Below, piece after piece: positions 1 to 54,895 of a DNA stretch of 54,895 nucleotides. The DNA lies in contig CALUKH010000001.1 of the NCBI GenBank assembly GCA_944321185.1, positions 1 to 54,895 of the forward strand, written 5' to 3'. The notes under the pieces were generated by a model that made no database searches, had not been told where the DNA came from, and was given only the letters and a program-made list of their open reading frames with translations. The position numbers were made by a program, and so were the translations under genes. The stretch is from an uncultured Alistipes sp. Its GTDB lineage: Bacteria > Bacteroidota > Bacteroidia > Bacteroidales > Rikenellaceae. Position 1 is the stretch's first letter, and every line of letters begins with the position of its first letter.

Positions 1-383
1 TTGTTGAAGAGGATGACGTTCAGGTCGACGTTGCGGCGGATGGCGTGGATGAAGTGGTTGCCGCCGATGGCCAGCGAATCGCCGTCGCCCGTGGCCACCC
101 AGACCGACAGCCGCGGGTTGGCCACCTTGACGCCCGTTGCCACGGCATTCGCACGTCCGTGGATGGAGTGGAAGCCGTAGGTCTTCATGTAGTAGATGAA
201 TCGCGACGAGCAGCCGATTCCCGAAACGAAGGTAAAGAGGTTGTGGGGCGTGTCGAGGGCATCGGCCACCTCGGGCAGGGCCCGCTGTACGGCATTCAGA
301 ATGGCATGGTCGCCGCATCCCGGGCACCAGCGCACCTCCTGGTCGCTTTTGAAGTCCGCGGGGGTATATTTGTAGTCTGCCAT
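1..383 (-). CDS. korB: 2-oxoglutarate:ferredoxin oxidoreductase, beta subunit (partial)
   Basis: This is the N-terminal 127 residues of the TPP-binding subunit of a 2-oxoacid:ferredoxin oxidoreductase; the rest lies beyond the left edge. The minus-strand reading starts [20 protein letters not shown], followed by PGCGDHA and the [12 protein letters not shown] stretch typical of KorB/PorB. The TPP/Mg motif [12 protein letters not shown] and the following NN are visible. The ATG is 4 nt after the korA stop, so the two are translationally coupled and form the usual alpha-beta enzyme. It converts 2-oxoglutarate and CoA to succinyl-CoA with reduction of ferredoxin in the cytoplasm. The 2-oxoglutarate specificity is inferred from the KorA/KorB arrangement. 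Confidence 0.93.
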
Positions 384-387
384 GGCG

Positions 388-2232
388 TTATTTCAGTAAG
401 GATTCGAATTTTTCTTTCAGCTCGACCACCGTGAAGGGCTGGCCTTCGCATTTGTTGTACTGTTCGTAGTGGAACTCCTGGAAGTTCTGGCGCAGGTAGT
501 TGGCAAACTGGCCTTCGTTGAGTTCGCAGACGACGATGCGGCGGAACCGTGCGAAGATTTCGCGCACGCCGTGAGGCAGCGGGTTGATGTAGTTGAAGTG
601 GCAGAGCGAGACCTTGTGCCCCTCGCTGCGCATTTCGTCGACGGCATTCTGGAGGTGTCCGCGCGTACCGCCCCATCCGACGACGAGCAGTTCGCCTTCC
701 TCATCACCCCAGACCTGCTGTGCGGGGATATCGTCGACCACCTTGGCCACCTTGGCGGCACGCGTGTCGACCATCTTCTGGTGGTTGGCCGGGTCGTGGG
801 AGATGCTGCCCTTGACGGCATCCTTCTCCAGACCGCCGACGCGGTGTTCGAGTCCCACCTTGCCGGGGAATGCCCAGCCGCGGGCCAGCCGCTCGTTGCG
901 CACGTAGGGCATGAATCCGCCCTCGGGAGCCTCGTCGACGATCGGCGGGCAGATCTTCGGATAATCCTTCATCGAGGGGATGCGCCACGGTTCGGAGCCG
1001 TTGGCGATGAATCCGTCGGTGAGCAGCACCACGGGGGTCATGTGTTCCATGGCCAGACGTCCGGCTTCGAAGGCGTAGTGGAAGCAGTCGCTCGGCGACG
1101 AAGCGGCCACCACGATCACCGGGCATTCGCCGTTACGGCCGTAGAGGGCCTGCGCCAGGTCGCTCTGTTCGGTTTTGGTGGGCAGACCCGTCGAGGGGCC
1201 GCCGCGCTGTACGTCGACCACCACCAGCGGCAGTTCGGCCATCACGGCCAGACCCAGCGCTTCGCTCTTGAGCGAGAGACCCGGGCCCGAGGTCGAGGTC
1301 ACGGCGAAATTGCCGGCAAAGGCGGCGCCGATGGCCGTGCAGATTCCGGCGATTTCGTCTTCGGCCTGGACGGTCTTCACGCCGAGGTCCTTGCGCTTGG
1401 CCAGCTCTTCGAGGATGACCGTCGCGGGGGTGATGGGGTACGAACCGCAGAAGAGCGGCAGACCGGCCTTTTCGGCGGCGGCGCACAGACCCCATGCCGT
1501 GGCGACGTTGCCGCTGATCGAGCGATAGGTTCCCTTTTCGCGGACGGCCGGGGCCACGGTGTAGTTGTTGGCAAACTGGTGGGTATTGGCGGCGTAGTTG
1601 TATCCGGCCTTGATGGCGAGTTTGTTGGCCTCGGCCACGGCCGGATTCTTCTTGGCGAATTTCGCATCCAGATAGTGGAGTGCATACTCCTCGGGACGGT
1701 CGAACATCCAGAAGCAGATGCCCAGCGCAAACATGTTCTTGCACTTGGTGACGGCCTTGTTGTCCAGACCGGTCTGCTTGAGGGCTTCGCGGGTCATGGT
1801 CGTGATGTCGGGTACGACGACGTTGTACTCGTCGAGATTGAGCTCCGTCAGCGGGTCGAGGGTTTTGAAACCGGCCTTCTTGAGGTGCTCTTCGGTGATC
1901 GAGTCGCCGTCGATGATGACCGTGGCACCGGCCTTGAGCCATTTGCGGTTGGCCTTCAGGGCGGCGGGATTCATGGCCACCAGCACGTCGCAGTAGTCAC
2001 CGGGGTTGAGTTCGCGGTGGTCTCCGAAGTGGACCTGGAAGCCGGAGACGCCGGCCACCGTACCTTGCGGGGCGCGGATTTCGGCCGGATAGTCGGGAAA
2101 GGTCGAGGTTCCGTTACCGAGCAGCGCCGAGGTATCGGAAAAGAGCGTACCCGTGAGCTGCATGCCGTCGCCCGAATCTCCGGAGAATCGAATGACCACG
2201 TCCTGCAACTCCCTCACTTTGGTTTGTTCCAT
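388..2232 (-). CDS. korA: 2-oxoglutarate:ferredoxin oxidoreductase, alpha subunit (gamma-alpha fusion)
   Basis: The protein has 614 residues. The N-terminal ~190 residues form the gamma domain ([14 protein letters not shown] and the [20 protein letters not shown] stretch). The remainder is the alpha pyrimidine-binding domain, with [18 protein letters not shown] and [14 protein letters not shown]. This fused architecture is typical of KorA of anaerobes. An upstream in-frame ATG would add 12 residues (MFTHYTNLKPKI), but the start at [10 protein letters not shown] fits the family and leaves room for a leader of about 37 nt after the -7 element at 2276-2283. It works with korB just downstream in the reductive or oxidative TCA branch, making succinyl-CoA and reduced ferredoxin. 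Confidence 0.93.
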
Positions 2233-2275
2233 GATTTTTGGTTTCAGATTAGTGTAATGGGTGAACAAGTTTTGA

Positions 2276-2283
2276 CAAATATA
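2276..2283 (-). promoter_or_regulatory. Bacteroidetes-type -7 element for korA-korB
   Basis: The minus strand reads TATATTTG, an exact match to TAnnTTTG, 44 nt before the chosen korA start. A TTTG lies upstream but at a spacing shorter than the consensus 19-21 nt, so the -33 element is weak. Confidence 0.55.
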
Positions 2284-2530
2284 TAAAATAAATTGACAAA
2301 ACAGGCGGCAAACGGTAGAATTTTAAGAATTTTCCTGCATTTTTCGACGGCTTTCGGCTAACGATCTGATTATGAATCGTGCTCTTTCGGGGCTTTTCGC
2401 TGTTTATTTATTATCGAAGATGCGTGATTTGGCTTCGGATCGGAAGAATTCCGTATTATTAAAAATTTTGATAATGAGAGCTCCTGTCGAACTTCCGGTG
2501 TTTCGGAGGCGGGGTGTTGTGAACAAGAAA
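2284..2530. other. AT-rich intergenic stretch without a convincing gene
   Basis: The gap between the korA start (2232) and the kduD stop (2585) is about 350 bp. It holds the korA -7 element, AT-rich spacer and the kduD terminator. The only open frame (2372-2578, 68 codons on plus) runs into the terminator hairpin and has no recognisable domain. I see no RNA gene in it. Confidence 0.5.
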
Positions 2531-2560
2531 ACGCCCTCTTCCCGTGGGGGAGAGGGCGTC
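2528..2560 (-). terminator. Rho-independent terminator after kduD
   Basis: The arms acgccctc (2531-2538) and gagggcgt (2552-2559) pair perfectly around a 13-nt loop. On the minus strand the hairpin is followed by TTTTCTTG. It lies about 25 nt after the kduD stop. Confidence 0.8.
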
Positions 2561-2584
2561 GTGCGACTATCGTCTTGAGGGCGA

Positions 2585-3379
2585 TTATTTGGGCTGTTTT
2601 CCGATGTAGGCCAGAATACCGCCGTCGACGTAGAGGATGTGTCCGTTGACGAAGTCCGAAGCCTCCGATGCCAGGAAGACGGCCGGACCCATCAGGTCTT
2701 CGGTCGTACCCCAGCGTGCGGCCGGCGTCTTGGCGACGATGAAGGCGTCGAACGGGTGGCGCGAACCGTCCGGCTGACGCTCACGCAGCGGAGCGGTCTG
2801 CGGCGTAGCGATGTAGCCCGGGCCGATACCGTTGCACTGGATGTTGTATTCGCCGTACTCCGAAGCGATGTTGCGGGTCAGCATCTTCAGACCGCCCTTG
2901 GCAGCGGCATAGGCCGAAACGGTCTCACGGCCGAGTTCCGACATCATCGAGCAGATGTTGATGATCTTGCCGTGGCCCTTCTTGATCATCGAGGGGATAA
3001 CGGCCTTCGAGACGATGAACGGACCGTTGAGGTCGATGTCGATCACCTGACGGAAGTCCTTGGCGCTCATCTCGACCATCGGGATTCGTTTGATGATGCC
3101 GGCGTTGTTGACCAGAATGTCAATGACGCCGATCTCCTTTTCGATCTGGGCGACCATGGCGTTGACCTGCTCTTCGTTCGTCACGTCGCAGACATAACCC
3201 TTGGCGTCGATGCCTTCGGCCTTGTACGAGGCGAGGCCCTTGTCGACGAGTTCCTGTTTGATGTCGTTGAAGACGATCTTGGCGCCCTGGCGTGCGAAAG
3301 CCGTAGCGATGGCGAAGCCGATTCCGTAAGAGGCTCCCGTTACGAGGGCCACCTTACCTTCCAATGAAAAGTTTACCAT
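2585..3379 (-). CDS. kduD: 2-dehydro-3-deoxy-D-gluconate / 2-deoxy-D-gluconate 3-dehydrogenase (SDR)
   Basis: A 264-residue classical short-chain dehydrogenase. It has the cofactor motif TGASYGIG (14-21), NNAG (91-94), catalytic Ser144 and the YxxxK pair Tyr157/Lys161, plus a C-terminal VDGG. Length and order beside kduI match KduD, which interconverts 2,5-diketo-3-deoxygluconate and 2-keto-3-deoxygluconate with NAD(H) in the cytoplasm. The start at MVNFSLEGK is preferred over an upstream in-frame ATG that would add 18 residues unlike the family. It follows kduI after 282 bp, and a strong terminator closes the unit. It would process unsaturated uronate released by the GH88 enzyme at 33681. 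Confidence 0.88.
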   Translation of the reverse strand: MVNFSLEGKVALVTGASYGIGFAIATAFARQGAKIVFNDIKQELVDKGLASYKAEGIDAKGYVCDVTNEEQVNAMVAQIEKEIGVIDILVNNAGIIKRIPMVEMSAKDFRQVIDIDLNGPFIVSKAVIPSMIKKGHGKIINICSMMSELGRETVSAYAAAKGGLKMLTRNIASEYGEYNIQCNGIGPGYIATPQTAPLRERQPDGSRHPFDAFIVAKTPAARWGTTEDLMGPAVFLASEASDFVNGHILYVDGGILAYIGKQPK

Positions 3380-3649
3380 ACTTGTTATGGGTTTTAGTGT
3401 TGATTGTGTCCTTAATAAAATATGTGGGTACATCCCACGGTTTGCTGCATCGATCCGTACGATCGGGGAGTGGCTTCGAGACGGAATTTTGAATCCGCTT
3501 TGGGTTCGAATTTGCAGTTCGGGTGTCGGGATCCTGACCAGTCTTGAGGCTTGGTCCCAGCTGGCGGATCCCTTCAGGCCTTGTGGTTGGGCATTCTGCC
3601 GACGGTTCCCAGCCTTCTTAGCCGTTCCAGCCGTTCCCTGCCGTCTCTA

Positions 3650-3658
3650 CCCCCCCCC
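3650..3658. repeat. C9 homopolymer just after the kduI stop
   Basis: Nine consecutive C on plus (G on the kduI coding strand), three bases beyond the kduI stop codon. Two further C9 tracts, also directly after stop codons, lie at 24744 and 34884. Confidence 0.9.
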
Positions 3659-3661
3659 GGA

Positions 3662-4504
3662 TTATTTCAGATCGGTGATCTTCGAGAAGTCCTGATCTCC
3701 GTAGTCGAGGTTCTCACCGCCCATGCCCCAGATGAAGGTATAGTTGTGGGTGGCGGCGGCGCTGTGGATCGACCACTCGGGCGAAAGAACGGCCTGGTCG
3801 CCCTTCATCCAGATGTGACGCGTCTCGTCGATCTGGCCCATGAGGTGGCATACGGCGTGCTCTTCGGGAACTTCAAAATAGAAGTAGGCCTCCATGCGGC
3901 GCGAGTGGACGTGAGCCGGCATGGTGTTCCAGACGCTGCCCGGGAGCAGTTCGGTCATACCCATCTGCAGCTGGCAGGTCGGCAGCACCTGGCTGACGAT
4001 CATCTTGTTGATGTTGCGGTCGTTCGAACCCTCGAGCGATCCCATGTGGGCAACCACGGCATCGGCCTTGGTGACCTTCTTGTCGGGGTAGGCGCAATGG
4101 GCCGTCGTGGAGTTGAAGTAGAATTTGGCGGGGTGTTTGGGATCCTTGCTCGAGAAGGTAACCTCACGGTCGCCGCGACCCAGGTAGAGGGCCTCCTTGT
4201 AGTCGAGTTCGAAGCACTGGTCGCCGGCCTTCACCACGCCGGGGCCGCCGACGTTGAAGATACCCATTTCGCGACGCGTGAGGAAATAGGGGGCCTTGAG
4301 CGGGTCGATGGCCTCGAGCAGCAGCGTCTCGTTGACGGGCATGGCGCCTCCGACGATCATGCGGTCGTACATCGAGTAGACCATGTTGACCTCGTCGGCA
4401 GCGAATACTTTTTCGATCAGGAAGTCGCGACGCAGGCGCGCCGTGTCGTAATGCTTGGCATCCTCGGGATGCGCGGCGTAACGGATTTCGTAATTGGTTT
4501 TCAT
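3662..4504 (-). CDS. kduI: 5-dehydro-4-deoxy-D-glucuronate isomerase (DKI isomerase)
   Basis: The 280-residue length is that of KduI, and the sequence fits along its whole length. The zinc site is visible: His198 and His200 in PAHVHSRRMEAYFYF, Glu205, and His247 in WSIHSAAATHNY; the family binds Zn2+ through three His and one Glu. KduI turns 5-keto-4-deoxyuronate, the open-chain form of unsaturated uronic acid released by GH88 enzymes, into 2,5-diketo-3-deoxygluconate for KduD. Its -7 element (4603-4610) lacks the repeat array seen at the heparin locus, so it may serve several uronate-yielding pathways. Confidence 0.94.
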   Translation of the reverse strand: MKTNYEIRYAAHPEDAKHYDTARLRRDFLIEKVFAADEVNMVYSMYDRMIVGGAMPVNETLLLEAIDPLKAPYFLTRREMGIFNVGGPGVVKAGDQCFELDYKEALYLGRGDREVTFSSKDPKHPAKFYFNSTTAHCAYPDKKVTKADAVVAHMGSLEGSNDRNINKMIVSQVLPTCQLQMGMTELLPGSVWNTMPAHVHSRRMEAYFYFEVPEEHAVCHLMGQIDETRHIWMKGDQAVLSPEWSIHSAAATHNYTFIWGMGGENLDYGDQDFSKITDLK

Positions 4505-4602
4505 CTATTCTATTGAATTTCGGTTATTTATGATCATCATCCGGGCAGTTGGCCATCTTCGGATCGCAGCCCGAAAAATTGGCTGACCAATTTCCATTTC
4601 CG

Positions 4603-4610
4603 CAAATATA
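4603..4610 (-). promoter_or_regulatory. Bacteroidetes-type -7 element for kduI
   Basis: The minus strand reads TATATTTG, an exact TAnnTTTG match, about 100 nt before the kduI ATG. The long leader (roughly 4505-4597) leaves room for control. No TTTG at -33 and no ACAAA-core repeats were found upstream. Confidence 0.5.
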
Positions 4611-4671
4611 GTAAAAAAATCGGAATTGAACACGCTGAGCGGGAAATAATTCGCAGGCTCCGTGCGGCGGA

Positions 4672-5343
4672 TCAGCGGATGGAATTCATGCGGATGCTGG
4701 CCTTGACCAGGGCGATGGCGCGGATGCGGGAGATTTCGACCTCCTTGTCGGCGTGATGGGGGTTCTGGCTGACGAGTTTGACATATCCCGGACGGTCGGA
4801 CTTCTGGATGTATTTGACCGTGATGTACTCCTCGCCGTCGAGGTCGATCGAGAGCAGGTACATGTCGCCCCAGAAGATGTCGTCGATGTTGCGGAGCTGT
4901 TTGTAGAGGACGATGTCGCCGCTCTTGAGCAGCGGGTACATCGAATCGCCGACGATGTAGATGGCTCCGTCGCATTTGGGCAGGTTGGGGATATGAATAT
5001 AGTTGAGGGGTTTCTGCTGGTGCTGGTCGGTGAAGAGCGGGACCAGACCGGCCGTCCCCTCGATCGAGTAGAGGGGGACGCTCTGCAGCGGGAGCGAATT
5101 GTCGGTGCGGTGCATGTAGGCCGTCAGGTCGGGTTCGGCGTTGAACATGTTTCCCACGCCGGTTTCGAGCCACTCGGGGTTGACGTTCAATTCCTGAACC
5201 AGGATGTTGCGGTTTCGGGCCGAGAGGCCGGCCTTGCCGGTCTCGATCATCGAGAGGGCCGCCTTGCCGATGCCAAGACGCTGTGCCAGTTGCTCTTGGG
5301 TCATCTTGAGCTGTTTCCGTATCAGTTTTACCCGTTCGTTCAT
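4672..5343 (-). CDS. XRE-type repressor with LexA/CI-like S24 autopeptidase domain
   Basis: A 223-residue protein of phage-repressor type. Residues 1-60 form an XRE helix-turn-helix (TQEQLAQRLGIGKAALSMIE). Residues ~85-220 form the S24 domain. The catalytic serine is Ser134 in GDSMYPLLKSGD and the general base is Lys177 in YITVKY. An Ala98-Gly99 pair in EGTAGLV lies 35 residues before Ser134, close to the Gly85-Ser119 spacing of LexA, so RecA-stimulated self-cleavage is plausible. It is divergent from the small gene and terminase at 5484-7416, and dyads in the shared upstream region are likely operators. It could be a host stress regulator, but the terminase beside it favours a prophage remnant. 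Confidence 0.85.
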   Translation of the reverse strand: MNERVKLIRKQLKMTQEQLAQRLGIGKAALSMIETGKAGLSARNRNILVQELNVNPEWLETGVGNMFNAEPDLTAYMHRTDNSLPLQSVPLYSIEGTAGLVPLFTDQHQQKPLNYIHIPNLPKCDGAIYIVGDSMYPLLKSGDIVLYKQLRNIDDIFWGDMYLLSIDLDGEEYITVKYIQKSDRPGYVKLVSQNPHHADKEVEISRIRAIALVKASIRMNSIR

Positions 5344-5351
5344 GACGTTTG

Positions 5352-5366
5352 ATCAAAAATTTTGAT
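5352..5366. promoter_or_regulatory. Perfect dyad, likely operator of the S24 repressor
   Basis: The sequence ATCAAAA-A-TTTTGAT is a perfect 7+1+7 inverted repeat starting 8 bp upstream of the repressor start codon. Related half-sites (TTTGA, CAAAAT, TTTTTGA) follow up to about 5408, so the whole 5350-5410 stretch looks like a multi-site operator between the divergent genes. Confidence 0.6.
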
Positions 5367-5410
5367 ATAAAAAATTTGACTTTTCTGGTACAAAATCCAA
5401 TTTTTGAACG

Positions 5411-5443
5411 TATCTTTGTGGAGCAAAGTTAAACAATTTGTTT
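5411..5443 (+). promoter_or_regulatory. -7 element and second dyad before the 95-residue gene
   Basis: TATCTTTG at 5411-5418 matches TAnnTTTG and would start transcription near 5425. A second perfect dyad, AAACAA-T-TTGTTT (5431-5443), lies just after that point, where a bound repressor would block transcription of the 95-residue gene and the terminase. Confidence 0.5.
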
Positions 5444-5483
5444 TTCATTGCCAAGCAAATCTGCAAAAAAAGCTTCTTAATCA

Positions 5484-5771
5484 ATGATGTATTCGGTCAC
5501 AACGGAACTTTACGAGGAGGTGGCATCGCGACTAAGGGATGCCATCGGCGGCGGAAGTTACTTTTCGGGGAGCCTGAGCTTCGAGTGGGCGGGGATCGAG
5601 TGCCGGCTGACGGCCTCGGTGATCGTCTATCGAGAGCGGGTGAGCTACCCGGAGGGTGATCGGGACGAACTGACGGATCTGGTTCCCGTCTGGTGGGAGT
5701 TCCACACGACGGGTCCGGAGGGTGAGTTTCCGAACGACTTTTCGTTTTCCGAGCTGCGGGCCTTGTTCTGA
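5484..5771 (+). CDS. Small conserved-looking protein upstream of terminase, function unknown
   Basis: A 95-residue protein, acidic and aromatic-rich toward the end (LVPVWWEFHTTGPEGE, then NDFSFSELRALF). There is no signal peptide or membrane segment and I recognise no family. It has the same third-position G/C bias as its neighbours, has its own -7 element upstream, and shares orientation with the terminase gene, which begins 142 bp later. Position between a phage-type repressor and a terminase suggests a phage-derived protein, perhaps the only remaining partner of the terminase. A start one codon later (5487) is equally possible. Confidence 0.7.
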   Translation: MMYSVTTELYEEVASRLRDAIGGGSYFSGSLSFEWAGIECRLTASVIVYRERVSYPEGDRDELTDLVPVWWEFHTTGPEGEFPNDFSFSELRALF

Positions 5772-5913
5772 GGCTGCCGCAGGGCTCCGGACCGCCAATC
5801 GGGGCGCGGCGCCGCCCGCCGGAGCACACACTGTTTTCAAACGGGGATTCGGGGCCCGCCCGTCGCGGCGCCGCCAGCACCGGGTCCGGATCCCCCGCAA
5901 TTTCAAACCACAC

Positions 5914-7416
5914 ATGGTCAAAACAACCGAATCGATCTCTGCGGGGCGTTCACCCGCAGGGATTTTCGTGCCCGGAGGCGAAGCTCCGCCGGGTCGCGAC
6001 GCGGGCAGCATACCTTCGTTCGAGGAGTTTGCCCTCGGGGTCTATCCCTTTCTGGAGCTGGAACCTTTTCACCGGGTCTATTACCGCATTCTGGAGGCCT
6101 TTGCGCGGGGGCGCGTGCGGCGTCTGATCGTGACGATGCCGCCGCAGCACGGCAAGAGCGTGGGGGCCACGACACTGCTGCCGGCCTACATTCTGGGGCT
6201 GGATCCCGATCTGCGGGTGGCGATTGCCTCCTACTCGGGGACGCTGGCCTCGAAATTCAACCGGCGCGTGCAGCGGATCCTCGATTCGCGCGAGTACGGC
6301 GGATTCTTCCCGGCGACCTGCATCAAGCAGGGCACCCGTCCGCCCGGATACATCCGCACGGCCGAGGAGGTCGAGATCATCGACCATCGGGGCGGGCTGC
6401 TGTCGGTCGGGCGCGAAGGGTCGCTCACGGGCAACCGCGTCGACTGTTTCATTCTCGACGACCTCTACAAGGATGCGCTCGAGGCCAATTCGCCGCTCGT
6501 GCGGGCCAACTGCTGGGAGTGGTACACCTCGGTGGTGCGCACGCGCATGCACAACACCTCGCGCGAGCTGATCGTCTTCACGCGCTGGCACGAGGAGGAT
6601 CTGATCGGGACGCTCATGCGGCGAGAACCGGTCGAGGAGCTGCGCACGTGGTCACAGCTCGATGATCCGGCGCCGGACGTCTGGCTGCATCTGAATTTCG
6701 AGGCGCTGAAGCGTTCGCCGCCGACGGAGCTCGACCCGCGTGCGCAGGGCGAGGCGCTGTGGGAGGCGCAGCACGGCGTCCGGCTGCTGGAGGCCAAACG
6801 CCGGCTGGATCCCGTGCAGTTCGAGGCGATGTACCAGGGCCACCCGACCGTCCGCGAAGGGCTGCTCTACGGGTTGAACTTCGCCGAGTACGACGATCTG
6901 CCGCACGAGATCGTCCGCCGCGCCAACTATACTGATACGGCCGATACGGGCGACGACTACCTCTGTTCAATCTCCTATGCGGTGGATGCCGACGGATTGA
7001 TCTACGTGGTCGACACGGTCTTTTCGCGGGCGCCGATGGAGGAGACCGAGCCGCTGGTGGGTGATCTGCTCCTACGGACGGGGACGCGTCAGGCCCTGAT
7101 CGAGAGCAACAACGGCGGTCGGGGATTTGCCCGTGCGGTACAGGCGCTGGCGCCGGACGTGCGGGTGGAGTGGTTCCACCAGAGCGGCAACAAGCAGGCG
7201 CGGATCCTCTCGAATGCCGCCACGGCGCTGCATCTGGTACGGTGGCCGCGGGGGTGGAATCTGCGCTGGCCGGAGCTTTACGCCCAGTTGACCACCTACC
7301 GGCGGCAGTTCCGGGCCAACCGCTGGCACGATGCGGCGGATGTGGTGACGGGCATCGTCGAACACGAAGTGACGGATCGCAACCGCAAACGGCTGCGCGG
7401 AATCCGCTTTGCGTAG
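5914..7416 (+). CDS. Phage terminase large subunit (ATPase-nuclease), orphan
   Basis: A 500-residue protein with both terminase domains intact. ATPase: Walker A-like MPPQHGKS (75-82), Walker B CFILDDLY (178-185), and a coupling segment VFTRWHEEDLIG. Nuclease of RNase H fold: acidic residues in YTDTADTGDDY (339-349), Glu397 in IESNNGG and Asp473 in HDAADVVTG. In phages this motor cuts and packages DNA. No small terminase, portal, protease, capsid or tail gene is near; the next genes are a cellular outer-membrane protein and tsaD. The ATG at 5914 is preferred; an in-frame ATG at 5722 overlaps the previous gene and adds low-complexity Arg/Gly/Pro residues. The nearest relatives should be TIGR01630-type terminases. 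Confidence 0.87.
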   Translation: MVKTTESISAGRSPAGIFVPGGEAPPGRDAGSIPSFEEFALGVYPFLELEPFHRVYYRILEAFARGRVRRLIVTMPPQHGKSVGATTLLPAYILGLDPDLRVAIASYSGTLASKFNRRVQRILDSREYGGFFPATCIKQGTRPPGYIRTAEEVEIIDHRGGLLSVGREGSLTGNRVDCFILDDLYKDALEANSPLVRANCWEWYTSVVRTRMHNTSRELIVFTRWHEEDLIGTLMRREPVEELRTWSQLDDPAPDVWLHLNFEALKRSPPTELDPRAQGEALWEAQHGVRLLEAKRRLDPVQFEAMYQGHPTVREGLLYGLNFAEYDDLPHEIVRRANYTDTADTGDDYLCSISYAVDADGLIYVVDTVFSRAPMEETEPLVGDLLLRTGTRQALIESNNGGRGFARAVQALAPDVRVEWFHQSGNKQARILSNAATALHLVRWPRGWNLRWPELYAQLTTYRRQFRANRWHDAADVVTGIVEHEVTDRNRKRLRGIRFA

Positions 7417-7477
7417 GTCGGGGGCGTCCGGCTCATTTCGGGCGGCGGATCCTCGCGGCCGCTTCCGGTTGCAGAAA

Positions 7478-7504
7478 GGCCCGGCACTCGAAAGGTGCCG
7501 GGCC
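7478..7504 (-). terminator. Hairpin downstream of the outer-membrane protein gene
   Basis: The arms ggcccggcac (7478-7487) and gtgccgggcc (7495-7504) pair perfectly over 10 bp with a 7-nt loop. On the minus strand only CTTTCTGC follows, a weak U tract. It could also attenuate transcription leaving the terminase gene on plus. Confidence 0.55.
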
Positions 7505-7564
7505 TGGTGGATGGGGGTGAAGCCGTCGGAATCACCGGAGAAGGGCCGGATCGTCGGTCGGGTC

Positions 7565-8122
7565 TCAGAAGTAGAATTTCACGCCGACGGTAGGGCTGAT
7601 TCCGAGCTGGAAGTTGACCTCGTTGCTGGTTGCATTTTCACCCGAGAATGACAGGGTCGTGTAGTCGAGCGACATGAGATTCAGCGCCAGGCTCCACTTT
7701 TCGGAGTGGCGGTATTCGAATGCTCCGAACTTGAACTCGGTGGCCAGGCCGTATCCGGAAGTTCCGTCGAAGGAGGCGTAGGCGAATCCCAGTCCGACCT
7801 CGGGCACGTAGTAAATGCGGTCGCAGACTTTCACGTAGTAGGCCACATTGGGGCCGATGGTGAGCGTGTGGGTGGTACGGCCCTCGAGCGGGGCGATGCT
7901 GTACCCGAGCAAACCGCCCACGCGGAGATTGTCGCGGACGAAGTAGCCGAATTCCGGAGCAAAGCGGAAATAGGTGTTCGAGATCGAGGTGTCGTCGGCG
8001 CCGAACGAGGAGGTGGAGACACCGAGGATGCCGCCGACATACATTTCGCCCTTCTCCTGGGCGGAGACGATCGAGCACGAAGCGATTGCGAACAGAGCGC
8101 AGCAAAGGAGTTTTTTCATCAT
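7565..8122 (-). CDS. Outer-membrane beta-barrel protein (porin-like)
   Basis: A 185-residue protein with a signal peptide ending near SIVSAQ, then alternating aromatic/hydrophobic strands (YVGGILGVSTSS, FRFAPEFGYFV, LRVGGLLGYSI, YVPEVGLGFAYAS) and a C-terminal Phe after VGVKFYF, as in outer-membrane barrels. The size fits an eight-stranded barrel of the OmpW/OprF-N type. No enzymatic motif is seen; a structural or adhesion role in the outer membrane is most likely. It is transcribed alone from a -7 element at 8168-8175. The start may be either of two adjacent ATG codons. Confidence 0.8.
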   Translation of the reverse strand: MMKKLLCCALFAIASCSIVSAQEKGEMYVGGILGVSTSSFGADDTSISNTYFRFAPEFGYFVRDNLRVGGLLGYSIAPLEGRTTHTLTIGPNVAYYVKVCDRIYYVPEVGLGFAYASFDGTSGYGLATEFKFGAFEYRHSEKWSLALNLMSLDYTTLSFSGENATSNEVNFQLGISPTVGVKFYF

Positions 8123-8167
8123 GGCTTATGGGTTGTTTGGATTAGATGTCGCGTAAAGTAGTCTACT

Positions 8168-8175
8168 CAAAATTA
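8168..8175 (-). promoter_or_regulatory. -7 element of the outer-membrane protein gene
   Basis: The minus strand reads TAATTTTG (TAnnTTTG), 46 nt before the start codon. There is no exact TTTG 19-21 nt upstream. Confidence 0.5.
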
Positions 8176-8292
8176 GTGAATCGCTGAAAATTATGCAATA
8201 GATCGGGCTTCCTTTTTTTCGGATGAGCCGTTTTTTCCGAACGAATCCGGGGCGGATTTTCGGGTGACGCAGGCCGGATCCCCTGAGCATAC

Positions 8293-8329
8293 AAAAAAAC
8301 GTCCCGCTTCCGGCAGGCGGAGGCGGGAC
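8293..8329 (-). terminator. Rho-independent terminator after tsaD
   Basis: Arms 8301-8312 and 8318-8329 pair over 12 bp with one G-T wobble around a 5-nt loop. On the minus strand a run of T follows (8293-8300 with one G at the end). It lies 31 nt after the tsaD stop. Confidence 0.82.
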
Positions 8330-8359
8330 ATGGAATGAGCGGGGGGCGGAGATCCGCGT

Positions 8360-9382
8360 CTACAGATCTTCGAGCCGGGCTACGGGCGACACGTCGAGCG
8401 AGGCGAACTCGCCCTTGCGGTAGTGGAAGTAGCCGGCCATGGCGATCATGGCGGCGTTGTCGGTCGTGAACTTGAACTCGGGCAGGAAGGTCCGCCAGCC
8501 GCGGCGCCGTCCGGTTTCGACGATGCCGTTGCGCAGTCCGGAGTTGGCCGAGACGCCGCCGCCGATGGCGATGTCGCGGATGCCCGTATCCTTCGAGGTG
8601 CGGATCAGCTTGTCGAGCAGGATTTCGACGACGGTTGCCTGCAGCGAGGCGCACAGATCGGCCTTGTTGCGTTCGATGAAGTCGGGATCCTGGGCCACGG
8701 CGTCGCGTAGCGTGTAGAGGAACGAGGTCTTCAGTCCGGAGAACGAATAGTCGTAGCCGTCGACATGAGGGTGTGCGAAGCGGAACGCCTTGGGATTTCC
8801 CTCCTTGGCCAGGCGGTCGATCACCGGGCCGCCCGGGTAGGGGAGCCCCATGACCTTGGCACACTTGTCGAAAGCCTCGCCGGCGGCATCGTCGATGGTC
8901 GTGCCGATGATCTGCATTTCGAGCGGCGAATCGACGCGTACGATCTGTGTGTGGCCGCCGCTGACGAGCAGGCACAGGAACGGAAAGTCGGGATGGGGCA
9001 GTTGCCGGTCCGGGAGGTCGATGAAGTGGGAGAGGATGTGTCCCTGGAGGTGGTTGACCTCGACCATCGGGATGTTGCGGGCGATGGAGAGCCCCTTGGT
9101 GAACGAGACGCCCACGAGGAGCGATCCGAGCAGACCGGGGCCGCGCGTGAAGGCGATGGCGTCGATGTCCGAGGCTGTAAGGCCGGCATCGCGCAGGGCG
9201 GTGTCCACCACGGGGATGATGTTCTGCTGATGGGCTCGGGAGGCCAGTTCGGGGATGACGCCGCCGTATTTCATGTGTACGGCCTGCGAGGCGATGACGT
9301 TCGAGAGCAGGACGTTGTTGCGCAGCACGGCTGCCGAGGTGTCGTCGCACGAGGATTCGATGCCGAGAATTGTAATATCCAT
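8360..9382 (-). CDS. tsaD: tRNA N6-adenosine threonylcarbamoyltransferase
   Basis: A 340-residue full-length TsaD (Gcp/Kae1 family). It starts MDITILGIESSCDDTSAAVL and carries the metal-binding NHLQGH (His111, His115), LLVSGGHTQIV, the SFSGLKTSFLY segment and GGGVSANSGLR. With TsaB, TsaC and TsaE it places the threonylcarbamoyl group on A37 of ANN-decoding tRNAs, an essential cytoplasmic reaction. A much longer minus-strand open frame continues to 11050, but its upstream part is antisense to tamB; the family start at 9382 is clear. It is divergent from tamB with 60 bp between start codons. Confidence 0.97.
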   Translation of the reverse strand: MDITILGIESSCDDTSAAVLRNNVLLSNVIASQAVHMKYGGVIPELASRAHQQNIIPVVDTALRDAGLTASDIDAIAFTRGPGLLGSLLVGVSFTKGLSIARNIPMVEVNHLQGHILSHFIDLPDRQLPHPDFPFLCLLVSGGHTQIVRVDSPLEMQIIGTTIDDAAGEAFDKCAKVMGLPYPGGPVIDRLAKEGNPKAFRFAHPHVDGYDYSFSGLKTSFLYTLRDAVAQDPDFIERNKADLCASLQATVVEILLDKLIRTSKDTGIRDIAIGGGVSANSGLRNGIVETGRRRGWRTFLPEFKFTTDNAAMIAMAGYFHYRKGEFASLDVSPVARLEDL

Positions 9383-9414
9383 CCGGTTTTTCGCTGTTAT
9401 TTTAACTTTTTCGC

Positions 9415-9422
9415 TAACTTTG
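9415..9422 (+). promoter_or_regulatory. -7 element of the tamB-exbBD-tonB run
   Basis: TAACTTTG matches TAnnTTTG and lies 20 nt before the tamB start codon, giving a leader of about 14 nt. A T-rich stretch but no exact TTTG is seen at -33. Confidence 0.5.
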
Positions 9423-9442
9423 CCAGTTATAACGGTGTTCCG

Positions 9443-12400
9443 ATGCGCAAAGGTATAAAAATATTGGGAATGGTGTTCTCGGCGGCGGTTCTGTTGCTGA
9501 TAATTCTTCCTTTGGGGCTGTCGCTGCTGCTGGACATCCGTTCGGTGCAGAACGTCGTTGTGGACTGGCTGACGAAGGCGGTTTCGCAGCGGCTGGAGAC
9601 CACCGTTTCGATCGATCGGGTCGACATCGGGCTCTTTTCGAAGATCCGCGTCGACGGGTTCTATGTCGAGGATTACCAGCGCGATACGCTGCTCTATGTC
9701 GGACATCTCGATGCCTATGTCACCCGTTTCGGCCTGCTGGGCGGGGGGCTGGAGTTCAGCCGCGGCGAAATTGCCGATGCACGGCTCTACCTGCGGCAGA
9801 CGCCCTCGGGCGAGATGAACATCAAGCAGATCGTCGACCGCCTCTCGAATCCCGACCGCGAGAAGAAGGGCAACTTCCGCCTGACGCTGCGCAAGGCCTC
9901 GATCGACGGCATGGACCTCTGCCTGGAGCGCCTCGACCGCCGCGATCCGGACTACGGCATCGACTTCTCGCACATGCACCTCTACGACATGCGGGCCTTT
10001 GTCGAGGATTTCACCATCGACGGACAGGCCATCTATACCTCGATCGAACGCCTCGCGGCGCGCGAACGGAGCGGCTTCGAACTGGAACGCTTTTCGGGCC
10101 GCTTCTACATGTCGCAGGGCTGTCTGGGGTTCCAGGACGCCGAGATCCTCACCCGCAAGTCGGACATTCGTCTGCCCTACATTTCGCTGGTGGGCAATTC
10201 GTGGGACGAGTACCGCGATTTCATCGGGGCGGTGCGTATCGACGCCGCGGTGCGCGATTCGAAGATCTCGACCGACGACATCGCCTGCTTCGCCCCCTCG
10301 CTGCGCGACTGGCACCTGACCTTCACCGATGCCGATCTGGAGTTTACGGGCCAGGTGGACGACTTCACGGGGCAGATCCGCAGCCTGACGGTCAACGAGC
10401 GGACCCAACTGACGGCCGATCTGGCCGTGCGGGGACTTCCCGAAATCCGGGACACGCATTTCGACGTGACGCTCTCGCGTCTGCATTCGACCATCGGGGC
10501 ACTCAACGGCATCATGCGCGGCATCACGGGCAAACCCCTTCCCGAGCAGGTGACCGACCTGGCCTGCCACGCGGGACGCCTCGATCTGACGGGACGCTTT
10601 GCGGGGCGGTTCTCCTCGTTCGACATGCATCTGGGGGCCGCCACGCGGCTTGGCAGGGTGACCTGCAACGTGGCCCTGGCACCGCTGCGTCATGGCATGA
10701 GTTCGATCCGCGGACGGGTCGAGACGCGCCGCTTCCGCCTGGGCGAACTGCTCGACCGGAGCGACCTGCTGGGCGAAGCCACGCTCACGGCCCGCATCGA
10801 CGGCATGATCGGGCGCGGAATGGCCGATGCCAACATCGTGGGCGAGGTCTCCGATCTGGGCTTCAACGGCTACGTCTACGATTCGCTGCGGCTCGACGGA
10901 CGCCTGCGCAACCGCGAATTCGACGGCCGGATCACGGCCCGCGATCCGAATCTCGACTTCGATTTCTTCGGCAAGGTCGATCTCAACGACTCGGTGCCGC
11001 GCTACGACTTCACGATGAATCTCAACCGGGCCGATCTGGCTCGGCTCCATATCAACCGCCGCGATTCGGTGTCGCAGCTCTCGGCCTTTCTGGTGGCCAA
11101 TGCCAGCGGGCGGTCGCTCGACGATCTGAACGGTTCGATCCGCCTCTCCGACGCCCGCTACCGCTACAACGACAAGGAGATCACCGCTTCGCAGATCAAC
11201 ATCCGCGGTGAGAATTCGGCCCGCAGCAAGTTTGTCGAACTGCGCTCAGACTTTGCCGACGCCACGTTCCGCTCGAAGACGAGCTACCGCACGGTCTTCG
11301 AATATCTGCGGCGCAGTGCATGGCGTTACCTGCCGATTCTGGGGCGCGCCGAGCCCCCGGGCGACCGCACCGACCGCAAGACCGCCGTGGCCAACGACTA
11401 TTCGCTGCTGTCGCTCCACATCCGCAACTTCAACCCCATAGCCGATGCCGTGGCGGCGGGACTTCAGATTGCCGACGGATCGTCGCTGCAGCTGCTCTTC
11501 AATCCGGCCAGCGACCAGCTTTCGCTCCAGGCTTCGTCCGAATACATCGAACGGCGGCGGATGCTGGCCACGCGACTGTCGGTCAATGCCTCGAACCGCG
11601 GCGATTCGCTCGAAGTCTACGCCTCGGCCGAGGATCTCTATGCGGGGATCCTGCACCTGCCGCGGCTGTCGCTCACGGGCGGTGCCAAGCAGGGGCGCGT
11701 GCAACTCTCGGCCGGCTTCACCGATACGGCGCGGCAGGCGTCGGGACTGGTGGGCTTCCGGGCCGGGGTGGTCGAGGAGAACGGTCCCGACGGCCGGGTC
11801 GTCGAACTGCACATCCAGCCGTCGCACATCACGCGCGGCGACAAGCGCTGGCAGATCTTCGCCCGCCGCATCCTGCTCGATACGGCGCGCGTGCGGATCG
11901 ACCGCTTCCTGGTGATGAACGACCAGCAGGAGCTGCTGCTCGACGGCGTGGCTTCGCGCAGCCGCGACGATTCGCTGACCCTCTCGCTGCGGAACTTCGA
12001 CCTGGCGCCCTTCACGCAGATCGCCGAACGCATGGGCTACTACATCGAGGGCCTCACGAACGGTTCGGCAACGATGAAGTCGGTGCTGCGCGGTGCGGAG
12101 GTGACGGCCGACATCCGACTCGACAGCGTGGCGGTGAATGACATCGCGGCTCCGCCGATGCGCCTCTCCTCGCGGTGGGACTTCGCCCGCAACCGGGCCG
12201 GTGTGACGGTCACCAACCGCCTGAAGCGCGATACGCTGATCCAGGGCTTCTATGCCCCGACGCGCAACCGCTATTATGCGCGGATGCGGGTCGACAGCCT
12301 CGACATGGGGCTGCTGGATCCGATCCTTTCGGGGGTGATCTCCTCGACCGAAGGGCTTGCGTCGGCCGATCTGGTACTCCAGGGACAGGGGCGTGCGGCC

Positions 12401-14269
12401 GATCTGGGGGGTGAAATCCGCGTGTCGGGGCTCCGTACGACGGTCGACTTCACGCGCGTGAGCTACACGATGCCCGAGGCGCTGCTCACGGTGCGCAACA
12501 ACCGCTTCCAGGCGGCGAACGTTCCGGTCTACGATCCGCAGGGCCATCGCGGACGCTTCGATTTCGACCTGAACCTGCAACACCTCTCGAACATCTCCTA
12601 CGACGTGCGCATGGCACCGCAGCAGATGCTCGTCCTCAATACGACGGCCGAGGACAACGACCTCTTCCACGGGCGGGTCTACGCCACGGGCATGGCCCGC
12701 ATAACGGGTGACAAGGGCTCGGTCGACATGGAGATCGCGGCGTCGACCGACGAGAATTCGACGTTCGTGATGCCGCTGTCGAGCAAATCGAACATTTCGA
12801 GTGCCGATTTCGTGGTCTTCGTCCAGCCGCGCAAGATCGACACGCTGGATGCCGTGGCGCGGCGCAAGTTGATGTTCGAACGGCGCCACCGTCCGGAGTT
12901 CAACGCCGGCAGCAGCATGAACATCAACATGGCGCTCGACGTGCGTCCCAACGTGGAGATGGAGCTCGACGTGGCGGGCAATACGGTCAAGGGGCGCGGC
13001 CAGGGGACGCTCAACCTGGAGATCAACCCCCGCGACAACGTCTTCATGATCAACGGCGACTATACGATCGAGGAGGGAACGTTCCTCCTGTCGCTGCAGC
13101 AGATCATCAACAAGCGCTTCACGATCGAGAGCGGTTCGTCGATCCAGTGGACGGGTTCGCCGATGAACGCCCTGCTCGACATCGATGCCGTCTACAAGGT
13201 CAAGGCGTCGTTGCAGCCGTTGCTGCAGGGAACGTCGGAGAATCTGGGCGGTGACCGTTCGGTGCCGGTCGAATGTGTGATCCACCTGGGGGATCTGCTC
13301 TCGAATCCGAGCATTCTGTTCGACGTGCGGGTTCCGGGGTCGGATCCCGAGACGGCGGCCGTGGTGGCCAGTGCGCTGTCGACCCCCGAGACGGTCGACA
13401 CGCAGTTCCTCTACCTGCTGCTGTTCAACAGCTTCATGTCGGAGAGCACATCGCAGTCGTCGTCGAACATCGGCAGCTCGGTGTCGGCGGCCACCGGCAT
13501 GGAGTTCGTCTCGAACATGGTCAGCAACTGGCTCTCGTCGTCGGACTACAACGTGGTGATCCGCTACCGGCCCAAGTCGGAACTGACGAGCGACGAGGTG
13601 GACTTCGGCCTGTCGAAGAGCCTGATCAACAACCGGCTGTTCGTCGAGGTGGAGGGCAACTACCTGATCGACAACAAGCAGGCGGTGAACAACAATACGA
13701 TGTCGAACTTCATGGGCGAGGCCTACATCACCTACCTGATCGACCGCGCCGGGACGCTCAAGCTGAAGGCCTTCACGCAGACGATCGACCGTTTCGACGA
13801 GAACCAGGGTCTGCAGGAGACCGGCATGGGCGTCTATTTCAAGGAGGACTTCGACAACCTGCGGGATCTGCGCGACCGGATCCGCGACCGCTTCACGAAC
13901 AAACGTCGCAAGGCGCAGCGGGTGGCCCGTCGCACGGCGCGGCTTGCGGAGAAGGAGGCTCGTGAGGAGGCCGAACGCGAAGCCCGCGACAAGGCCGCAG
14001 GGCGGCAACCCTTCACCGGCGGGGAGGCGGCCGAAGCGGCCGGGACGACCGCAGGGATCGGATCGGCTGAAGCCGTCGGGGCAACCGGGGCAACCGGAGC
14101 TTCGGGCCGGAGCGTCGATCCGGAGCCGATCGTGGAGACAGAGCCGATCGTCGAACCGGAACCTGTCCTGGAGGCGGATCCGGCGACGGATTCCGCACCG
14201 GCCTCCTCCGCAGCCCGACGGACGGACCGCCTCTCGAAACGAAAAGACAATTCACAAATAAAACACTAA
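9443..14269 (+). CDS. tamB: TamB-like translocation and assembly module protein (DUF490)
   Basis: A 1608-residue protein with one N-terminal membrane anchor (about 7-30, rich in Leu/Ile), then a long repetitive beta-strand AsmA/TamB-type body (it starts TVSIDRVDIGLFSKIRVDGF). The C-terminal DUF490 region is about 1050-1480. In Bacteroidetes this family is thought to bridge the inner and outer membranes and assist phospholipid transport or barrel assembly. After residue 1480 there is a basic/acidic helical tail (RRKAQRVARRTARLAEKEAR) and a low-complexity end with EPIVE repeats. The ATG at 9443 is chosen because the membrane anchor begins there; the frame stays open upstream only as the reverse of tsaD. 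exbB follows after 17 bp. Confidence 0.88.
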   Translation: MRKGIKILGMVFSAAVLLLIILPLGLSLLLDIRSVQNVVVDWLTKAVSQRLETTVSIDRVDIGLFSKIRVDGFYVEDYQRDTLLYVGHLDAYVTRFGLLGGGLEFSRGEIADARLYLRQTPSGEMNIKQIVDRLSNPDREKKGNFRLTLRKASIDGMDLCLERLDRRDPDYGIDFSHMHLYDMRAFVEDFTIDGQAIYTSIERLAARERSGFELERFSGRFYMSQGCLGFQDAEILTRKSDIRLPYISLVGNSWDEYRDFIGAVRIDAAVRDSKISTDDIACFAPSLRDWHLTFTDADLEFTGQVDDFTGQIRSLTVNERTQLTADLAVRGLPEIRDTHFDVTLSRLHSTIGALNGIMRGITGKPLPEQVTDLACHAGRLDLTGRFAGRFSSFDMHLGAATRLGRVTCNVALAPLRHGMSSIRGRVETRRFRLGELLDRSDLLGEATLTARIDGMIGRGMADANIVGEVSDLGFNGYVYDSLRLDGRLRNREFDGRITARDPNLDFDFFGKVDLNDSVPRYDFTMNLNRADLARLHINRRDSVSQLSAFLVANASGRSLDDLNGSIRLSDARYRYNDKEITASQINIRGENSARSKFVELRSDFADATFRSKTSYRTVFEYLRRSAWRYLPILGRAEPPGDRTDRKTAVANDYSLLSLHIRNFNPIADAVAAGLQIADGSSLQLLFNPASDQLSLQASSEYIERRRMLATRLSVNASNRGDSLEVYASAEDLYAGILHLPRLSLTGGAKQGRVQLSAGFTDTARQASGLVGFRAGVVEENGPDGRVVELHIQPSHITRGDKRWQIFARRILLDTARVRIDRFLVMNDQQELLLDGVASRSRDDSLTLSLRNFDLAPFTQIAERMGYYIEGLTNGSATMKSVLRGAEVTADIRLDSVAVNDIAAPPMRLSSRWDFARNRAGVTVTNRLKRDTLIQGFYAPTRNRYYARMRVDSLDMGLLDPILSGVISSTEGLASADLVLQGQGRAADLGGEIRVSGLRTTVDFTRVSYTMPEALLTVRNNRFQAANVPVYDPQGHRGRFDFDLNLQHLSNISYDVRMAPQQMLVLNTTAEDNDLFHGRVYATGMARITGDKGSVDMEIAASTDENSTFVMPLSSKSNISSADFVVFVQPRKIDTLDAVARRKLMFERRHRPEFNAGSSMNINMALDVRPNVEMELDVAGNTVKGRGQGTLNLEINPRDNVFMINGDYTIEEGTFLLSLQQIINKRFTIESGSSIQWTGSPMNALLDIDAVYKVKASLQPLLQGTSENLGGDRSVPVECVIHLGDLLSNPSILFDVRVPGSDPETAAVVASALSTPETVDTQFLYLLLFNSFMSESTSQSSSNIGSSVSAATGMEFVSNMVSNWLSSSDYNVVIRYRPKSELTSDEVDFGLSKSLINNRLFVEVEGNYLIDNKQAVNNNTMSNFMGEAYITYLIDRAGTLKLKAFTQTIDRFDENQGLQETGMGVYFKEDFDNLRDLRDRIRDRFTNKRRKAQRVARRTARLAEKEAREEAEREARDKAAGRQPFTGGEAAEAAGTTAGIGSAEAVGATGATGASGRSVDPEPIVETEPIVEPEPVLEADPATDSAPASSAARRTDRLSKRKDNSQIKH

Positions 14270-14286
14270 ATTCACAACAAAACGCT

Positions 14287-14961
14287 ATGACAACATTTTT
14301 GCAGGCTGCCGAGGCGGTGGCCGTAAGTGAGGAGACCCGGATGGGCTTGTGGGAGCTGTTTACGAAGGGCGGCTGGCTGATGTGGCCGCTGCTGGCGCTG
14401 GGCGGCGTGACGATCTTCATCTTCGTGGAGCGTTTCCTGGCCATCCGCAAGGCATCGGTGCTGGACATGAATTTCATGAACCGCATCCGCGACTACATCT
14501 CCGACGGCAAGATCGCAACGGCGGTGAATCTTTGCAAGAAGACCGACACGCCGATCGCCCGCATGATCGAGAAGGGCATCGAGCGCATCGGACGCCCGAT
14601 GGGCGACGTGCAGACGGCCATCGAGAATGTGGCCAACCTCGAGGTTTCGAAGCTCGAAAACGGACTTCCGTTCCTGGCGACGATCGCCGGCGGTGCGCCG
14701 ATGCTGGGCTTCCTCGGTACGGTGCTCGGTATGGTGCAGACCTTCATGGACATGTCGGCGGCGGGCGGAACGGTCGATCTGGCGCTGCTGGCCAGCGGCA
14801 TGTACGTGGCCATGGTGACCACGGTGGGCGGTCTGATCGTCGGCATCCCGGCTTACTTCGGCTACAACTACCTGGTGGCACGCATCGAGAAGCTGGTCTT
14901 CCAGATGGAGGCCAATTCGATCGCCTTCATGGACATCCTGAATCAACCCGTTCAAAAATAG
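14287..14961 (+). CDS. exbB: ExbB/TolQ-type proton channel protein
   Basis: A 224-residue MotA/TolQ/ExbB protein. One membrane segment lies near residues 28-48 (WLMWPLLALGGVTIFIFVER). Two more lie in the C-terminal half (LPFLATIAGGAPMLGFLGTV and the segment beginning ASGMYVAMVTTVGGLIV), the conserved family signature. With ExbD it forms the proton-driven motor in the inner membrane that powers TonB-dependent outer-membrane receptors such as SusC at 39988. exbD follows after 6 bp and a TonB protein after that. Confidence 0.93.
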   Translation: MTTFLQAAEAVAVSEETRMGLWELFTKGGWLMWPLLALGGVTIFIFVERFLAIRKASVLDMNFMNRIRDYISDGKIATAVNLCKKTDTPIARMIEKGIERIGRPMGDVQTAIENVANLEVSKLENGLPFLATIAGGAPMLGFLGTVLGMVQTFMDMSAAGGTVDLALLASGMYVAMVTTVGGLIVGIPAYFGYNYLVARIEKLVFQMEANSIAFMDILNQPVQK

Positions 14962-14967
14962 GCGGCC

Positions 14968-15375
14968 ATGGCAATCAAACACGGATCGAAAGTCGATAAA
15001 TCGTTCTCGGCCTCGTCGATGACCGACCTGATGTTCCTCTTGCTGCTGTTCCTGCTGATCGCCACGACGCTGATCAACCCCAACGCCCTGAAGCTGATGC
15101 TTCCGAAGAGTTCGAACCAGCTGAAGGACAAGGCCATGACGACGGTCTCGGTGCAGGACGCAGGCAACGGTCACTACCGCTACTACGTGGAGCTCGACGA
15201 GGTGGGATCGATCGACGGGGTGGAGCGTGCCCTGAAGACGCGCCTCGACGGACAGCAGGATGCCACCGTGTCGCTGCACTGTGACAAGACGGTGGCCGTC
15301 GACGAGGTGGTCAAGGTGATGAACATCGCCAAGGACAACAACTACAAGCTGATTCTGGCAACGACACCGCGATAG
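14968..15375 (+). CDS. exbD: ExbD/TolR-type biopolymer transport protein
   Basis: A 135-residue protein with a short cytoplasmic N terminus and a single membrane segment (about 18-37) carrying the essential proton-path aspartate Asp20 in SMTDLMFLLLLFLL. The C-terminal ~95 residues form the periplasmic domain (VSVQDAGNGHYRYYVELDE). It partners with ExbB just upstream. Its length and order in the exbB-exbD-tonB run agree with the family. Confidence 0.92.
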   Translation: MAIKHGSKVDKSFSASSMTDLMFLLLLFLLIATTLINPNALKLMLPKSSNQLKDKAMTTVSVQDAGNGHYRYYVELDEVGSIDGVERALKTRLDGQQDATVSLHCDKTVAVDEVVKVMNIAKDNNYKLILATTPR

Positions 15376-15409
15376 GCGGCACCTGCCGGGGTATGTTAAG
15401 ACAAAAGGT

Positions 15410-16099
15410 ATGTACTATTATGATCCCGATAACAGGACACCGCGACGGTGGGCGATCGTAGCGGCGGCGGCCTACGGCCTGCTGCTGGTAGGATCGTTTG
15501 CGCTGGTGCGGTTCGACTTCACGCCGGCGCTGGAGAAGCCGGGGGACACGATTCTGGTGGACTTCACCGAGCCGGAGGAGGTCGAGCCGCCGCGGCCTCC
15601 GGTGAAGGTGGCCACGGAGCCGCGCGTGCATGACGAGGCGGCTCCGGTGGAGCAGGTGGCCCAGGCTGCGGGCAAGGACGAGGTGACGCAGACCCCGAAT
15701 CCGCGGGCGCTCTTCAAGATGAACCGCGGCGGGGCCGACGAACCCGACCAGGCGGGCAATCCGCGGGCCCCCGAAGGCGAGGACAAGGCTTCGGGAACGG
15801 GACCGGGTCTGAATCCCGACGGACTGGACCAGCTCGACAAGGGGCTTCAGGGACGCGGTCTGGTGGGAGCCCTGCCGCTGCCGTCGTACCCGGGCGGCAA
15901 GAGCGGCAAGGTGGTCATCCGCGTGACGGTGGATGCGCGGGGCCACGTGACGGGGGCCTCGTACGAACCGGTGGGCTCGACGACGGATGCTCCCGAACTG
16001 ATCGCGGCGGCGCGTCAGGCGGCCCTCAAGGCGCGCTTCACGGAGAGCCGGGCGGCGGTCCAGGGCGGCACGATCACCTATTTATTTAGACTCAACTGA
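15410..16099 (+). CDS. tonB: TonB family energy-transducing protein
   Basis: A 229-residue protein with a 12-residue cytoplasmic start, one membrane anchor (WAIVAAAAYGLLLVGSFALV) and a Pro/Glu-rich periplasmic spacer (EPEEVEPPRPPVK). The C-terminal TonB fold is at about 150-229 (GKVVIRVTVDARGHVTGASY, with ITYLFRLN at the end). It transmits energy from ExbBD to outer-membrane receptors. A purine-rich AAAAGG precedes the ATG. It follows exbD by 34 bp. Whether it serves the heparin SusC specifically is unknown. Confidence 0.85.
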   Translation: MYYYDPDNRTPRRWAIVAAAAYGLLLVGSFALVRFDFTPALEKPGDTILVDFTEPEEVEPPRPPVKVATEPRVHDEAAPVEQVAQAAGKDEVTQTPNPRALFKMNRGGADEPDQAGNPRAPEGEDKASGTGPGLNPDGLDQLDKGLQGRGLVGALPLPSYPGGKSGKVVIRVTVDARGHVTGASYEPVGSTTDAPELIAAARQAALKARFTESRAAVQGGTITYLFRLN

Positions 16100-16120
16100 C
16101 GAAAAAGAAACGAAGAAACG

Positions 16121-16585
16121 ATGAAACAATTGTTGCTGATGCTGCTCGGGAGCCTTCTCATGACGGGGGCCTACGCGGCCAAACCGGCCCGTACGGGCCG
16201 GGAGGCGCCGAATGGGGGAGCCCATCTGCGTCTGGAGGAGACGTCGTGGAATTTCGGCGACGTGCCACGTCGGGGCGGTGACCTGATGCACGAATTCCGC
16301 TTCGTGAACGACGGTGACCGGCCGCTGGTGCTGGTGCGCGTCATCACGTCGTGTTCGTGTATCCGGGCCTCGTTCTCGAAGCGTCCGGTGGCGCCGGCCG
16401 ATTCGGGGGTGATCCGCATCATCTACCAGCCGCACAAGAGCGAACCGGGAGCCTTCAACAAGGTGGTTCAGATCTACTCCAATTCGGTCGACGGACGCGA
16501 CATCCTGACCGTGCAGGGCAATTCGCTTGATGAGGCCGATGCGCCGCGGAACCGCGACGTGCGCCCGAACGTGAAAAAACCATAA
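16121..16585 (+). CDS. DUF1573 domain secreted protein
   Basis: A 154-residue protein with a signal peptide (LLLMLLGSLLMTGAYA) and a DUF1573 domain. The domain shows the hallmarks WNFGDVPRRGGDLMHEFRF, NDGDRPLVLVRVITSCSCI (two Cys separated by one Ser) and VIRIIYQPHKSEPGAFNKVV. The fold is Ig/ASH-like. It is common in Bacteroidetes, where its function is not established; it is probably periplasmic. The basic tail ends VRPNVKKP. Gaps of 21 bp upstream and 13 bp downstream place it in the tonB run. Confidence 0.83.
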   Translation: MKQLLLMLLGSLLMTGAYAAKPARTGREAPNGGAHLRLEETSWNFGDVPRRGGDLMHEFRFVNDGDRPLVLVRVITSCSCIRASFSKRPVAPADSGVIRIIYQPHKSEPGAFNKVVQIYSNSVDGRDILTVQGNSLDEADAPRNRDVRPNVKKP

Positions 16586-16598
16586 AACACCGAAACAC

Positions 16599-17912
16599 AT
16601 GGCACTTCTCTTTTCCAACGCCACGATTCTTCCGATGGACCCTGCGGCCGGAGCGCCCCGTACGTTTACGGGCTGGGCGGGTGTCGAGGGAAACCGCCTG
16701 ACGCTGCTTACGGCGTCGGCCGATGCTGCGGCAGCCTTCCGCGCGGCGCATCCTTCGTTACGCGAGATCGACTGCCGCGGCAAACTGCTCATGCCGGGAC
16801 TGATCAACACGCACTGCCACGCCGCGATGACGCTTCAGCGCAGCTATGCCGACGACATTTCGCTCATGGCGTGGCTCAACGACTATATCTGGCCCTTCGA
16901 GTCGCGTCAGACCCCCGACGAGGTGGCGCTGGGCATGACGCTCGGCATCGTCGAGATGCTGCTCGGAGGCGTAACGTCGTTCGTCGACATGTACTACGAT
17001 CAGGACCGCTGCGTCGAGGTGGCCGAACGGCTGGGCATCCGGGCGGTGTTGGGCTGCAACTACTTCGATTCGAACATCGAGCAGGTCTTCCCGCAGGTGG
17101 AGCGGGCCGCCGGGCTTGCGGCAGCCGGAAGCGGCCGCGTACGGATCGCCGTGGCGCCCCATTCGCCCTATACGGTCTCGCCCGAGAACCTTGTGCGGGG
17201 GCGTGAGCTGGCCGAACGGCTGGGGCTGGGGATGATGACCCACATCGCCGAGACGCGCGACGAGATCCGCATCGTGCGCGAACGCTACGGCCGTACGCCG
17301 GTCGAACACCTCGATGCCCTGGGGATGCTCGGGCCGCACGTGATCGGGGCCCATTGTGTCCATGTCACGGATTCGGACATGGCGACGCTGGCGGCGCGCG
17401 GGGTGACCGTGTCGCATAATCCGCAGAGCAATATGAAGATCTCGAGCGGCGTGGCCCCTGTCGAGACGATGCGCCGGGCGGGCGTCCTGGTGGCGCTGGG
17501 CACGGACGGCACCTGCTCGAACAATGACCTGGACATGTGGGAGGAGCTGCGTACGGCGAGCTTCCTGCAGAAATCCGCCACGGGGGATCCGACGGCTCTT
17601 CCGGCGTGGGAGGCGCTGCGCATGGCGACGGCCAACGGGGCCCGGGCCATGGGCTATGCCGACGGTGAGCTGGGCGTGCTGCGCGAGGGGGCGCTGGCCG
17701 ACCTGATCGTCGTCGACCTGCAGAAACCCCACCTGCAACCAATCCACGATGTGGTCTCGAATCTGGTCTATTGCGGCAAGGCGGCGGATGTCGATACGGT
17801 GGTCGTCGACGGGCGGATCGTGGTCGAGGGGCGTCGCATCGAGGGGATGGACCTTCCGGATCTCTATGCACGGGTGGCCGAGGCCGTGCGTCGCATCACA
17901 ACGGCCGAATAG
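16599..17912 (+). CDS. mtaD: Amidohydrolase, 5-methylthioadenosine/S-adenosylhomocysteine deaminase type
   Basis: A 437-residue cytoplasmic amidohydrolase. It has the metal motif NTHCHAA (His72, His74), a third His in MMTHIAETRDE, HVIGAHCVHV, SHNPQSNMKISSGVAPV and the Asp in GTDGTCSNNDLDMW. This combination matches the MTA/SAH deaminase branch (MtaD) of the TrzN/AtzA group, which deaminates adenosine derivatives of the methyl cycle. A related guanine or other purine-ring deaminase role cannot be ruled out. It follows the DUF1573 gene by 13 bp, which seems to be housekeeping adjacency rather than a functional link. Confidence 0.85.
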   Translation: MALLFSNATILPMDPAAGAPRTFTGWAGVEGNRLTLLTASADAAAAFRAAHPSLREIDCRGKLLMPGLINTHCHAAMTLQRSYADDISLMAWLNDYIWPFESRQTPDEVALGMTLGIVEMLLGGVTSFVDMYYDQDRCVEVAERLGIRAVLGCNYFDSNIEQVFPQVERAAGLAAAGSGRVRIAVAPHSPYTVSPENLVRGRELAERLGLGMMTHIAETRDEIRIVRERYGRTPVEHLDALGMLGPHVIGAHCVHVTDSDMATLAARGVTVSHNPQSNMKISSGVAPVETMRRAGVLVALGTDGTCSNNDLDMWEELRTASFLQKSATGDPTALPAWEALRMATANGARAMGYADGELGVLREGALADLIVVDLQKPHLQPIHDVVSNLVYCGKAADVDTVVVDGRIVVEGRRIEGMDLPDLYARVAEAVRRITTAE

Positions 17913-17984
17913 ACCAAAACCGTACGGATACCCGGTTGCGGCACCGGTTTTGCGGAGGGGAGCGTTGATTGAAAATCTTGTATT

Positions 17985-18497
17985 ATGGAATATGAGGTAA
18001 CTTTCGGCGGCAAGCCCGTGAAGCTGGCGGGCCGCCATTGCGAGGTGGGGGAGAAGGCCCCGTCGTTTACGTTGACGGACGCTTCGCTGCAACCGGTCGC
18101 GTCGGCGCAGTTCAGCGGCAAGGTCCGCATTTACAGCATCTTCCCGTCGGTCGACACGTCGGTTTGCTCGCTACAGAACATCCGTTTCAACCAGGAGGCC
18201 TCCCGTCTGGGTGACGAGGTGGTTGTTGTGGCCATTTCGGTCGATCTGCCCTTTGCCCAGAAGCGCTTCTGCGGGGCCGAAGGGATCGACCGGGTTCATC
18301 TCCTGTCGGACTACCGCGATCTGGATTTCGGCATGAAGTACGGCTTCGTGCTCGAAGGACTGCGGCTGCTGGCGCGGGGCGTAGTGGTGGTCGACCGCGA
18401 CGACCGCGTGCGCTACGTGGAGTACGTGCCCGAGGTGACGCACGAGCCCGATTACGAAGCGGCGCTGGCCGTGGTGCGTGAACTGACGGTGAAGTAG
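17985..18497 (+). CDS. tpx: Thiol peroxidase (atypical 2-Cys peroxiredoxin)
   Basis: A 170-residue Tpx. The peroxidatic cysteine is Cys61 in PSVDTSVCSLQ and the resolving cysteine is Cys96 in QKRFCGAEG, matching Cys61/Cys95 of the E. coli enzyme. It reduces hydroperoxides with electrons from thioredoxin. The family lacks a signal peptide here, so it acts in the cytoplasm, useful for an anaerobe meeting oxygen. It starts 72 bp after mtaD, and that gap contains an 8-bp inverted repeat (caaaaccg/cggttttg) of unclear role. A strong bidirectional terminator follows. Confidence 0.95.
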   Translation: MEYEVTFGGKPVKLAGRHCEVGEKAPSFTLTDASLQPVASAQFSGKVRIYSIFPSVDTSVCSLQNIRFNQEASRLGDEVVVVAISVDLPFAQKRFCGAEGIDRVHLLSDYRDLDFGMKYGFVLEGLRLLARGVVVVDRDDRVRYVEYVPEVTHEPDYEAALAVVRELTVK

Positions 18498-18510
18498 CGG
18501 CTTCGGCTCT

Positions 18511-18535
18511 GCGGCTGACGGTGTGCGGCTGACGG
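18511..18535. repeat. Two 11-bp direct repeats after tpx
   Basis: The 11-mer gcggctgacgg occurs at 18511-18521 and 18525-18535, separated by tgt, just after the tpx stop. No function is apparent. Confidence 0.7.
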
Positions 18536-18562
18536 ACTTCCGAGTCTGTATCTGAGCCTGTG

Positions 18563-18604
18563 ATACGAAAACCGGCGACCCGTAAAGGTCGCCGGTTTTC
18601 TTTC
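18563..18604. terminator. Bidirectional terminator between tpx and glgB
   Basis: Arms 18567-18580 and 18587-18600 (gaaaaccggcgacc and its exact reverse complement) form a perfect 14-bp stem with a 6-nt loop and A/T tracts on both sides, so it can stop tpx on plus and glgB on minus. Confidence 0.88.
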
Positions 18605-18630
18605 GTATGGTTGCAAGCCGTTTTTACCGG

Positions 18631-20676
18631 CTACCGTTTGCGCAGATAGACCGTAGCGGTGCGCGAGGTGTTGTAGATTCGGATGCGGGGATACGGCTTT
18701 CCGTCGTCGCCCGTGACGTTGAACGAGAAGTGTTCCGACTCCATCGACTGGCGCTCCTGTCCGCCGAAGCGTCGTTCGTCGGTCGAGAGGATCGGCACAT
18801 ACTTGCCCGGACCCTGCACCGGAAGCTCGTAATCGGGGATCGAGGCCGCGGGGTGCCAGTTGAAGACGAACAGCAGGCGTCCGTGCGAGAAGACCATCGT
18901 CTTGTTGTGCTCGTCCATGAGCAGGTTCCACGGATAACCGTCCTCGAGGACCTTGTATTTCTTCACCAGTCGGATCATCGCCCGGTCGAAATCCCCCAGC
19001 CAGGAGTATCGCAGCAGCCGGTTTCGGGCGAGCGACCACTGGCGCCGCGCATGGGCATAGCTCCAGCCGTTGCCCTCGCGCGGGAAGTCGATCCACTCGG
19101 GATGACCGAATTCGTTGCCCATGAAGTTGAGGTAGGCCTGCCCGCCGGTGGAGATGGTCATCAGTCGGATCATCATGTGGAGGGCCATTCCGCGGTCGAT
19201 GATGAGGTTCTGCGAGGCGCGGTCCATGTGGAAGTACATCTCCTTGTCCATCAGCCGGAAAGCGATCGTCTTGTCGCCCACGAGGGCCTGGTCGTGCGAT
19301 TCGGCATAGGCGACGGTCTTGACGTCGGGCAGACGGTCGGTCATCACCGACCACATCTCCCAGATGTTCCACTCCTCGTCGGGAATATCCTTGAGCAGTT
19401 TGATCCAGAAGTCGGGGATGGCCATTCCGAGGCGGTAGTCGAATCCGATTCCGCCGTCGTCGATCGGGATGCACATGCCGGGCATTCCGCTCACATCCTC
19501 GGCGATGGTGACGGCCGCGGGGCGGAATTCGTGGATCAGGCGGTTGGCCAGCGTGAGATAGGTGATGGCATCCTCGTTGACGCCGGCGTCGAAGTACCGG
19601 TCGCGCGAATCGAAGGTCACATAGCCGTGGTGGTGGTAGATCATCGAGGTGACGCCGTCGAAACGGAAACCGTCGAAGTGGAACTCGTCGAGCCAGTACT
19701 TGACGTTCGACAGCAGGAAGTGCTGGACTTCGCTCTTGCCGTAATCGAAGAGTTTCGAATCCCAGTAGGGTTGGTTACCGGCCTCGCCGGGCAGCGAATA
19801 GAGGTGGTCGGTGCCGTCGAGTTCGTTGATTCCCTCGTTGAGGTTCTTGACGTAGTGGGCGTGGACGAGGTCCATGATGACGGCCAGTCCCATTTCGTGG
19901 GCGCGGCGGATCAGCTCCTTCAGCTCCTCGGGGGTCCCGCATCGCGACGTGGGGGCGAAGAAGCTCGAGACGTGGTATCCGAACGAACCGTAGTAGGGGT
20001 GCTCGGCGATGGCCATCAGCTGGACGGCGTTGTATCCGTCGCGCTTAATGATCGGGAGGATCCGTTCGGTGAATTCGCGGTAGGTGCCGACGCCTTCGCG
20101 CTCCTGGGCCATGCCGACATGGGCTTCGTAGATGAGCAGGCTGCCGAGTTTCGAGGCATCGAAGGCGTCGCCCTGCCAGTCGAAGGGTTCATCCGGCTGC
20201 CAGAACTGGGCGGTGTAGTTTTTCGTTGCGTCGTCCTGCACCACGCGGCGGGCATAGGCCGGAATGCGGTCCAACCATCCGTTCTCGCCGTGGACGTGGA
20301 TCTTGTAGAGCGAGCCGTGGGTGAGGCGGTCGCGGTACATGGCCGCGGGGAAGAAGGCGCTCCAGACGCCGGCCTGATCGCGGTGCATGCGGATTTCGGT
20401 GCGCTGCCAGTTGTTGAAGTCGCCGAAGACATAGACGTCCTGCGCGCCGGGCAGCCATTCGCGCAGCCACCATCCGTCGAGCGTCTGGTCCCACTGCCAG
20501 CCGAAGTAGCGGTAGCCGTTGGCGTAGTCGACGATCGAGCCGGCCGAGCGGCGGATCTCCTCCATTTTGGCCAGATAGCGGTCGTGCCGGCTGTTGATCT
20601 GCTCCTCGACGGGACGGAGCCACTGGTCGCGTTCGACGATCGGGAGTCTTTCATGCGTATTATCCATCTTTTCCAT
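18631..20676 (-). CDS. glgB: 1,4-alpha-glucan branching enzyme (GH13)
   Basis: A 681-residue GH13 enzyme. The N-terminal CBM48-like part (about 60-160) holds DVYVFGDFNNWQR. The catalytic barrel carries the nucleophile Asp340 in FRFDGV, the acid/base Glu393 in TIAEDVSG and Asp462 in AYAESHDQALVGDK. The C-terminal part ends RIYNTSRTATVYLRKR. The size and motifs fit the eukaryote-like GH13_8 branching enzymes found in Bacteroidetes. It forms alpha-1,6 branches in glycogen in the cytoplasm. It is transcribed alone from a -7 element at 20693-20700; the start could also be MDNTHERL three codons later. Confidence 0.92.
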   Translation of the reverse strand: MEKMDNTHERLPIVERDQWLRPVEEQINSRHDRYLAKMEEIRRSAGSIVDYANGYRYFGWQWDQTLDGWWLREWLPGAQDVYVFGDFNNWQRTEIRMHRDQAGVWSAFFPAAMYRDRLTHGSLYKIHVHGENGWLDRIPAYARRVVQDDATKNYTAQFWQPDEPFDWQGDAFDASKLGSLLIYEAHVGMAQEREGVGTYREFTERILPIIKRDGYNAVQLMAIAEHPYYGSFGYHVSSFFAPTSRCGTPEELKELIRRAHEMGLAVIMDLVHAHYVKNLNEGINELDGTDHLYSLPGEAGNQPYWDSKLFDYGKSEVQHFLLSNVKYWLDEFHFDGFRFDGVTSMIYHHHGYVTFDSRDRYFDAGVNEDAITYLTLANRLIHEFRPAAVTIAEDVSGMPGMCIPIDDGGIGFDYRLGMAIPDFWIKLLKDIPDEEWNIWEMWSVMTDRLPDVKTVAYAESHDQALVGDKTIAFRLMDKEMYFHMDRASQNLIIDRGMALHMMIRLMTISTGGQAYLNFMGNEFGHPEWIDFPREGNGWSYAHARRQWSLARNRLLRYSWLGDFDRAMIRLVKKYKVLEDGYPWNLLMDEHNKTMVFSHGRLLFVFNWHPAASIPDYELPVQGPGKYVPILSTDERRFGGQERQSMESEHFSFNVTGDDGKPYPRIRIYNTSRTATVYLRKR

Positions 20677-20692
20677 TGGGGGCTATTTTTAA

Positions 20693-20700
20693 CAAATATA
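20693..20700 (-). promoter_or_regulatory. -7 element of glgB
   Basis: The minus strand reads TATATTTG (TAnnTTTG), 17 nt before the glgB start codon. Confidence 0.5.
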
Positions 20701-20862
20701 CAAAAAAATCGGGAGTTGGAAAGGCCCGTTCGGAGAGTTTTTTGCCCGGGACGGCGGAGCGTTTTTCAAAATGGAGGCCGTGAAGACGAAAAAAATTCGA
20801 TTCCGTGATCAAATTTTTCGCGAACGGTAACCGGGGAGCTTCTGAAAATTCGAAAAAATTTC

Positions 20863-20870
20863 TAAATTTG
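20863..20870 (+). promoter_or_regulatory. -7 element of the peptide transporter gene
   Basis: TAAATTTG matches TAnnTTTG, giving a leader of about 40 nt before the ATG at 20917. Confidence 0.5.
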
Positions 20871-20916
20871 TCGTCAAACAAAAAACGAATCACCCTCTAA
20901 AATCAAAAAATCAACT

Positions 20917-22605
20917 ATGTTCAAAGGACAACCCAAAGGTTTGTATGCCCTCTCGCTGGCCAATACGGGCGAGCGCTTCGGCTACTACACCATGCTTGCG
21001 ATCTTCACGCTGTTTCTGCAGGCAAAATTCGGTTACACCGAGGCGGTCACGACCCAGATCTACGGCATCTTCCTGGCTGCGGTCTACTTCATGCCCTTCT
21101 TCGGCGGCATTCTGGCCGACCGGTTCGGCTTTGGGAAGATGGTCACGCTGGGAATCTTCGTCATGTTTGCGGGCTATGCGCTGCTGTCGATTCCGACGGG
21201 AACGGGCTTTGCGGGGCAGGCGATGATGTTCGGCGCGCTGGCGTTGATTGCCTGCGGCACGGGCCTCTTCAAGGGCAACCTTCAGGTGCTGGTCGGCAAT
21301 CTCTACGACGATCCGGCCTACCAGGCCAAGCGTGACAACGCCTTCTCGATCTTCTACATGGCGATCAATATCGGTGCGATGTTCGCCCCGGGCATGGCCA
21401 AGTGGATCACCAACCACTTCCTGGCCCAGGACGGTCTGGTCTACAACGGACAGATCCCGGCCCTGGCCCACCAGTATCTCGAACTGGGCGATCAGATGCC
21501 GGCCGAACCGCTGGCCAAGCTTCAGGAGCTGGCCGCGTCGATGAGCACGACGATCACCGATCTGGGCGAGTTCTCGCAGCACTATATCGATAAACTCTCG
21601 ACGGCCTACAACATGGGCTTCGGCGTGGCCTGCATCTCGCTGGTGGTCTCCTACCTGATCTACGTGGGTTTCCGCAAGACGTTCAAGCATGCCGACGTGA
21701 CGGCCAAGCAGCAGGCAGCCGCCGCCTCCACCTCCGGCGTGAAGGCCGCCGAACTGACTCCCGCCCAGACCAAGTCGCGCATCACGGCGCTGATGCTCGT
21801 CTTTGCCGTGGTGATCTTCTTCTGGATGGCCTTCCACCAGAACGGTTCGACGATGACCTTCTTCGCGCGTGACTACACGACCTCCGAGGCCACGGGCATT
21901 ACGCGCATGGGCTTCGATATCTTCAATCTGGTGCTGGTGCTGGTGGGTGTCTACGGCATCGTGGGCTTCTTCCAGTCGGAAAAGAGCCGCGGCAAGCTGA
22001 TCTCGGCCGCTGCGGTGGTCGTAGCCGCCGGGGTGCTGATCTACCGCTATACGATCACGCCCGATCCGGTACACATCCTGCCGCAGGAGTTCCAGCAGTT
22101 CAACCCTTTCTACGTGGTAGGTCTGACGCCCATCTCGGTGGCCATCTTCACGGCGCTGGCCCGCAAGGGCAAGGAGCCCTCGGCCCCGCGCAAGATCGGT
22201 ATGGGTATGATCATCGCCGCCGTGGGCTTCCTCATCCTGACGATCGGATCGATGGGCCTGATGTCGCCGGCCGAGGTGAAGGCTGCCGGTGCGAGCGATC
22301 AGTTCGTGTCGCAGAACTGGCTGATTTCGACCTATCTGGTGCTGACGTTCGCCGAGCTGCTGCTCTCGCCGATGGGTATCTCGTTCGTCTCGAAGGTGGC
22401 TCCCCCGAAGTATAAGGGCATGATGATGGGTTGCTGGTTCGCCGCCACGGCCATCGGCAACTACGCTACCTCGCTGATCGGCTACCTGTGGGGCAGCGGC
22501 ATGGCGCTGTGGATGGTCTGGAGCGTGCTGATCGTGCTGTGCCTGCTTTCGGCGCTCTTCATCTTCTCGATCATGCGCAAGCTGGAAAACGCAACGGCCG
22601 CCTGA
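20917..22605 (+). CDS. Proton-dependent oligopeptide transporter (POT/PTR2 family)
   Basis: A 562-residue inner-membrane protein of the major facilitator superfamily with about 12-14 membrane segments. The POT signature GERFGYYTML is near residue 18 (ExxERxxYY proton-coupling motif region), followed by the POT/MFS loop GGILADRFGFGKMV. Later segments include FYMAINIGAMFAPGMA and ELLLSPMGISFVSKVAPPKYKG, both characteristic. It imports di- and tripeptides with protons. It has its own promoter and is divergent from glgB. A short GC hairpin (22627-22634 with 22648-22655) without a T run lies after the stop and may be a weak terminator. Confidence 0.92.
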   Translation: MFKGQPKGLYALSLANTGERFGYYTMLAIFTLFLQAKFGYTEAVTTQIYGIFLAAVYFMPFFGGILADRFGFGKMVTLGIFVMFAGYALLSIPTGTGFAGQAMMFGALALIACGTGLFKGNLQVLVGNLYDDPAYQAKRDNAFSIFYMAINIGAMFAPGMAKWITNHFLAQDGLVYNGQIPALAHQYLELGDQMPAEPLAKLQELAASMSTTITDLGEFSQHYIDKLSTAYNMGFGVACISLVVSYLIYVGFRKTFKHADVTAKQQAAAASTSGVKAAELTPAQTKSRITALMLVFAVVIFFWMAFHQNGSTMTFFARDYTTSEATGITRMGFDIFNLVLVLVGVYGIVGFFQSEKSRGKLISAAAVVVAAGVLIYRYTITPDPVHILPQEFQQFNPFYVVGLTPISVAIFTALARKGKEPSAPRKIGMGMIIAAVGFLILTIGSMGLMSPAEVKAAGASDQFVSQNWLISTYLVLTFAELLLSPMGISFVSKVAPPKYKGMMMGCWFAATAIGNYATSLIGYLWGSGMALWMVWSVLIVLCLLSALFIFSIMRKLENATAA

Positions 22606-22684
22606 TGGCCTTCCCCTGACAAGACCGTGCCCGGACGATCCCTGCGCCCGGGCACTGTCCTGTACGGCGGGAGAGCATCCTGCG

Positions 22685-22732
22685 ATAAACCGGAAAACTT
22701 TTTTGGTTTTTCCGGTTTATTTTTTATTTTTG
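22685..22732 (+). promoter_or_regulatory. tetR/efflux promoter overlapped by a 13-bp perfect palindrome
   Basis: Arms ataaaccggaaaa (22685-22697) and its exact reverse complement (22708-22720) are separated by 10 bp. Within and after them sits a full Bacteroidetes promoter: TTTG at 22702-22705, a 19-nt spacer and TATTTTTG at 22725-22732. The start codon is at 22758. A TetR dimer bound to the palindrome would cover the -33 element, which fits autorepression of the tetR-efflux unit. Alternatively the hairpin and the T-rich stretch after it end the transporter transcript. Confidence 0.68.
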
Positions 22733-22757
22733 TACTCGACACACAACACTCAACACG

Positions 22758-23384
22758 ATGGATCAAAGGGAACGAATCGTCCGCGAGGCGATGCAGATGT
22801 TCGTTTCGGAGGGGATCAAGTCGGTGCGGATGGACGACATTGCGCGCCAGCTGGGCGTCTCGAAACGTACGCTCTACGAGCTTTTCGGCGACAAGGAGAG
22901 TCTGCTCTACCTGGCGATGGAGCATTTTTTCGAGAGCAAGCGTCTCGAACGCGAACGGGTTTGTGCCGGAGCGAGCAACGTTCTGGAGGCGATGTTCCGG
23001 GTACTGAACTGCGTGTTGAACGATTCGGAGTCGGTCCAGCGGCTTCAGGGCAATCTGCGGAAGTTTTATCCGGCGGTCCACGAGCGGCTGCTGCGCGAGG
23101 GCTCGGCGAAGAGCCGTCGCGATTTGCGGCAGATGCTCGAGCAGGGGATTGCCGATGGCCTGTTTGTTGCAACGATCAACATCGATCTGGCCATTTCGGT
23201 GCTCTACTATACGGCCTCGGCCGTCACCGAGCGTCGGGACCTGATGCTGCCGGCGGGAATGAGCGAACGCGAGGCCTACGTGCAGATTGTCAGCACCTTC
23301 TTTCGGGGCATCTCGACTCCGGAGGGGTTGCGGCTGGTCGACGACTACCGCCGGCATTACACCCCGTCCGGATCGCAGCAATGA
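22758..23384 (+). CDS. TetR/AcrR family transcriptional regulator
   Basis: A 208-residue regulator. Residues 1-50 form the TetR N-terminal helix-turn-helix (RERIVREAMQMFVSEGIKSV, then DDIARQLGVSKRTLYELFGDKESLL). The helical remainder is the ligand/dimer domain. It is the first gene of a run with tolC, an adaptor and an RND pump (36 bp to the next gene), so it most likely represses that pump in the absence of an unknown inducer. Its operator is probably the perfect palindrome at 22685-22720. Confidence 0.9.
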   Translation: MDQRERIVREAMQMFVSEGIKSVRMDDIARQLGVSKRTLYELFGDKESLLYLAMEHFFESKRLERERVCAGASNVLEAMFRVLNCVLNDSESVQRLQGNLRKFYPAVHERLLREGSAKSRRDLRQMLEQGIADGLFVATINIDLAISVLYYTASAVTERRDLMLPAGMSEREAYVQIVSTFFRGISTPEGLRLVDDYRRHYTPSGSQQ

Positions 23385-23420
23385 CCGGATCACGTCTCAC
23401 ATGGAAAACATCGGATCAAG

Positions 23421-24740
23421 ATGAAACAGACTTTTTATTGTATATTCGGGCTGATGCTGGGCCTTTTGTTGGGTCTTGCGGGGGCCGAGGCGCAGATGCG
23501 TCTGACGCTCGATGAGGCACTGGAGCTGGCTCTGAGCGAGAATCCGACCGTCCGGGTGGCGGAGATGGAGGTTGCGCGCTACGACTACGTGCGGCGTCAG
23601 ACGTGGGGGTCGCTGCTGCCGCAGCTTTCGGCCTCGGGCAACTACACGCGTTCGATCGTCAAGTCGGAGATGCGGGGCGGGCTGTCGTTCGGCGCCGACA
23701 ACACCTTTGCGCTGCAGGGCGACCTGACGCTGCCGCTCTTCGCGCCGACGGTCTACCGGACGCTGAAGATGAACGACACGCAGCGGACCGCGGCGGTCGA
23801 GACGGCGCGTTCGTCGCGTATCGACCTGGTGGCCGAGGTGCGCAAGGCCTTCTATAACATCCTGTTGGCCGAACAGTCGCTGGCGGTGCTGCGCGAATCG
23901 GAGGCCACGGTGCAGCGCACGGTCGACGACACGCAGGTGCAGTACGACCACGGCCTGGCCTCGGAGTACGATCTGCTGACGGCCCAGGTGCAGTTGAGCA
24001 ACCTGCGGCCGACGATTCTTCAGACCGAAAACTCGATCAAGCTGGCCAAGCTGATGCTGAAGATGTACCTGTCGATTCCCGAGCAGGTGGAGATCGAGGT
24101 GGTGGGGACGCTCGACGCGCTGCGCGACGAGGTACTCTCCGGGACCGACGGTCTGACGGCCGACGTATCGCACAACAGCAGCCTGCGGTCGCTCGAACTG
24201 CAGGAGGAGTTGTTGCGGCGATCGCTTCGGGCGGCCAATGCGGGACGGCTTCCGACGCTGGCGGCCTTCGGCACGGCCTCCTATACGGGCAACGACATGG
24301 AGCCCTTCATGGGTTTCGGCAGCGGAGACGATGCGCGTTACTTCTGGACCCATCCGATTTCGGTGGGGGTTCAGCTGTCGGTTCCGATCTTTGCGGGGTT
24401 GACGCGGATGAACCGCTCGCGCGAACTGAAGAACCAGATTGCGCAGGTGACCCTCCAGCGGAGCTACGCGCGGCAGCAGCTGGACGTGCAGGTGCGATCG
24501 GCGCTGAACGATCTGCTGACGGCCCGCGAGACGATGTTCGCGCAGGAGCTGACCGTCGAACAGGCGCGCAAGGCCTACCGGATTTCGGATACGCGTTACC
24601 GGGCCGGTGCGGGGACGATCCTCGAACTGAACAGCGCGCAGCTGTCCCAGACGCAGGCGCAGCTGAACTTCTCGCAGGCCATTTACGATTACCTTTCGGC
24701 CAAGGCCGAATACGACCGGATTGTCGGCCGCGAGCAGTAA
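23421..24740 (+). CDS. TolC family outer-membrane efflux protein
   Basis: A 439-residue protein with a signal peptide ending near AGAEAQ and two outer-membrane-efflux-protein repeats (LDEALELALSENPTVRVAE at the start of the first, then a helical pair per repeat with LLAEQSLAVLRESEATV and LSQTQAQLNFSQAIYDYL). Such trimers form the outer-membrane duct of tripartite pumps. It precedes the adaptor and RND genes, as expected. The stop is followed three bases later by a C9 tract in the 109-bp gap to the adaptor gene. Confidence 0.92.
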   Translation: MKQTFYCIFGLMLGLLLGLAGAEAQMRLTLDEALELALSENPTVRVAEMEVARYDYVRRQTWGSLLPQLSASGNYTRSIVKSEMRGGLSFGADNTFALQGDLTLPLFAPTVYRTLKMNDTQRTAAVETARSSRIDLVAEVRKAFYNILLAEQSLAVLRESEATVQRTVDDTQVQYDHGLASEYDLLTAQVQLSNLRPTILQTENSIKLAKLMLKMYLSIPEQVEIEVVGTLDALRDEVLSGTDGLTADVSHNSSLRSLELQEELLRRSLRAANAGRLPTLAAFGTASYTGNDMEPFMGFGSGDDARYFWTHPISVGVQLSVPIFAGLTRMNRSRELKNQIAQVTLQRSYARQQLDVQVRSALNDLLTARETMFAQELTVEQARKAYRISDTRYRAGAGTILELNSAQLSQTQAQLNFSQAIYDYLSAKAEYDRIVGREQ

Positions 24741-24743
24741 CAG

Positions 24744-24752
24744 CCCCCCCCC
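24744..24752. repeat. C9 homopolymer just after the tolC-like stop
   Basis: Nine consecutive C starting four bases after the stop codon, in the only long gap of the efflux operon. It is similar in length and position to those at 3650 and 34884. Confidence 0.9.
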
Positions 24753-24849
24753 GAAATGGCTCCGGAGGCATCAGAATAGCCCCGGATGCGCAGAAATAGA
24801 TCCCGGTGTGTCCCGGGGAACAACCGAATGAAAAAGACGATGTAACGAT

Positions 24850-25863
24850 ATGAAGAAGATTCTGCTGATCATGACGCTGGCTGCCATGGCGGGCGGCTGT
24901 ACGGGCAAACGGGGCTCGGCTCCGGATGCGGAGACGAAACGGGTGCTGACGCGCAGCGTGGCGGCCGACAGCGCGACGGTGCGCCTCACGGAGGAGTTCA
25001 CCTCGGAGATCGAACCCTACCGTGAGAACGACATCACGCCGGCTGCCACGGGCGTGCACATCGACCGTATCTGGGTCGAGGTGGGCGATGCCGTGCGCCA
25101 GGGGCAGCTGGTCGTCTCGCTCGACCCGACGCAGTACACCCAGCAGCTCGTCCAGCTGCAGACCATCGAGAGCGACTACAACCGCCTGCTGCCGGTCTAC
25201 GAGGCCGGGGGCATCTCGGCCCAGCAGATCGAACAGGCCCGGGCACAGCTCGACGTGCAGCGCGAGGTGGTGGCCAACCTGAAGAAGAACATCGAGGTCC
25301 ATTCGCCGATCACGGGCGTGGTGACGGCCCGCAACTACGAATCGGGCGATCTGTTCGCGCAGCAACCCATCCTGCACATCATGCAGATCGATCCGCTGAA
25401 GGTGATGGTCAACATCTCGGAGCAGTTCTATCCGCAGGTGAAGGAGGGCATGGAGGTAGGGCTTCACGTGGAGATCTACCCCGAGGAGGAGTTCACGGGG
25501 CGGGTTTCGCTGATCTACCCGGCGCTGGACGCCGCGACGCGGACCTTCCGGGTGGAGGTGACGGTCCCGAACGCTGCGGGACGGCTGCGCCCGGGCATGT
25601 ACGCCCGCACGACGTTCGACATGGGCCGTAAGGCCGGGGTGATGGTCCCCGACGTGGCCGTGCAGAAACAGGTGGGCTCGGCCGAACGCTATCTGTATGT
25701 CATCGTGGGTGATACGCTGGCCGAACGGCGGAGCGTCGAGGTGGGACGCCAGGTCGGCGACCGGGTGGATATCCTGCGCGGGGTCGAGCCGGGCGAAGAG
25801 GTGGCCGTGACGGCGCTGTCGAAGCTCTACGACGGCGCGCCGGTGGAGATCAAACACGACTAA
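24850..25863 (+). CDS. RND efflux periplasmic adaptor (membrane fusion) lipoprotein
   Basis: A 337-residue HlyD/AcrA-type adaptor. The lipobox AGGC places the lipidated Cys at 17. A lipoyl-like half motif (GVHIDRIWVEVGDAVRQGQL) is followed by a coiled-coil hairpin (about 90-150) and the second lipoyl half (EVHSPITGVVTARNYESGDL). A beta-barrel domain comes next (VSLIYPALDAATRTFRVEV), then a membrane-proximal domain. It links the TolC-like duct to the RND pump in the periplasm. The pump gene begins 12 bp later. Confidence 0.93.
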   Translation: MKKILLIMTLAAMAGGCTGKRGSAPDAETKRVLTRSVAADSATVRLTEEFTSEIEPYRENDITPAATGVHIDRIWVEVGDAVRQGQLVVSLDPTQYTQQLVQLQTIESDYNRLLPVYEAGGISAQQIEQARAQLDVQREVVANLKKNIEVHSPITGVVTARNYESGDLFAQQPILHIMQIDPLKVMVNISEQFYPQVKEGMEVGLHVEIYPEEEFTGRVSLIYPALDAATRTFRVEVTVPNAAGRLRPGMYARTTFDMGRKAGVMVPDVAVQKQVGSAERYLYVIVGDTLAERRSVEVGRQVGDRVDILRGVEPGEEVAVTALSKLYDGAPVEIKHD

Positions 25864-25875
25864 ACGCTGCCGGCC

Positions 25876-28800
25876 ATGAAGATCTACGAAAGTGCGGTTC
25901 GCAAGCCGATATCGACGGTGCTGCTCTTTGTGGGTGTGATCGTCTTCGGGCTCTTCTCGCTGAAGAACCTGGCCGTGGACCAGTATCCCGAGATCGAGAT
26001 TCCGCAGATCTCGGTCATCACGTTCTACCCCGGGGCCAACGCCTCGGAGATTGAGACCAACGTCACGCGCGTGCTGGAGGACAACCTCAATACGGTGAGC
26101 AACCTCAAGAAGCTGACCTCCAAGTCGCAGGACAACGTCTCGATGGTCACCGTGGAGTTCGAGTACGGTTCGGACCTCGACGAGGGGGCCAACGAGATCC
26201 GCGATGTGGTGTCGCGCGTGCAGACCCTGCTGCCCGACGACATCGACTACCCGACGATCTTCAAGTTCTCGACCTCGATGATCCCGGTGATGATGCTGGC
26301 GGTGACGGCCGAGGAGAGCTATCCGGCGCTGAACAAGATTCTGGACGACAAGCTGGTCAACGTGCTGAACCGTGTCGACGGCGTAGGAGCCGTGTCGGTG
26401 GTCGGGGCTCCGGAGCGGGAGGTGCAGGTCAATGTCGACCCGACGAAGCTCGAGGCCTACAACCTGACGGTCGAACAGCTCGGGCAGATCATCGCCGCGG
26501 AGAACGTCAACATTCCGAGCGGCACGATCGACATCGGCAACAATACGTTCAACATCAAGGCCGACGGTGAATTCCGCCTTTCGGACGAACTGCGCAACGT
26601 CGTGGTGTCGAACGCCGGCGGACGCAAGGTGATGCTTTCGGACGTGGCCGAGATCCGCGACACGCTGGAGAAGGCCACCATGGACGAACGCGTCAACGGT
26701 CAGCGGGGCGTGCGGGTGATGTTCCAGAAGCAGTCGGGGGCCAATACGGTGAGTATCGTGCGTGAGATCGAGTCGCGGCTGCCGGAGATCCAGCGCAGCC
26801 TGCCGAAGGACGTGAAGATGGAGCTCATCTACGAGGCCTCGACGGAGATCACCGACGCCATCGGGTCGTTGTCCGAGACGGTTTTGTATGCCTTCATCTT
26901 CGTGGTGCTGGTGGTGATGATCTTCCTGGGGCGCTGGCGGGCCACCTTCATCATCTGCATGACGATCCCCGTGTCGCTGATCTGTTCGTTCATCTACCTC
27001 TTCGCCACGGGTTCGACGCTGAATATCATCTCGCTCTCGTCGCTGTCGATCGCCATCGGCATGGTGGTCGACGACGCCATCGTGGTGCTGGAGAACATCA
27101 CCACCCACATCGAACGGGGTTCGAGCCCGAAGGAGGCGGCCATCTATGCCACCAACGAGGTGTGGCTGTCGGTCATTGCCACAACGCTGGTGGTTGTGGC
27201 GGTGTTCCTGCCGCTGACGATGATCCCGGGCATGGCGGGCATTCTGTTCCGCGAGCTGGGATGGATCGTCACGATCGTGGTGTGCGTCTCGACGACGGCG
27301 GCCATCACGCTGACGCCGATGATGTCGGCCTACATGCTCAAGCTCGACGGCGGTCAGCACAACTACCGCGGGCTGGGCATCGTCTACAAACCGATCGATC
27401 GGGCACTGGCATGGCTTGACGGGGCCTATGCCCGGGCGCTCAACTGGGTGGTCCACCACCGGAGGATCACGGTCATCTCGATGATGTCGCTCTTCGTGTT
27501 GTCGCTGGGGCTGCTGACGCAGGTGCCGACGGAGTTCTTCCCGCCGTCGGACAACAACCGCATTGCGGCGACCGTCGAACTCGAACAGAACATCGCCGTC
27601 GGCTACACGGCCCGCATTGCGCGTCAGATCGACAGCATCATCTATGCGCGCTATCCGGAGATCGTGCTGGTATCGGCCTCGTCGGGAGCCAGTTCGTCGG
27701 ACGACGCCTTCGCGGCGATGCAGACCACCGGGTCGCACATCATCAACTACAACCTGCGTCTGACGGACGTCGAGGGTCGCAAACGGTCGATCTACGAGAT
27801 TTCGGACCTGCTGCGCCGCGATCTGGACGGCATCCCCGAAGTGCGGCAGTATACGGTGACGCCGGGCGGATCGATGGGCAACATGAGCGGCTCGGCGACG
27901 GTCAACATCAAGGTCTTCGGCTACGACATGGAGGTGACCAACGCCATAGCCAACGATCTGAAGGAGCGGATGCGGGGCTTGCAGGGGGTGCGCGACGTGA
28001 AGCTTTCGCGCGACGACCTGCGTCCGGAGTTCAACGTCGTCTTCGACCGCGAACGGCTGGCCTACTACGGCATGAACAGTGCGACGGCTTCGCAGGCCGT
28101 GCGCAACCGCATCGACGGACTGGTGGCGTCGAAATACCGCGAGGACGGCGACGAATATGACATTGTGGTGCGCTACGCCGAGCCGTTCCGCACGCGGGTC
28201 GAGGATGTCGAGAACATCACGCTCTACAACGCGCAGGGACGTCCCGTGAAGCTGAAGGAGGTGGGGCGCGTTGTTGAGGAGTACGCCGCGCCGGAGATCG
28301 AGCGCGAAAACCGCCAGCGGGTCATCTCCGTCGAGTCGACGCTTGGTGCGGGAGTGGCACTGGGCGACGTGCTGAAGGAGGTCGACGCCCTTCTGGCCGA
28401 CTACCTGACGCCGGACGGAGTGGATCTCGAGGTGGGCGGTACGGTTGAGGATCAGGGTGATGCGTTCAGCGACCTGCTGACACTCTTCGTGCTGATCGTC
28501 GTGCTGGTCTACATCGTCATGGCCACGCAGTTCGAGTCGCTGAAGTTCCCGTTCATCATCATGTTCACCATTCCGTTTGCCTTCACGGGGGTTTTCCTGG
28601 CGTTGTGGCTGACCTCGACGCCGCTGTCGCTCATCGCGCTGATCGGAGCGATCATGCTGGTGGGCATCGTGACGAAGAACGGCATCGTGATGGTCGACTA
28701 CATGAACCTGCTGATCGAACGCGGTTCGGGGGTTTTCGAGGCGGTGATCGCGGGCGGCAAGAGCCGTCTGCGGCCGGTGCTGATGACCTCGTTCACGACC

Positions 28801-29016
28801 GTGCTGGGCATGGTGCCGCTGGCCATCGGCACGGGGGCTGGCTCGGAAACGTGGCAGCCGATGGGTATCGCCGTGATCGGGGGTCTGACCTTTTCGACCA
28901 TCCTGACGCTCTTCATCGTGCCGGTGCTCTATTCGATACTGGTCCACCGCTCGCAGCGCCGCGAGCGTGAACGGCTGGCGCGTCTTTCGGCCCAGCATCA
29001 GGCCGGCACCCATTGA
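25876..29016 (+). CDS. RND family efflux pump permease (AcrB/HAE1 type)
   Basis: A 1046-residue inner-membrane pump with the usual 12 membrane segments and two large periplasmic loops. Key stretches are the N-terminal VLLFVGVIVFGLFSLKNLAV, the periplasmic YPGANASEIETNVTRVLE, the fourth-segment proton-relay pair in GMVVDDAIVVLENI, and the C-terminal ALIGAIMLVGIVTKNGIVMV. HAE1 pumps export drugs, bile salts or dyes using the proton gradient. It forms a tripartite system with the two preceding genes. The substrate cannot be read from sequence; bile salts or antibiotics are plausible in the gut. Confidence 0.95.
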   Translation: MKIYESAVRKPISTVLLFVGVIVFGLFSLKNLAVDQYPEIEIPQISVITFYPGANASEIETNVTRVLEDNLNTVSNLKKLTSKSQDNVSMVTVEFEYGSDLDEGANEIRDVVSRVQTLLPDDIDYPTIFKFSTSMIPVMMLAVTAEESYPALNKILDDKLVNVLNRVDGVGAVSVVGAPEREVQVNVDPTKLEAYNLTVEQLGQIIAAENVNIPSGTIDIGNNTFNIKADGEFRLSDELRNVVVSNAGGRKVMLSDVAEIRDTLEKATMDERVNGQRGVRVMFQKQSGANTVSIVREIESRLPEIQRSLPKDVKMELIYEASTEITDAIGSLSETVLYAFIFVVLVVMIFLGRWRATFIICMTIPVSLICSFIYLFATGSTLNIISLSSLSIAIGMVVDDAIVVLENITTHIERGSSPKEAAIYATNEVWLSVIATTLVVVAVFLPLTMIPGMAGILFRELGWIVTIVVCVSTTAAITLTPMMSAYMLKLDGGQHNYRGLGIVYKPIDRALAWLDGAYARALNWVVHHRRITVISMMSLFVLSLGLLTQVPTEFFPPSDNNRIAATVELEQNIAVGYTARIARQIDSIIYARYPEIVLVSASSGASSSDDAFAAMQTTGSHIINYNLRLTDVEGRKRSIYEISDLLRRDLDGIPEVRQYTVTPGGSMGNMSGSATVNIKVFGYDMEVTNAIANDLKERMRGLQGVRDVKLSRDDLRPEFNVVFDRERLAYYGMNSATASQAVRNRIDGLVASKYREDGDEYDIVVRYAEPFRTRVEDVENITLYNAQGRPVKLKEVGRVVEEYAAPEIERENRQRVISVESTLGAGVALGDVLKEVDALLADYLTPDGVDLEVGGTVEDQGDAFSDLLTLFVLIVVLVYIVMATQFESLKFPFIIMFTIPFAFTGVFLALWLTSTPLSLIALIGAIMLVGIVTKNGIVMVDYMNLLIERGSGVFEAVIAGGKSRLRPVLMTSFTTVLGMVPLAIGTGAGSETWQPMGIAVIGGLTFSTILTLFIVPVLYSILVHRSQRRERERLARLSAQHQAGTH

Positions 29017-29038
29017 GAATAACGAAACGAAAACGAAG

Positions 29039-29332
29039 ATGAAAGCCGTATTTCTATCCTATAATCAGGCCCTGACGGACCGTGTACAGGCGATTCTCGA
29101 CGAACAGGGGATCCGGGGCTTCACGAAGTGGGCCCTGACGCAGGGCCGCGGGTCGTTCGATGGCGAACCTCACTACGGGACGCACGCCTGGCCGTCGATG
29201 AATGCCTCGATACTGGCCATCGTCGACGACGGGCAGCTCGAACCGTTGATGAAGGCCTTCCGGGAGATGGATGCCGCCACGAAGATGCAGGGCTCGCGGG
29301 CCTTCTACTGGACCATCGAGGGGGGCTTCTGA
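29039..29332 (+). CDS. PG0541-type transporter-associated protein
   Basis: A 97-residue soluble protein (starting MKAVFLSYNQALTDRVQAIL, with GTHAWPSMNASILAIVDDGQ) resembling the PII-like PG0541 family. Members sit directly after RND pump genes in Bacteroidetes. The ferredoxin-like fold suggests a cytoplasmic regulator or sensor of the pump, but no function has been shown to my knowledge. The ATG 22 bp after the pump stop is chosen; the open frame extends upstream into the pump gene only as an out-of-frame overlap. Confidence 0.8.
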   Translation: MKAVFLSYNQALTDRVQAILDEQGIRGFTKWALTQGRGSFDGEPHYGTHAWPSMNASILAIVDDGQLEPLMKAFREMDAATKMQGSRAFYWTIEGGF

Positions 29333-29447
29333 CACCCCGGTCTTCCGGATCCGCTCGCTTCGGGACTGCTCGTCCCGGTCTGTCCTTCCCGGCCCTTCAG
29401 TTTCAAGATCTCCCGTCCCGGTCCTTCTTACCCGAGACTGCCGGGCT

Positions 29448-29480
29448 GCGACCGGTTTGCGACCGGTTTGCGACCGACAA
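29448..29480. repeat. Three tandem 11-bp repeats
   Basis: The 11-mer gcgaccggttt occurs twice in tandem (29448-29458, 29459-29469), followed by a diverged third copy (gcgaccgacaa, 29470-29480). They lie between the efflux operon and the terminator shared with the GH97 gene. The surrounding 100 bp is made of loosely repeated gtcccggtc/ccttc words. Function unknown. Confidence 0.7.
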
Positions 29481-29504
29481 CCGCTGAAAGGAACTGGTCC
29501 TGCA

Positions 29505-29544
29505 AAACGGCCCCCGTACGTTGAGATGCGTACGGGGGCCGTTT
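29505..29544. terminator. Bidirectional terminator, efflux operon / GH97
   Basis: Arms 29505-29520 and 29529-29544 form a perfect 16-bp stem (aaacggcccccgtacg and its reverse complement) with an 8-nt loop. T-rich ends on both strands let it serve the convergent transcripts. Confidence 0.88.
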
Positions 29545-29566
29545 GTGTGATGGAGAGGTCGATCGG

Positions 29567-31555
29567 TTATCGGGCCTCGATTTGGAGCGTAAAGCCGCCG
29601 CCGGGAGCCAGATGAACCTGGAAGGGTCGCGAGGTGTCCAGCCGGATCGATTCGCGGCGATAGTCCGAGGCCTTGCGGTCGGCGTTGACGCCGTCGCGGA
29701 ACAGCACGGCCTGCCGCTCGCCGCCCACGAACGAGAGATCGATCTGCAGATCGCGCGGCGTCCAGTTGGTGATTCCGCCGACGTACCACGTCGCACCCTT
29801 CCGGCGGGCCGTGACGATGTATTCGCCGAGGCTTCCGGCCAGGATGCGCGTCTCGTCCCAGACGGTCGGCACCGAGGCGATGAACGACGTGCATTCCTCC
29901 TCGCGCAGGTAGTTGGTCGGGGAGTCGCAGAGCATGTTCAGCGGCGAATCCAGCACGAGATAGAGGGCCAGCTGGTGGCAGCGGGTTCCCTGGCTCATCG
30001 GTTCCGAATTGCACGGGTGGTAGTTCTGACGCGTGGCGTTGATCATGGCACCCTGCGTGTAGTCCATCGGGCCGGCCACCTGACGAATGAAGGGGATCAT
30101 GACGTCGTACGTGACCTGATCGTGCGAAGCGGGGCGCCACTTGAGCTGTTCAAGACCGTGTACACCCTCGAAATTCAGGACATTGGGCCACGTACGGTTC
30201 ATGCCGGCGGGCTTGTGGGTTCCGTGCAGGTCGAGGAGCAGCCGGTGACGGGCAGCCGTTTCGGCGGCGCGGTGGATGAAGGCGGTCATCTGCTGGTCGT
30301 CGCGGTCCATGAAGTCGACCTTGAAGCCCTTGACGCCCATGGCGGCGTAGTGGCTGCAGACGCGTTCCATGTCGCGTTCGAAGGCGTGGTATCCGGCCCA
30401 GAGGATGATTCCGACCCCTTTCGAGGCACCGTAGTCGATGATCTCCCGGAGGTCGATCTCGGGCACCACCTCGAAGAGATCGGCCTTGAGATTGACGGCC
30501 CAGCCCTCGTCCAGAATCACATATTCGATGCCCTGCGAGGCGGCGAAATCGATGTAATACTTGTAGGTTCGGGTGTTGATGCCGGTCCGGAAATCGACGC
30601 CCTGAAGGTTCCAGTCGTTCCACCACTCCCAGGCGACCTTGCCGGGGTGGATCCACGACAGGTCGTCGATCTTCGAGGGTGCGGCCAGCAGGTAGCTCAT
30701 CGACGAGGCGGCCAGCTGCACATCACTGCCCACGACGGCCATGCGCCAGGGGAATGAACGCGGGCCGGCGATGTCGGCGATATGCTCCTTGCGTTCGGTG
30801 ACGAGCATCTGGAGACGGTTGTGGCCGCCCTGCTCGAGGGTTGCGGGGCACGGTGCGAAACGGCCTTCGAGCGAGGTTCCGCCCTTGGCGTTGAGCAGGT
30901 AGAGGCCCGGATAGTCGCACAGATCGCTCTCCGAGAGGCAGAGTTTCACCCCTTGTCCGGCATCGACGACCAGCGGCAGGAACGACAGCCGTCCGGGATT
31001 CATCTCCGAGAGGGGCGCCACGGTGTAGATGTTTTCGAACGAGTTGAAATACTGCGACTCGAAGTTGCCGTCTTCGCCCGAAGCCACATAGGGAACCGAG
31101 GCCGTTAAGTCGGCCGGGAAGCGGTACTCGACGCGTTCGTTCACGACGGCGAAGGGTTTTCGCGTGTGGTTGACGAAACGGTAGGCCACGCCGTCGTCAT
31201 AGGCGCGGAATTCGACCTCCCAGTCGCCCTTCATGCGCAGGGACAGGGCGTTGTAGTGTTCTCGGAGCGAATCGGCCCGGTAGAAGGGTGAAGCGATCCA
31301 ACGGTCGACTTCGGTCCGCCGGACGCGGGTCACACGGGCCGCAGGGCCCCATGCCGTGCCGTCGTTTCGTTCGATCGACAGCGGTGAGGGCTCCATCAGG
31401 GTGCGGCCCTTGTAGACAAGATCGTAGGTGAGTTCTTCGTCCGTGGTCACGGTGGTCCGGAGCGAGCCGTCGGGCGAGGCAAGCGTGTAGCTCTTTTGAG
31501 CCGATACGGCCGCAGCCATGGAGAGGGCCGCGGCAAGAAGCAGCATGCGTTTCAT
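29567..31555 (-). CDS. GH97 family glycoside hydrolase, predicted retaining alpha-galactosidase branch
   Basis: A 662-residue secreted enzyme: signal peptide to about VSAQ20, N-terminal beta-sandwich, a TIM barrel around 300-560 (GKVAWEWWNDWNLQG, YVILDEGWAVN, KGFKVDFMDRDDQ, NVLNFEGVHGLEQ) and a C-terminal beta-domain. GH97 contains inverting alpha-glucosidases (SusB) and retaining alpha-galactosidases. Asp414 in FKVDFMD lies where the retaining enzymes have their nucleophile (Asp415 in BtGH97b as I recall), and Glu463 or Glu469 would be the acid/base, so the retaining branch is inferred. It is transcribed alone and is probably unrelated to heparin. The start at MKRMLLLAAA is chosen over an in-frame ATG 8 codons upstream because the signal peptide begins there. 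Confidence 0.88.
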   Translation of the reverse strand: MKRMLLLAAALSMAAAVSAQKSYTLASPDGSLRTTVTTDEELTYDLVYKGRTLMEPSPLSIERNDGTAWGPAARVTRVRRTEVDRWIASPFYRADSLREHYNALSLRMKGDWEVEFRAYDDGVAYRFVNHTRKPFAVVNERVEYRFPADLTASVPYVASGEDGNFESQYFNSFENIYTVAPLSEMNPGRLSFLPLVVDAGQGVKLCLSESDLCDYPGLYLLNAKGGTSLEGRFAPCPATLEQGGHNRLQMLVTERKEHIADIAGPRSFPWRMAVVGSDVQLAASSMSYLLAAPSKIDDLSWIHPGKVAWEWWNDWNLQGVDFRTGINTRTYKYYIDFAASQGIEYVILDEGWAVNLKADLFEVVPEIDLREIIDYGASKGVGIILWAGYHAFERDMERVCSHYAAMGVKGFKVDFMDRDDQQMTAFIHRAAETAARHRLLLDLHGTHKPAGMNRTWPNVLNFEGVHGLEQLKWRPASHDQVTYDVMIPFIRQVAGPMDYTQGAMINATRQNYHPCNSEPMSQGTRCHQLALYLVLDSPLNMLCDSPTNYLREEECTSFIASVPTVWDETRILAGSLGEYIVTARRKGATWYVGGITNWTPRDLQIDLSFVGGERQAVLFRDGVNADRKASDYRRESIRLDTSRPFQVHLAPGGGFTLQIEAR

Positions 31556-31761
31556 TATTCGGTTTGGGTTTGGTTGCATTTTGGTTTTGTAAAAATACTG
31601 AAAAATTCCGGTTCCGGCAAGCGGTTCGACGACTGAGGTGGCATTTCTCCGAGTCTGGATCTGCCGCCGTCCTCCGGCCGATCGCCCGGATGTGAACCCC
31701 GTTCGCGTTTTCGAAGCGATGATTTCGCGGCGCAGCGTGCGTCGAATTGCGCGAAAATGCT

Positions 31762-31769
31762 TACCTTTG
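31762..31769 (+). promoter_or_regulatory. -7 element of the MBL-fold hydrolase gene
   Basis: TACCTTTG matches TAnnTTTG. It lies only 5 nt before the ATG at 31775, which would give an almost leaderless transcript unless another start point is used. Confidence 0.4.
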
Positions 31770-31774
31770 CGGAT

Positions 31775-32560
31775 ATGAAACTCACCTTTCTGGGAACCGG
31801 AACCTCACAGGGCGTGCCCGTGATCGGATGCCGTTGCCGGGTCTGCACGTCACCCGACCGGCGGGACCACCGTCTTCGGACCTCGGCGATGATCGAGACG
31901 CAGGGCGTGCGGCTGGTCATCGATGCCGGGCCGGACTTCCGCTACCAGATGCTCCGTACCGGCGTGCGCCACCTCGACGGCATCCTGCTGACCCACGAAC
32001 ACAAGGACCATATCGGCGGTCTGGATGACGTGCGGGCCTTCAATTTTGTCGATTACCCGCCGACGATCCACAAGGTCGACATCTACGCCTCGCCGCGTAC
32101 GCTGGCCTGCGTCCGCAAGGACTTCGACTACGCCTTTGCGCAGGACAAGTACCGCGGGGTGCCCGAGATCGAACTCCATGAAATCGACGTTGCGAAGCCC
32201 TTCACGGTCCGTGGGGTGGAGATCATCCCCGTCTCGGGGCACCACTCCGAGCGTTTTACGGTCACCGGCTACCGGATCGGCAAACTGGCCTACCTGACGG
32301 ATTTCAAGACGATCGAGGATTCCGAGGTCGAAAAGCTCCGCGGTGTGGATACGCTGGTGGTCAATGCACTGCGCTTCAAGGAGCACTACTCGCACTTCAA
32401 CGTGGCGGAGGCACTCGATCTGATCCGCCGCGTCGGCCTCCGCCAGGCGTGGCTCACCCACATGTCCCACGACATCGGACTGCATGCCGTGACGGAGCCG
32501 ACCCTGCCCGAAGGGGTTCGGATGGCCTACGATACGTTGCAGATCGAACTCGAAGATTGA
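31775..32560 (+). CDS. MBL-fold metal-dependent hydrolase (PhnP-like)
   Basis: A 261-residue metallo-beta-lactamase-fold enzyme. It starts MKLTFLGTGTSQGVPVIGC with a CxxC pair in GCRCRVC, which suggests a structural zinc as in PhnP. The metal motif THEHKDHIGG (HxHxDH) follows, then VSGHHSE, LTDFKT and a late LTHMSHDIG His. PhnP-like enzymes cleave cyclic phosphodiesters (phosphoribosyl 1,2-cyclic phosphate); the true substrate here is not certain. The ATG at 31775 is chosen because family members start with this strand; an in-frame ATG six codons earlier exists. The SDR gene follows after 16 bp. Confidence 0.85.
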   Translation: MKLTFLGTGTSQGVPVIGCRCRVCTSPDRRDHRLRTSAMIETQGVRLVIDAGPDFRYQMLRTGVRHLDGILLTHEHKDHIGGLDDVRAFNFVDYPPTIHKVDIYASPRTLACVRKDFDYAFAQDKYRGVPEIELHEIDVAKPFTVRGVEIIPVSGHHSERFTVTGYRIGKLAYLTDFKTIEDSEVEKLRGVDTLVVNALRFKEHYSHFNVAEALDLIRRVGLRQAWLTHMSHDIGLHAVTEPTLPEGVRMAYDTLQIELED

Positions 32561-32576
32561 AAAACAGAACAACGAT

Positions 32577-33392
32577 ATGAAGACATTGAAAGATCGCGTG
32601 ATCGTCATCACGGGGGCTTCGTCGGGCATCGGCGAGGCGATGGCCCGGGTCTATGCGGCCCAGGGGGCACGGGTGGTCCTCGGGGCCCGGAGCGAGGACA
32701 AGCTTCGGAAATTGGTGGACGAAATCCGCGCCCGGGGCGGTGAGGCGGCCTGGTGCGGCGTGGACGTCACCAAACCCGAAGAGTGCCGCGAGTTGATCGA
32801 GACGGCCGTCCGCACGTTCGGCCGCCTGGATGTGCTGATCTGCAACGCCGGCATCTCGATGCGGGCGCTGTTCGACGACGTAGATCTGGAGGTGCTCCAC
32901 CGGCTGATGGACGTCAACTTCTGGGGGACGGTCAACTGCTGCAAGTACGCCTTGCCCTACCTGCAGGCGACGAAGGGCTCGATTGTCGGCATTTCGTCCG
33001 TGGCGGGCCTGCACGGACTGCCGGGCCGGACGGGCTATTCGGCCTCGAAATACGCCATGACGGGCTTCCTCGAGACGCTGCGCATCGAGAATCTCAAGAA
33101 GGGACTCCACGTGATGATCGCCTGCCCGGGCTTCACGGCTTCGAACGTGCGCTTCTCGGCGCTGACGGCCCACGGCACCCAGCAGGGCGAAACGCCGCGC
33201 GACGAGTCGAAGATGATGACGGCCGAAGAGGTGGCCCGCATCGTCGGCCGTGGCATCGTGCGCCGCAAGCGTCTTTGCCTGATGGAGATCGAGGGGCGTG
33301 CGACGCATTTCGTGAAGAAGTTCGCTCCGGCGTTCCTCGACCGGATGTTCTACCTGGTGATGTCGCGCGAGCCGGATTCGCCGCTCAAATAG
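32577..33392 (+). CDS. SDR family oxidoreductase
   Basis: A 271-residue short-chain dehydrogenase: cofactor motif TGASSGIG (13-20), NAG in LICNAGISM, catalytic Ser in VGISSVAGL and YSASKYAM with the Tyr-Lys pair. After the core it has an extra basic C-terminal segment (GRATHFVKKFAPAFLDRMFY) that may sit on a membrane, as in DHRS7-like enzymes. The substrate is unknown. It is co-transcribed with the upstream MBL-fold gene, and a strong terminator follows. Confidence 0.88.
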   Translation: MKTLKDRVIVITGASSGIGEAMARVYAAQGARVVLGARSEDKLRKLVDEIRARGGEAAWCGVDVTKPEECRELIETAVRTFGRLDVLICNAGISMRALFDDVDLEVLHRLMDVNFWGTVNCCKYALPYLQATKGSIVGISSVAGLHGLPGRTGYSASKYAMTGFLETLRIENLKKGLHVMIACPGFTASNVRFSALTAHGTQQGETPRDESKMMTAEEVARIVGRGIVRRKRLCLMEIEGRATHFVKKFAPAFLDRMFYLVMSREPDSPLK

Positions 33393-33418
33393 TGTCCGGC
33401 CGGACCTCAAACCGACGC

Positions 33419-33446
33419 GAGCCTCCCCACAGGAGGCTCTTTTTTT
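33419..33446 (+). terminator. Rho-independent terminator after the SDR gene
   Basis: Arms gagcctcc (33419-33426) and ggaggctc (33432-33439) pair perfectly with a 5-nt loop, followed by seven T. It separates the housekeeping genes from the heparin locus. Confidence 0.9.
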
Positions 33447-33528
33447 GTCTTCGAACGGGGCGGTTCGGGCCCGGATCTTCCAAAAACGACCGTCGGAGCA
33501 ATCCCCGCCAGAAGGCCTTCTGATGGCT

Positions 33529-33639
33529 GTTTTGGACAAAATCAATATTACATTGCACAAAATCAAAGGTTATTTGAGCGGTTTTAAAAATCAATTCTTC
33601 AATTCTCAGGGTCCCGGTGCGGGCTTATCGGTATTTTTG
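33529..33639 (+). promoter_or_regulatory. Heparin locus promoter 1 with 21-bp phased repeats (GH88-PL12-SGBP-susCD)
   Basis: The -7 element is TATTTTTG (33632-33639). Two direct repeats, ttttggACAAAATC and cattgcACAAAATC, have their ACA cores at 33536 and 33557, exactly 21 bp apart and 96 and 75 bp before the first T of the -7. Weak versions occupy the next two 21-bp positions (33578, 33599). GTCCCGG at 33611 lies 21 bp before the -7, as at the sulfatase promoter. There is no TTTG at -33, so activation by a bound protein is likely. The GH88 start codon is at 33681. Confidence 0.72.
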
Positions 33640-33680
33640 TATACCTGAAAAACAACCGAAAACAAAAACCTGAACCGTTC

Positions 33681-34880
33681 ATGAGAAAAAACCTCCTTCT
33701 GATTCCGGGACTTTTTTCCCTTTTTGTGCTGGGCTCCTGCCACACGGGGACCGATCCGAAACTTGCGCGCGTGAAGCATGCAATAGACGTTGCGCAGTCG
33801 CAGCTCGAACTCTCGTCGGCCGAGTTCGATTCGCTGCCGGGCTTCCCGCGGTCGCTGATGCCGAAATTCAAGGTCGTCGACGCCAAGGACTGGACCAGCG
33901 GCTTCTATCCCGGGACGCTCTGGGAGGCCTACCGCCTGACGGGCGACGAACATCTGCGCGCCGAGGCCGAGAAATTCACCGCACGCCTCGAAGGCATCCA
34001 ATATTATAAGGGTACGCACGACCTGGGCTTCATGGTCTTCTGCAGCTACGGACAGCAGCAGCGGACGCTGCACGACGCCCATTCGGCCGAGGTGATCGTC
34101 GAGGCGTCGAACAGCCTCATCTCGCGCTGCGATTCCACGATCGGACTGATCCGCTCGTGGGATTTCGGCGAGTGGAACTACCCGGTGATCATCGACAACA
34201 TGATGAATCTCGAGATGCTCTTCTGGGCCTCGAAGTACACCGGCGATCCGAAATACCGTGACGTGGCCGTGCGCCATGCCGACCTCACGCTCAAGAACCA
34301 TTTCCGCGAGGATGCCAGCTCCTATCACGTGGTGAGCTACAACGACGACGGAACGGTCGAAAGCCGCGGCACGTTCCAGGGCTATGCCGATTCGTCGGCC
34401 TGGGCCCGCGGACAGGCCTGGGGGCTCTACGGCTATACGATGTGCTACCGCGAAACGGGCGATACGAAGTATCTGGACCATGCGCGCCGCATCGCGTCGT
34501 TTATCATGAACCATCCCCGCACGCCGGCCGACCTGATTCCCTACTGGGACTACGATGCGCCGGACATTCCCGACGCTCCGCGCGATGCCTCGGCAGCGGC
34601 CGTGATGGCGTCGGCACTCTTCGAACTCTCGACGCTGGTTCCCGACAAGGAGCTGGGCCGCAGCTATTTCGACCGGGCCGAGACGATGCTCATGAACCTC
34701 TCGACGGATGCCTATCTGGCGCCCGTGGGCACCAACGGCGGCTTTATTCTCCGGCACAGCGTCGGCCACCTTCCGGCCCACAGCGAGATCGACACGCCGC
34801 TCAACTATGCGGACTACTACTACCTGGAGGCCATCGACCGTTACCTGGCCCTGCGCGGCGTGGCTGCACAGGAGCTTTGA
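33681..34880 (+). CDS. GH88 unsaturated glucuronyl hydrolase (lipoprotein)
   Basis: A 399-residue (alpha/alpha)6 enzyme. The signal peptide ends in a lipobox LGSC (Cys20). Residues after Cys (HTGT) are not acidic, so it probably faces the periplasm. The two catalytic aspartates are Asp114 in GTHDLGFMVF and Asp172 in IIDNMMNLEM; WTSGFYPGTLW and SSAWARGQAWGLYGY are also conserved. GH88 enzymes hydrate the 4,5-unsaturated uronate at the non-reducing end of lyase products, releasing it for KduI/KduD. It is the first gene of a five-gene unit with a PL12 lyase, SGBP, SusC and SusD, which points to heparin/heparan disaccharides as substrate. A C9 tract follows its stop. Confidence 0.93.
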   Translation: MRKNLLLIPGLFSLFVLGSCHTGTDPKLARVKHAIDVAQSQLELSSAEFDSLPGFPRSLMPKFKVVDAKDWTSGFYPGTLWEAYRLTGDEHLRAEAEKFTARLEGIQYYKGTHDLGFMVFCSYGQQQRTLHDAHSAEVIVEASNSLISRCDSTIGLIRSWDFGEWNYPVIIDNMMNLEMLFWASKYTGDPKYRDVAVRHADLTLKNHFREDASSYHVVSYNDDGTVESRGTFQGYADSSAWARGQAWGLYGYTMCYRETGDTKYLDHARRIASFIMNHPRTPADLIPYWDYDAPDIPDAPRDASAAAVMASALFELSTLVPDKELGRSYFDRAETMLMNLSTDAYLAPVGTNGGFILRHSVGHLPAHSEIDTPLNYADYYYLEAIDRYLALRGVAAQEL

Positions 34881-34883
34881 CCG

Positions 34884-34892
34884 CCCCCCCCC
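34884..34892. repeat. C9 homopolymer just after the GH88 stop
   Basis: Nine consecutive C beginning four bases after the GH88 stop and 32 bp before the PL12 start, within the operon. Confidence 0.9.
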
Positions 34893-34923
34893 AACCTCAG
34901 AAAACCCTAAAACCACTAATCAT

Positions 34924-37842
34924 ATGAAACGAATCTTTACGAAGATCTCGGTACTGTGTTTCGTCTCAGCGGCCGTGTTGACCACGGGGTGTCTGGGTGA
35001 CGAAATCCGCGGTACGGAGGACAGCAACGGTTCGCAGACGACCGAAACGACGATTCCGGGCAACAGCGTGATCGACGCCCGGGTCTTCGCGGCGTTGAAT
35101 CTCGAACTTCCGGAGCTGGCCGCCGTGAAGGCGTATTATGAGTCCGATCAGTACTACCTGGCGGCCGAGGCGCTGCTGAACTACTACCGGACGCGATCCC
35201 TTGCGAACAACAACATCAACCTGATTGCCCCGACGATCACGGCGCAGGAGCAGGCCCGGGCCGACTGGGCGCTTCCGGTCTCGGGCGGCAACCAGGACGG
35301 CTATCGCTTCTGGGTTGAGGATTACCTCGACGGCGACAAGCCCTACTCCTATCAGAACGGAGCGAAGCTCGACTGGACGGCCCGTTCGACGGCCGAGACC
35401 GAGGAGCGTTTCCGCCTGCACCGCCTGCAGTGGATGGTCCCGCAGGGCAAGGCCTACCGCACGACGCTCGACGAGAACTACGTCACCTCGTGGATGTCGG
35501 TCTACGAGAGCTGGCTGGAGACCTTCCCGCTGCCGGAGGGCGACTACGATTTCGAGGCCGATCCTTCGGGACAGCCCGAGGAGGTGCGCACGGCCCTCTA
35601 TGCCTGGCGTCCGATCGACGTGTCGTACCGTCTCGAAGATCAGTGCGATCTGATCTATTACTTCATGCAGTCGTCGTCCTTCACGCCGCAGCTGCTTGCC
35701 TCGTTCCTGGCCAACGTGGCCGAGCAGGCCGACCACGTGATGGGGCACTATTCGGAGGATTCGGCCGAACTGGCGCAGGAGTCCTATGCGGTCTATCGTG
35801 CGGGTACGATCTTCCCGGAGATGAAGCGGGCCGCCGAGTGGGTCGAGAGCGGATCGGTGGCGATGAACGACGGCGTGGACATCTCGATTTTCGACCTTCT
35901 GAACCTCTCCTACGGCGGTCTTTCGAAGGTGGCATCGGCCTATGCCGCGGGTGATTACCGCGTGGCCCTGCAGGAGCTGCTCAACAGCTACCGTTCGCGG
36001 ACCCACGGACTGAATCCCAACGTGAACGTCAACAGCGATGCGGCGACCACCAACGAGCAGAACTGGGCAAACTACGCCTTCCGCGAGAACGGTTACCGTT
36101 TCTATGTGAACAACTATTACGATGCGGCTGCCGGGGCGAACGTTCCCTATTCGTACATGAATGCCGACGGCACGGGCATCGACTGGACGCTCTGCCCGAC
36201 GGGCGAGCAGGAGCAGCGCTACCAGCTGCACCGCCACCAGTGGATGATCATGCAGGGCAAGGCCTACAACACGACCCACGACGAGCGTTACGTCGAGAAC
36301 TGGAAGGAGGTCTACGGCGACTGGCTGCGTCAGAATCCCAAACCCGAGCAGGGCACCGACGTGACCAACTCGCCGAACTGGCGGCCGCTGGACGTTGCGG
36401 CGCGCGTGATCGACCAGTGCGGTCTGCTGGAGTACTACCAGAACTCGGAGAACGTGACGGAGGAGTGGCTCTCGACGGTGCTGAAGGCCTTCGACGAGCA
36501 GGTGAACCACATCATGAACAACTACTCGACGACCTCGAACCATCTGATCACGCAGGCTCAGGCGGTGACCTTCGCCGGGATGCTCTTCCCCGAACTGAAG
36601 AACGCCGAGACGTGGCGGACGAACGGTCCGGGCGTCCTCGGACAGCAGGTGACGGCCCAGTACTTCCCCGACGGATGGCTCAAGGACGGCGACCTTCACT
36701 ACCATATTTCGAGTATCGCCGATTTCCGGCTGGCGCTGCTCGTGGACCAGCAGTGCGGCTATGAGAGCAGCTTCCCGGAGAGCTATCTGGAGTCGATGCG
36801 CAAGATGACGAACGTGGTGATGAACATGATCTACCCGGACTACACGGTGCCGAACATGGCCGACACGCGTCGCGATACGTGGACGCAGAGCGTTCTGACG
36901 CGCAATCTGACGCAGTACAGCCAGCTCTTCCCCGACGACCAGTCGATGTTGTGGATGGCCACGGGCGGCGCCCAGGGCACACAGCCCACGGCCAAGGTGG
37001 TGACCTTCCCCGACGGCGGCTACTACATCCTGCGTACCGGCTGGACGATGCAGGACATGATGATGGTGCTGCAGAACACGCCCGACGGCCCGAAGGAGCA
37101 GTGGCACCGTCAGTCGGACAACAACACCTTCGAACTCTGGGTCAAGGGCCGCAATTTCTTCCCCGATTCGGGCGCGGGCTCCTACGGCGGCAACTCGTCG
37201 TCGAACTCGATCCGTTCGCGCTACGCCGCCTCGAAGGCCCACAACACGATGACGCTCGACGAGAAGAACGTCGCCAGCGACGGCCGCATGCTCAAGCAGG
37301 AGTCGAAATCGACCTCGTCGTATGCCTACGAGGTGCTGGTGCTGGAGAACCCCTCGTATGAGGGTCTGACTCACCGCCGGACAGTCTTCCTGGTCGACGA
37401 CAAGTTCTACGTGATTCTCGACGAGGGTTACGGCTCGGCCGAGGGTACGGTCAACCTGAACTTCAACATCACCGAGGGTTCCGACTCGCAGGTCGTGCTG
37501 GACAGCGACGGTCTGGGCTTCCATACGGCCTTCAACGACAGCAACAACCTCTTTGTGCGGACCGTGTCGGACAAGACGGCCAGCTTTGCCGAGAAGTCGG
37601 GCTTCGTGGCCTACAACATCGTGACCGACACCTACAAGGAGATCTCGCGCAAGGCCTATCGCCTCGACGTGACGAAGCGTGCGGAGGATGCCGCGGTGCG
37701 CTACGTGACGCTGCTCTACCCGACGGCGGATGCCACGGCCGTACAGCCTTTCGAGGCCGAGCTGGGCGAGTGGTCGCAGACGGGTGCCTCGCTGACGGTG
37801 CGCGTCGACGGAAAGAGCTACAACCTCTCTTATACGCTGTAA
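34924..37842 (+). CDS. PL12 heparinase II/III-type lyase with duplicated N-terminal domain (surface lipoprotein)
   Basis: A 972-residue lyase, about 300 longer than the two PL12 proteins at 46069 and 48112. The lipobox TTGC (Cys23) is followed by LGDE, acidic as in surface-exported Bacteroidetes lipoproteins. Residues ~50-315 and ~320-600 are two copies of the same toroid half: compare ALNLELPELAAVKAYYES with LLNLSYGGLSKVASAYAA, and RFRLHRLQWMVPQGKAY with RYQLHRHQWMIMQGKAY. Copy 2 keeps the predicted catalytic Asn539 (SNHL) and Tyr593 (HYHISS), with His728 (QWHRQSDNNTFE) in the beta-sandwich half. In copy 1 SNHL is SAEL and the Tyr region is missing, so it is probably inactive and may bind glycan. 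It sits between GH88 and SGBP, like the surface lyase of the B. thetaiotaomicron heparin locus. Confidence 0.9.
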   Translation: MKRIFTKISVLCFVSAAVLTTGCLGDEIRGTEDSNGSQTTETTIPGNSVIDARVFAALNLELPELAAVKAYYESDQYYLAAEALLNYYRTRSLANNNINLIAPTITAQEQARADWALPVSGGNQDGYRFWVEDYLDGDKPYSYQNGAKLDWTARSTAETEERFRLHRLQWMVPQGKAYRTTLDENYVTSWMSVYESWLETFPLPEGDYDFEADPSGQPEEVRTALYAWRPIDVSYRLEDQCDLIYYFMQSSSFTPQLLASFLANVAEQADHVMGHYSEDSAELAQESYAVYRAGTIFPEMKRAAEWVESGSVAMNDGVDISIFDLLNLSYGGLSKVASAYAAGDYRVALQELLNSYRSRTHGLNPNVNVNSDAATTNEQNWANYAFRENGYRFYVNNYYDAAAGANVPYSYMNADGTGIDWTLCPTGEQEQRYQLHRHQWMIMQGKAYNTTHDERYVENWKEVYGDWLRQNPKPEQGTDVTNSPNWRPLDVAARVIDQCGLLEYYQNSENVTEEWLSTVLKAFDEQVNHIMNNYSTTSNHLITQAQAVTFAGMLFPELKNAETWRTNGPGVLGQQVTAQYFPDGWLKDGDLHYHISSIADFRLALLVDQQCGYESSFPESYLESMRKMTNVVMNMIYPDYTVPNMADTRRDTWTQSVLTRNLTQYSQLFPDDQSMLWMATGGAQGTQPTAKVVTFPDGGYYILRTGWTMQDMMMVLQNTPDGPKEQWHRQSDNNTFELWVKGRNFFPDSGAGSYGGNSSSNSIRSRYAASKAHNTMTLDEKNVASDGRMLKQESKSTSSYAYEVLVLENPSYEGLTHRRTVFLVDDKFYVILDEGYGSAEGTVNLNFNITEGSDSQVVLDSDGLGFHTAFNDSNNLFVRTVSDKTASFAEKSGFVAYNIVTDTYKEISRKAYRLDVTKRAEDAAVRYVTLLYPTADATAVQPFEAELGEWSQTGASLTVRVDGKSYNLSYTL
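35071..35868 (+). repeat. First (degenerate) copy of the PL12 N-terminal domain
   Basis: Codes for residues about 50-315 of the large PL12 protein. It aligns over its length with the copy encoded at 35881-36723, at protein level only; the DNA has diverged, so the duplication is old. The catalytic Asn position is Ala281. Confidence 0.75.
35881..36723 (+). repeat. Second (catalytic) copy of the PL12 N-terminal domain
   Basis: Codes for residues about 320-600, with predicted catalytic Asn539 and Tyr593. It is continuous with the beta-sandwich half, as in single-copy PL12 enzymes. Confidence 0.75.
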
Positions 37843-37863
37843 ACCTAAAACTGCAATACGAAG

Positions 37864-39978
37864 ATGAAATCACTGTTTCGAAATACAAGCCTTGCCGTGC
37901 TGAGTCTGCTTTGCGCGGCGGCCTTCACGGCCTGCGAAGAGGACGAGACATCGAGCGGCGGTCTGGAGCTCTACTACGCGACGGTCGTCAATATCGGTCC
38001 TTCGATGCTCTTCAATTCGGATGCCCCGACCTACTACGGTCCGGCGCCGTCGGATTTCTCGATCACGGCCATCACGCTCGACGATGCGGCGATTGCCAGT
38101 GAGAGCTTCTCGATCAATGCCACGACGGGCGTCGTGTCGATCACCAATACCAATGATCTTGAGCCGGGCGTCTACAAACTGACCATTACGTGCCTTTCGG
38201 GCGGCGCCTACCATACGTTCAAGGATCTCTTCACGGTGCAGATGTCGCCCGCTACGCCCGAGGCGCTGGAGGTCAGCTCTCCGACGCTCGAAATTCCCTA
38301 TGCCGACCTGGAGACGAGCGAAGCCAAGGTGACGGTTCAGCCCGTCGGCGAATCGGTGTCGATCCAGAGCTATGCGCTGGTTCAGCCCGAGGGTCAGGAG
38401 TACTTTGCCATCTCGCTCAACGGCGATGTCACGCTCAACGCCAATTTCACGGGTGAGGTGATGCCGGGCAACTATGCGCTTCCGATCACGGTGAAGACCT
38501 ATGCCGGCGAGATGACCTACGAGGGACTGCTCACGGGGCGCATCACCAGTCTGCCGCTTTCGGTGAGCTATCCGACCTCGGCGGGCCGCATCGAGACCAA
38601 TATGGCCTTCCAGAGCACGACGCCGACGCTGAAGGGTTCGCCCGACGAGGTGGTGTGGACGATCCGCCAGATCCGCCCGAGCGAAGGAAGTCCGGCGACG
38701 GATCTGATCAAGATCGACCCCGCGACGGGTGTCCTTTCGGTCGATGCGGGGAACAACCTTCCCGTTGATGCGGTCTATACGCTGGATCTGACGGTGACGA
38801 ACAGCTTCGGATCGGCCGATTTCGACGGCGCCTTCACGCTGACGGTGGTCGACTACATCGAACCCATCGATGCCTCGACCTTCGGCTACGAACCCGTTGA
38901 GGCGATCCAGGGCGGCGAATTCACGGCCGAGAAGCGTGCCGGATTCGTCGGTGACGAGGTGACGTTCGCCTTCGGAACGCTGCCGGCCGAGGTCGACGGA
39001 CAGATCTCGATCGACCAGACGACGGGCAAGATCACGGCCGCCAAGGGCCATTCGATTCCGCTGGGCAGCTACGAGATTCCGGTCGTAGCCTCGAACCTGA
39101 AGGGTCAGGCCACCACGACGCTCCAGCTGACCGTGAGCGAGAATCCCTACTACTTCACGACGATCCACTACGGCAACAACCTGGGTCTGACTCCGGCCGA
39201 GAACTACGCCAGCCAGTACCGGTGCCCGACGTCGGGCGATCTGACGTCGCTCGTGCTCACCCCGACGACCGATGCCAAACCGGGTACGGAGCTGACCTGG
39301 TCGATCAAGATCAAGCAGCAGTGCTCGGGAACGACCATCGATTCGCAGACGGGCGAGATCATCCCCAAGGGCTTCAAGGCCAACAACGGCGGTCTGATTC
39401 TGGTGACGGCCACGGCCGGCAAGGGAAAGGTCGGCGAGACTTCGGTGACGGTTCCGGTCTTCTTCTCGTTCATCCAGGCCATGAGCGGCGTGACGGTTCA
39501 CTATACGCCGTTCGTCTTCCAGGTGAATCCGCGCACGGGCGGCACGTCGGCTGTTCCGACCATCGATGGCGTCGATCCGTCGCTCTTCCTGATGGATTAT
39601 CGCCGGACGTTCAACTACTACAACTTCAACGGTCCCGCGTCGCATCTCGACGGACAGCCGTCGGCCGGCGGATCGTTCATGTACAGCGTCTGGAGCTCCT
39701 ATTTCACGAGCATCGGCAGCGCCACGGTCAATACGGGATCGAAGGATCCGGTATCCTACTATTCGAATGCATCGCGACTGAGTTCGGCGCTGTGCTACGT
39801 CGATCCGACGACGAAGGCACTGGTTGTCAATCCGAACAAGTGGGTCGATGCCAACGGCGTGGCAGCCAACGGCGCGATGCTGGGTCAGATGACCTTCGTG
39901 ACCGACGGCAACCAGGGCGGCATCAACAGCGGTTCGCAGATCTTCCCGCTGTGGGTATGGTTCGACGAGAAATTTTAA
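37864..39978 (+). CDS. Surface glycan-binding lipoprotein (BT4661-like)
   Basis: A 704-residue lipoprotein: lipobox FTAC (Cys24) followed by EEDE, the acidic signal for export to the cell surface. The body is a row of Ig-like/cadherin-like beta domains of about 90 residues; repeated phrases such as SINATTGVVSITNTNDLEPG, IDPATGVLSVDAGNNLPVDA and IDQTTGKITAAKGHSIPLG mark three of them. The C-terminal ~200 residues (from about SENPYYFTTIHYGNNLGL) form the probable glycan-binding end. Position directly before susC in a locus with PL12 and GH88 parallels BT4661, the heparin-binding protein of B. thetaiotaomicron. No catalytic motif is seen. Confidence 0.85.
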   Translation: MKSLFRNTSLAVLSLLCAAAFTACEEDETSSGGLELYYATVVNIGPSMLFNSDAPTYYGPAPSDFSITAITLDDAAIASESFSINATTGVVSITNTNDLEPGVYKLTITCLSGGAYHTFKDLFTVQMSPATPEALEVSSPTLEIPYADLETSEAKVTVQPVGESVSIQSYALVQPEGQEYFAISLNGDVTLNANFTGEVMPGNYALPITVKTYAGEMTYEGLLTGRITSLPLSVSYPTSAGRIETNMAFQSTTPTLKGSPDEVVWTIRQIRPSEGSPATDLIKIDPATGVLSVDAGNNLPVDAVYTLDLTVTNSFGSADFDGAFTLTVVDYIEPIDASTFGYEPVEAIQGGEFTAEKRAGFVGDEVTFAFGTLPAEVDGQISIDQTTGKITAAKGHSIPLGSYEIPVVASNLKGQATTTLQLTVSENPYYFTTIHYGNNLGLTPAENYASQYRCPTSGDLTSLVLTPTTDAKPGTELTWSIKIKQQCSGTTIDSQTGEIIPKGFKANNGGLILVTATAGKGKVGETSVTVPVFFSFIQAMSGVTVHYTPFVFQVNPRTGGTSAVPTIDGVDPSLFLMDYRRTFNYYNFNGPASHLDGQPSAGGSFMYSVWSSYFTSIGSATVNTGSKDPVSYYSNASRLSSALCYVDPTTKALVVNPNKWVDANGVAANGAMLGQMTFVTDGNQGGINSGSQIFPLWVWFDEKF

Positions 39979-39987
39979 TCTAACTGA

Positions 39988-42900
39988 ATGAAATCAATGA
40001 AACAGATATTGAACCGGGTATTCGGGCTGAGAGGGGTTTTGACCCTTCTCGCCCTGACGGTGGTCTTCGCGGCCACGGCCCAGAACAAGATAACGGGAAA
40101 GGTGACCGACGAGAACGGACAGCCGGCCATCGGAGCCAACATCGTGGTGAAAGGCACGACGCAGGGCGTCTCGACGGACCTCAAGGGGCAGTATGCTCTC
40201 TCGGTGAAGAAGGGGGCCGTGCTGGTCTTCTCCTACCTGGGCTACAAGTCGCAGGAGATCACCGTCGGCGCGCAGACCAAGATCGACGTGCAGCTGGAGC
40301 CCGAAGCCAATGTGATGGATGAAGTGGTTGTGGTGGGTTACGGAGCGCAGCGGCGCAGCAACCTGACAGGAGCAATCGCTTCGGTTTCGGCCAAGGATGT
40401 CGAGGGCTTCAAGTCGGGATCGGTCATGGAGGCGCTGGGCGGCCAGATCGCCGGTGTGCAGATCACGGCGACGGACGGTACGCCGGGTGCGGGCTTCGAC
40501 ATCAAGATCCGCGGTATCGGATCGGTCAACGGCGAGACTACGCCGCTCTATATCGTCGACGGATTCCAGGTCGACAACATCGACTACCTGTCGAACTCGG
40601 ACATCGCCTCGATCGAGGTGTTGAAGGATGCCTCCTCGTCGGCCATCTACGGATCGCGTGCGGCCAACGGCGTGGTGATGGTGACGACCAAATCGGGTAA
40701 GGTGGGGCGTCCGGTGGTGACCTACAACGGTTCGGCCAGCTACCGCGAGATCTCGAAGACGCTCGATCTGCTCACGCCCTACGAGTTCGTGCGGCTGCAG
40801 ACCGAGGCGTGGCCCGACAAGTTCGGCGACACCTACTACAAGTCGGGCAACGACGACAACGGCGTTCCGTACCGTTACCAGACGATCGACGACTATATCG
40901 GCGTCGCGGGGATCGACTGGCAGGGCGAGACCTTCCAGCCGACCTGGTCGCAGGACCACAACGTCTCGGTGTCGGGCGGTTCGGACAAGACGAAGTACGC
41001 CTTCTCGTTCTCGGATTTCCTCGAAAACGGTATCTTCAAGAACAGTGCCTTCAACAAGATCACGGCCAAGATGCGCGTGAACCACAGGATCTCGAAGCTG
41101 CTCTCGATCGACGCCACGGTCAACTACGCCTTCACGGACAAGCGCGGTATGGGAACGTCGGGAGACAACGGACGTTTCAACATGCTGGGCCAGATTCTGC
41201 GGGCCCGTCCGACGGGCGGTCTGCGGATGACCGACGAGGAGTTGCTCAATTCGGCAATCGACCCGCTGGAGCTCGAGTCGTCGGAGTCGCTCTCGCAGGT
41301 GAACCCGATCAAGCAGGCCGAGTCGGTGACCAACACCAAGAAGGCCGAGATGTGGGCCGGCAACCTGGCGCTGAACTTCAATTTCGGCAAGGGCTGGAGC
41401 TTCCGCATGGCCGGTTCGTACAACACGACCAACACGCGCAACTACCAGTTCTACTACGACGGTTCGAAGGAGGCCTACCGCAACGGCCAGACTCCCTACG
41501 GTTCGACCCAGATGACGCGCGACGTGCGCTGGACGAACTTCAACTACCTGACCTACAAATATAAACAGAAGAACGGACATGCGTTCGACGTGATGCTGGG
41601 TCAGGAGACCTCGTTCCGCGGCACGGAGTATCTGAAGGGTCAGTCGACCGACTTTCCGTTCGACAACCTGGGCAACGACAACCTGGGTCTGGGCGCCACG
41701 CCGAGCCAGGTGACCTCGTCGCGGTCGGACAACCTGCTGGTTTCGTTCTTCGCGCGCGGCAACTACAGCTACAAGGACCGCTACCTCTTCACGGCGACGA
41801 TCCGTGCCGACGGTTCGACGGTCTTCTCGAAGAACAACAAGTGGGGATACTTCCCGTCGTTCTCGGCGGCCTGGCGTATTTCGGAGGAGCCCTTCATGAA
41901 GCATCAGGATGTGATCTCGAACCTCAAGCTGCGTGCCGGCTGGGGCATTGTGGGTAACGACCGCATTACGAACTACCTCTCGCTGACGCTCTACACGCAG
42001 AACAAGTACGGCTACGGCAACAGCCTCATCACGGTGCTGTCGCCCAAGCAGCTGCCGAACGAGGACCTCAAGTGGGAGGCTTCGCAGAGCACGAACATCG
42101 GTCTGGATCTGGGACTGTTCCGCAACCGGCTGAACATCACGGCCGACCTCTTCCTCAAGGATACGAAGGATCTGCTCATGGCGGCTAACAAGGCCTATGT
42201 GTCGGGCTTCGGATCGCAGTGGCAGAACGTGGGCAAGATCCGCAACAAGGGTCTCGAACTGGCGATCAACTCGACGAACATCGCCTCGCCGAGCGGCTTC
42301 CGCTGGACGACGGACTTCAACATCTCGTTCATCCGCAACGAACTGCGGGCTCTGGCCGACGGTGCCCAGACGATGTACACCTCGGCGTCGTGGAACAGCG
42401 ACTATACGGGCTACGACTACATGGCCATGGTGGGTCAGTCGCTGGGTCTGATCTACGGCTATGAGTTCGACGGCGTCTACCAGTCGTCGGATTTCGTGGT
42501 CGACGCGGCCACGGGTGAGAACCGCCTGCGCGAGGGTGTCGTGGACATGTCGGAGCACTATACGAGCGGCGAATTCGGTCCGGGCGTGGTGAAGTACAAG
42601 GATGTGGACGGCGATGGCAAGATCACGACCAACGACCGTACGGTGATCGGCAACGGTACGCCGAAATGGTACGGCGGTATCACCAATACGTTCTCCTACA
42701 AGGGAGTCGACCTGAGCTTCATGTTTCAGTTCAACTACGGCAACGACGTCTACAACGCCACGCGCATGTACGCCTCGCAGACGCAGGACCAGCGATCGAA
42801 CATGATGGCCGAGGTGGCCGACCGCTGGACGGCGACCAACGCCTCGAACAGCGTTCCGCGCTGGGACGGCTACGTGAAGAACGAACTCTATTCGCGATTC

Positions 42901-43155
42901 GTGGAGGACGGCTCGTTCCTGCGACTCAAATCGCTGACGCTGGGCTATACGCTTCCGCAGTACTGGACCCGGAAGTTCTATGTTTCGAAATTGCGCATCT
43001 ACTTCACGGCGCAGAATCTCTTCGTGGTGACGGGTTACTCGGGCTACGATCCGGAGGTGAACATGCGGGCCTCGAACCCGATGACGCCGTCGTTCGACTG
43101 GGGTGCCTATCCGCGCAGCAAAGTATACACGATGGGTCTTGACCTGACCTTCTAA
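39988..43155 (+). CDS. susC: SusC-type TonB-dependent outer-membrane glycan importer
   Basis: A 1055-residue receptor: signal peptide to about FAATAQ, a carboxypeptidase-D regulatory-like domain (KITGKVTDENGQPAIGANIV), plug with DEVVVVGYG (TonB-box-like) and VMEALGGQIAGVQI, SIEVLKDASSSAIYGSRAAN, and a 22-strand barrel ending in Phe (TMGLDLTF). With SusD (15 bp downstream) it imports heparin/heparan oligosaccharides across the outer membrane, powered by TonB-ExbBD. It follows the SGBP stop by 9 bp. Substrate is inferred from the lyases around it. Confidence 0.95.
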   Translation: MKSMKQILNRVFGLRGVLTLLALTVVFAATAQNKITGKVTDENGQPAIGANIVVKGTTQGVSTDLKGQYALSVKKGAVLVFSYLGYKSQEITVGAQTKIDVQLEPEANVMDEVVVVGYGAQRRSNLTGAIASVSAKDVEGFKSGSVMEALGGQIAGVQITATDGTPGAGFDIKIRGIGSVNGETTPLYIVDGFQVDNIDYLSNSDIASIEVLKDASSSAIYGSRAANGVVMVTTKSGKVGRPVVTYNGSASYREISKTLDLLTPYEFVRLQTEAWPDKFGDTYYKSGNDDNGVPYRYQTIDDYIGVAGIDWQGETFQPTWSQDHNVSVSGGSDKTKYAFSFSDFLENGIFKNSAFNKITAKMRVNHRISKLLSIDATVNYAFTDKRGMGTSGDNGRFNMLGQILRARPTGGLRMTDEELLNSAIDPLELESSESLSQVNPIKQAESVTNTKKAEMWAGNLALNFNFGKGWSFRMAGSYNTTNTRNYQFYYDGSKEAYRNGQTPYGSTQMTRDVRWTNFNYLTYKYKQKNGHAFDVMLGQETSFRGTEYLKGQSTDFPFDNLGNDNLGLGATPSQVTSSRSDNLLVSFFARGNYSYKDRYLFTATIRADGSTVFSKNNKWGYFPSFSAAWRISEEPFMKHQDVISNLKLRAGWGIVGNDRITNYLSLTLYTQNKYGYGNSLITVLSPKQLPNEDLKWEASQSTNIGLDLGLFRNRLNITADLFLKDTKDLLMAANKAYVSGFGSQWQNVGKIRNKGLELAINSTNIASPSGFRWTTDFNISFIRNELRALADGAQTMYTSASWNSDYTGYDYMAMVGQSLGLIYGYEFDGVYQSSDFVVDAATGENRLREGVVDMSEHYTSGEFGPGVVKYKDVDGDGKITTNDRTVIGNGTPKWYGGITNTFSYKGVDLSFMFQFNYGNDVYNATRMYASQTQDQRSNMMAEVADRWTATNASNSVPRWDGYVKNELYSRFVEDGSFLRLKSLTLGYTLPQYWTRKFYVSKLRIYFTAQNLFVVTGYSGYDPEVNMRASNPMTPSFDWGAYPRSKVYTMGLDLTF

Positions 43156-43170
43156 AAAAGCAAACGAACT

Positions 43171-44814
43171 ATGAAAAAAATCTTATTATACGGTTTGTCG
43201 GCCCTGGGGCTGCTGTTTACGGCATCGTGCTCCGATCTGCTGGAGGAGGAGTCGTACGTGGAGGTCGGCAAGAACAACTACGTGAATAATGCCGAGGAGG
43301 CGGAGACGGTGCTGATGGGCATCTACAAGGATCTGGCCAACGAGTACCTGTATTCGTACCACCTGTCGCTGCTGTTCACCATTTCGTCGGACATCGCGCA
43401 GTGCGAGGGTAATGCGACCACGTCGTTCCGCGAGATCCCGACCAATTCGCACAACCCGTCGACGTCGCAGATCATGCAGACGTGGCAGAAGCTCTATGCG
43501 TCGATCTACGAGGCCAACGACTTCATCGAGACCGTTTCGTCGCGCATCGACGGCTGGAGCGCCTCGAACCAGGAACTGGCAACGATCTATCTGGGCGAAG
43601 CCCGGGCTCTGCGGGCACTGTTCTACTTCGAGCTGGTGCGCTGGTACGGCAACATCGTGCTGATCACGTCGACCGAGCAGTCGCAACTCCCGGCCACGGA
43701 GTACGTGCAGGCCGATCCGAAGGATGTCTATGCCTTCATCGAGGCGGATCTGAAGTATGCCTCGGAGGTGCTTCCGTGGGCGGTCGACGATACGAAGCGT
43801 TCGTCGAATGCCTATCGGTTCTCGAAGGGAGCGGCGCTGGGCCTGCTGGCGAAGGTCTACTGCACGTGGGCCGGTTATCCGGTTCGCGACGAGACGAAGT
43901 GGGCCGAGGCGGCGAAGGTGGCGCGCCAGGTGGTCGAATCGGGCAAACACCGCCTGATTCCGAACTACGAGACGGTCTGGACGAATACGTGCAACGGCAT
44001 CTGGGATGCGGGTGAGAGCCTGATCGAGGTTTCGTTCTATTCGCCCACGGGTCTGGACAGTGACCAGACGGCCGGACGTATCGGCAAGTGGAACGGCGTG
44101 GTGGCCGATGCGGTCGAGGGGCAGCGGGGTCGCAATGCGGCCAACTGGAAGGTGGTCTACACCTTCACGCGCGAGTGGGAGACGCACAACGACCCGCGCA
44201 TGGCCATCTCGATAGCCGACTACAAGTACGATTCGTCGAAGGGCGACGGCCCGATCACCTACATCTCGACGGTCACCAACCCCACGGAGGACAACCTGAA
44301 CAAGCAGCGTCAGCTCTACACGCCGGGCAAATGGGACACGGAGAAGTTTGTGAATTCGTCGAACTACATCGTCAACAACGACAAGTCGAACATCAACTGG
44401 TATGTGCTTCGTTATTCGGACGTGCTGCTGCTGTTTGCCGAGGCGCTGAACGAGTCGGGCGGATCGATTGTCGATGCGGTGGATGCGGTCAATGCGGTGC
44501 GTCGGCGCGGTTTCGGCGACACGGACCACGATCTCTCCTACGGGCTTTCGCGCGATGCGCTGCGTGAGGCGATCCGCAAGGAGCGGGCCTACGAACTCTG
44601 CTTCGAGGGCCACCGCAAGCAGGATCTGATCCGCTGGGGCATCTATTACAAGACGATCATGAGCACGGCGCAGGAGCTGGTCGACTGGTTCTCGAATGCG
44701 AACTATACGGTGGGTCGCTTCACGGTGGAGGGGCGGCACGAGCTGCTGCCCATTCCGCAGCGCGATCTGGACCTGATGACGCAGTGCAAGCAGAATCCCG
44801 GATGGGGCGAATAG
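43171..44814 (+). CDS. susD: SusD/RagB-type glycan-binding surface lipoprotein
   Basis: A 547-residue SusD protein: lipobox TASC (Cys20), then SDLLEEE typical for the family. The TPR-rich helical core has LGEARALRALFYFELVRWYG and AYRFSKGAALGLLAKVYCTW. The C-terminal segment holds RDALREAIRKERAYELCFEG and the usual end (LLPIPQRDLDL, then NPGWGE). It forms the lid of the SusC barrel and delivers oligosaccharide. It is the last gene of unit 1, and a strong terminator follows. Confidence 0.95.
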   Translation: MKKILLYGLSALGLLFTASCSDLLEEESYVEVGKNNYVNNAEEAETVLMGIYKDLANEYLYSYHLSLLFTISSDIAQCEGNATTSFREIPTNSHNPSTSQIMQTWQKLYASIYEANDFIETVSSRIDGWSASNQELATIYLGEARALRALFYFELVRWYGNIVLITSTEQSQLPATEYVQADPKDVYAFIEADLKYASEVLPWAVDDTKRSSNAYRFSKGAALGLLAKVYCTWAGYPVRDETKWAEAAKVARQVVESGKHRLIPNYETVWTNTCNGIWDAGESLIEVSFYSPTGLDSDQTAGRIGKWNGVVADAVEGQRGRNAANWKVVYTFTREWETHNDPRMAISIADYKYDSSKGDGPITYISTVTNPTEDNLNKQRQLYTPGKWDTEKFVNSSNYIVNNDKSNINWYVLRYSDVLLLFAEALNESGGSIVDAVDAVNAVRRRGFGDTDHDLSYGLSRDALREAIRKERAYELCFEGHRKQDLIRWGIYYKTIMSTAQELVDWFSNANYTVGRFTVEGRHELLPIPQRDLDLMTQCKQNPGWGE

Positions 44815-44831
44815 CCTGCCCAAACGGTACG

Positions 44832-44871
44832 AAAAATCCCGGTCGGATCTACTCCGACCGGGATTTTTTTT
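44832..44871. terminator. Bidirectional terminator between susD and the PL13 gene
   Basis: Arms 44832-44847 and 44853-44868 form a perfect 16-bp stem (aaaaatcccggtcgga and its reverse complement) with a 5-nt loop and A/T tracts on both sides. It separates two convergent units of the heparin locus. Confidence 0.92.
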
Positions 44872-44923
44872 GTGTCACAGGATGATGACCGCCTCCTCCC
44901 CGGGATGCAGACCGCCGGGGAGG

Positions 44924-46069
44924 TCAGTCGATCTGCTGCTGGGAGAATCCGGCGAGGTTGTAGCTGACGGGCTCCGTGCTGCCGCCCACGCGATAGATGC
45001 CGTACTTGAAGTAGTATCCGGCCTCGTCGTTGCGGCCGATGAGGATTTGGCGGTTGTCGACCAGTTTGCGCGAGCAGCCGTCGCAGCGCATCTCGACGTC
45101 GAGATGCCCGGGACGGAGGATCGTTTCGGTCGCACCGCCGTAGCGGGTCCACGTCACCTCGACGGTGAACTCCACCCAGCAGTCCTTCGGAAACTCGTCG
45201 AAGGGCATCTTGCAGGCGATGGTCGAGCATTTGAATTCCGAACGGACGGGCTGCATCACTTCGGCCTTTTCGGGGTTTGCGTTGCAACGGTCGTCCTTGT
45301 CCGAGAACCAGCGGCGGTCGGAGTTGGCCTTGATGTAGAACCATCCGCCCGAGAATCCGAAGGCCAGCGGCGGGTAACCGCCCTGTTCGACCTTCCAGCC
45401 GGTGGGTTCCCCGGCCTTGCGTGTGGGGCGCCCCTGACGGTCGGTTGAGGCGACGGCCCGGTAGACCTTCTCCTTCTTGATGACCACCGTGTCGCTCATG
45501 GCGACGAATTCGTCGACGGGGAGCTTCATGACGCGCCCGTCGGGCGAGGTGACGAGCGTACGGTCGGGCATTCCGTGCCACTGGGCGAAGATCGTCGAGA
45601 CGCGGCTGTCGAGCTCCGACGGGACGTAGACGGCGAAGACGTAGCGCCACGAGGAGCCCTGCGGACAGATTCCCTTGCCGTAGTGGTAGACGGTCTTCGT
45701 CGTTTGGGCATCGGCATAGGTCCCGGCCGGAAGCGAGGCGAAATCGGCGCTTGTAGCATAGCAGTAGGCGAGTTCCGAGCGGCCTTTGGTTTCGCCGGGG
45801 GCGTATCCGCTCAGGGTGTTGTCGTCGCGCCCGAGGGTGAAGCGGAACGACGGTTTCCCGGCATAGAGGCGCGTATGATCGCGGCACAGCGCCCCTTGCT
45901 TGCGGATCCCCACGGCGACCCATTCGCCGTCGATCACCTGCTCCATGCGGGCCGAATCGGCCTGGATGTTGACCCGTTCGGGGATGGATTCCAGACCCGG
46001 GGTCTGGGCGGCCGCCGGCCATGCGGCCAGCAGCAGCCCGACCGTCCAACGTGATTTCAGTGTGTTCAT
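44924..46069 (-). CDS. hepA: PL13 heparin lyase I (heparinase I)
   Basis: A 381-residue secreted enzyme closely resembling Pedobacter heparinus heparinase I along its length. The signal peptide ends near AAWPAAAQ. Recognisable stretches are ERVNIQADSARMEQVIDGEW, YHYGKGICPQGSSWRYVF with Cys135 (the heparin-binding-site Cys has the same number in the Pedobacter enzyme), FAQWHGMPDRTLV with the likely catalytic His165, GWKVEQGGYPPLAFGFS, and GYYFKYGIYRVG with the catalytic Tyr. It cleaves highly sulfated heparin by beta-elimination, leaving unsaturated 2-O-sulfated uronate ends; the signal suggests the periplasm. The ATG overlaps the upstream PL12 stop by 1 nt (TGATG); a GTG one codon earlier is possible. 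Confidence 0.94.
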   Translation of the reverse strand: MNTLKSRWTVGLLLAAWPAAAQTPGLESIPERVNIQADSARMEQVIDGEWVAVGIRKQGALCRDHTRLYAGKPSFRFTLGRDDNTLSGYAPGETKGRSELAYCYATSADFASLPAGTYADAQTTKTVYHYGKGICPQGSSWRYVFAVYVPSELDSRVSTIFAQWHGMPDRTLVTSPDGRVMKLPVDEFVAMSDTVVIKKEKVYRAVASTDRQGRPTRKAGEPTGWKVEQGGYPPLAFGFSGGWFYIKANSDRRWFSDKDDRCNANPEKAEVMQPVRSEFKCSTIACKMPFDEFPKDCWVEFTVEVTWTRYGGATETILRPGHLDVEMRCDGCSRKLVDNRQILIGRNDEAGYYFKYGIYRVGGSTEPVSYNLAGFSQQQID

Positions 46070-48072
46070 CACAGTTCGTATTTGAAGGTGTAGGTGCGGC
46101 CGCCGACGCGCACGGCAACCTGGAAGCGGTCGGCCGTCGAGTTGCGGTCGGGAACGATGGCGATCGAGCCCCGGCGCTCGTCATCCTCCGGGGCGATGAC
46201 GGTCACGATCCAGAGCTCTTCGCCGGGCTGCTTCTCCATTTCGACGGCATAGGCCGGACGCTGCTCCTTTTTGCGGTAGGCGTTCGAGACCCAACCCTCC
46301 TCCTGCTGGATGTGGAGGGGCTTGCAGCCGGAACTCTTGATGCGGATGTTGTTGCCGTCGTCGAAACGGGTGCTGAGCGTTCCGTCCTTGGCGAAGGAGA
46401 CCGTCGCGGGGCAGAGGTTGAAGTGGATGCCGACGGTTCCGGCGGCATCGCCCGAGGCGTGGTCGACGATCACCAGCAGTCCGTCCTGCGTCGAGAAGAG
46501 GGCCCGGCGGTGGGTCAGCCCCTTGTAGGAGGGGTTTTCGGTCACCAGCAGCGTCTGCTCGGGCGATGTCTCCCAGTGAAGGAGCTTCGAATCGGTGGTC
46601 TCGAGATTGCGGTTGTCGAGCGTCAGGGTGTTGTGGACGCGGGTCTGGCGGAACCAGTTGCGCTGGGCCAGCACGGCGCTGTCGCCGCCGTAGACGTAGC
46701 TGCCCGAATCGGGGAAGAAGTTGCGTCCGCGGTGCCAGTATTCGAAGGTTCCGTTGTCGGGCTGGTTGTGCCAGAAGGCCGGAGGTCCGGCCTTGACGAC
46801 GGTGACCGTGGCATCCATGTCCCAGCCGGAGCGCAGCGTGTAGAATCCCGATTGAGGGAACTGCTGCGAGGTGTAGTCGGGAAGGGCTCCGCGTTGGCCC
46901 TCCGAGGCGAACCATTCGAGCTGCCGGTCGTCGGGGAAGACGCGGCTCCAACTGCGGAACTGGTTGAGGAGCGAGGCCTTGTCGTGGCTCTTCGTATCAC
47001 CGAACATCGGGTTCGAGTAGTCGGGGAAGAGCAGGTTCCACGTCACGGTGGTCATCTTGTGGACGGTCTCGATGTAGCTGGCCGGGAATTCCTCCTCGAA
47101 ACCGTTCAGACGGGCCATGCCGAGGGCCTTGAGGAAGATGTCGATGGCGGCGATGTGGTATCCGAAGTCGAGTTCGAACTGCATGCCGTCGGGATAGACC
47201 TGTATGCCGATTTCGCGGTTGAGGATCTCGATGCCGCTGCGGCGCCATTCGGGGGCTTCGCGGAATTCGGGGAAGTAGATGCCGGCGAAGAGCATGCGCT
47301 GGGCCTCGAAGAGCAGGTGATTGCCCTTTTCGGAGTAGTTGTTGAGGACGTGGTCGGCATGCTGGCGGTAGGTGCGCAGGAAGAGGTTCAGGAATTCGGG
47401 CGTGAAGCGCGGCGACTGGATCGTGAGGGCGAATTCGGTCAGCAGGTCCTGCAGCCGGCGCCCGGCCTCCATCGGACGCCATGCGAAGCGGATGTTTTCG
47501 CGTTCGGCGGCGATCTCCTCCTGTGAGGCGCCGGCGGCCTGCAACCGTTCGACGCCGTCCAGCGGATTCTTCTTCACCCAGTCGGTGTACTGGTCGATCC
47601 AGGCATCGATGTAGCGGTTGTCGTGGGTCAGGTAGTAGCACTTGGCGAGCGGAATGAACCAGTAGTGGCGGTGCAGCTGCCAGCGGAGTTCGTTGTCCTT
47701 GACGGGCCAGTATCGCCAGTCGATGTCGTCGCCGTAGAAGAAGGAGGGTTGATAGCCCTTGTGGGCGTAGAACTTGTGTTCGAGGGCTTCGTCGGCCTGC
47801 CGCTGTTCGAGTTTGCTGACCTTGACGTTCTGGAGGTCGAGCCCGTAGAGGGCGACGGCTTTGCGCGTGCGGAAATACCGGAGCAGCTCCTTGTCGGCAG
47901 CTTCGAAGTTGCCCTTGTCGACGGCCCGCTTGACGGCCTTCAGAGCGGGGCGGTCGAGATCGAGCAGGTCGTAGAGCGATTTTTCGTCGCCGAGGGTCGG
48001 GACCTCACCGGCCAGCGTCGTGGAGCCGATTGCCAGCAGGGCGGCGCACAGCGCCATTGCAAATCGTTTCAT
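46069..48072 (-). CDS. PL12 heparan sulfate lyase (heparinase III-like), copy A
   Basis: A 667-residue lyase resembling BT4657 of B. thetaiotaomicron. Signal peptide to about TTLAG; residues 30-390 form the alpha-helical toroid (ERQADEALEHKF region, GYQPSFFYGDDIDWRYWPVK, DNELRWQLHRHYWF) and 390-667 the beta-sandwich. Predicted catalytic residues are Asn251 (GNHLLFEAQRM), Tyr305 (DFGYHIAAIDIF) and His435 (FWHNQPDNGTFE). It cuts low-sulfated heparan sulfate by beta-elimination, probably in the periplasm because no lipobox is seen. It overlaps the PL13 start downstream and lies 39 bp after PL12 copy B. Confidence 0.93.
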   Translation of the reverse strand: MKRFAMALCAALLAIGSTTLAGEVPTLGDEKSLYDLLDLDRPALKAVKRAVDKGNFEAADKELLRYFRTRKAVALYGLDLQNVKVSKLEQRQADEALEHKFYAHKGYQPSFFYGDDIDWRYWPVKDNELRWQLHRHYWFIPLAKCYYLTHDNRYIDAWIDQYTDWVKKNPLDGVERLQAAGASQEEIAAERENIRFAWRPMEAGRRLQDLLTEFALTIQSPRFTPEFLNLFLRTYRQHADHVLNNYSEKGNHLLFEAQRMLFAGIYFPEFREAPEWRRSGIEILNREIGIQVYPDGMQFELDFGYHIAAIDIFLKALGMARLNGFEEEFPASYIETVHKMTTVTWNLLFPDYSNPMFGDTKSHDKASLLNQFRSWSRVFPDDRQLEWFASEGQRGALPDYTSQQFPQSGFYTLRSGWDMDATVTVVKAGPPAFWHNQPDNGTFEYWHRGRNFFPDSGSYVYGGDSAVLAQRNWFRQTRVHNTLTLDNRNLETTDSKLLHWETSPEQTLLVTENPSYKGLTHRRALFSTQDGLLVIVDHASGDAAGTVGIHFNLCPATVSFAKDGTLSTRFDDGNNIRIKSSGCKPLHIQQEEGWVSNAYRKKEQRPAYAVEMEKQPGEELWIVTVIAPEDDERRGSIAIVPDRNSTADRFQVAVRVGGRTYTFKYEL

Positions 48073-48111
48073 GTCGGTGGTTTTGAGTTTGTCGGTTATC
48101 GGGTTGTTGAA

Positions 48112-50118
48112 CTATTTCAGGTTGTATTTCCGGCCGTCGATCTTCACGCGGATGCCGTCTTTGCGTCCGACGGCCTCGATGCGGTGGTCTTCGGCCCGGT
48201 CGACGGGCAGCAGCACGGTGATGAAGCGGAGCGTCTGCCCGGGGCGTTTGTCGGCCGTGAAGGCGCAGGCCGGACGCGGATGACGCTCGCGGTAGCGGTA
48301 GGAGACCCATCCCTCCTGGGGGATCATCTCTTCGGCGCCGAAGACGCGGAGCATCAGATTGTTGCCGTCGTCGTAGCGCGTCGTCACGCAGCAGGCCGCG
48401 GAGTCGGCTTCGGGCGAACCTTCGGCCAGATTCCAGTGGAGCATGACGCGGCCCGAGGCCTCTCCCTCGGCGCGATCCTCGATGACGAAGAATCGCCGGT
48501 CGACGAACCAGACCGTGCGTCGGTGGGTGAGCCCCTCGTAGGAGGGGTTCTCGACCGTGAGGATGTCGCACTTCGCGTCGGTCTGCCAGCGGATGCATTT
48601 CGAGTCGGTGGTTTCGAGATTCCGGCCGTCGAGCGTCAGGGTGTTGTGGACGCGGGTTTGGCGGAACCAGTTGCGCAGGTCGTTGACCTGCTTGTCGCCG
48701 GCGTAGACGTAGCACCCCGAATCGGGCAGGAAGTTGCGGCCGCGGGACCATATTTCGAAGGTTCCGTTGTCGGGCTGGCAGTGCCAGAAGCCCTTCGGGC
48801 CGGCCTTGAGGATCATCACCGTGGCATCCTGCTCCCAGCCGTTGCGCAGGACGTAGAATCCCGACGTGGCGTATGCGCGCGAGAGGTAGTCGGGGGCCGA
48901 GCCTTCACGGCCCTCGGTGGCGCGCCAGCGGATGAAGGCATTGTCGGGGAAGACCTGCATCCATTCGCGGTAGGAGGCCAGCAGCTGGGCCTTGTCGTGC
49001 TGGCGGTTGTCGCTGAAGAGCGGGGTGGTGTAGTCGGGGTAGGAGCAGTTGAGGTGGACGTCGATCATGCGTTCGACGGTGGCGAGGTATTCGGCTGGGA
49101 ATTCGCCGCGATACCCGTTGGCATCCATCATGCGCAGTGCCTTGAAGAAGATGTTGATCGATTCCAGATGGTAGTGCGGGTCGAGTTCGTACTGCATGCC
49201 GTCGTCGTAGACCTGGCGGCGGATTTCGCGGTTGAGGATCTCGACGCCGGTAGCGCGCCAGCGGGCGGCATCGCGGAATTCGGGGAAGAAGGCTCCGGCG
49301 AAGAGCAGCCGCTGGGCCTCGAAGAGCAGATGGTTCCCCGAGGCGGAGAAGTGGCCGAGGATGTGTTCGGCATGACGGTGGTAGTTGTCGAGGAACCGCA
49401 GGAGGAACTCCCCGTCGAAGGCCCGGGCCGGCAGGAAGTAGAGGAACTGCTGGATCTGGTATTCGAGCCGGTCGCTCACCTCGAGCGGGCGCCAGGCGAA
49501 GAAGACGTTGTCGGCCTGGCTCCAGTCGCCGGAGCGCCCCCGGTCGTACCCTTCGAGGGGGTTCTTGCGGATCCAGTCGAGGTATTCGGCACACCACTCC
49601 GTGGCGTAGCGTTCGTCGCCCGAGCGGCGGTAGGCCTTGCCCATGGGCACCCACCACTTCATGCGGTGCAGCTGCCAGCGGAGTTCGTTGTCCTTGACGG
49701 GCCAGTATTGCCAGTCGATGTCGTCGCCGTAGAAGAACGAGGGCTGGTATCCCGAGTGGACGAAGAAGCGGTGTTCGAGCGCCTCGTCGGCCCATCGCTG
49801 TTCGTCGGCGGAGATCACCACCGAATCGAGATCAACGTCGGGGCAGACGACGCCCCGGCGCGTCCGGAAATATTCCAGCAGAGCCTGGGTGGCGGCCTGG
49901 TCATCGCCGGCCGTATGGAGCCGGGCTACGCGTTCGAGCCCCGGGCGCGAGAGGTCCAGCAGGGCGAAGACCGTCGTGTCGCCGCATGCTTCGTCGGACG
50001 GCGTGCCGGAGGCGGTCTTGCTGTGTAGGGCAGAATTCCCGGAGCGGGCTTCGGCGCAGAGGAGCGTTCCGACGAAGAGCATCGTCAGCAGTGGAAGAAT
50101 CAGCGGGCGGATTTTCAT
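48112..50118 (-). CDS. PL12 heparan sulfate lyase (heparinase III-like), copy B
   Basis: A 668-residue paralogue of copy A with the same layout. The signal region is MKIRPLILPLLTMLFVGTLL followed by CAEA; LLC is a poor lipobox, so cleavage by signal peptidase I is assumed. Catalytic residues are Asn262 (GNHLLFEAQRL), Tyr316 (DPHYHLESINIF) and His446 (FWHCQPDNGTFE). The Y-containing segment DPHYHL is closer to BT4657 than that of copy A (DFGYHI). It is first in the minus-strand unit, behind its own -7 element at 50187-50194 with phased repeats. Two paralogues in one operon suggest different preferences for sulfation or chain length. Confidence 0.93.
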   Translation of the reverse strand: MKIRPLILPLLTMLFVGTLLCAEARSGNSALHSKTASGTPSDEACGDTTVFALLDLSRPGLERVARLHTAGDDQAATQALLEYFRTRRGVVCPDVDLDSVVISADEQRWADEALEHRFFVHSGYQPSFFYGDDIDWQYWPVKDNELRWQLHRMKWWVPMGKAYRRSGDERYATEWCAEYLDWIRKNPLEGYDRGRSGDWSQADNVFFAWRPLEVSDRLEYQIQQFLYFLPARAFDGEFLLRFLDNYHRHAEHILGHFSASGNHLLFEAQRLLFAGAFFPEFRDAARWRATGVEILNREIRRQVYDDGMQYELDPHYHLESINIFFKALRMMDANGYRGEFPAEYLATVERMIDVHLNCSYPDYTTPLFSDNRQHDKAQLLASYREWMQVFPDNAFIRWRATEGREGSAPDYLSRAYATSGFYVLRNGWEQDATVMILKAGPKGFWHCQPDNGTFEIWSRGRNFLPDSGCYVYAGDKQVNDLRNWFRQTRVHNTLTLDGRNLETTDSKCIRWQTDAKCDILTVENPSYEGLTHRRTVWFVDRRFFVIEDRAEGEASGRVMLHWNLAEGSPEADSAACCVTTRYDDGNNLMLRVFGAEEMIPQEGWVSYRYRERHPRPACAFTADKRPGQTLRFITVLLPVDRAEDHRIEAVGRKDGIRVKIDGRKYNLK

Positions 50119-50186
50119 GGGTATCGTAGTTTTTGTGGTATTCGGATCACGAGGTGCGGGCCTGCGGGCCTTCCCCGACGCAAGAA

Positions 50187-50297
50187 CAAAGATACGACAA
50201 ACTGCCGAGCCGTTTTATCAGGATTTCATAATCCTCGGCGGAAAATCTGCAAAGCGATTTCAGTTTTGTGCAGTCCGATGCGGAATTTGTTGAATCT
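50187..50297 (-). promoter_or_regulatory. Heparin locus promoter 2 with 21-bp phased repeats (PL12-PL12-PL13 unit)
   Basis: On the minus strand the -7 element is TATCTTTG (50194 to 50187), about 69 nt before the PL12 start. Repeats gattcaACAAATTC (core A at 50290) and actgcACAAAACTG (core A at 50269) lie exactly 96 and 75 bp upstream of the first T, the same distances as at the other two promoters. Weak copies at -54 (tttgcAGATTTTC) and -33 (ttatGAAATCC) fill the 21-bp steps. Confidence 0.68.
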
Positions 50298-50328
50298 GGC
50301 GGTTGCCGAGCGGGCTGTGGCGGCTTTT

Positions 50329-50435
50329 GGGACAAATTTGGGATTCGATTCTACAAAATCGAAAGGCTTTTGGACACGATTCGGGATTTCGGGGACAAAC
50401 TCCGGGGTCCCGGACTGTGGAATTTTCTACCTTTG
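50329..50435 (+). promoter_or_regulatory. Heparin locus promoter 3 with four 21-bp phased repeats (sulfatase unit)
   Basis: The -7 element is TACCTTTG (50428-50435). Four direct repeats have their ACA cores at 50332, 50353, 50374 and 50395, exactly 21 bp apart: ttttggGACAAATTT, gattcTACAAAATC, ttttgGACACGATT and ttcgggGACAAACTC. They sit 96, 75, 54 and 33 bp before the first T of the -7. The last copy covers the -33 position. GTCCCGG at 50407 lies 21 bp before the -7, as at promoter 1. Transcription would begin near 50442, which excludes the upstream ATG codons at 50266 and 50278 for the sulfatase. Confidence 0.75.
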
Positions 50436-50574
50436 TAGAGGAGAAAAACGGCCCGGACCGTACCCTTTCGTCGAGACATCGGATGGAATCCCGCCGGGGA
50501 TTTCGCCGCAAGGCGTCCCGATGCGGAAGAGCGGCCGGCCGCCTCCGCCACCGATCTGCAACCCGAAACCGCCT

Positions 50575-51990
50575 ATGAACCTTTTGACCTCCACCGCTCC
50601 GTTCGCCACGCTTGCGACGCTCATAGCGGCCGCCGATACGGCTGCCGCTCCGGCTCCTGCCTCCAAACCGGGGGCTGCCGCCGACCGGAATCCCGATATC
50701 ATCGTCATCATGACCGACCAGCAGACGGCCCGGGCCATGTCCTGTGCCGGCAATCCGTGGGTGCGGACCCCGGCCATGGATGCCCTGGCGGCCGACGGCG
50801 TGCGCTTCACGCGGGCCTATTGCCCCTATCCGCTCAGCGGACCCTGCCGGGCTTCGCTCATCACGGGGCGGATGCCCTTCGAGGTGGGGGCCACGGACAA
50901 CGGCGTGCGTCCGTCGGACGAAGCCATGCGTCAGGGAATCGGCCATCGTCTGTCGGCGGCCGGCTACGAGTGCCTCTACGCCGGGAAATGGCACGTCCCG
51001 GAGGTGAATCTTCCCGATTCGGGGACGGGTTTCCGCCGCATCTCGAAGATGGACGATCCGACGCTGGCCGAGGCATGCGATGCGGCGCTGGCCGAGTACG
51101 ACGGCCGACGTCCGCTCTTTCTGGTGGCCTCGCTGCTCAATCCGCACGAGATCTGCGAATACGGCCGCAACGAAACGCTGCAATACGGCGAACTGGAACC
51201 CTTCGCCACGGAGGATTGCCCGAATCTGCCGGCCAACTTCATGCCGTCGACCTATGCGGCCGAGGCGCTGACGCTCGAACGCTCGGCCTCGCCGCGCTAT
51301 CACGATACCTACACCTATACGCAGGATGACTGGCGCCGTTATCTGTACGCTTACTACCGCTTCGTCGAACGCGTCGACCGCGAGGTGGGGCGTATTGTCG
51401 AGGTGCTGAAGCGCCGCGGACTGTACGACGATGCGGTGATCCTCTTCCTGTCGGATCATGGCGACGGGGCGGCGGCTCACGGCTGGAACCAGAAGTGGTG
51501 CCTGCAGGAGGAGGTGGTCAACGTGCCGCTGGTCGTCAAGGCGCCGAAGGGCCGCGGACTGCGCGGTGCGGTCAACCGTGAGGCGCTGTCGAACGTCGGG
51601 CTGGACCTCTACGCCACGCTCTGCGATTATGCCGGCGTGGAGCTCGATCCGGCGGTTTATCGCGGACGGAGCCTGCGGCCGGTGGCCGAGGGACGGGCGA
51701 CGACGCTCCACGAGGAGATCTTCGTCGAGACGCTGCTTTCGGGTGTCGGCATGCGGGGCTGGAGTATCGTCGGGCCGCGTTACAAATACATCCTCTACCA
51801 GTGGGGCCGCAACCGCGAGGCACTCTATGATCTGGAGGCGGATCCGGGCGAGATGGTCAATCTGGCCGTCGACCGGCGCTATCGGGCCGAACTCGACCGC
51901 ATGCGCCGGACGCTCTACGAATGGGGCCAGCGGATCGGCGAGGCGCGTCTGATCCGCAATCTGCGCCCCTTTGCCGAGGCCGGGGAGTGA
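50575..51990 (+). CDS. S1 family sulfatase, heparin 2-O-sulfatase-like
   Basis: A 471-residue sulfatase. Metal-site residues are in DIIVIMTDQQTARAMSCAGN. The formylglycine signature is S88-G-P-C-R with ITGR, so Ser88 is the predicted modified residue. GKWHVPEV, LLNPHEICEYGRNE, FLSDHGDGAAAHGWNQKWC and YKYILYQWGRNREALYDLEA follow. The DQQ start, NPHEICEY and HGDGAAAHGWNQK resemble the Pedobacter heparin 2-O-sulfatase, which removes 2-O-sulfate from unsaturated uronate ends before GH88 acts; this is moderate inference. The signal region is unusual, hydrophobic but Ala/Thr-rich (LLTSTAPFATLATLIAAADT). The ATG at 50575 is chosen for that region; 50521 is also possible and adds a Pro-rich stretch. 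Confidence 0.85.
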   Translation: MNLLTSTAPFATLATLIAAADTAAAPAPASKPGAAADRNPDIIVIMTDQQTARAMSCAGNPWVRTPAMDALAADGVRFTRAYCPYPLSGPCRASLITGRMPFEVGATDNGVRPSDEAMRQGIGHRLSAAGYECLYAGKWHVPEVNLPDSGTGFRRISKMDDPTLAEACDAALAEYDGRRPLFLVASLLNPHEICEYGRNETLQYGELEPFATEDCPNLPANFMPSTYAAEALTLERSASPRYHDTYTYTQDDWRRYLYAYYRFVERVDREVGRIVEVLKRRGLYDDAVILFLSDHGDGAAAHGWNQKWCLQEEVVNVPLVVKAPKGRGLRGAVNREALSNVGLDLYATLCDYAGVELDPAVYRGRSLRPVAEGRATTLHEEIFVETLLSGVGMRGWSIVGPRYKYILYQWGRNREALYDLEADPGEMVNLAVDRRYRAELDRMRRTLYEWGQRIGEARLIRNLRPFAEAGE

Positions 51991-52109
51991 TTCCCGCCGA
52001 TTTCGGGCGGCCGGCAGCCGGAGCGATCCGATCCATTCGGCACCGTCCGTGCCACATCCATACCCAATCTGAAAACAAACGAAAACCAACCGTTGACCGG
52101 AACCCTACC

Positions 52110-53783
52110 ATGAAAAACCTCGAAATCCTGCGGACGGGAGCACGCTGTGCCGTCGTGCCGCTGACACTGGCGACCCTGCCGGGTTGCGACGGCGGAGAGC
52201 CCAAACGCCCCAACATTCTCGTGATGATGACCGACGACCACACGGCCCAGGCCATGAGCTGCTACGGGAGCCTGCTGGTCGAGACCCCGAATCTGGACCG
52301 TCTGGCGCGCGAGGGGATGCTCTTCGAGAACTGCTACGTCTCGAACGCCATCTCGGGCCCCTCGCGGGCCTGCATCCTCACGGGCAAGTACAGCCACGTA
52401 AACGGCTTCACGGACAATTCGCGCACCTTCGACGGCGATCAGCCCACCTTCCCCAAGCTGCTGCACGAAGCGGGCTACCAGACGGCGATGATCGGCAAGT
52501 GGCACCTGAATTCCGATCCGCAGGGGTTCGATTTCTGGAGCATCCTCGTGGGGCAGGGCGAGTACTACGCGCCGCAGTTCATCGAGAACGGCGAGCCGCG
52601 CACCGAGCCGGGCTACGTCACGGACATCATCACAGACAAGGCCCTCTCGTTTCTCGAGCGGCGGGATCCTTCGCGGCCTTTCGCCATGCTCTACTACCAC
52701 AAGGCGCCGCACCGCAACTGGATGCCGGCGCAGCGTCACCTGGGCATCAACGACGAGCGGGTCTATCCCGAGCCGTTCAACCTGCTGGACGACTATTCGG
52801 GACGGGGCAGTGCGGCCCGAGAGCAGGCCATGGAGATCGGGCGCGACATGTGGCCGGAGTGGGATCTGAAGCTGATGACGCCCGAGGAGCTGGCCCAGTC
52901 CTACGTGCTCGAGAGCACGGGCGATGCCAACAAGGATGACGTCGCACGGGCCAACAACTGGCGCAGCAGCGTCATGCAGTACCAGGCGGCCTACAACCGC
53001 ATGACCGACGAGGAGAAGGCGCGTTGGAACGAGGCCTACGCTCCGCGCATTGCCGAGTACGAACGTCTCCGGAAGACGGCCACGCCCGACGAGATGACGC
53101 GCTGGAAGTACCAGCAATATATGAAGGACTACTGTGCGGTGATCCAGGCCGTGGACGAGAACGTGGGGCGTCTGCTGGACTATCTGGAGCAGACGGGCGA
53201 GCTCGACAACACGATCATCGTCTATACTTCGGACCAGGGCTTTTTCCTGGGCGAGCACGGCTGGTTCGACAAGCGCTTCATGTACGAGGAGTGCCAGCGC
53301 ACGCCGCTGCTGGTCCGCTATCCGCCGCTCGTAGGGGCCGGGACGCAGAGCCGAGCCCTGGCCATGAACATCGATCTGGCGCCGACGTTCGTCGATCTGG
53401 CCGGGCTTCCGGTTCCGGACGACATGCAGGGACGTTCGCTGCGCGACGTGCTTGCCTCGGGGGGCGCGACGCCCGAAGGGTGGCGCACGGGGGTCTATTA
53501 CCATTATTACGAGTATCCGTCGTGGCACTCGGTCAAGCGTCACTACGGCATCCGCACGGCCGACTACAAGCTCATCCACTTCTACAACGACGTGGACGAA
53601 TGGGAGCTCTACGACCTGAAACACGATCCGCACGAGATGCAGAACGTCTATAACGATCCCGCCTATGCCGACGTCCGCACGCAGCTGCATGCCGATCTGG
53701 AGCGTCTGCAGCGCGAATGCGGCGATATGGACCCCTGCGAACGGGAGTATGAATTCTTCCGGGGGTCGGATCACCTCGAATAG
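52110..53783 (+). CDS. S1 family sulfatase, N-acetylglucosamine-6-O-sulfatase-like (lipoprotein)
   Basis: A 557-residue sulfatase resembling BT4656 (S1_11), the 6-O-sulfatase of the B. thetaiotaomicron heparin locus. It has lipobox LPGC (Cys26), NILVMMTDDHTAQAMSCYGS, the signature S82-G-P-S-R-A-C with ILTGKYSHVNGFTDNS, MIGKWHLNSDPQGFDFWSIL, and TSDQGFFLGEHGWFDKRFMY. The serine-type site needs the radical SAM maturase anSME, not encoded here. It would remove 6-O-sulfate from glucosamine at chain ends in the periplasm. It starts 119 bp after the first sulfatase and ends 82 bp before the DUF3604 gene. Confidence 0.9.
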   Translation: MKNLEILRTGARCAVVPLTLATLPGCDGGEPKRPNILVMMTDDHTAQAMSCYGSLLVETPNLDRLAREGMLFENCYVSNAISGPSRACILTGKYSHVNGFTDNSRTFDGDQPTFPKLLHEAGYQTAMIGKWHLNSDPQGFDFWSILVGQGEYYAPQFIENGEPRTEPGYVTDIITDKALSFLERRDPSRPFAMLYYHKAPHRNWMPAQRHLGINDERVYPEPFNLLDDYSGRGSAAREQAMEIGRDMWPEWDLKLMTPEELAQSYVLESTGDANKDDVARANNWRSSVMQYQAAYNRMTDEEKARWNEAYAPRIAEYERLRKTATPDEMTRWKYQQYMKDYCAVIQAVDENVGRLLDYLEQTGELDNTIIVYTSDQGFFLGEHGWFDKRFMYEECQRTPLLVRYPPLVGAGTQSRALAMNIDLAPTFVDLAGLPVPDDMQGRSLRDVLASGGATPEGWRTGVYYHYYEYPSWHSVKRHYGIRTADYKLIHFYNDVDEWELYDLKHDPHEMQNVYNDPAYADVRTQLHADLERLQRECGDMDPCEREYEFFRGSDHLE

Positions 53784-53865
53784 CAATCGGCAAACCACAC
53801 CAAAACTCATCCAACACGGGCGGCCGATCCGACGGACCGGCACCCGGACCCAAAACTGCAACGAT

Positions 53866-54895
53866 ATGGACAGACGAGAATTTCTGAAAACTTCGGGCTG
53901 GACCCTGCTGGGGCTTGCGGCCGTGAATACCCTGCCGGGCTGCTCGCGCCTCGGGGACGGGGAGTCGCTTCCCGACGAGGTGAAGCGCGGTTTTCCTTCG
54001 CTTCGGGATCTGAAGGTCTTCTGGGGCGACGTGCACAACCATTGCAACGTGACCTACGGCCACGGCGATCTGTCGGATGCCCTTGCGGCGGCCGAGCAGC
54101 AGCTGGATTTCGTCTCGGTGACGCCGCACGCCATGTGGCCCGACATCCCGGGCGAGAACGACCCCCGGCTGAACTGGGTGATCGGCTACCACACGGCGGC
54201 CTTCCGGCGCCTGCGGGCCGGCGGCTATGAGAAGTACCGGCAGATGATCGAGGCGGCGAACCGTCCGGGACGCTTCCTGACCTTCGTCTCCTACGAGTGC
54301 CACAGCATGGAACACGGCGACCATGTGGCGTTGTTCCGCGATTTAGACGTGCCGCTGGTCGAGTGTACGTCGGTCCCCGATCTGAAGGAGAAGCTGCGCG
54401 GCTATGCCTGCTACGTGACGCCCCACCACATGGGCTATCAGACGGGTTTCCGCGGCTACAACTGGGCGGCCTTCCCGGACAACGATCCGCAAACTCCGTT
54501 CGTGGAGATGTTTTCGCGTCACGGCCTGGCCGAGAGCGACACGGGCGACTACGACTATCTGCACGACATGGGTCCGCGCGTCTGGGAGGGGTCGATCCTC
54601 TACGGACTGGAGCAGGGCCACAAGTTCGGTCTGATGTGTTCGACGGACCAGCATGCCGGGTATCCGGGCAGCTACGGCGACGGCCGGATCGGCGTCTACG
54701 CTTCGTCGCTGGATCGCAACGAACTGTGGGATCAGATGGGCCGTCGGCACGTCTGCGGCGTGACGGGCGACAAGATCAAGATCGATTTCCGCATCAACAA
54801 CGGCGTTCCGGGCGACGTCATCCGCGCCTCGCGCCGCGAAATCTACCTCAATGTCGAGGGGCAGAATGCCATCGACTACGTCGACGTGATCAAGA
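53866..54895 (+). CDS. DUF3604/PHP-like metal-dependent lipoprotein (partial)
   Basis: The first 343 residues are present; the gene runs off the right edge. The N terminus MDRREFLKTSGW matches a twin-arginine signal (RRxFLK) and ends in a lipobox LPGC (Cys26). The mature part has the PHP-like metal motif FWGDVHNHCN (Asp55, His57, His59), SVTPHAMW, SYECHSMEHGDHV, VTPHHMGYQ and CSTDQHAGYPG, consistent with a DUF3604 protein that binds two or three metal ions. The catalytic role is not known; a phosphodiesterase or other hydrolase acting on glycan fragments is possible. It follows the two sulfatases in the same direction, so it is probably part of the heparin locus. Confidence 0.78.
   Translation, partial: MDRREFLKTSGWTLLGLAAVNTLPGCSRLGDGESLPDEVKRGFPSLRDLKVFWGDVHNHCNVTYGHGDLSDALAAAEQQLDFVSVTPHAMWPDIPGENDPRLNWVIGYHTAAFRRLRAGGYEKYRQMIEAANRPGRFLTFVSYECHSMEHGDHVALFRDLDVPLVECTSVPDLKEKLRGYACYVTPHHMGYQTGFRGYNWAAFPDNDPQTPFVEMFSRHGLAESDTGDYDYLHDMGPRVWEGSILYGLEQGHKFGLMCSTDQHAGYPGSYGDGRIGVYASSLDRNELWDQMGRRHVCGVTGDKIKIDFRINNGVPGDVIRASRREIYLNVEGQNAIDYVDVIK

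Follow-up and report, generated by a model that had tools for sequence, protein, structure and literature searches.

A candidate four-site HTCS operator ladder at the promoters of a heparin-type locus in Alistipes

Introduction

AraC-type domains contact about 20 bp of DNA each, and a direct repeat with a 21-bp step is generic for such domains. At araBAD, the I1-I2 site of AraC consists of two half-sites arranged head to tail with a 21-bp step, of which the proximal lies beside the polymerase site. Hybrid two-component regulators (HTCSs) are a major class of regulators for polysaccharide use in Bacteroides (PMC11253607), and their motifs have been predicted as direct repeats of two conserved sites with an average step of 21 bp (Ravcheev et al. 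2013, PMC3878776). The latter study names sites of HTCS_Hep, the BT4663 regulator of Bacteroides thetaiotaomicron, upstream of BT4662, BT4675 and the BT4658 operon, and the response-regulator part of BT4663 was found to bind the bt4662 promoter in EMSA in a phosphorylation-dependent manner (PMC11253607). The promoter consensus deduced in B. fragilis has TAnnTTTG at -7 and TTTG near -33 (PMC7366714).

We analyzed a stretch of 54,895 nucleotides from an uncultured Alistipes sp. (the window), in which four ACA cores in 21-bp phase ahead of a sulfatase gene had been predicted to form a multi-site operator for an AraC-type activator. AraC I1-I2 combines two half-sites with a sigma-70 promoter, whereas the arrangement here combines four half-sites with a TAnnTTTG promoter. 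The array resembles the HTCS_Hep operators, as the text of that study describes them, in being a direct repeat with a step of about 21 bp upstream of heparin/heparan sulfate genes and in having a regulator of the same kind, but two sites with no promoter register are described there, whereas here there are four at fixed distances from the -7 element, and the likeness is one of description (PMC3878776). BT4663 is likewise a regulator of the same type, whose receiver and AraC-type domain together bind DNA in a phosphorylation-dependent way; that study relied on EMSA, without site mapping or a half-site count in the text examined (PMC11253607). The original prediction was unaware of any operator of this form having been published for a heparin locus, a claim to novelty that fails because a 21-bp direct-repeat operator of heparin genes, HTCS_Hep, was already published in 2013 (Ravcheev et al. 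2013, PMC3878776). SusR-like operators, which are also direct repeats controlling polysaccharide loci, were considered and rejected as a model since their site centres are given as 67 or 77 bp apart, in contrast to the 21-bp steps found here (PMC3878776).

Results

By its gene content (lyases, an SGBP_BT4661-like protein and sulfatases), the window holds a heparin/heparan sulfate-type locus. Genes for a GH88 enzyme, a heparinase II/III lyase, an SGBP_BT4661-like protein, SusC and SusD occupy 33681..44814 of the plus strand, the first three being identified by Pfam and the SusC and SusD assignments by reading the ORF translations, without a family search. The minus strand encodes one polysaccharide lyase and two heparinase II/III lyases at 44924-50118, including, by family search, the heparinase II/III family lyase of the divergent operon at 48112..50118. 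On the plus strand, a sulfatase (50575..51990; PF00884 and SGSH_C by family search) is the first gene of its operon, and a second sulfatase (SGSH_C, 231 bits) is found at 52104..53783. Beyond the window, the locus continues with a DUF3604-like protein whose start is still inside it, a ROK-family protein, a DUF4962/heparinase-like gene and then an HTCS. The DUF4962/heparinase-like gene (L059:8700-11239, on G000:C1) is split into several frames, through either decay or an assembly error.

The HTCS gene closes the locus some 4.5 kb beyond the window (G000:C1:59395-63498). Its product is 1367 aa long and combines propeller, Y_Y_Y, HisKA, HATPase, receiver and HTH_18 domains. Its sensor matches PDB 4a2l/4a2m (E 1e-176; 592 bits for chain 4a2l), which we take to be the sensor of BT4663. 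A search at E up to 1e-150, with at most three candidates scored per genome, found orthologues of 59-100% identity in 14 of 180 genomes of the genus, the next HTCS matches being 30-34% identical; the orthologue in G086 (L069:10886-14831) reads as two overlapping frames. Where a single contig carries both the HTCS gene and the sulfatase promoter (9 of the 14 genomes), the gene lies downstream of the promoter and in the same orientation, and for this reason we considered whether the regulator might control its own gene through that promoter. Positive autoregulation of this kind was unsupported, since a TAnnTTTA element stands just upstream of the HTCS gene in all six genomes examined and a terminator-like hairpin precedes the gene in one of the two scanned, with shuffles giving such matches at 0.6 per region; the hairpin scan found none ahead of the HTCS gene in the window's own genome. 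HTCSs are described as having low constitutive expression (PMC6874557), which fits better than feedback.

With positions numbered from the T of TA in TAnnTTTG, the promoter of the sulfatase operon carries ACA cores 96, 75, 54 and 33 bp ahead of the -7 element TACCTTTG (50428-50435, plus strand). The corresponding half-sites, all on the plus strand, extend over 50326..50345 (core at 50332), 50347..50366 (core at 50353), 50368..50387 (core at 50374) and 50389..50408 (core at 50395). A direct check of positions bore out the strict 21-bp steps and the 33 bp from the last core to TAnnTTTG that had been predicted, as well as the absence of TTTG at -33, none being present 15-26 bp before the TA. Nowhere else in the window, on either strand, do four or more ACA follow one another at any constant step of 15-31. 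In dinucleotide shuffles, 2000 for the 121-bp stretch with the plus strand scanned and 2000 for the 456-bp intergenic region with both strands scanned, no four-ACA chain with such steps arose; the ACA triplet and the 21-bp step were choices made post hoc, after looking. Self-identity at offset 21 amounts to 37% (p 0.006); by autocorrelation the best offset up to 60 was unremarkable (p 0.395), and a repeat search returned spacings of 43 and 20, not 21. Since the copies are only loosely alike outside their cores, repeat identity alone cannot carry the operator claim, and the main support for the array is its conservation rather than repeat identity.

Alignment of the orthologous upstream regions in Alistipes, proposed with the original prediction as a check, showed the cores and their spacing to be kept in all 14 locus-bearing genomes. 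All four half-sites of the sulfatase promoter stand in register in each of these genomes, with ACA in 14/14 at -96 (within a conserved block), at -75 and at -33, and ACA in 10 and ACG in 4 at -54. TAnnTTTG is likewise kept in 14/14, and a TTTG 18 bp before the TA occurs in one of the 14 genomes (G155).

The original prediction was incomplete in that the array is not peculiar to the sulfatase promoter, the -96/-75 pair being shared by three promoters: that of the sulfatase, that of the divergent heparinase operon on the minus strand and that of the GH88-SusCD operon (33632). In the divergent promoter (minus strand), the -96 half-site covers 50277..50296 (core ACA, 5' A at 50290) and the -75 half-site 50256..50275 (core ACA, 5' A at 50269), both present in 14/14 genomes and standing at -97 and -76 in two of them, and the -7 element of the heparinase operon, the TAnnTTTG element TATCTTTG, is at 50187..50194. 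The GH88-SusCD promoter (plus strand) has its -96 half-site at 33530..33549 (core ACA at 33536, 14/14) and its -75 half-site at 33551..33570 (core at 33557, ACA in 12/14 and ACG in 2/14), followed by the TAnnTTTG element TATTTTTG at 33632..33639, the -7 element of the GH88-lyase-SGBP-SusC-SusD operon. The exact pattern ACA-18-ACA-72-TANNTTTG matches three times in the 1.97-Mb assembly (79% complete), at these three promoters only, and the pair and -7 pattern lengthened by one base has no match there.

The HTCS orthologue and the three operator promoters co-occur in the same 14 of the 180 genomes. A script that sought this form found the -96/-75 pair in 42 of 42 promoters (14 genomes times three), no promoter failing, and the exact pair with its -7 element matched three times in each of 12 genomes and once in the other two, the reversed control pattern giving no match in any of the 14. 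The exceptions to the exact pair are in G156 and G232, which have one additional base pair in the divergent promoter and ACG as the second core of the GH88 promoter. Specificity is not perfect: among the 166 other genomes of the genus, 56 have at least one match to the pair and -7 pattern, and reversed controls also match in part of them; four (G022, G028, G055 and G171) have three or four scattered matches each. Distant heparinase orthologues that are 55-57% identical (L036-L038) have no such array upstream.

The distance between the -7 elements of the two divergent promoters is 241 bp in 10 of the 14 genomes, 242 bp in two and 231 bp in two, and the divergent arrays, standing back to back, leave a gap of 42 bp in 12 genomes and of 32 bp, shorter by about one turn, in the other two. 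The distance from the -7 element to a fixed sulfatase codon, which takes in the leader and the signal-peptide region, spans 130-282 nt in 12 of the 14 genomes, those in which it could be measured, and the corresponding distance for the heparinase spans 84-320 nt in 10 of the 14. Promoters and arrays thus keep their spacing, and the stretches beside them are free to vary in length.

The promoter-proximal positions were examined with a matrix built solely from the -96/-75 sites of two of the promoters, with which the third was scored at offsets 24 to 133 as the mean over the 14 genomes. In each of the three left-out promoters, -54 and -33 ranked 3rd to 5th of 110 offsets, and in all three they were weaker than -96/-75; four of the six mean scores were below zero (-3.2 to -5.7), where the background mean was -21 to -24 with a standard deviation of about 9. 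The clearest proximal cores are those of the sulfatase promoter, where -54 ranks 3rd and -33 ranks 5th with a negative absolute score, and elsewhere in the window the cores read AGA, GAA, GCG and TCA. In the divergent heparinase promoter (minus strand), the degenerate half-sites lie at 50235..50254 (-54, core AGA, rank 4) and 50214..50233 (-33, core GAA, rank 3), both with negative absolute scores, and the plus-strand sequence CTGCAAAG at the former is invariant in the seven aligned genomes. Those of the GH88-SusCD promoter (plus strand) lie at 33572..33591 (-54, core GCG, rank 5 with a negative absolute score) and 33593..33612 (-33, core TCA, rank 3). The picture is one of four sites in the sulfatase promoter and weaker -54/-33 sites in the other two, set against a published motif description of two sites that is not worded as an upper limit; the array would extend that description and not conflict with it.

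A separate observation concerns a strongly conserved Alistipes block at 33571-33615 of the window, between the GH88-SusCD operator and its -7 element, in which AATTCTTCAATTCTC is identical in 8 of 14 genomes. The block overlaps the degenerate -54 and -33 half-sites, and its conservation extends past their cores.

Outside Alistipes, the assumption that the lyase comes first failed, with the pair right upstream in 3 of 67 loci (L130 was skipped as too short), and it was replaced by a search of whole loci. The best 79 loci of a scan for heparinase relatives were used; 11 Alistipes loci were set apart, leaving 68, among which is L145, a locus titled Alistipes. In these 68 loci, pairs of ACA at 21 bp before TAnnTTTG clustered at 33, 74 and 75 bp (12, 14 and 11 of 77 pairs), whereas across the other spacings from 12 to 32 the maxima at 33, 74 and 75 bp were only 5, 2 and 6. 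We then picked 28 non-Alistipes promoters by an upstream pair at 74-76, and TAnnTTTG elements less than 150 bp from a locus end and repeats sharing their last 60 bases were dropped before counting. ACA stood exactly at -33 in 24 of the 28 (the exceptions being L085, one of L114, L126 and L152) and in 16 of 18 sequence clusters represented by their first member, and exactly at -54 in 5 of the 28. A matrix run over the 28 promoters ranked -33 2nd or 5th and -54 6th of 124 offsets. All four cores are ACA in the promoters of L141, L143, L148 and L151, where the step from -74 to -54 measures 20 bp.

At the 860 other TAnnTTTG elements of the same loci, the frequency of ACA at -33 was 0.066, about fourfold the mean over offsets of 0.016, so some of these may be HTCS promoters too, and this excess in the absence of an upstream pair suggests that promoters carrying only the proximal site may exist. 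TTTG near -33 was found in 0 of the 28 pair-selected promoters and at 64 of the 860 other elements, numbers that are too few for a claim of avoidance.

The three-core pattern ACA-18-ACA-38/39-ACA-30-TAnnTTTG matched 49 times in 16 of 21 whole Bacteroidales genomes, which were chosen because each holds a heparinase relative; by register the matches divide into 13 in 9 genomes and 36 in 14, and the two reversed patterns gave 0 and 0 matches in the 21 genomes. At each of the 43 places fetched out of the 49, an ORF of 100 aa or more starts within 230 nt, and many of these places precede glycan-use genes. In the Pfam tally, which covers the first 25 of 44 families for these 43 proteins, we find the TonB plug in 8, the heparinase N-terminus in 7, GH88 in 4, DUF4962 in 4 and SGBP_BT4661-like in 3, with one or two each of GH115, GH127, GH95, GH43, GH67, fucosidase and sulfatase, and at least two of the 43 (L244 and L253) have N-termini unlike those of glycan-use genes. 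The mixture of downstream families indicates that the ladder reaches beyond heparin loci; a few matches may be due to chance.

Discussion

The array at the sulfatase promoter is very probably an operator of the HTCS_Hep type for the HTCS encoded at the end of the locus. The prediction of a multi-site operator for an AraC-type activator, here an HTCS, gains support from the conservation in 14/14 genomes, from the nearby HTCS with its HTH_18 domain and from the co-occurrence of the two. Heparin as the signal, binding by the HTCS, the order of occupancy and the contact with polymerase are what we infer from this arrangement. The HTCS would sense heparin fragments in the periplasm and phosphorylate its own receiver domain, by which the AraC-type DNA-binding domain would be released. 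Each DNA-binding domain would cover about 21 bp, and the high-affinity -96/-75 pair would recruit one dimer at each of the three promoters. The weaker -54/-33 pair, which shares the helical phase of the distal pair and stands at a fixed distance from the -7 element, could then place further domains against RNA polymerase, so that four domains at 21 bp would lie head to tail on one face of the DNA with the last one near the missing -33 TTTG. The likely order of events would be the strong distal pair, then the weak proximal pair and then the contact with polymerase.

It is unlikely, though it deserves serious weight, that only the -96/-75 pair is the HTCS operator and that the -54 and -33 cores serve another protein or a sequence need of the promoter itself. 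The proximal sites are the weaker ones in all three promoters and often lack ACA, the exact -54 ACA is present in only 5 of 28 non-Alistipes promoters, and the published HTCS motif, as described in the text, has two sites (PMC3878776). This reading does not explain why a matrix built from the HTCS pair ranks -54 and -33 so high among the 110 offsets in all three promoters, or why the -33 ACA accompanies the pair (24/28) and is far rarer at other TAnnTTTG elements (0.066). On the sequence evidence, we therefore take the promoter-proximal half-sites to belong to the ladder.

Binding of the array by a different AraC-family regulator instead of the locus HTCS is improbable: a 21-bp direct repeat is generic, being the average of HTCS motifs in the published description (PMC3878776), but operator and HTCS orthologue are found in the same 14 of 180 genomes, and wherever the two share a contig (9 of 14), the HTCS gene lies downstream of the sulfatase promoter in the same orientation. 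We give still less credit to the idea that the 21-bp phase reflects phased A-runs that curve the DNA intrinsically and not a row of protein sites; ACAAA or ACAAAA does recur in many copies at a distance of two helical turns, but -54 cores without an A-run (ACACGAT, ACATGAT and ACAGAAG in the seven aligned genomes) keep the register, which is fixed relative to the -7 element. Chance alignment of ACA triplets, which are common and were picked together with the 21-bp step after looking, is scarcely credible and was rejected in view of the shuffles (0/2000 at steps 15-31) and the 14/14 conservation.

In relation to the published HTCS motif, the -54/-33 half-sites and the fixed four-step ladder are new as far as we have searched; the article text covered by our literature search gave no account of such half-sites, which is weak evidence of novelty. 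HTCS operators are otherwise described, in the text of that study, as two-site repeats without a promoter register (PMC3878776). From the patterns found in other genomes, promoters of this type may generally carry the two extra sites at a set distance. A bolder reading, which we hold tentatively and with rather more doubt than confidence, is that -96/-75/-54/-33 constitutes a general code of HTCS-activator promoters across the Bacteroidales, in which two head-to-tail dimers would bind with the proximal one replacing the -33 element, the upstream pair could slip by 1 bp while the -33 core stays locked to -7, and one eight-domain complex would form on the divergent promoter. That last suggestion comes from the array gap, which is held at 42 bp (12/14) or 32 bp (2/14) between flanks of variable length. 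The fixed ladder with its -33 ACA gives a simple signature, ACA-18-ACA-38/39-ACA-30-TAnnTTTG, which predicts regulon members, transcription starts and the bases to mutate.

Two minor observations were made alongside. The non-Alistipes ladder promoters of L246, L249, L255, L262, L263, L268 and L269 have a different half-site, of the form TGTAACA or TGTTACA, which points to further HTCSs that share this geometry. In the left part of the window, a terminase large-subunit-like ORF at 5722-7416 (Pfam Terminase_6N, 24 bits) gives a hint of prophage remains.
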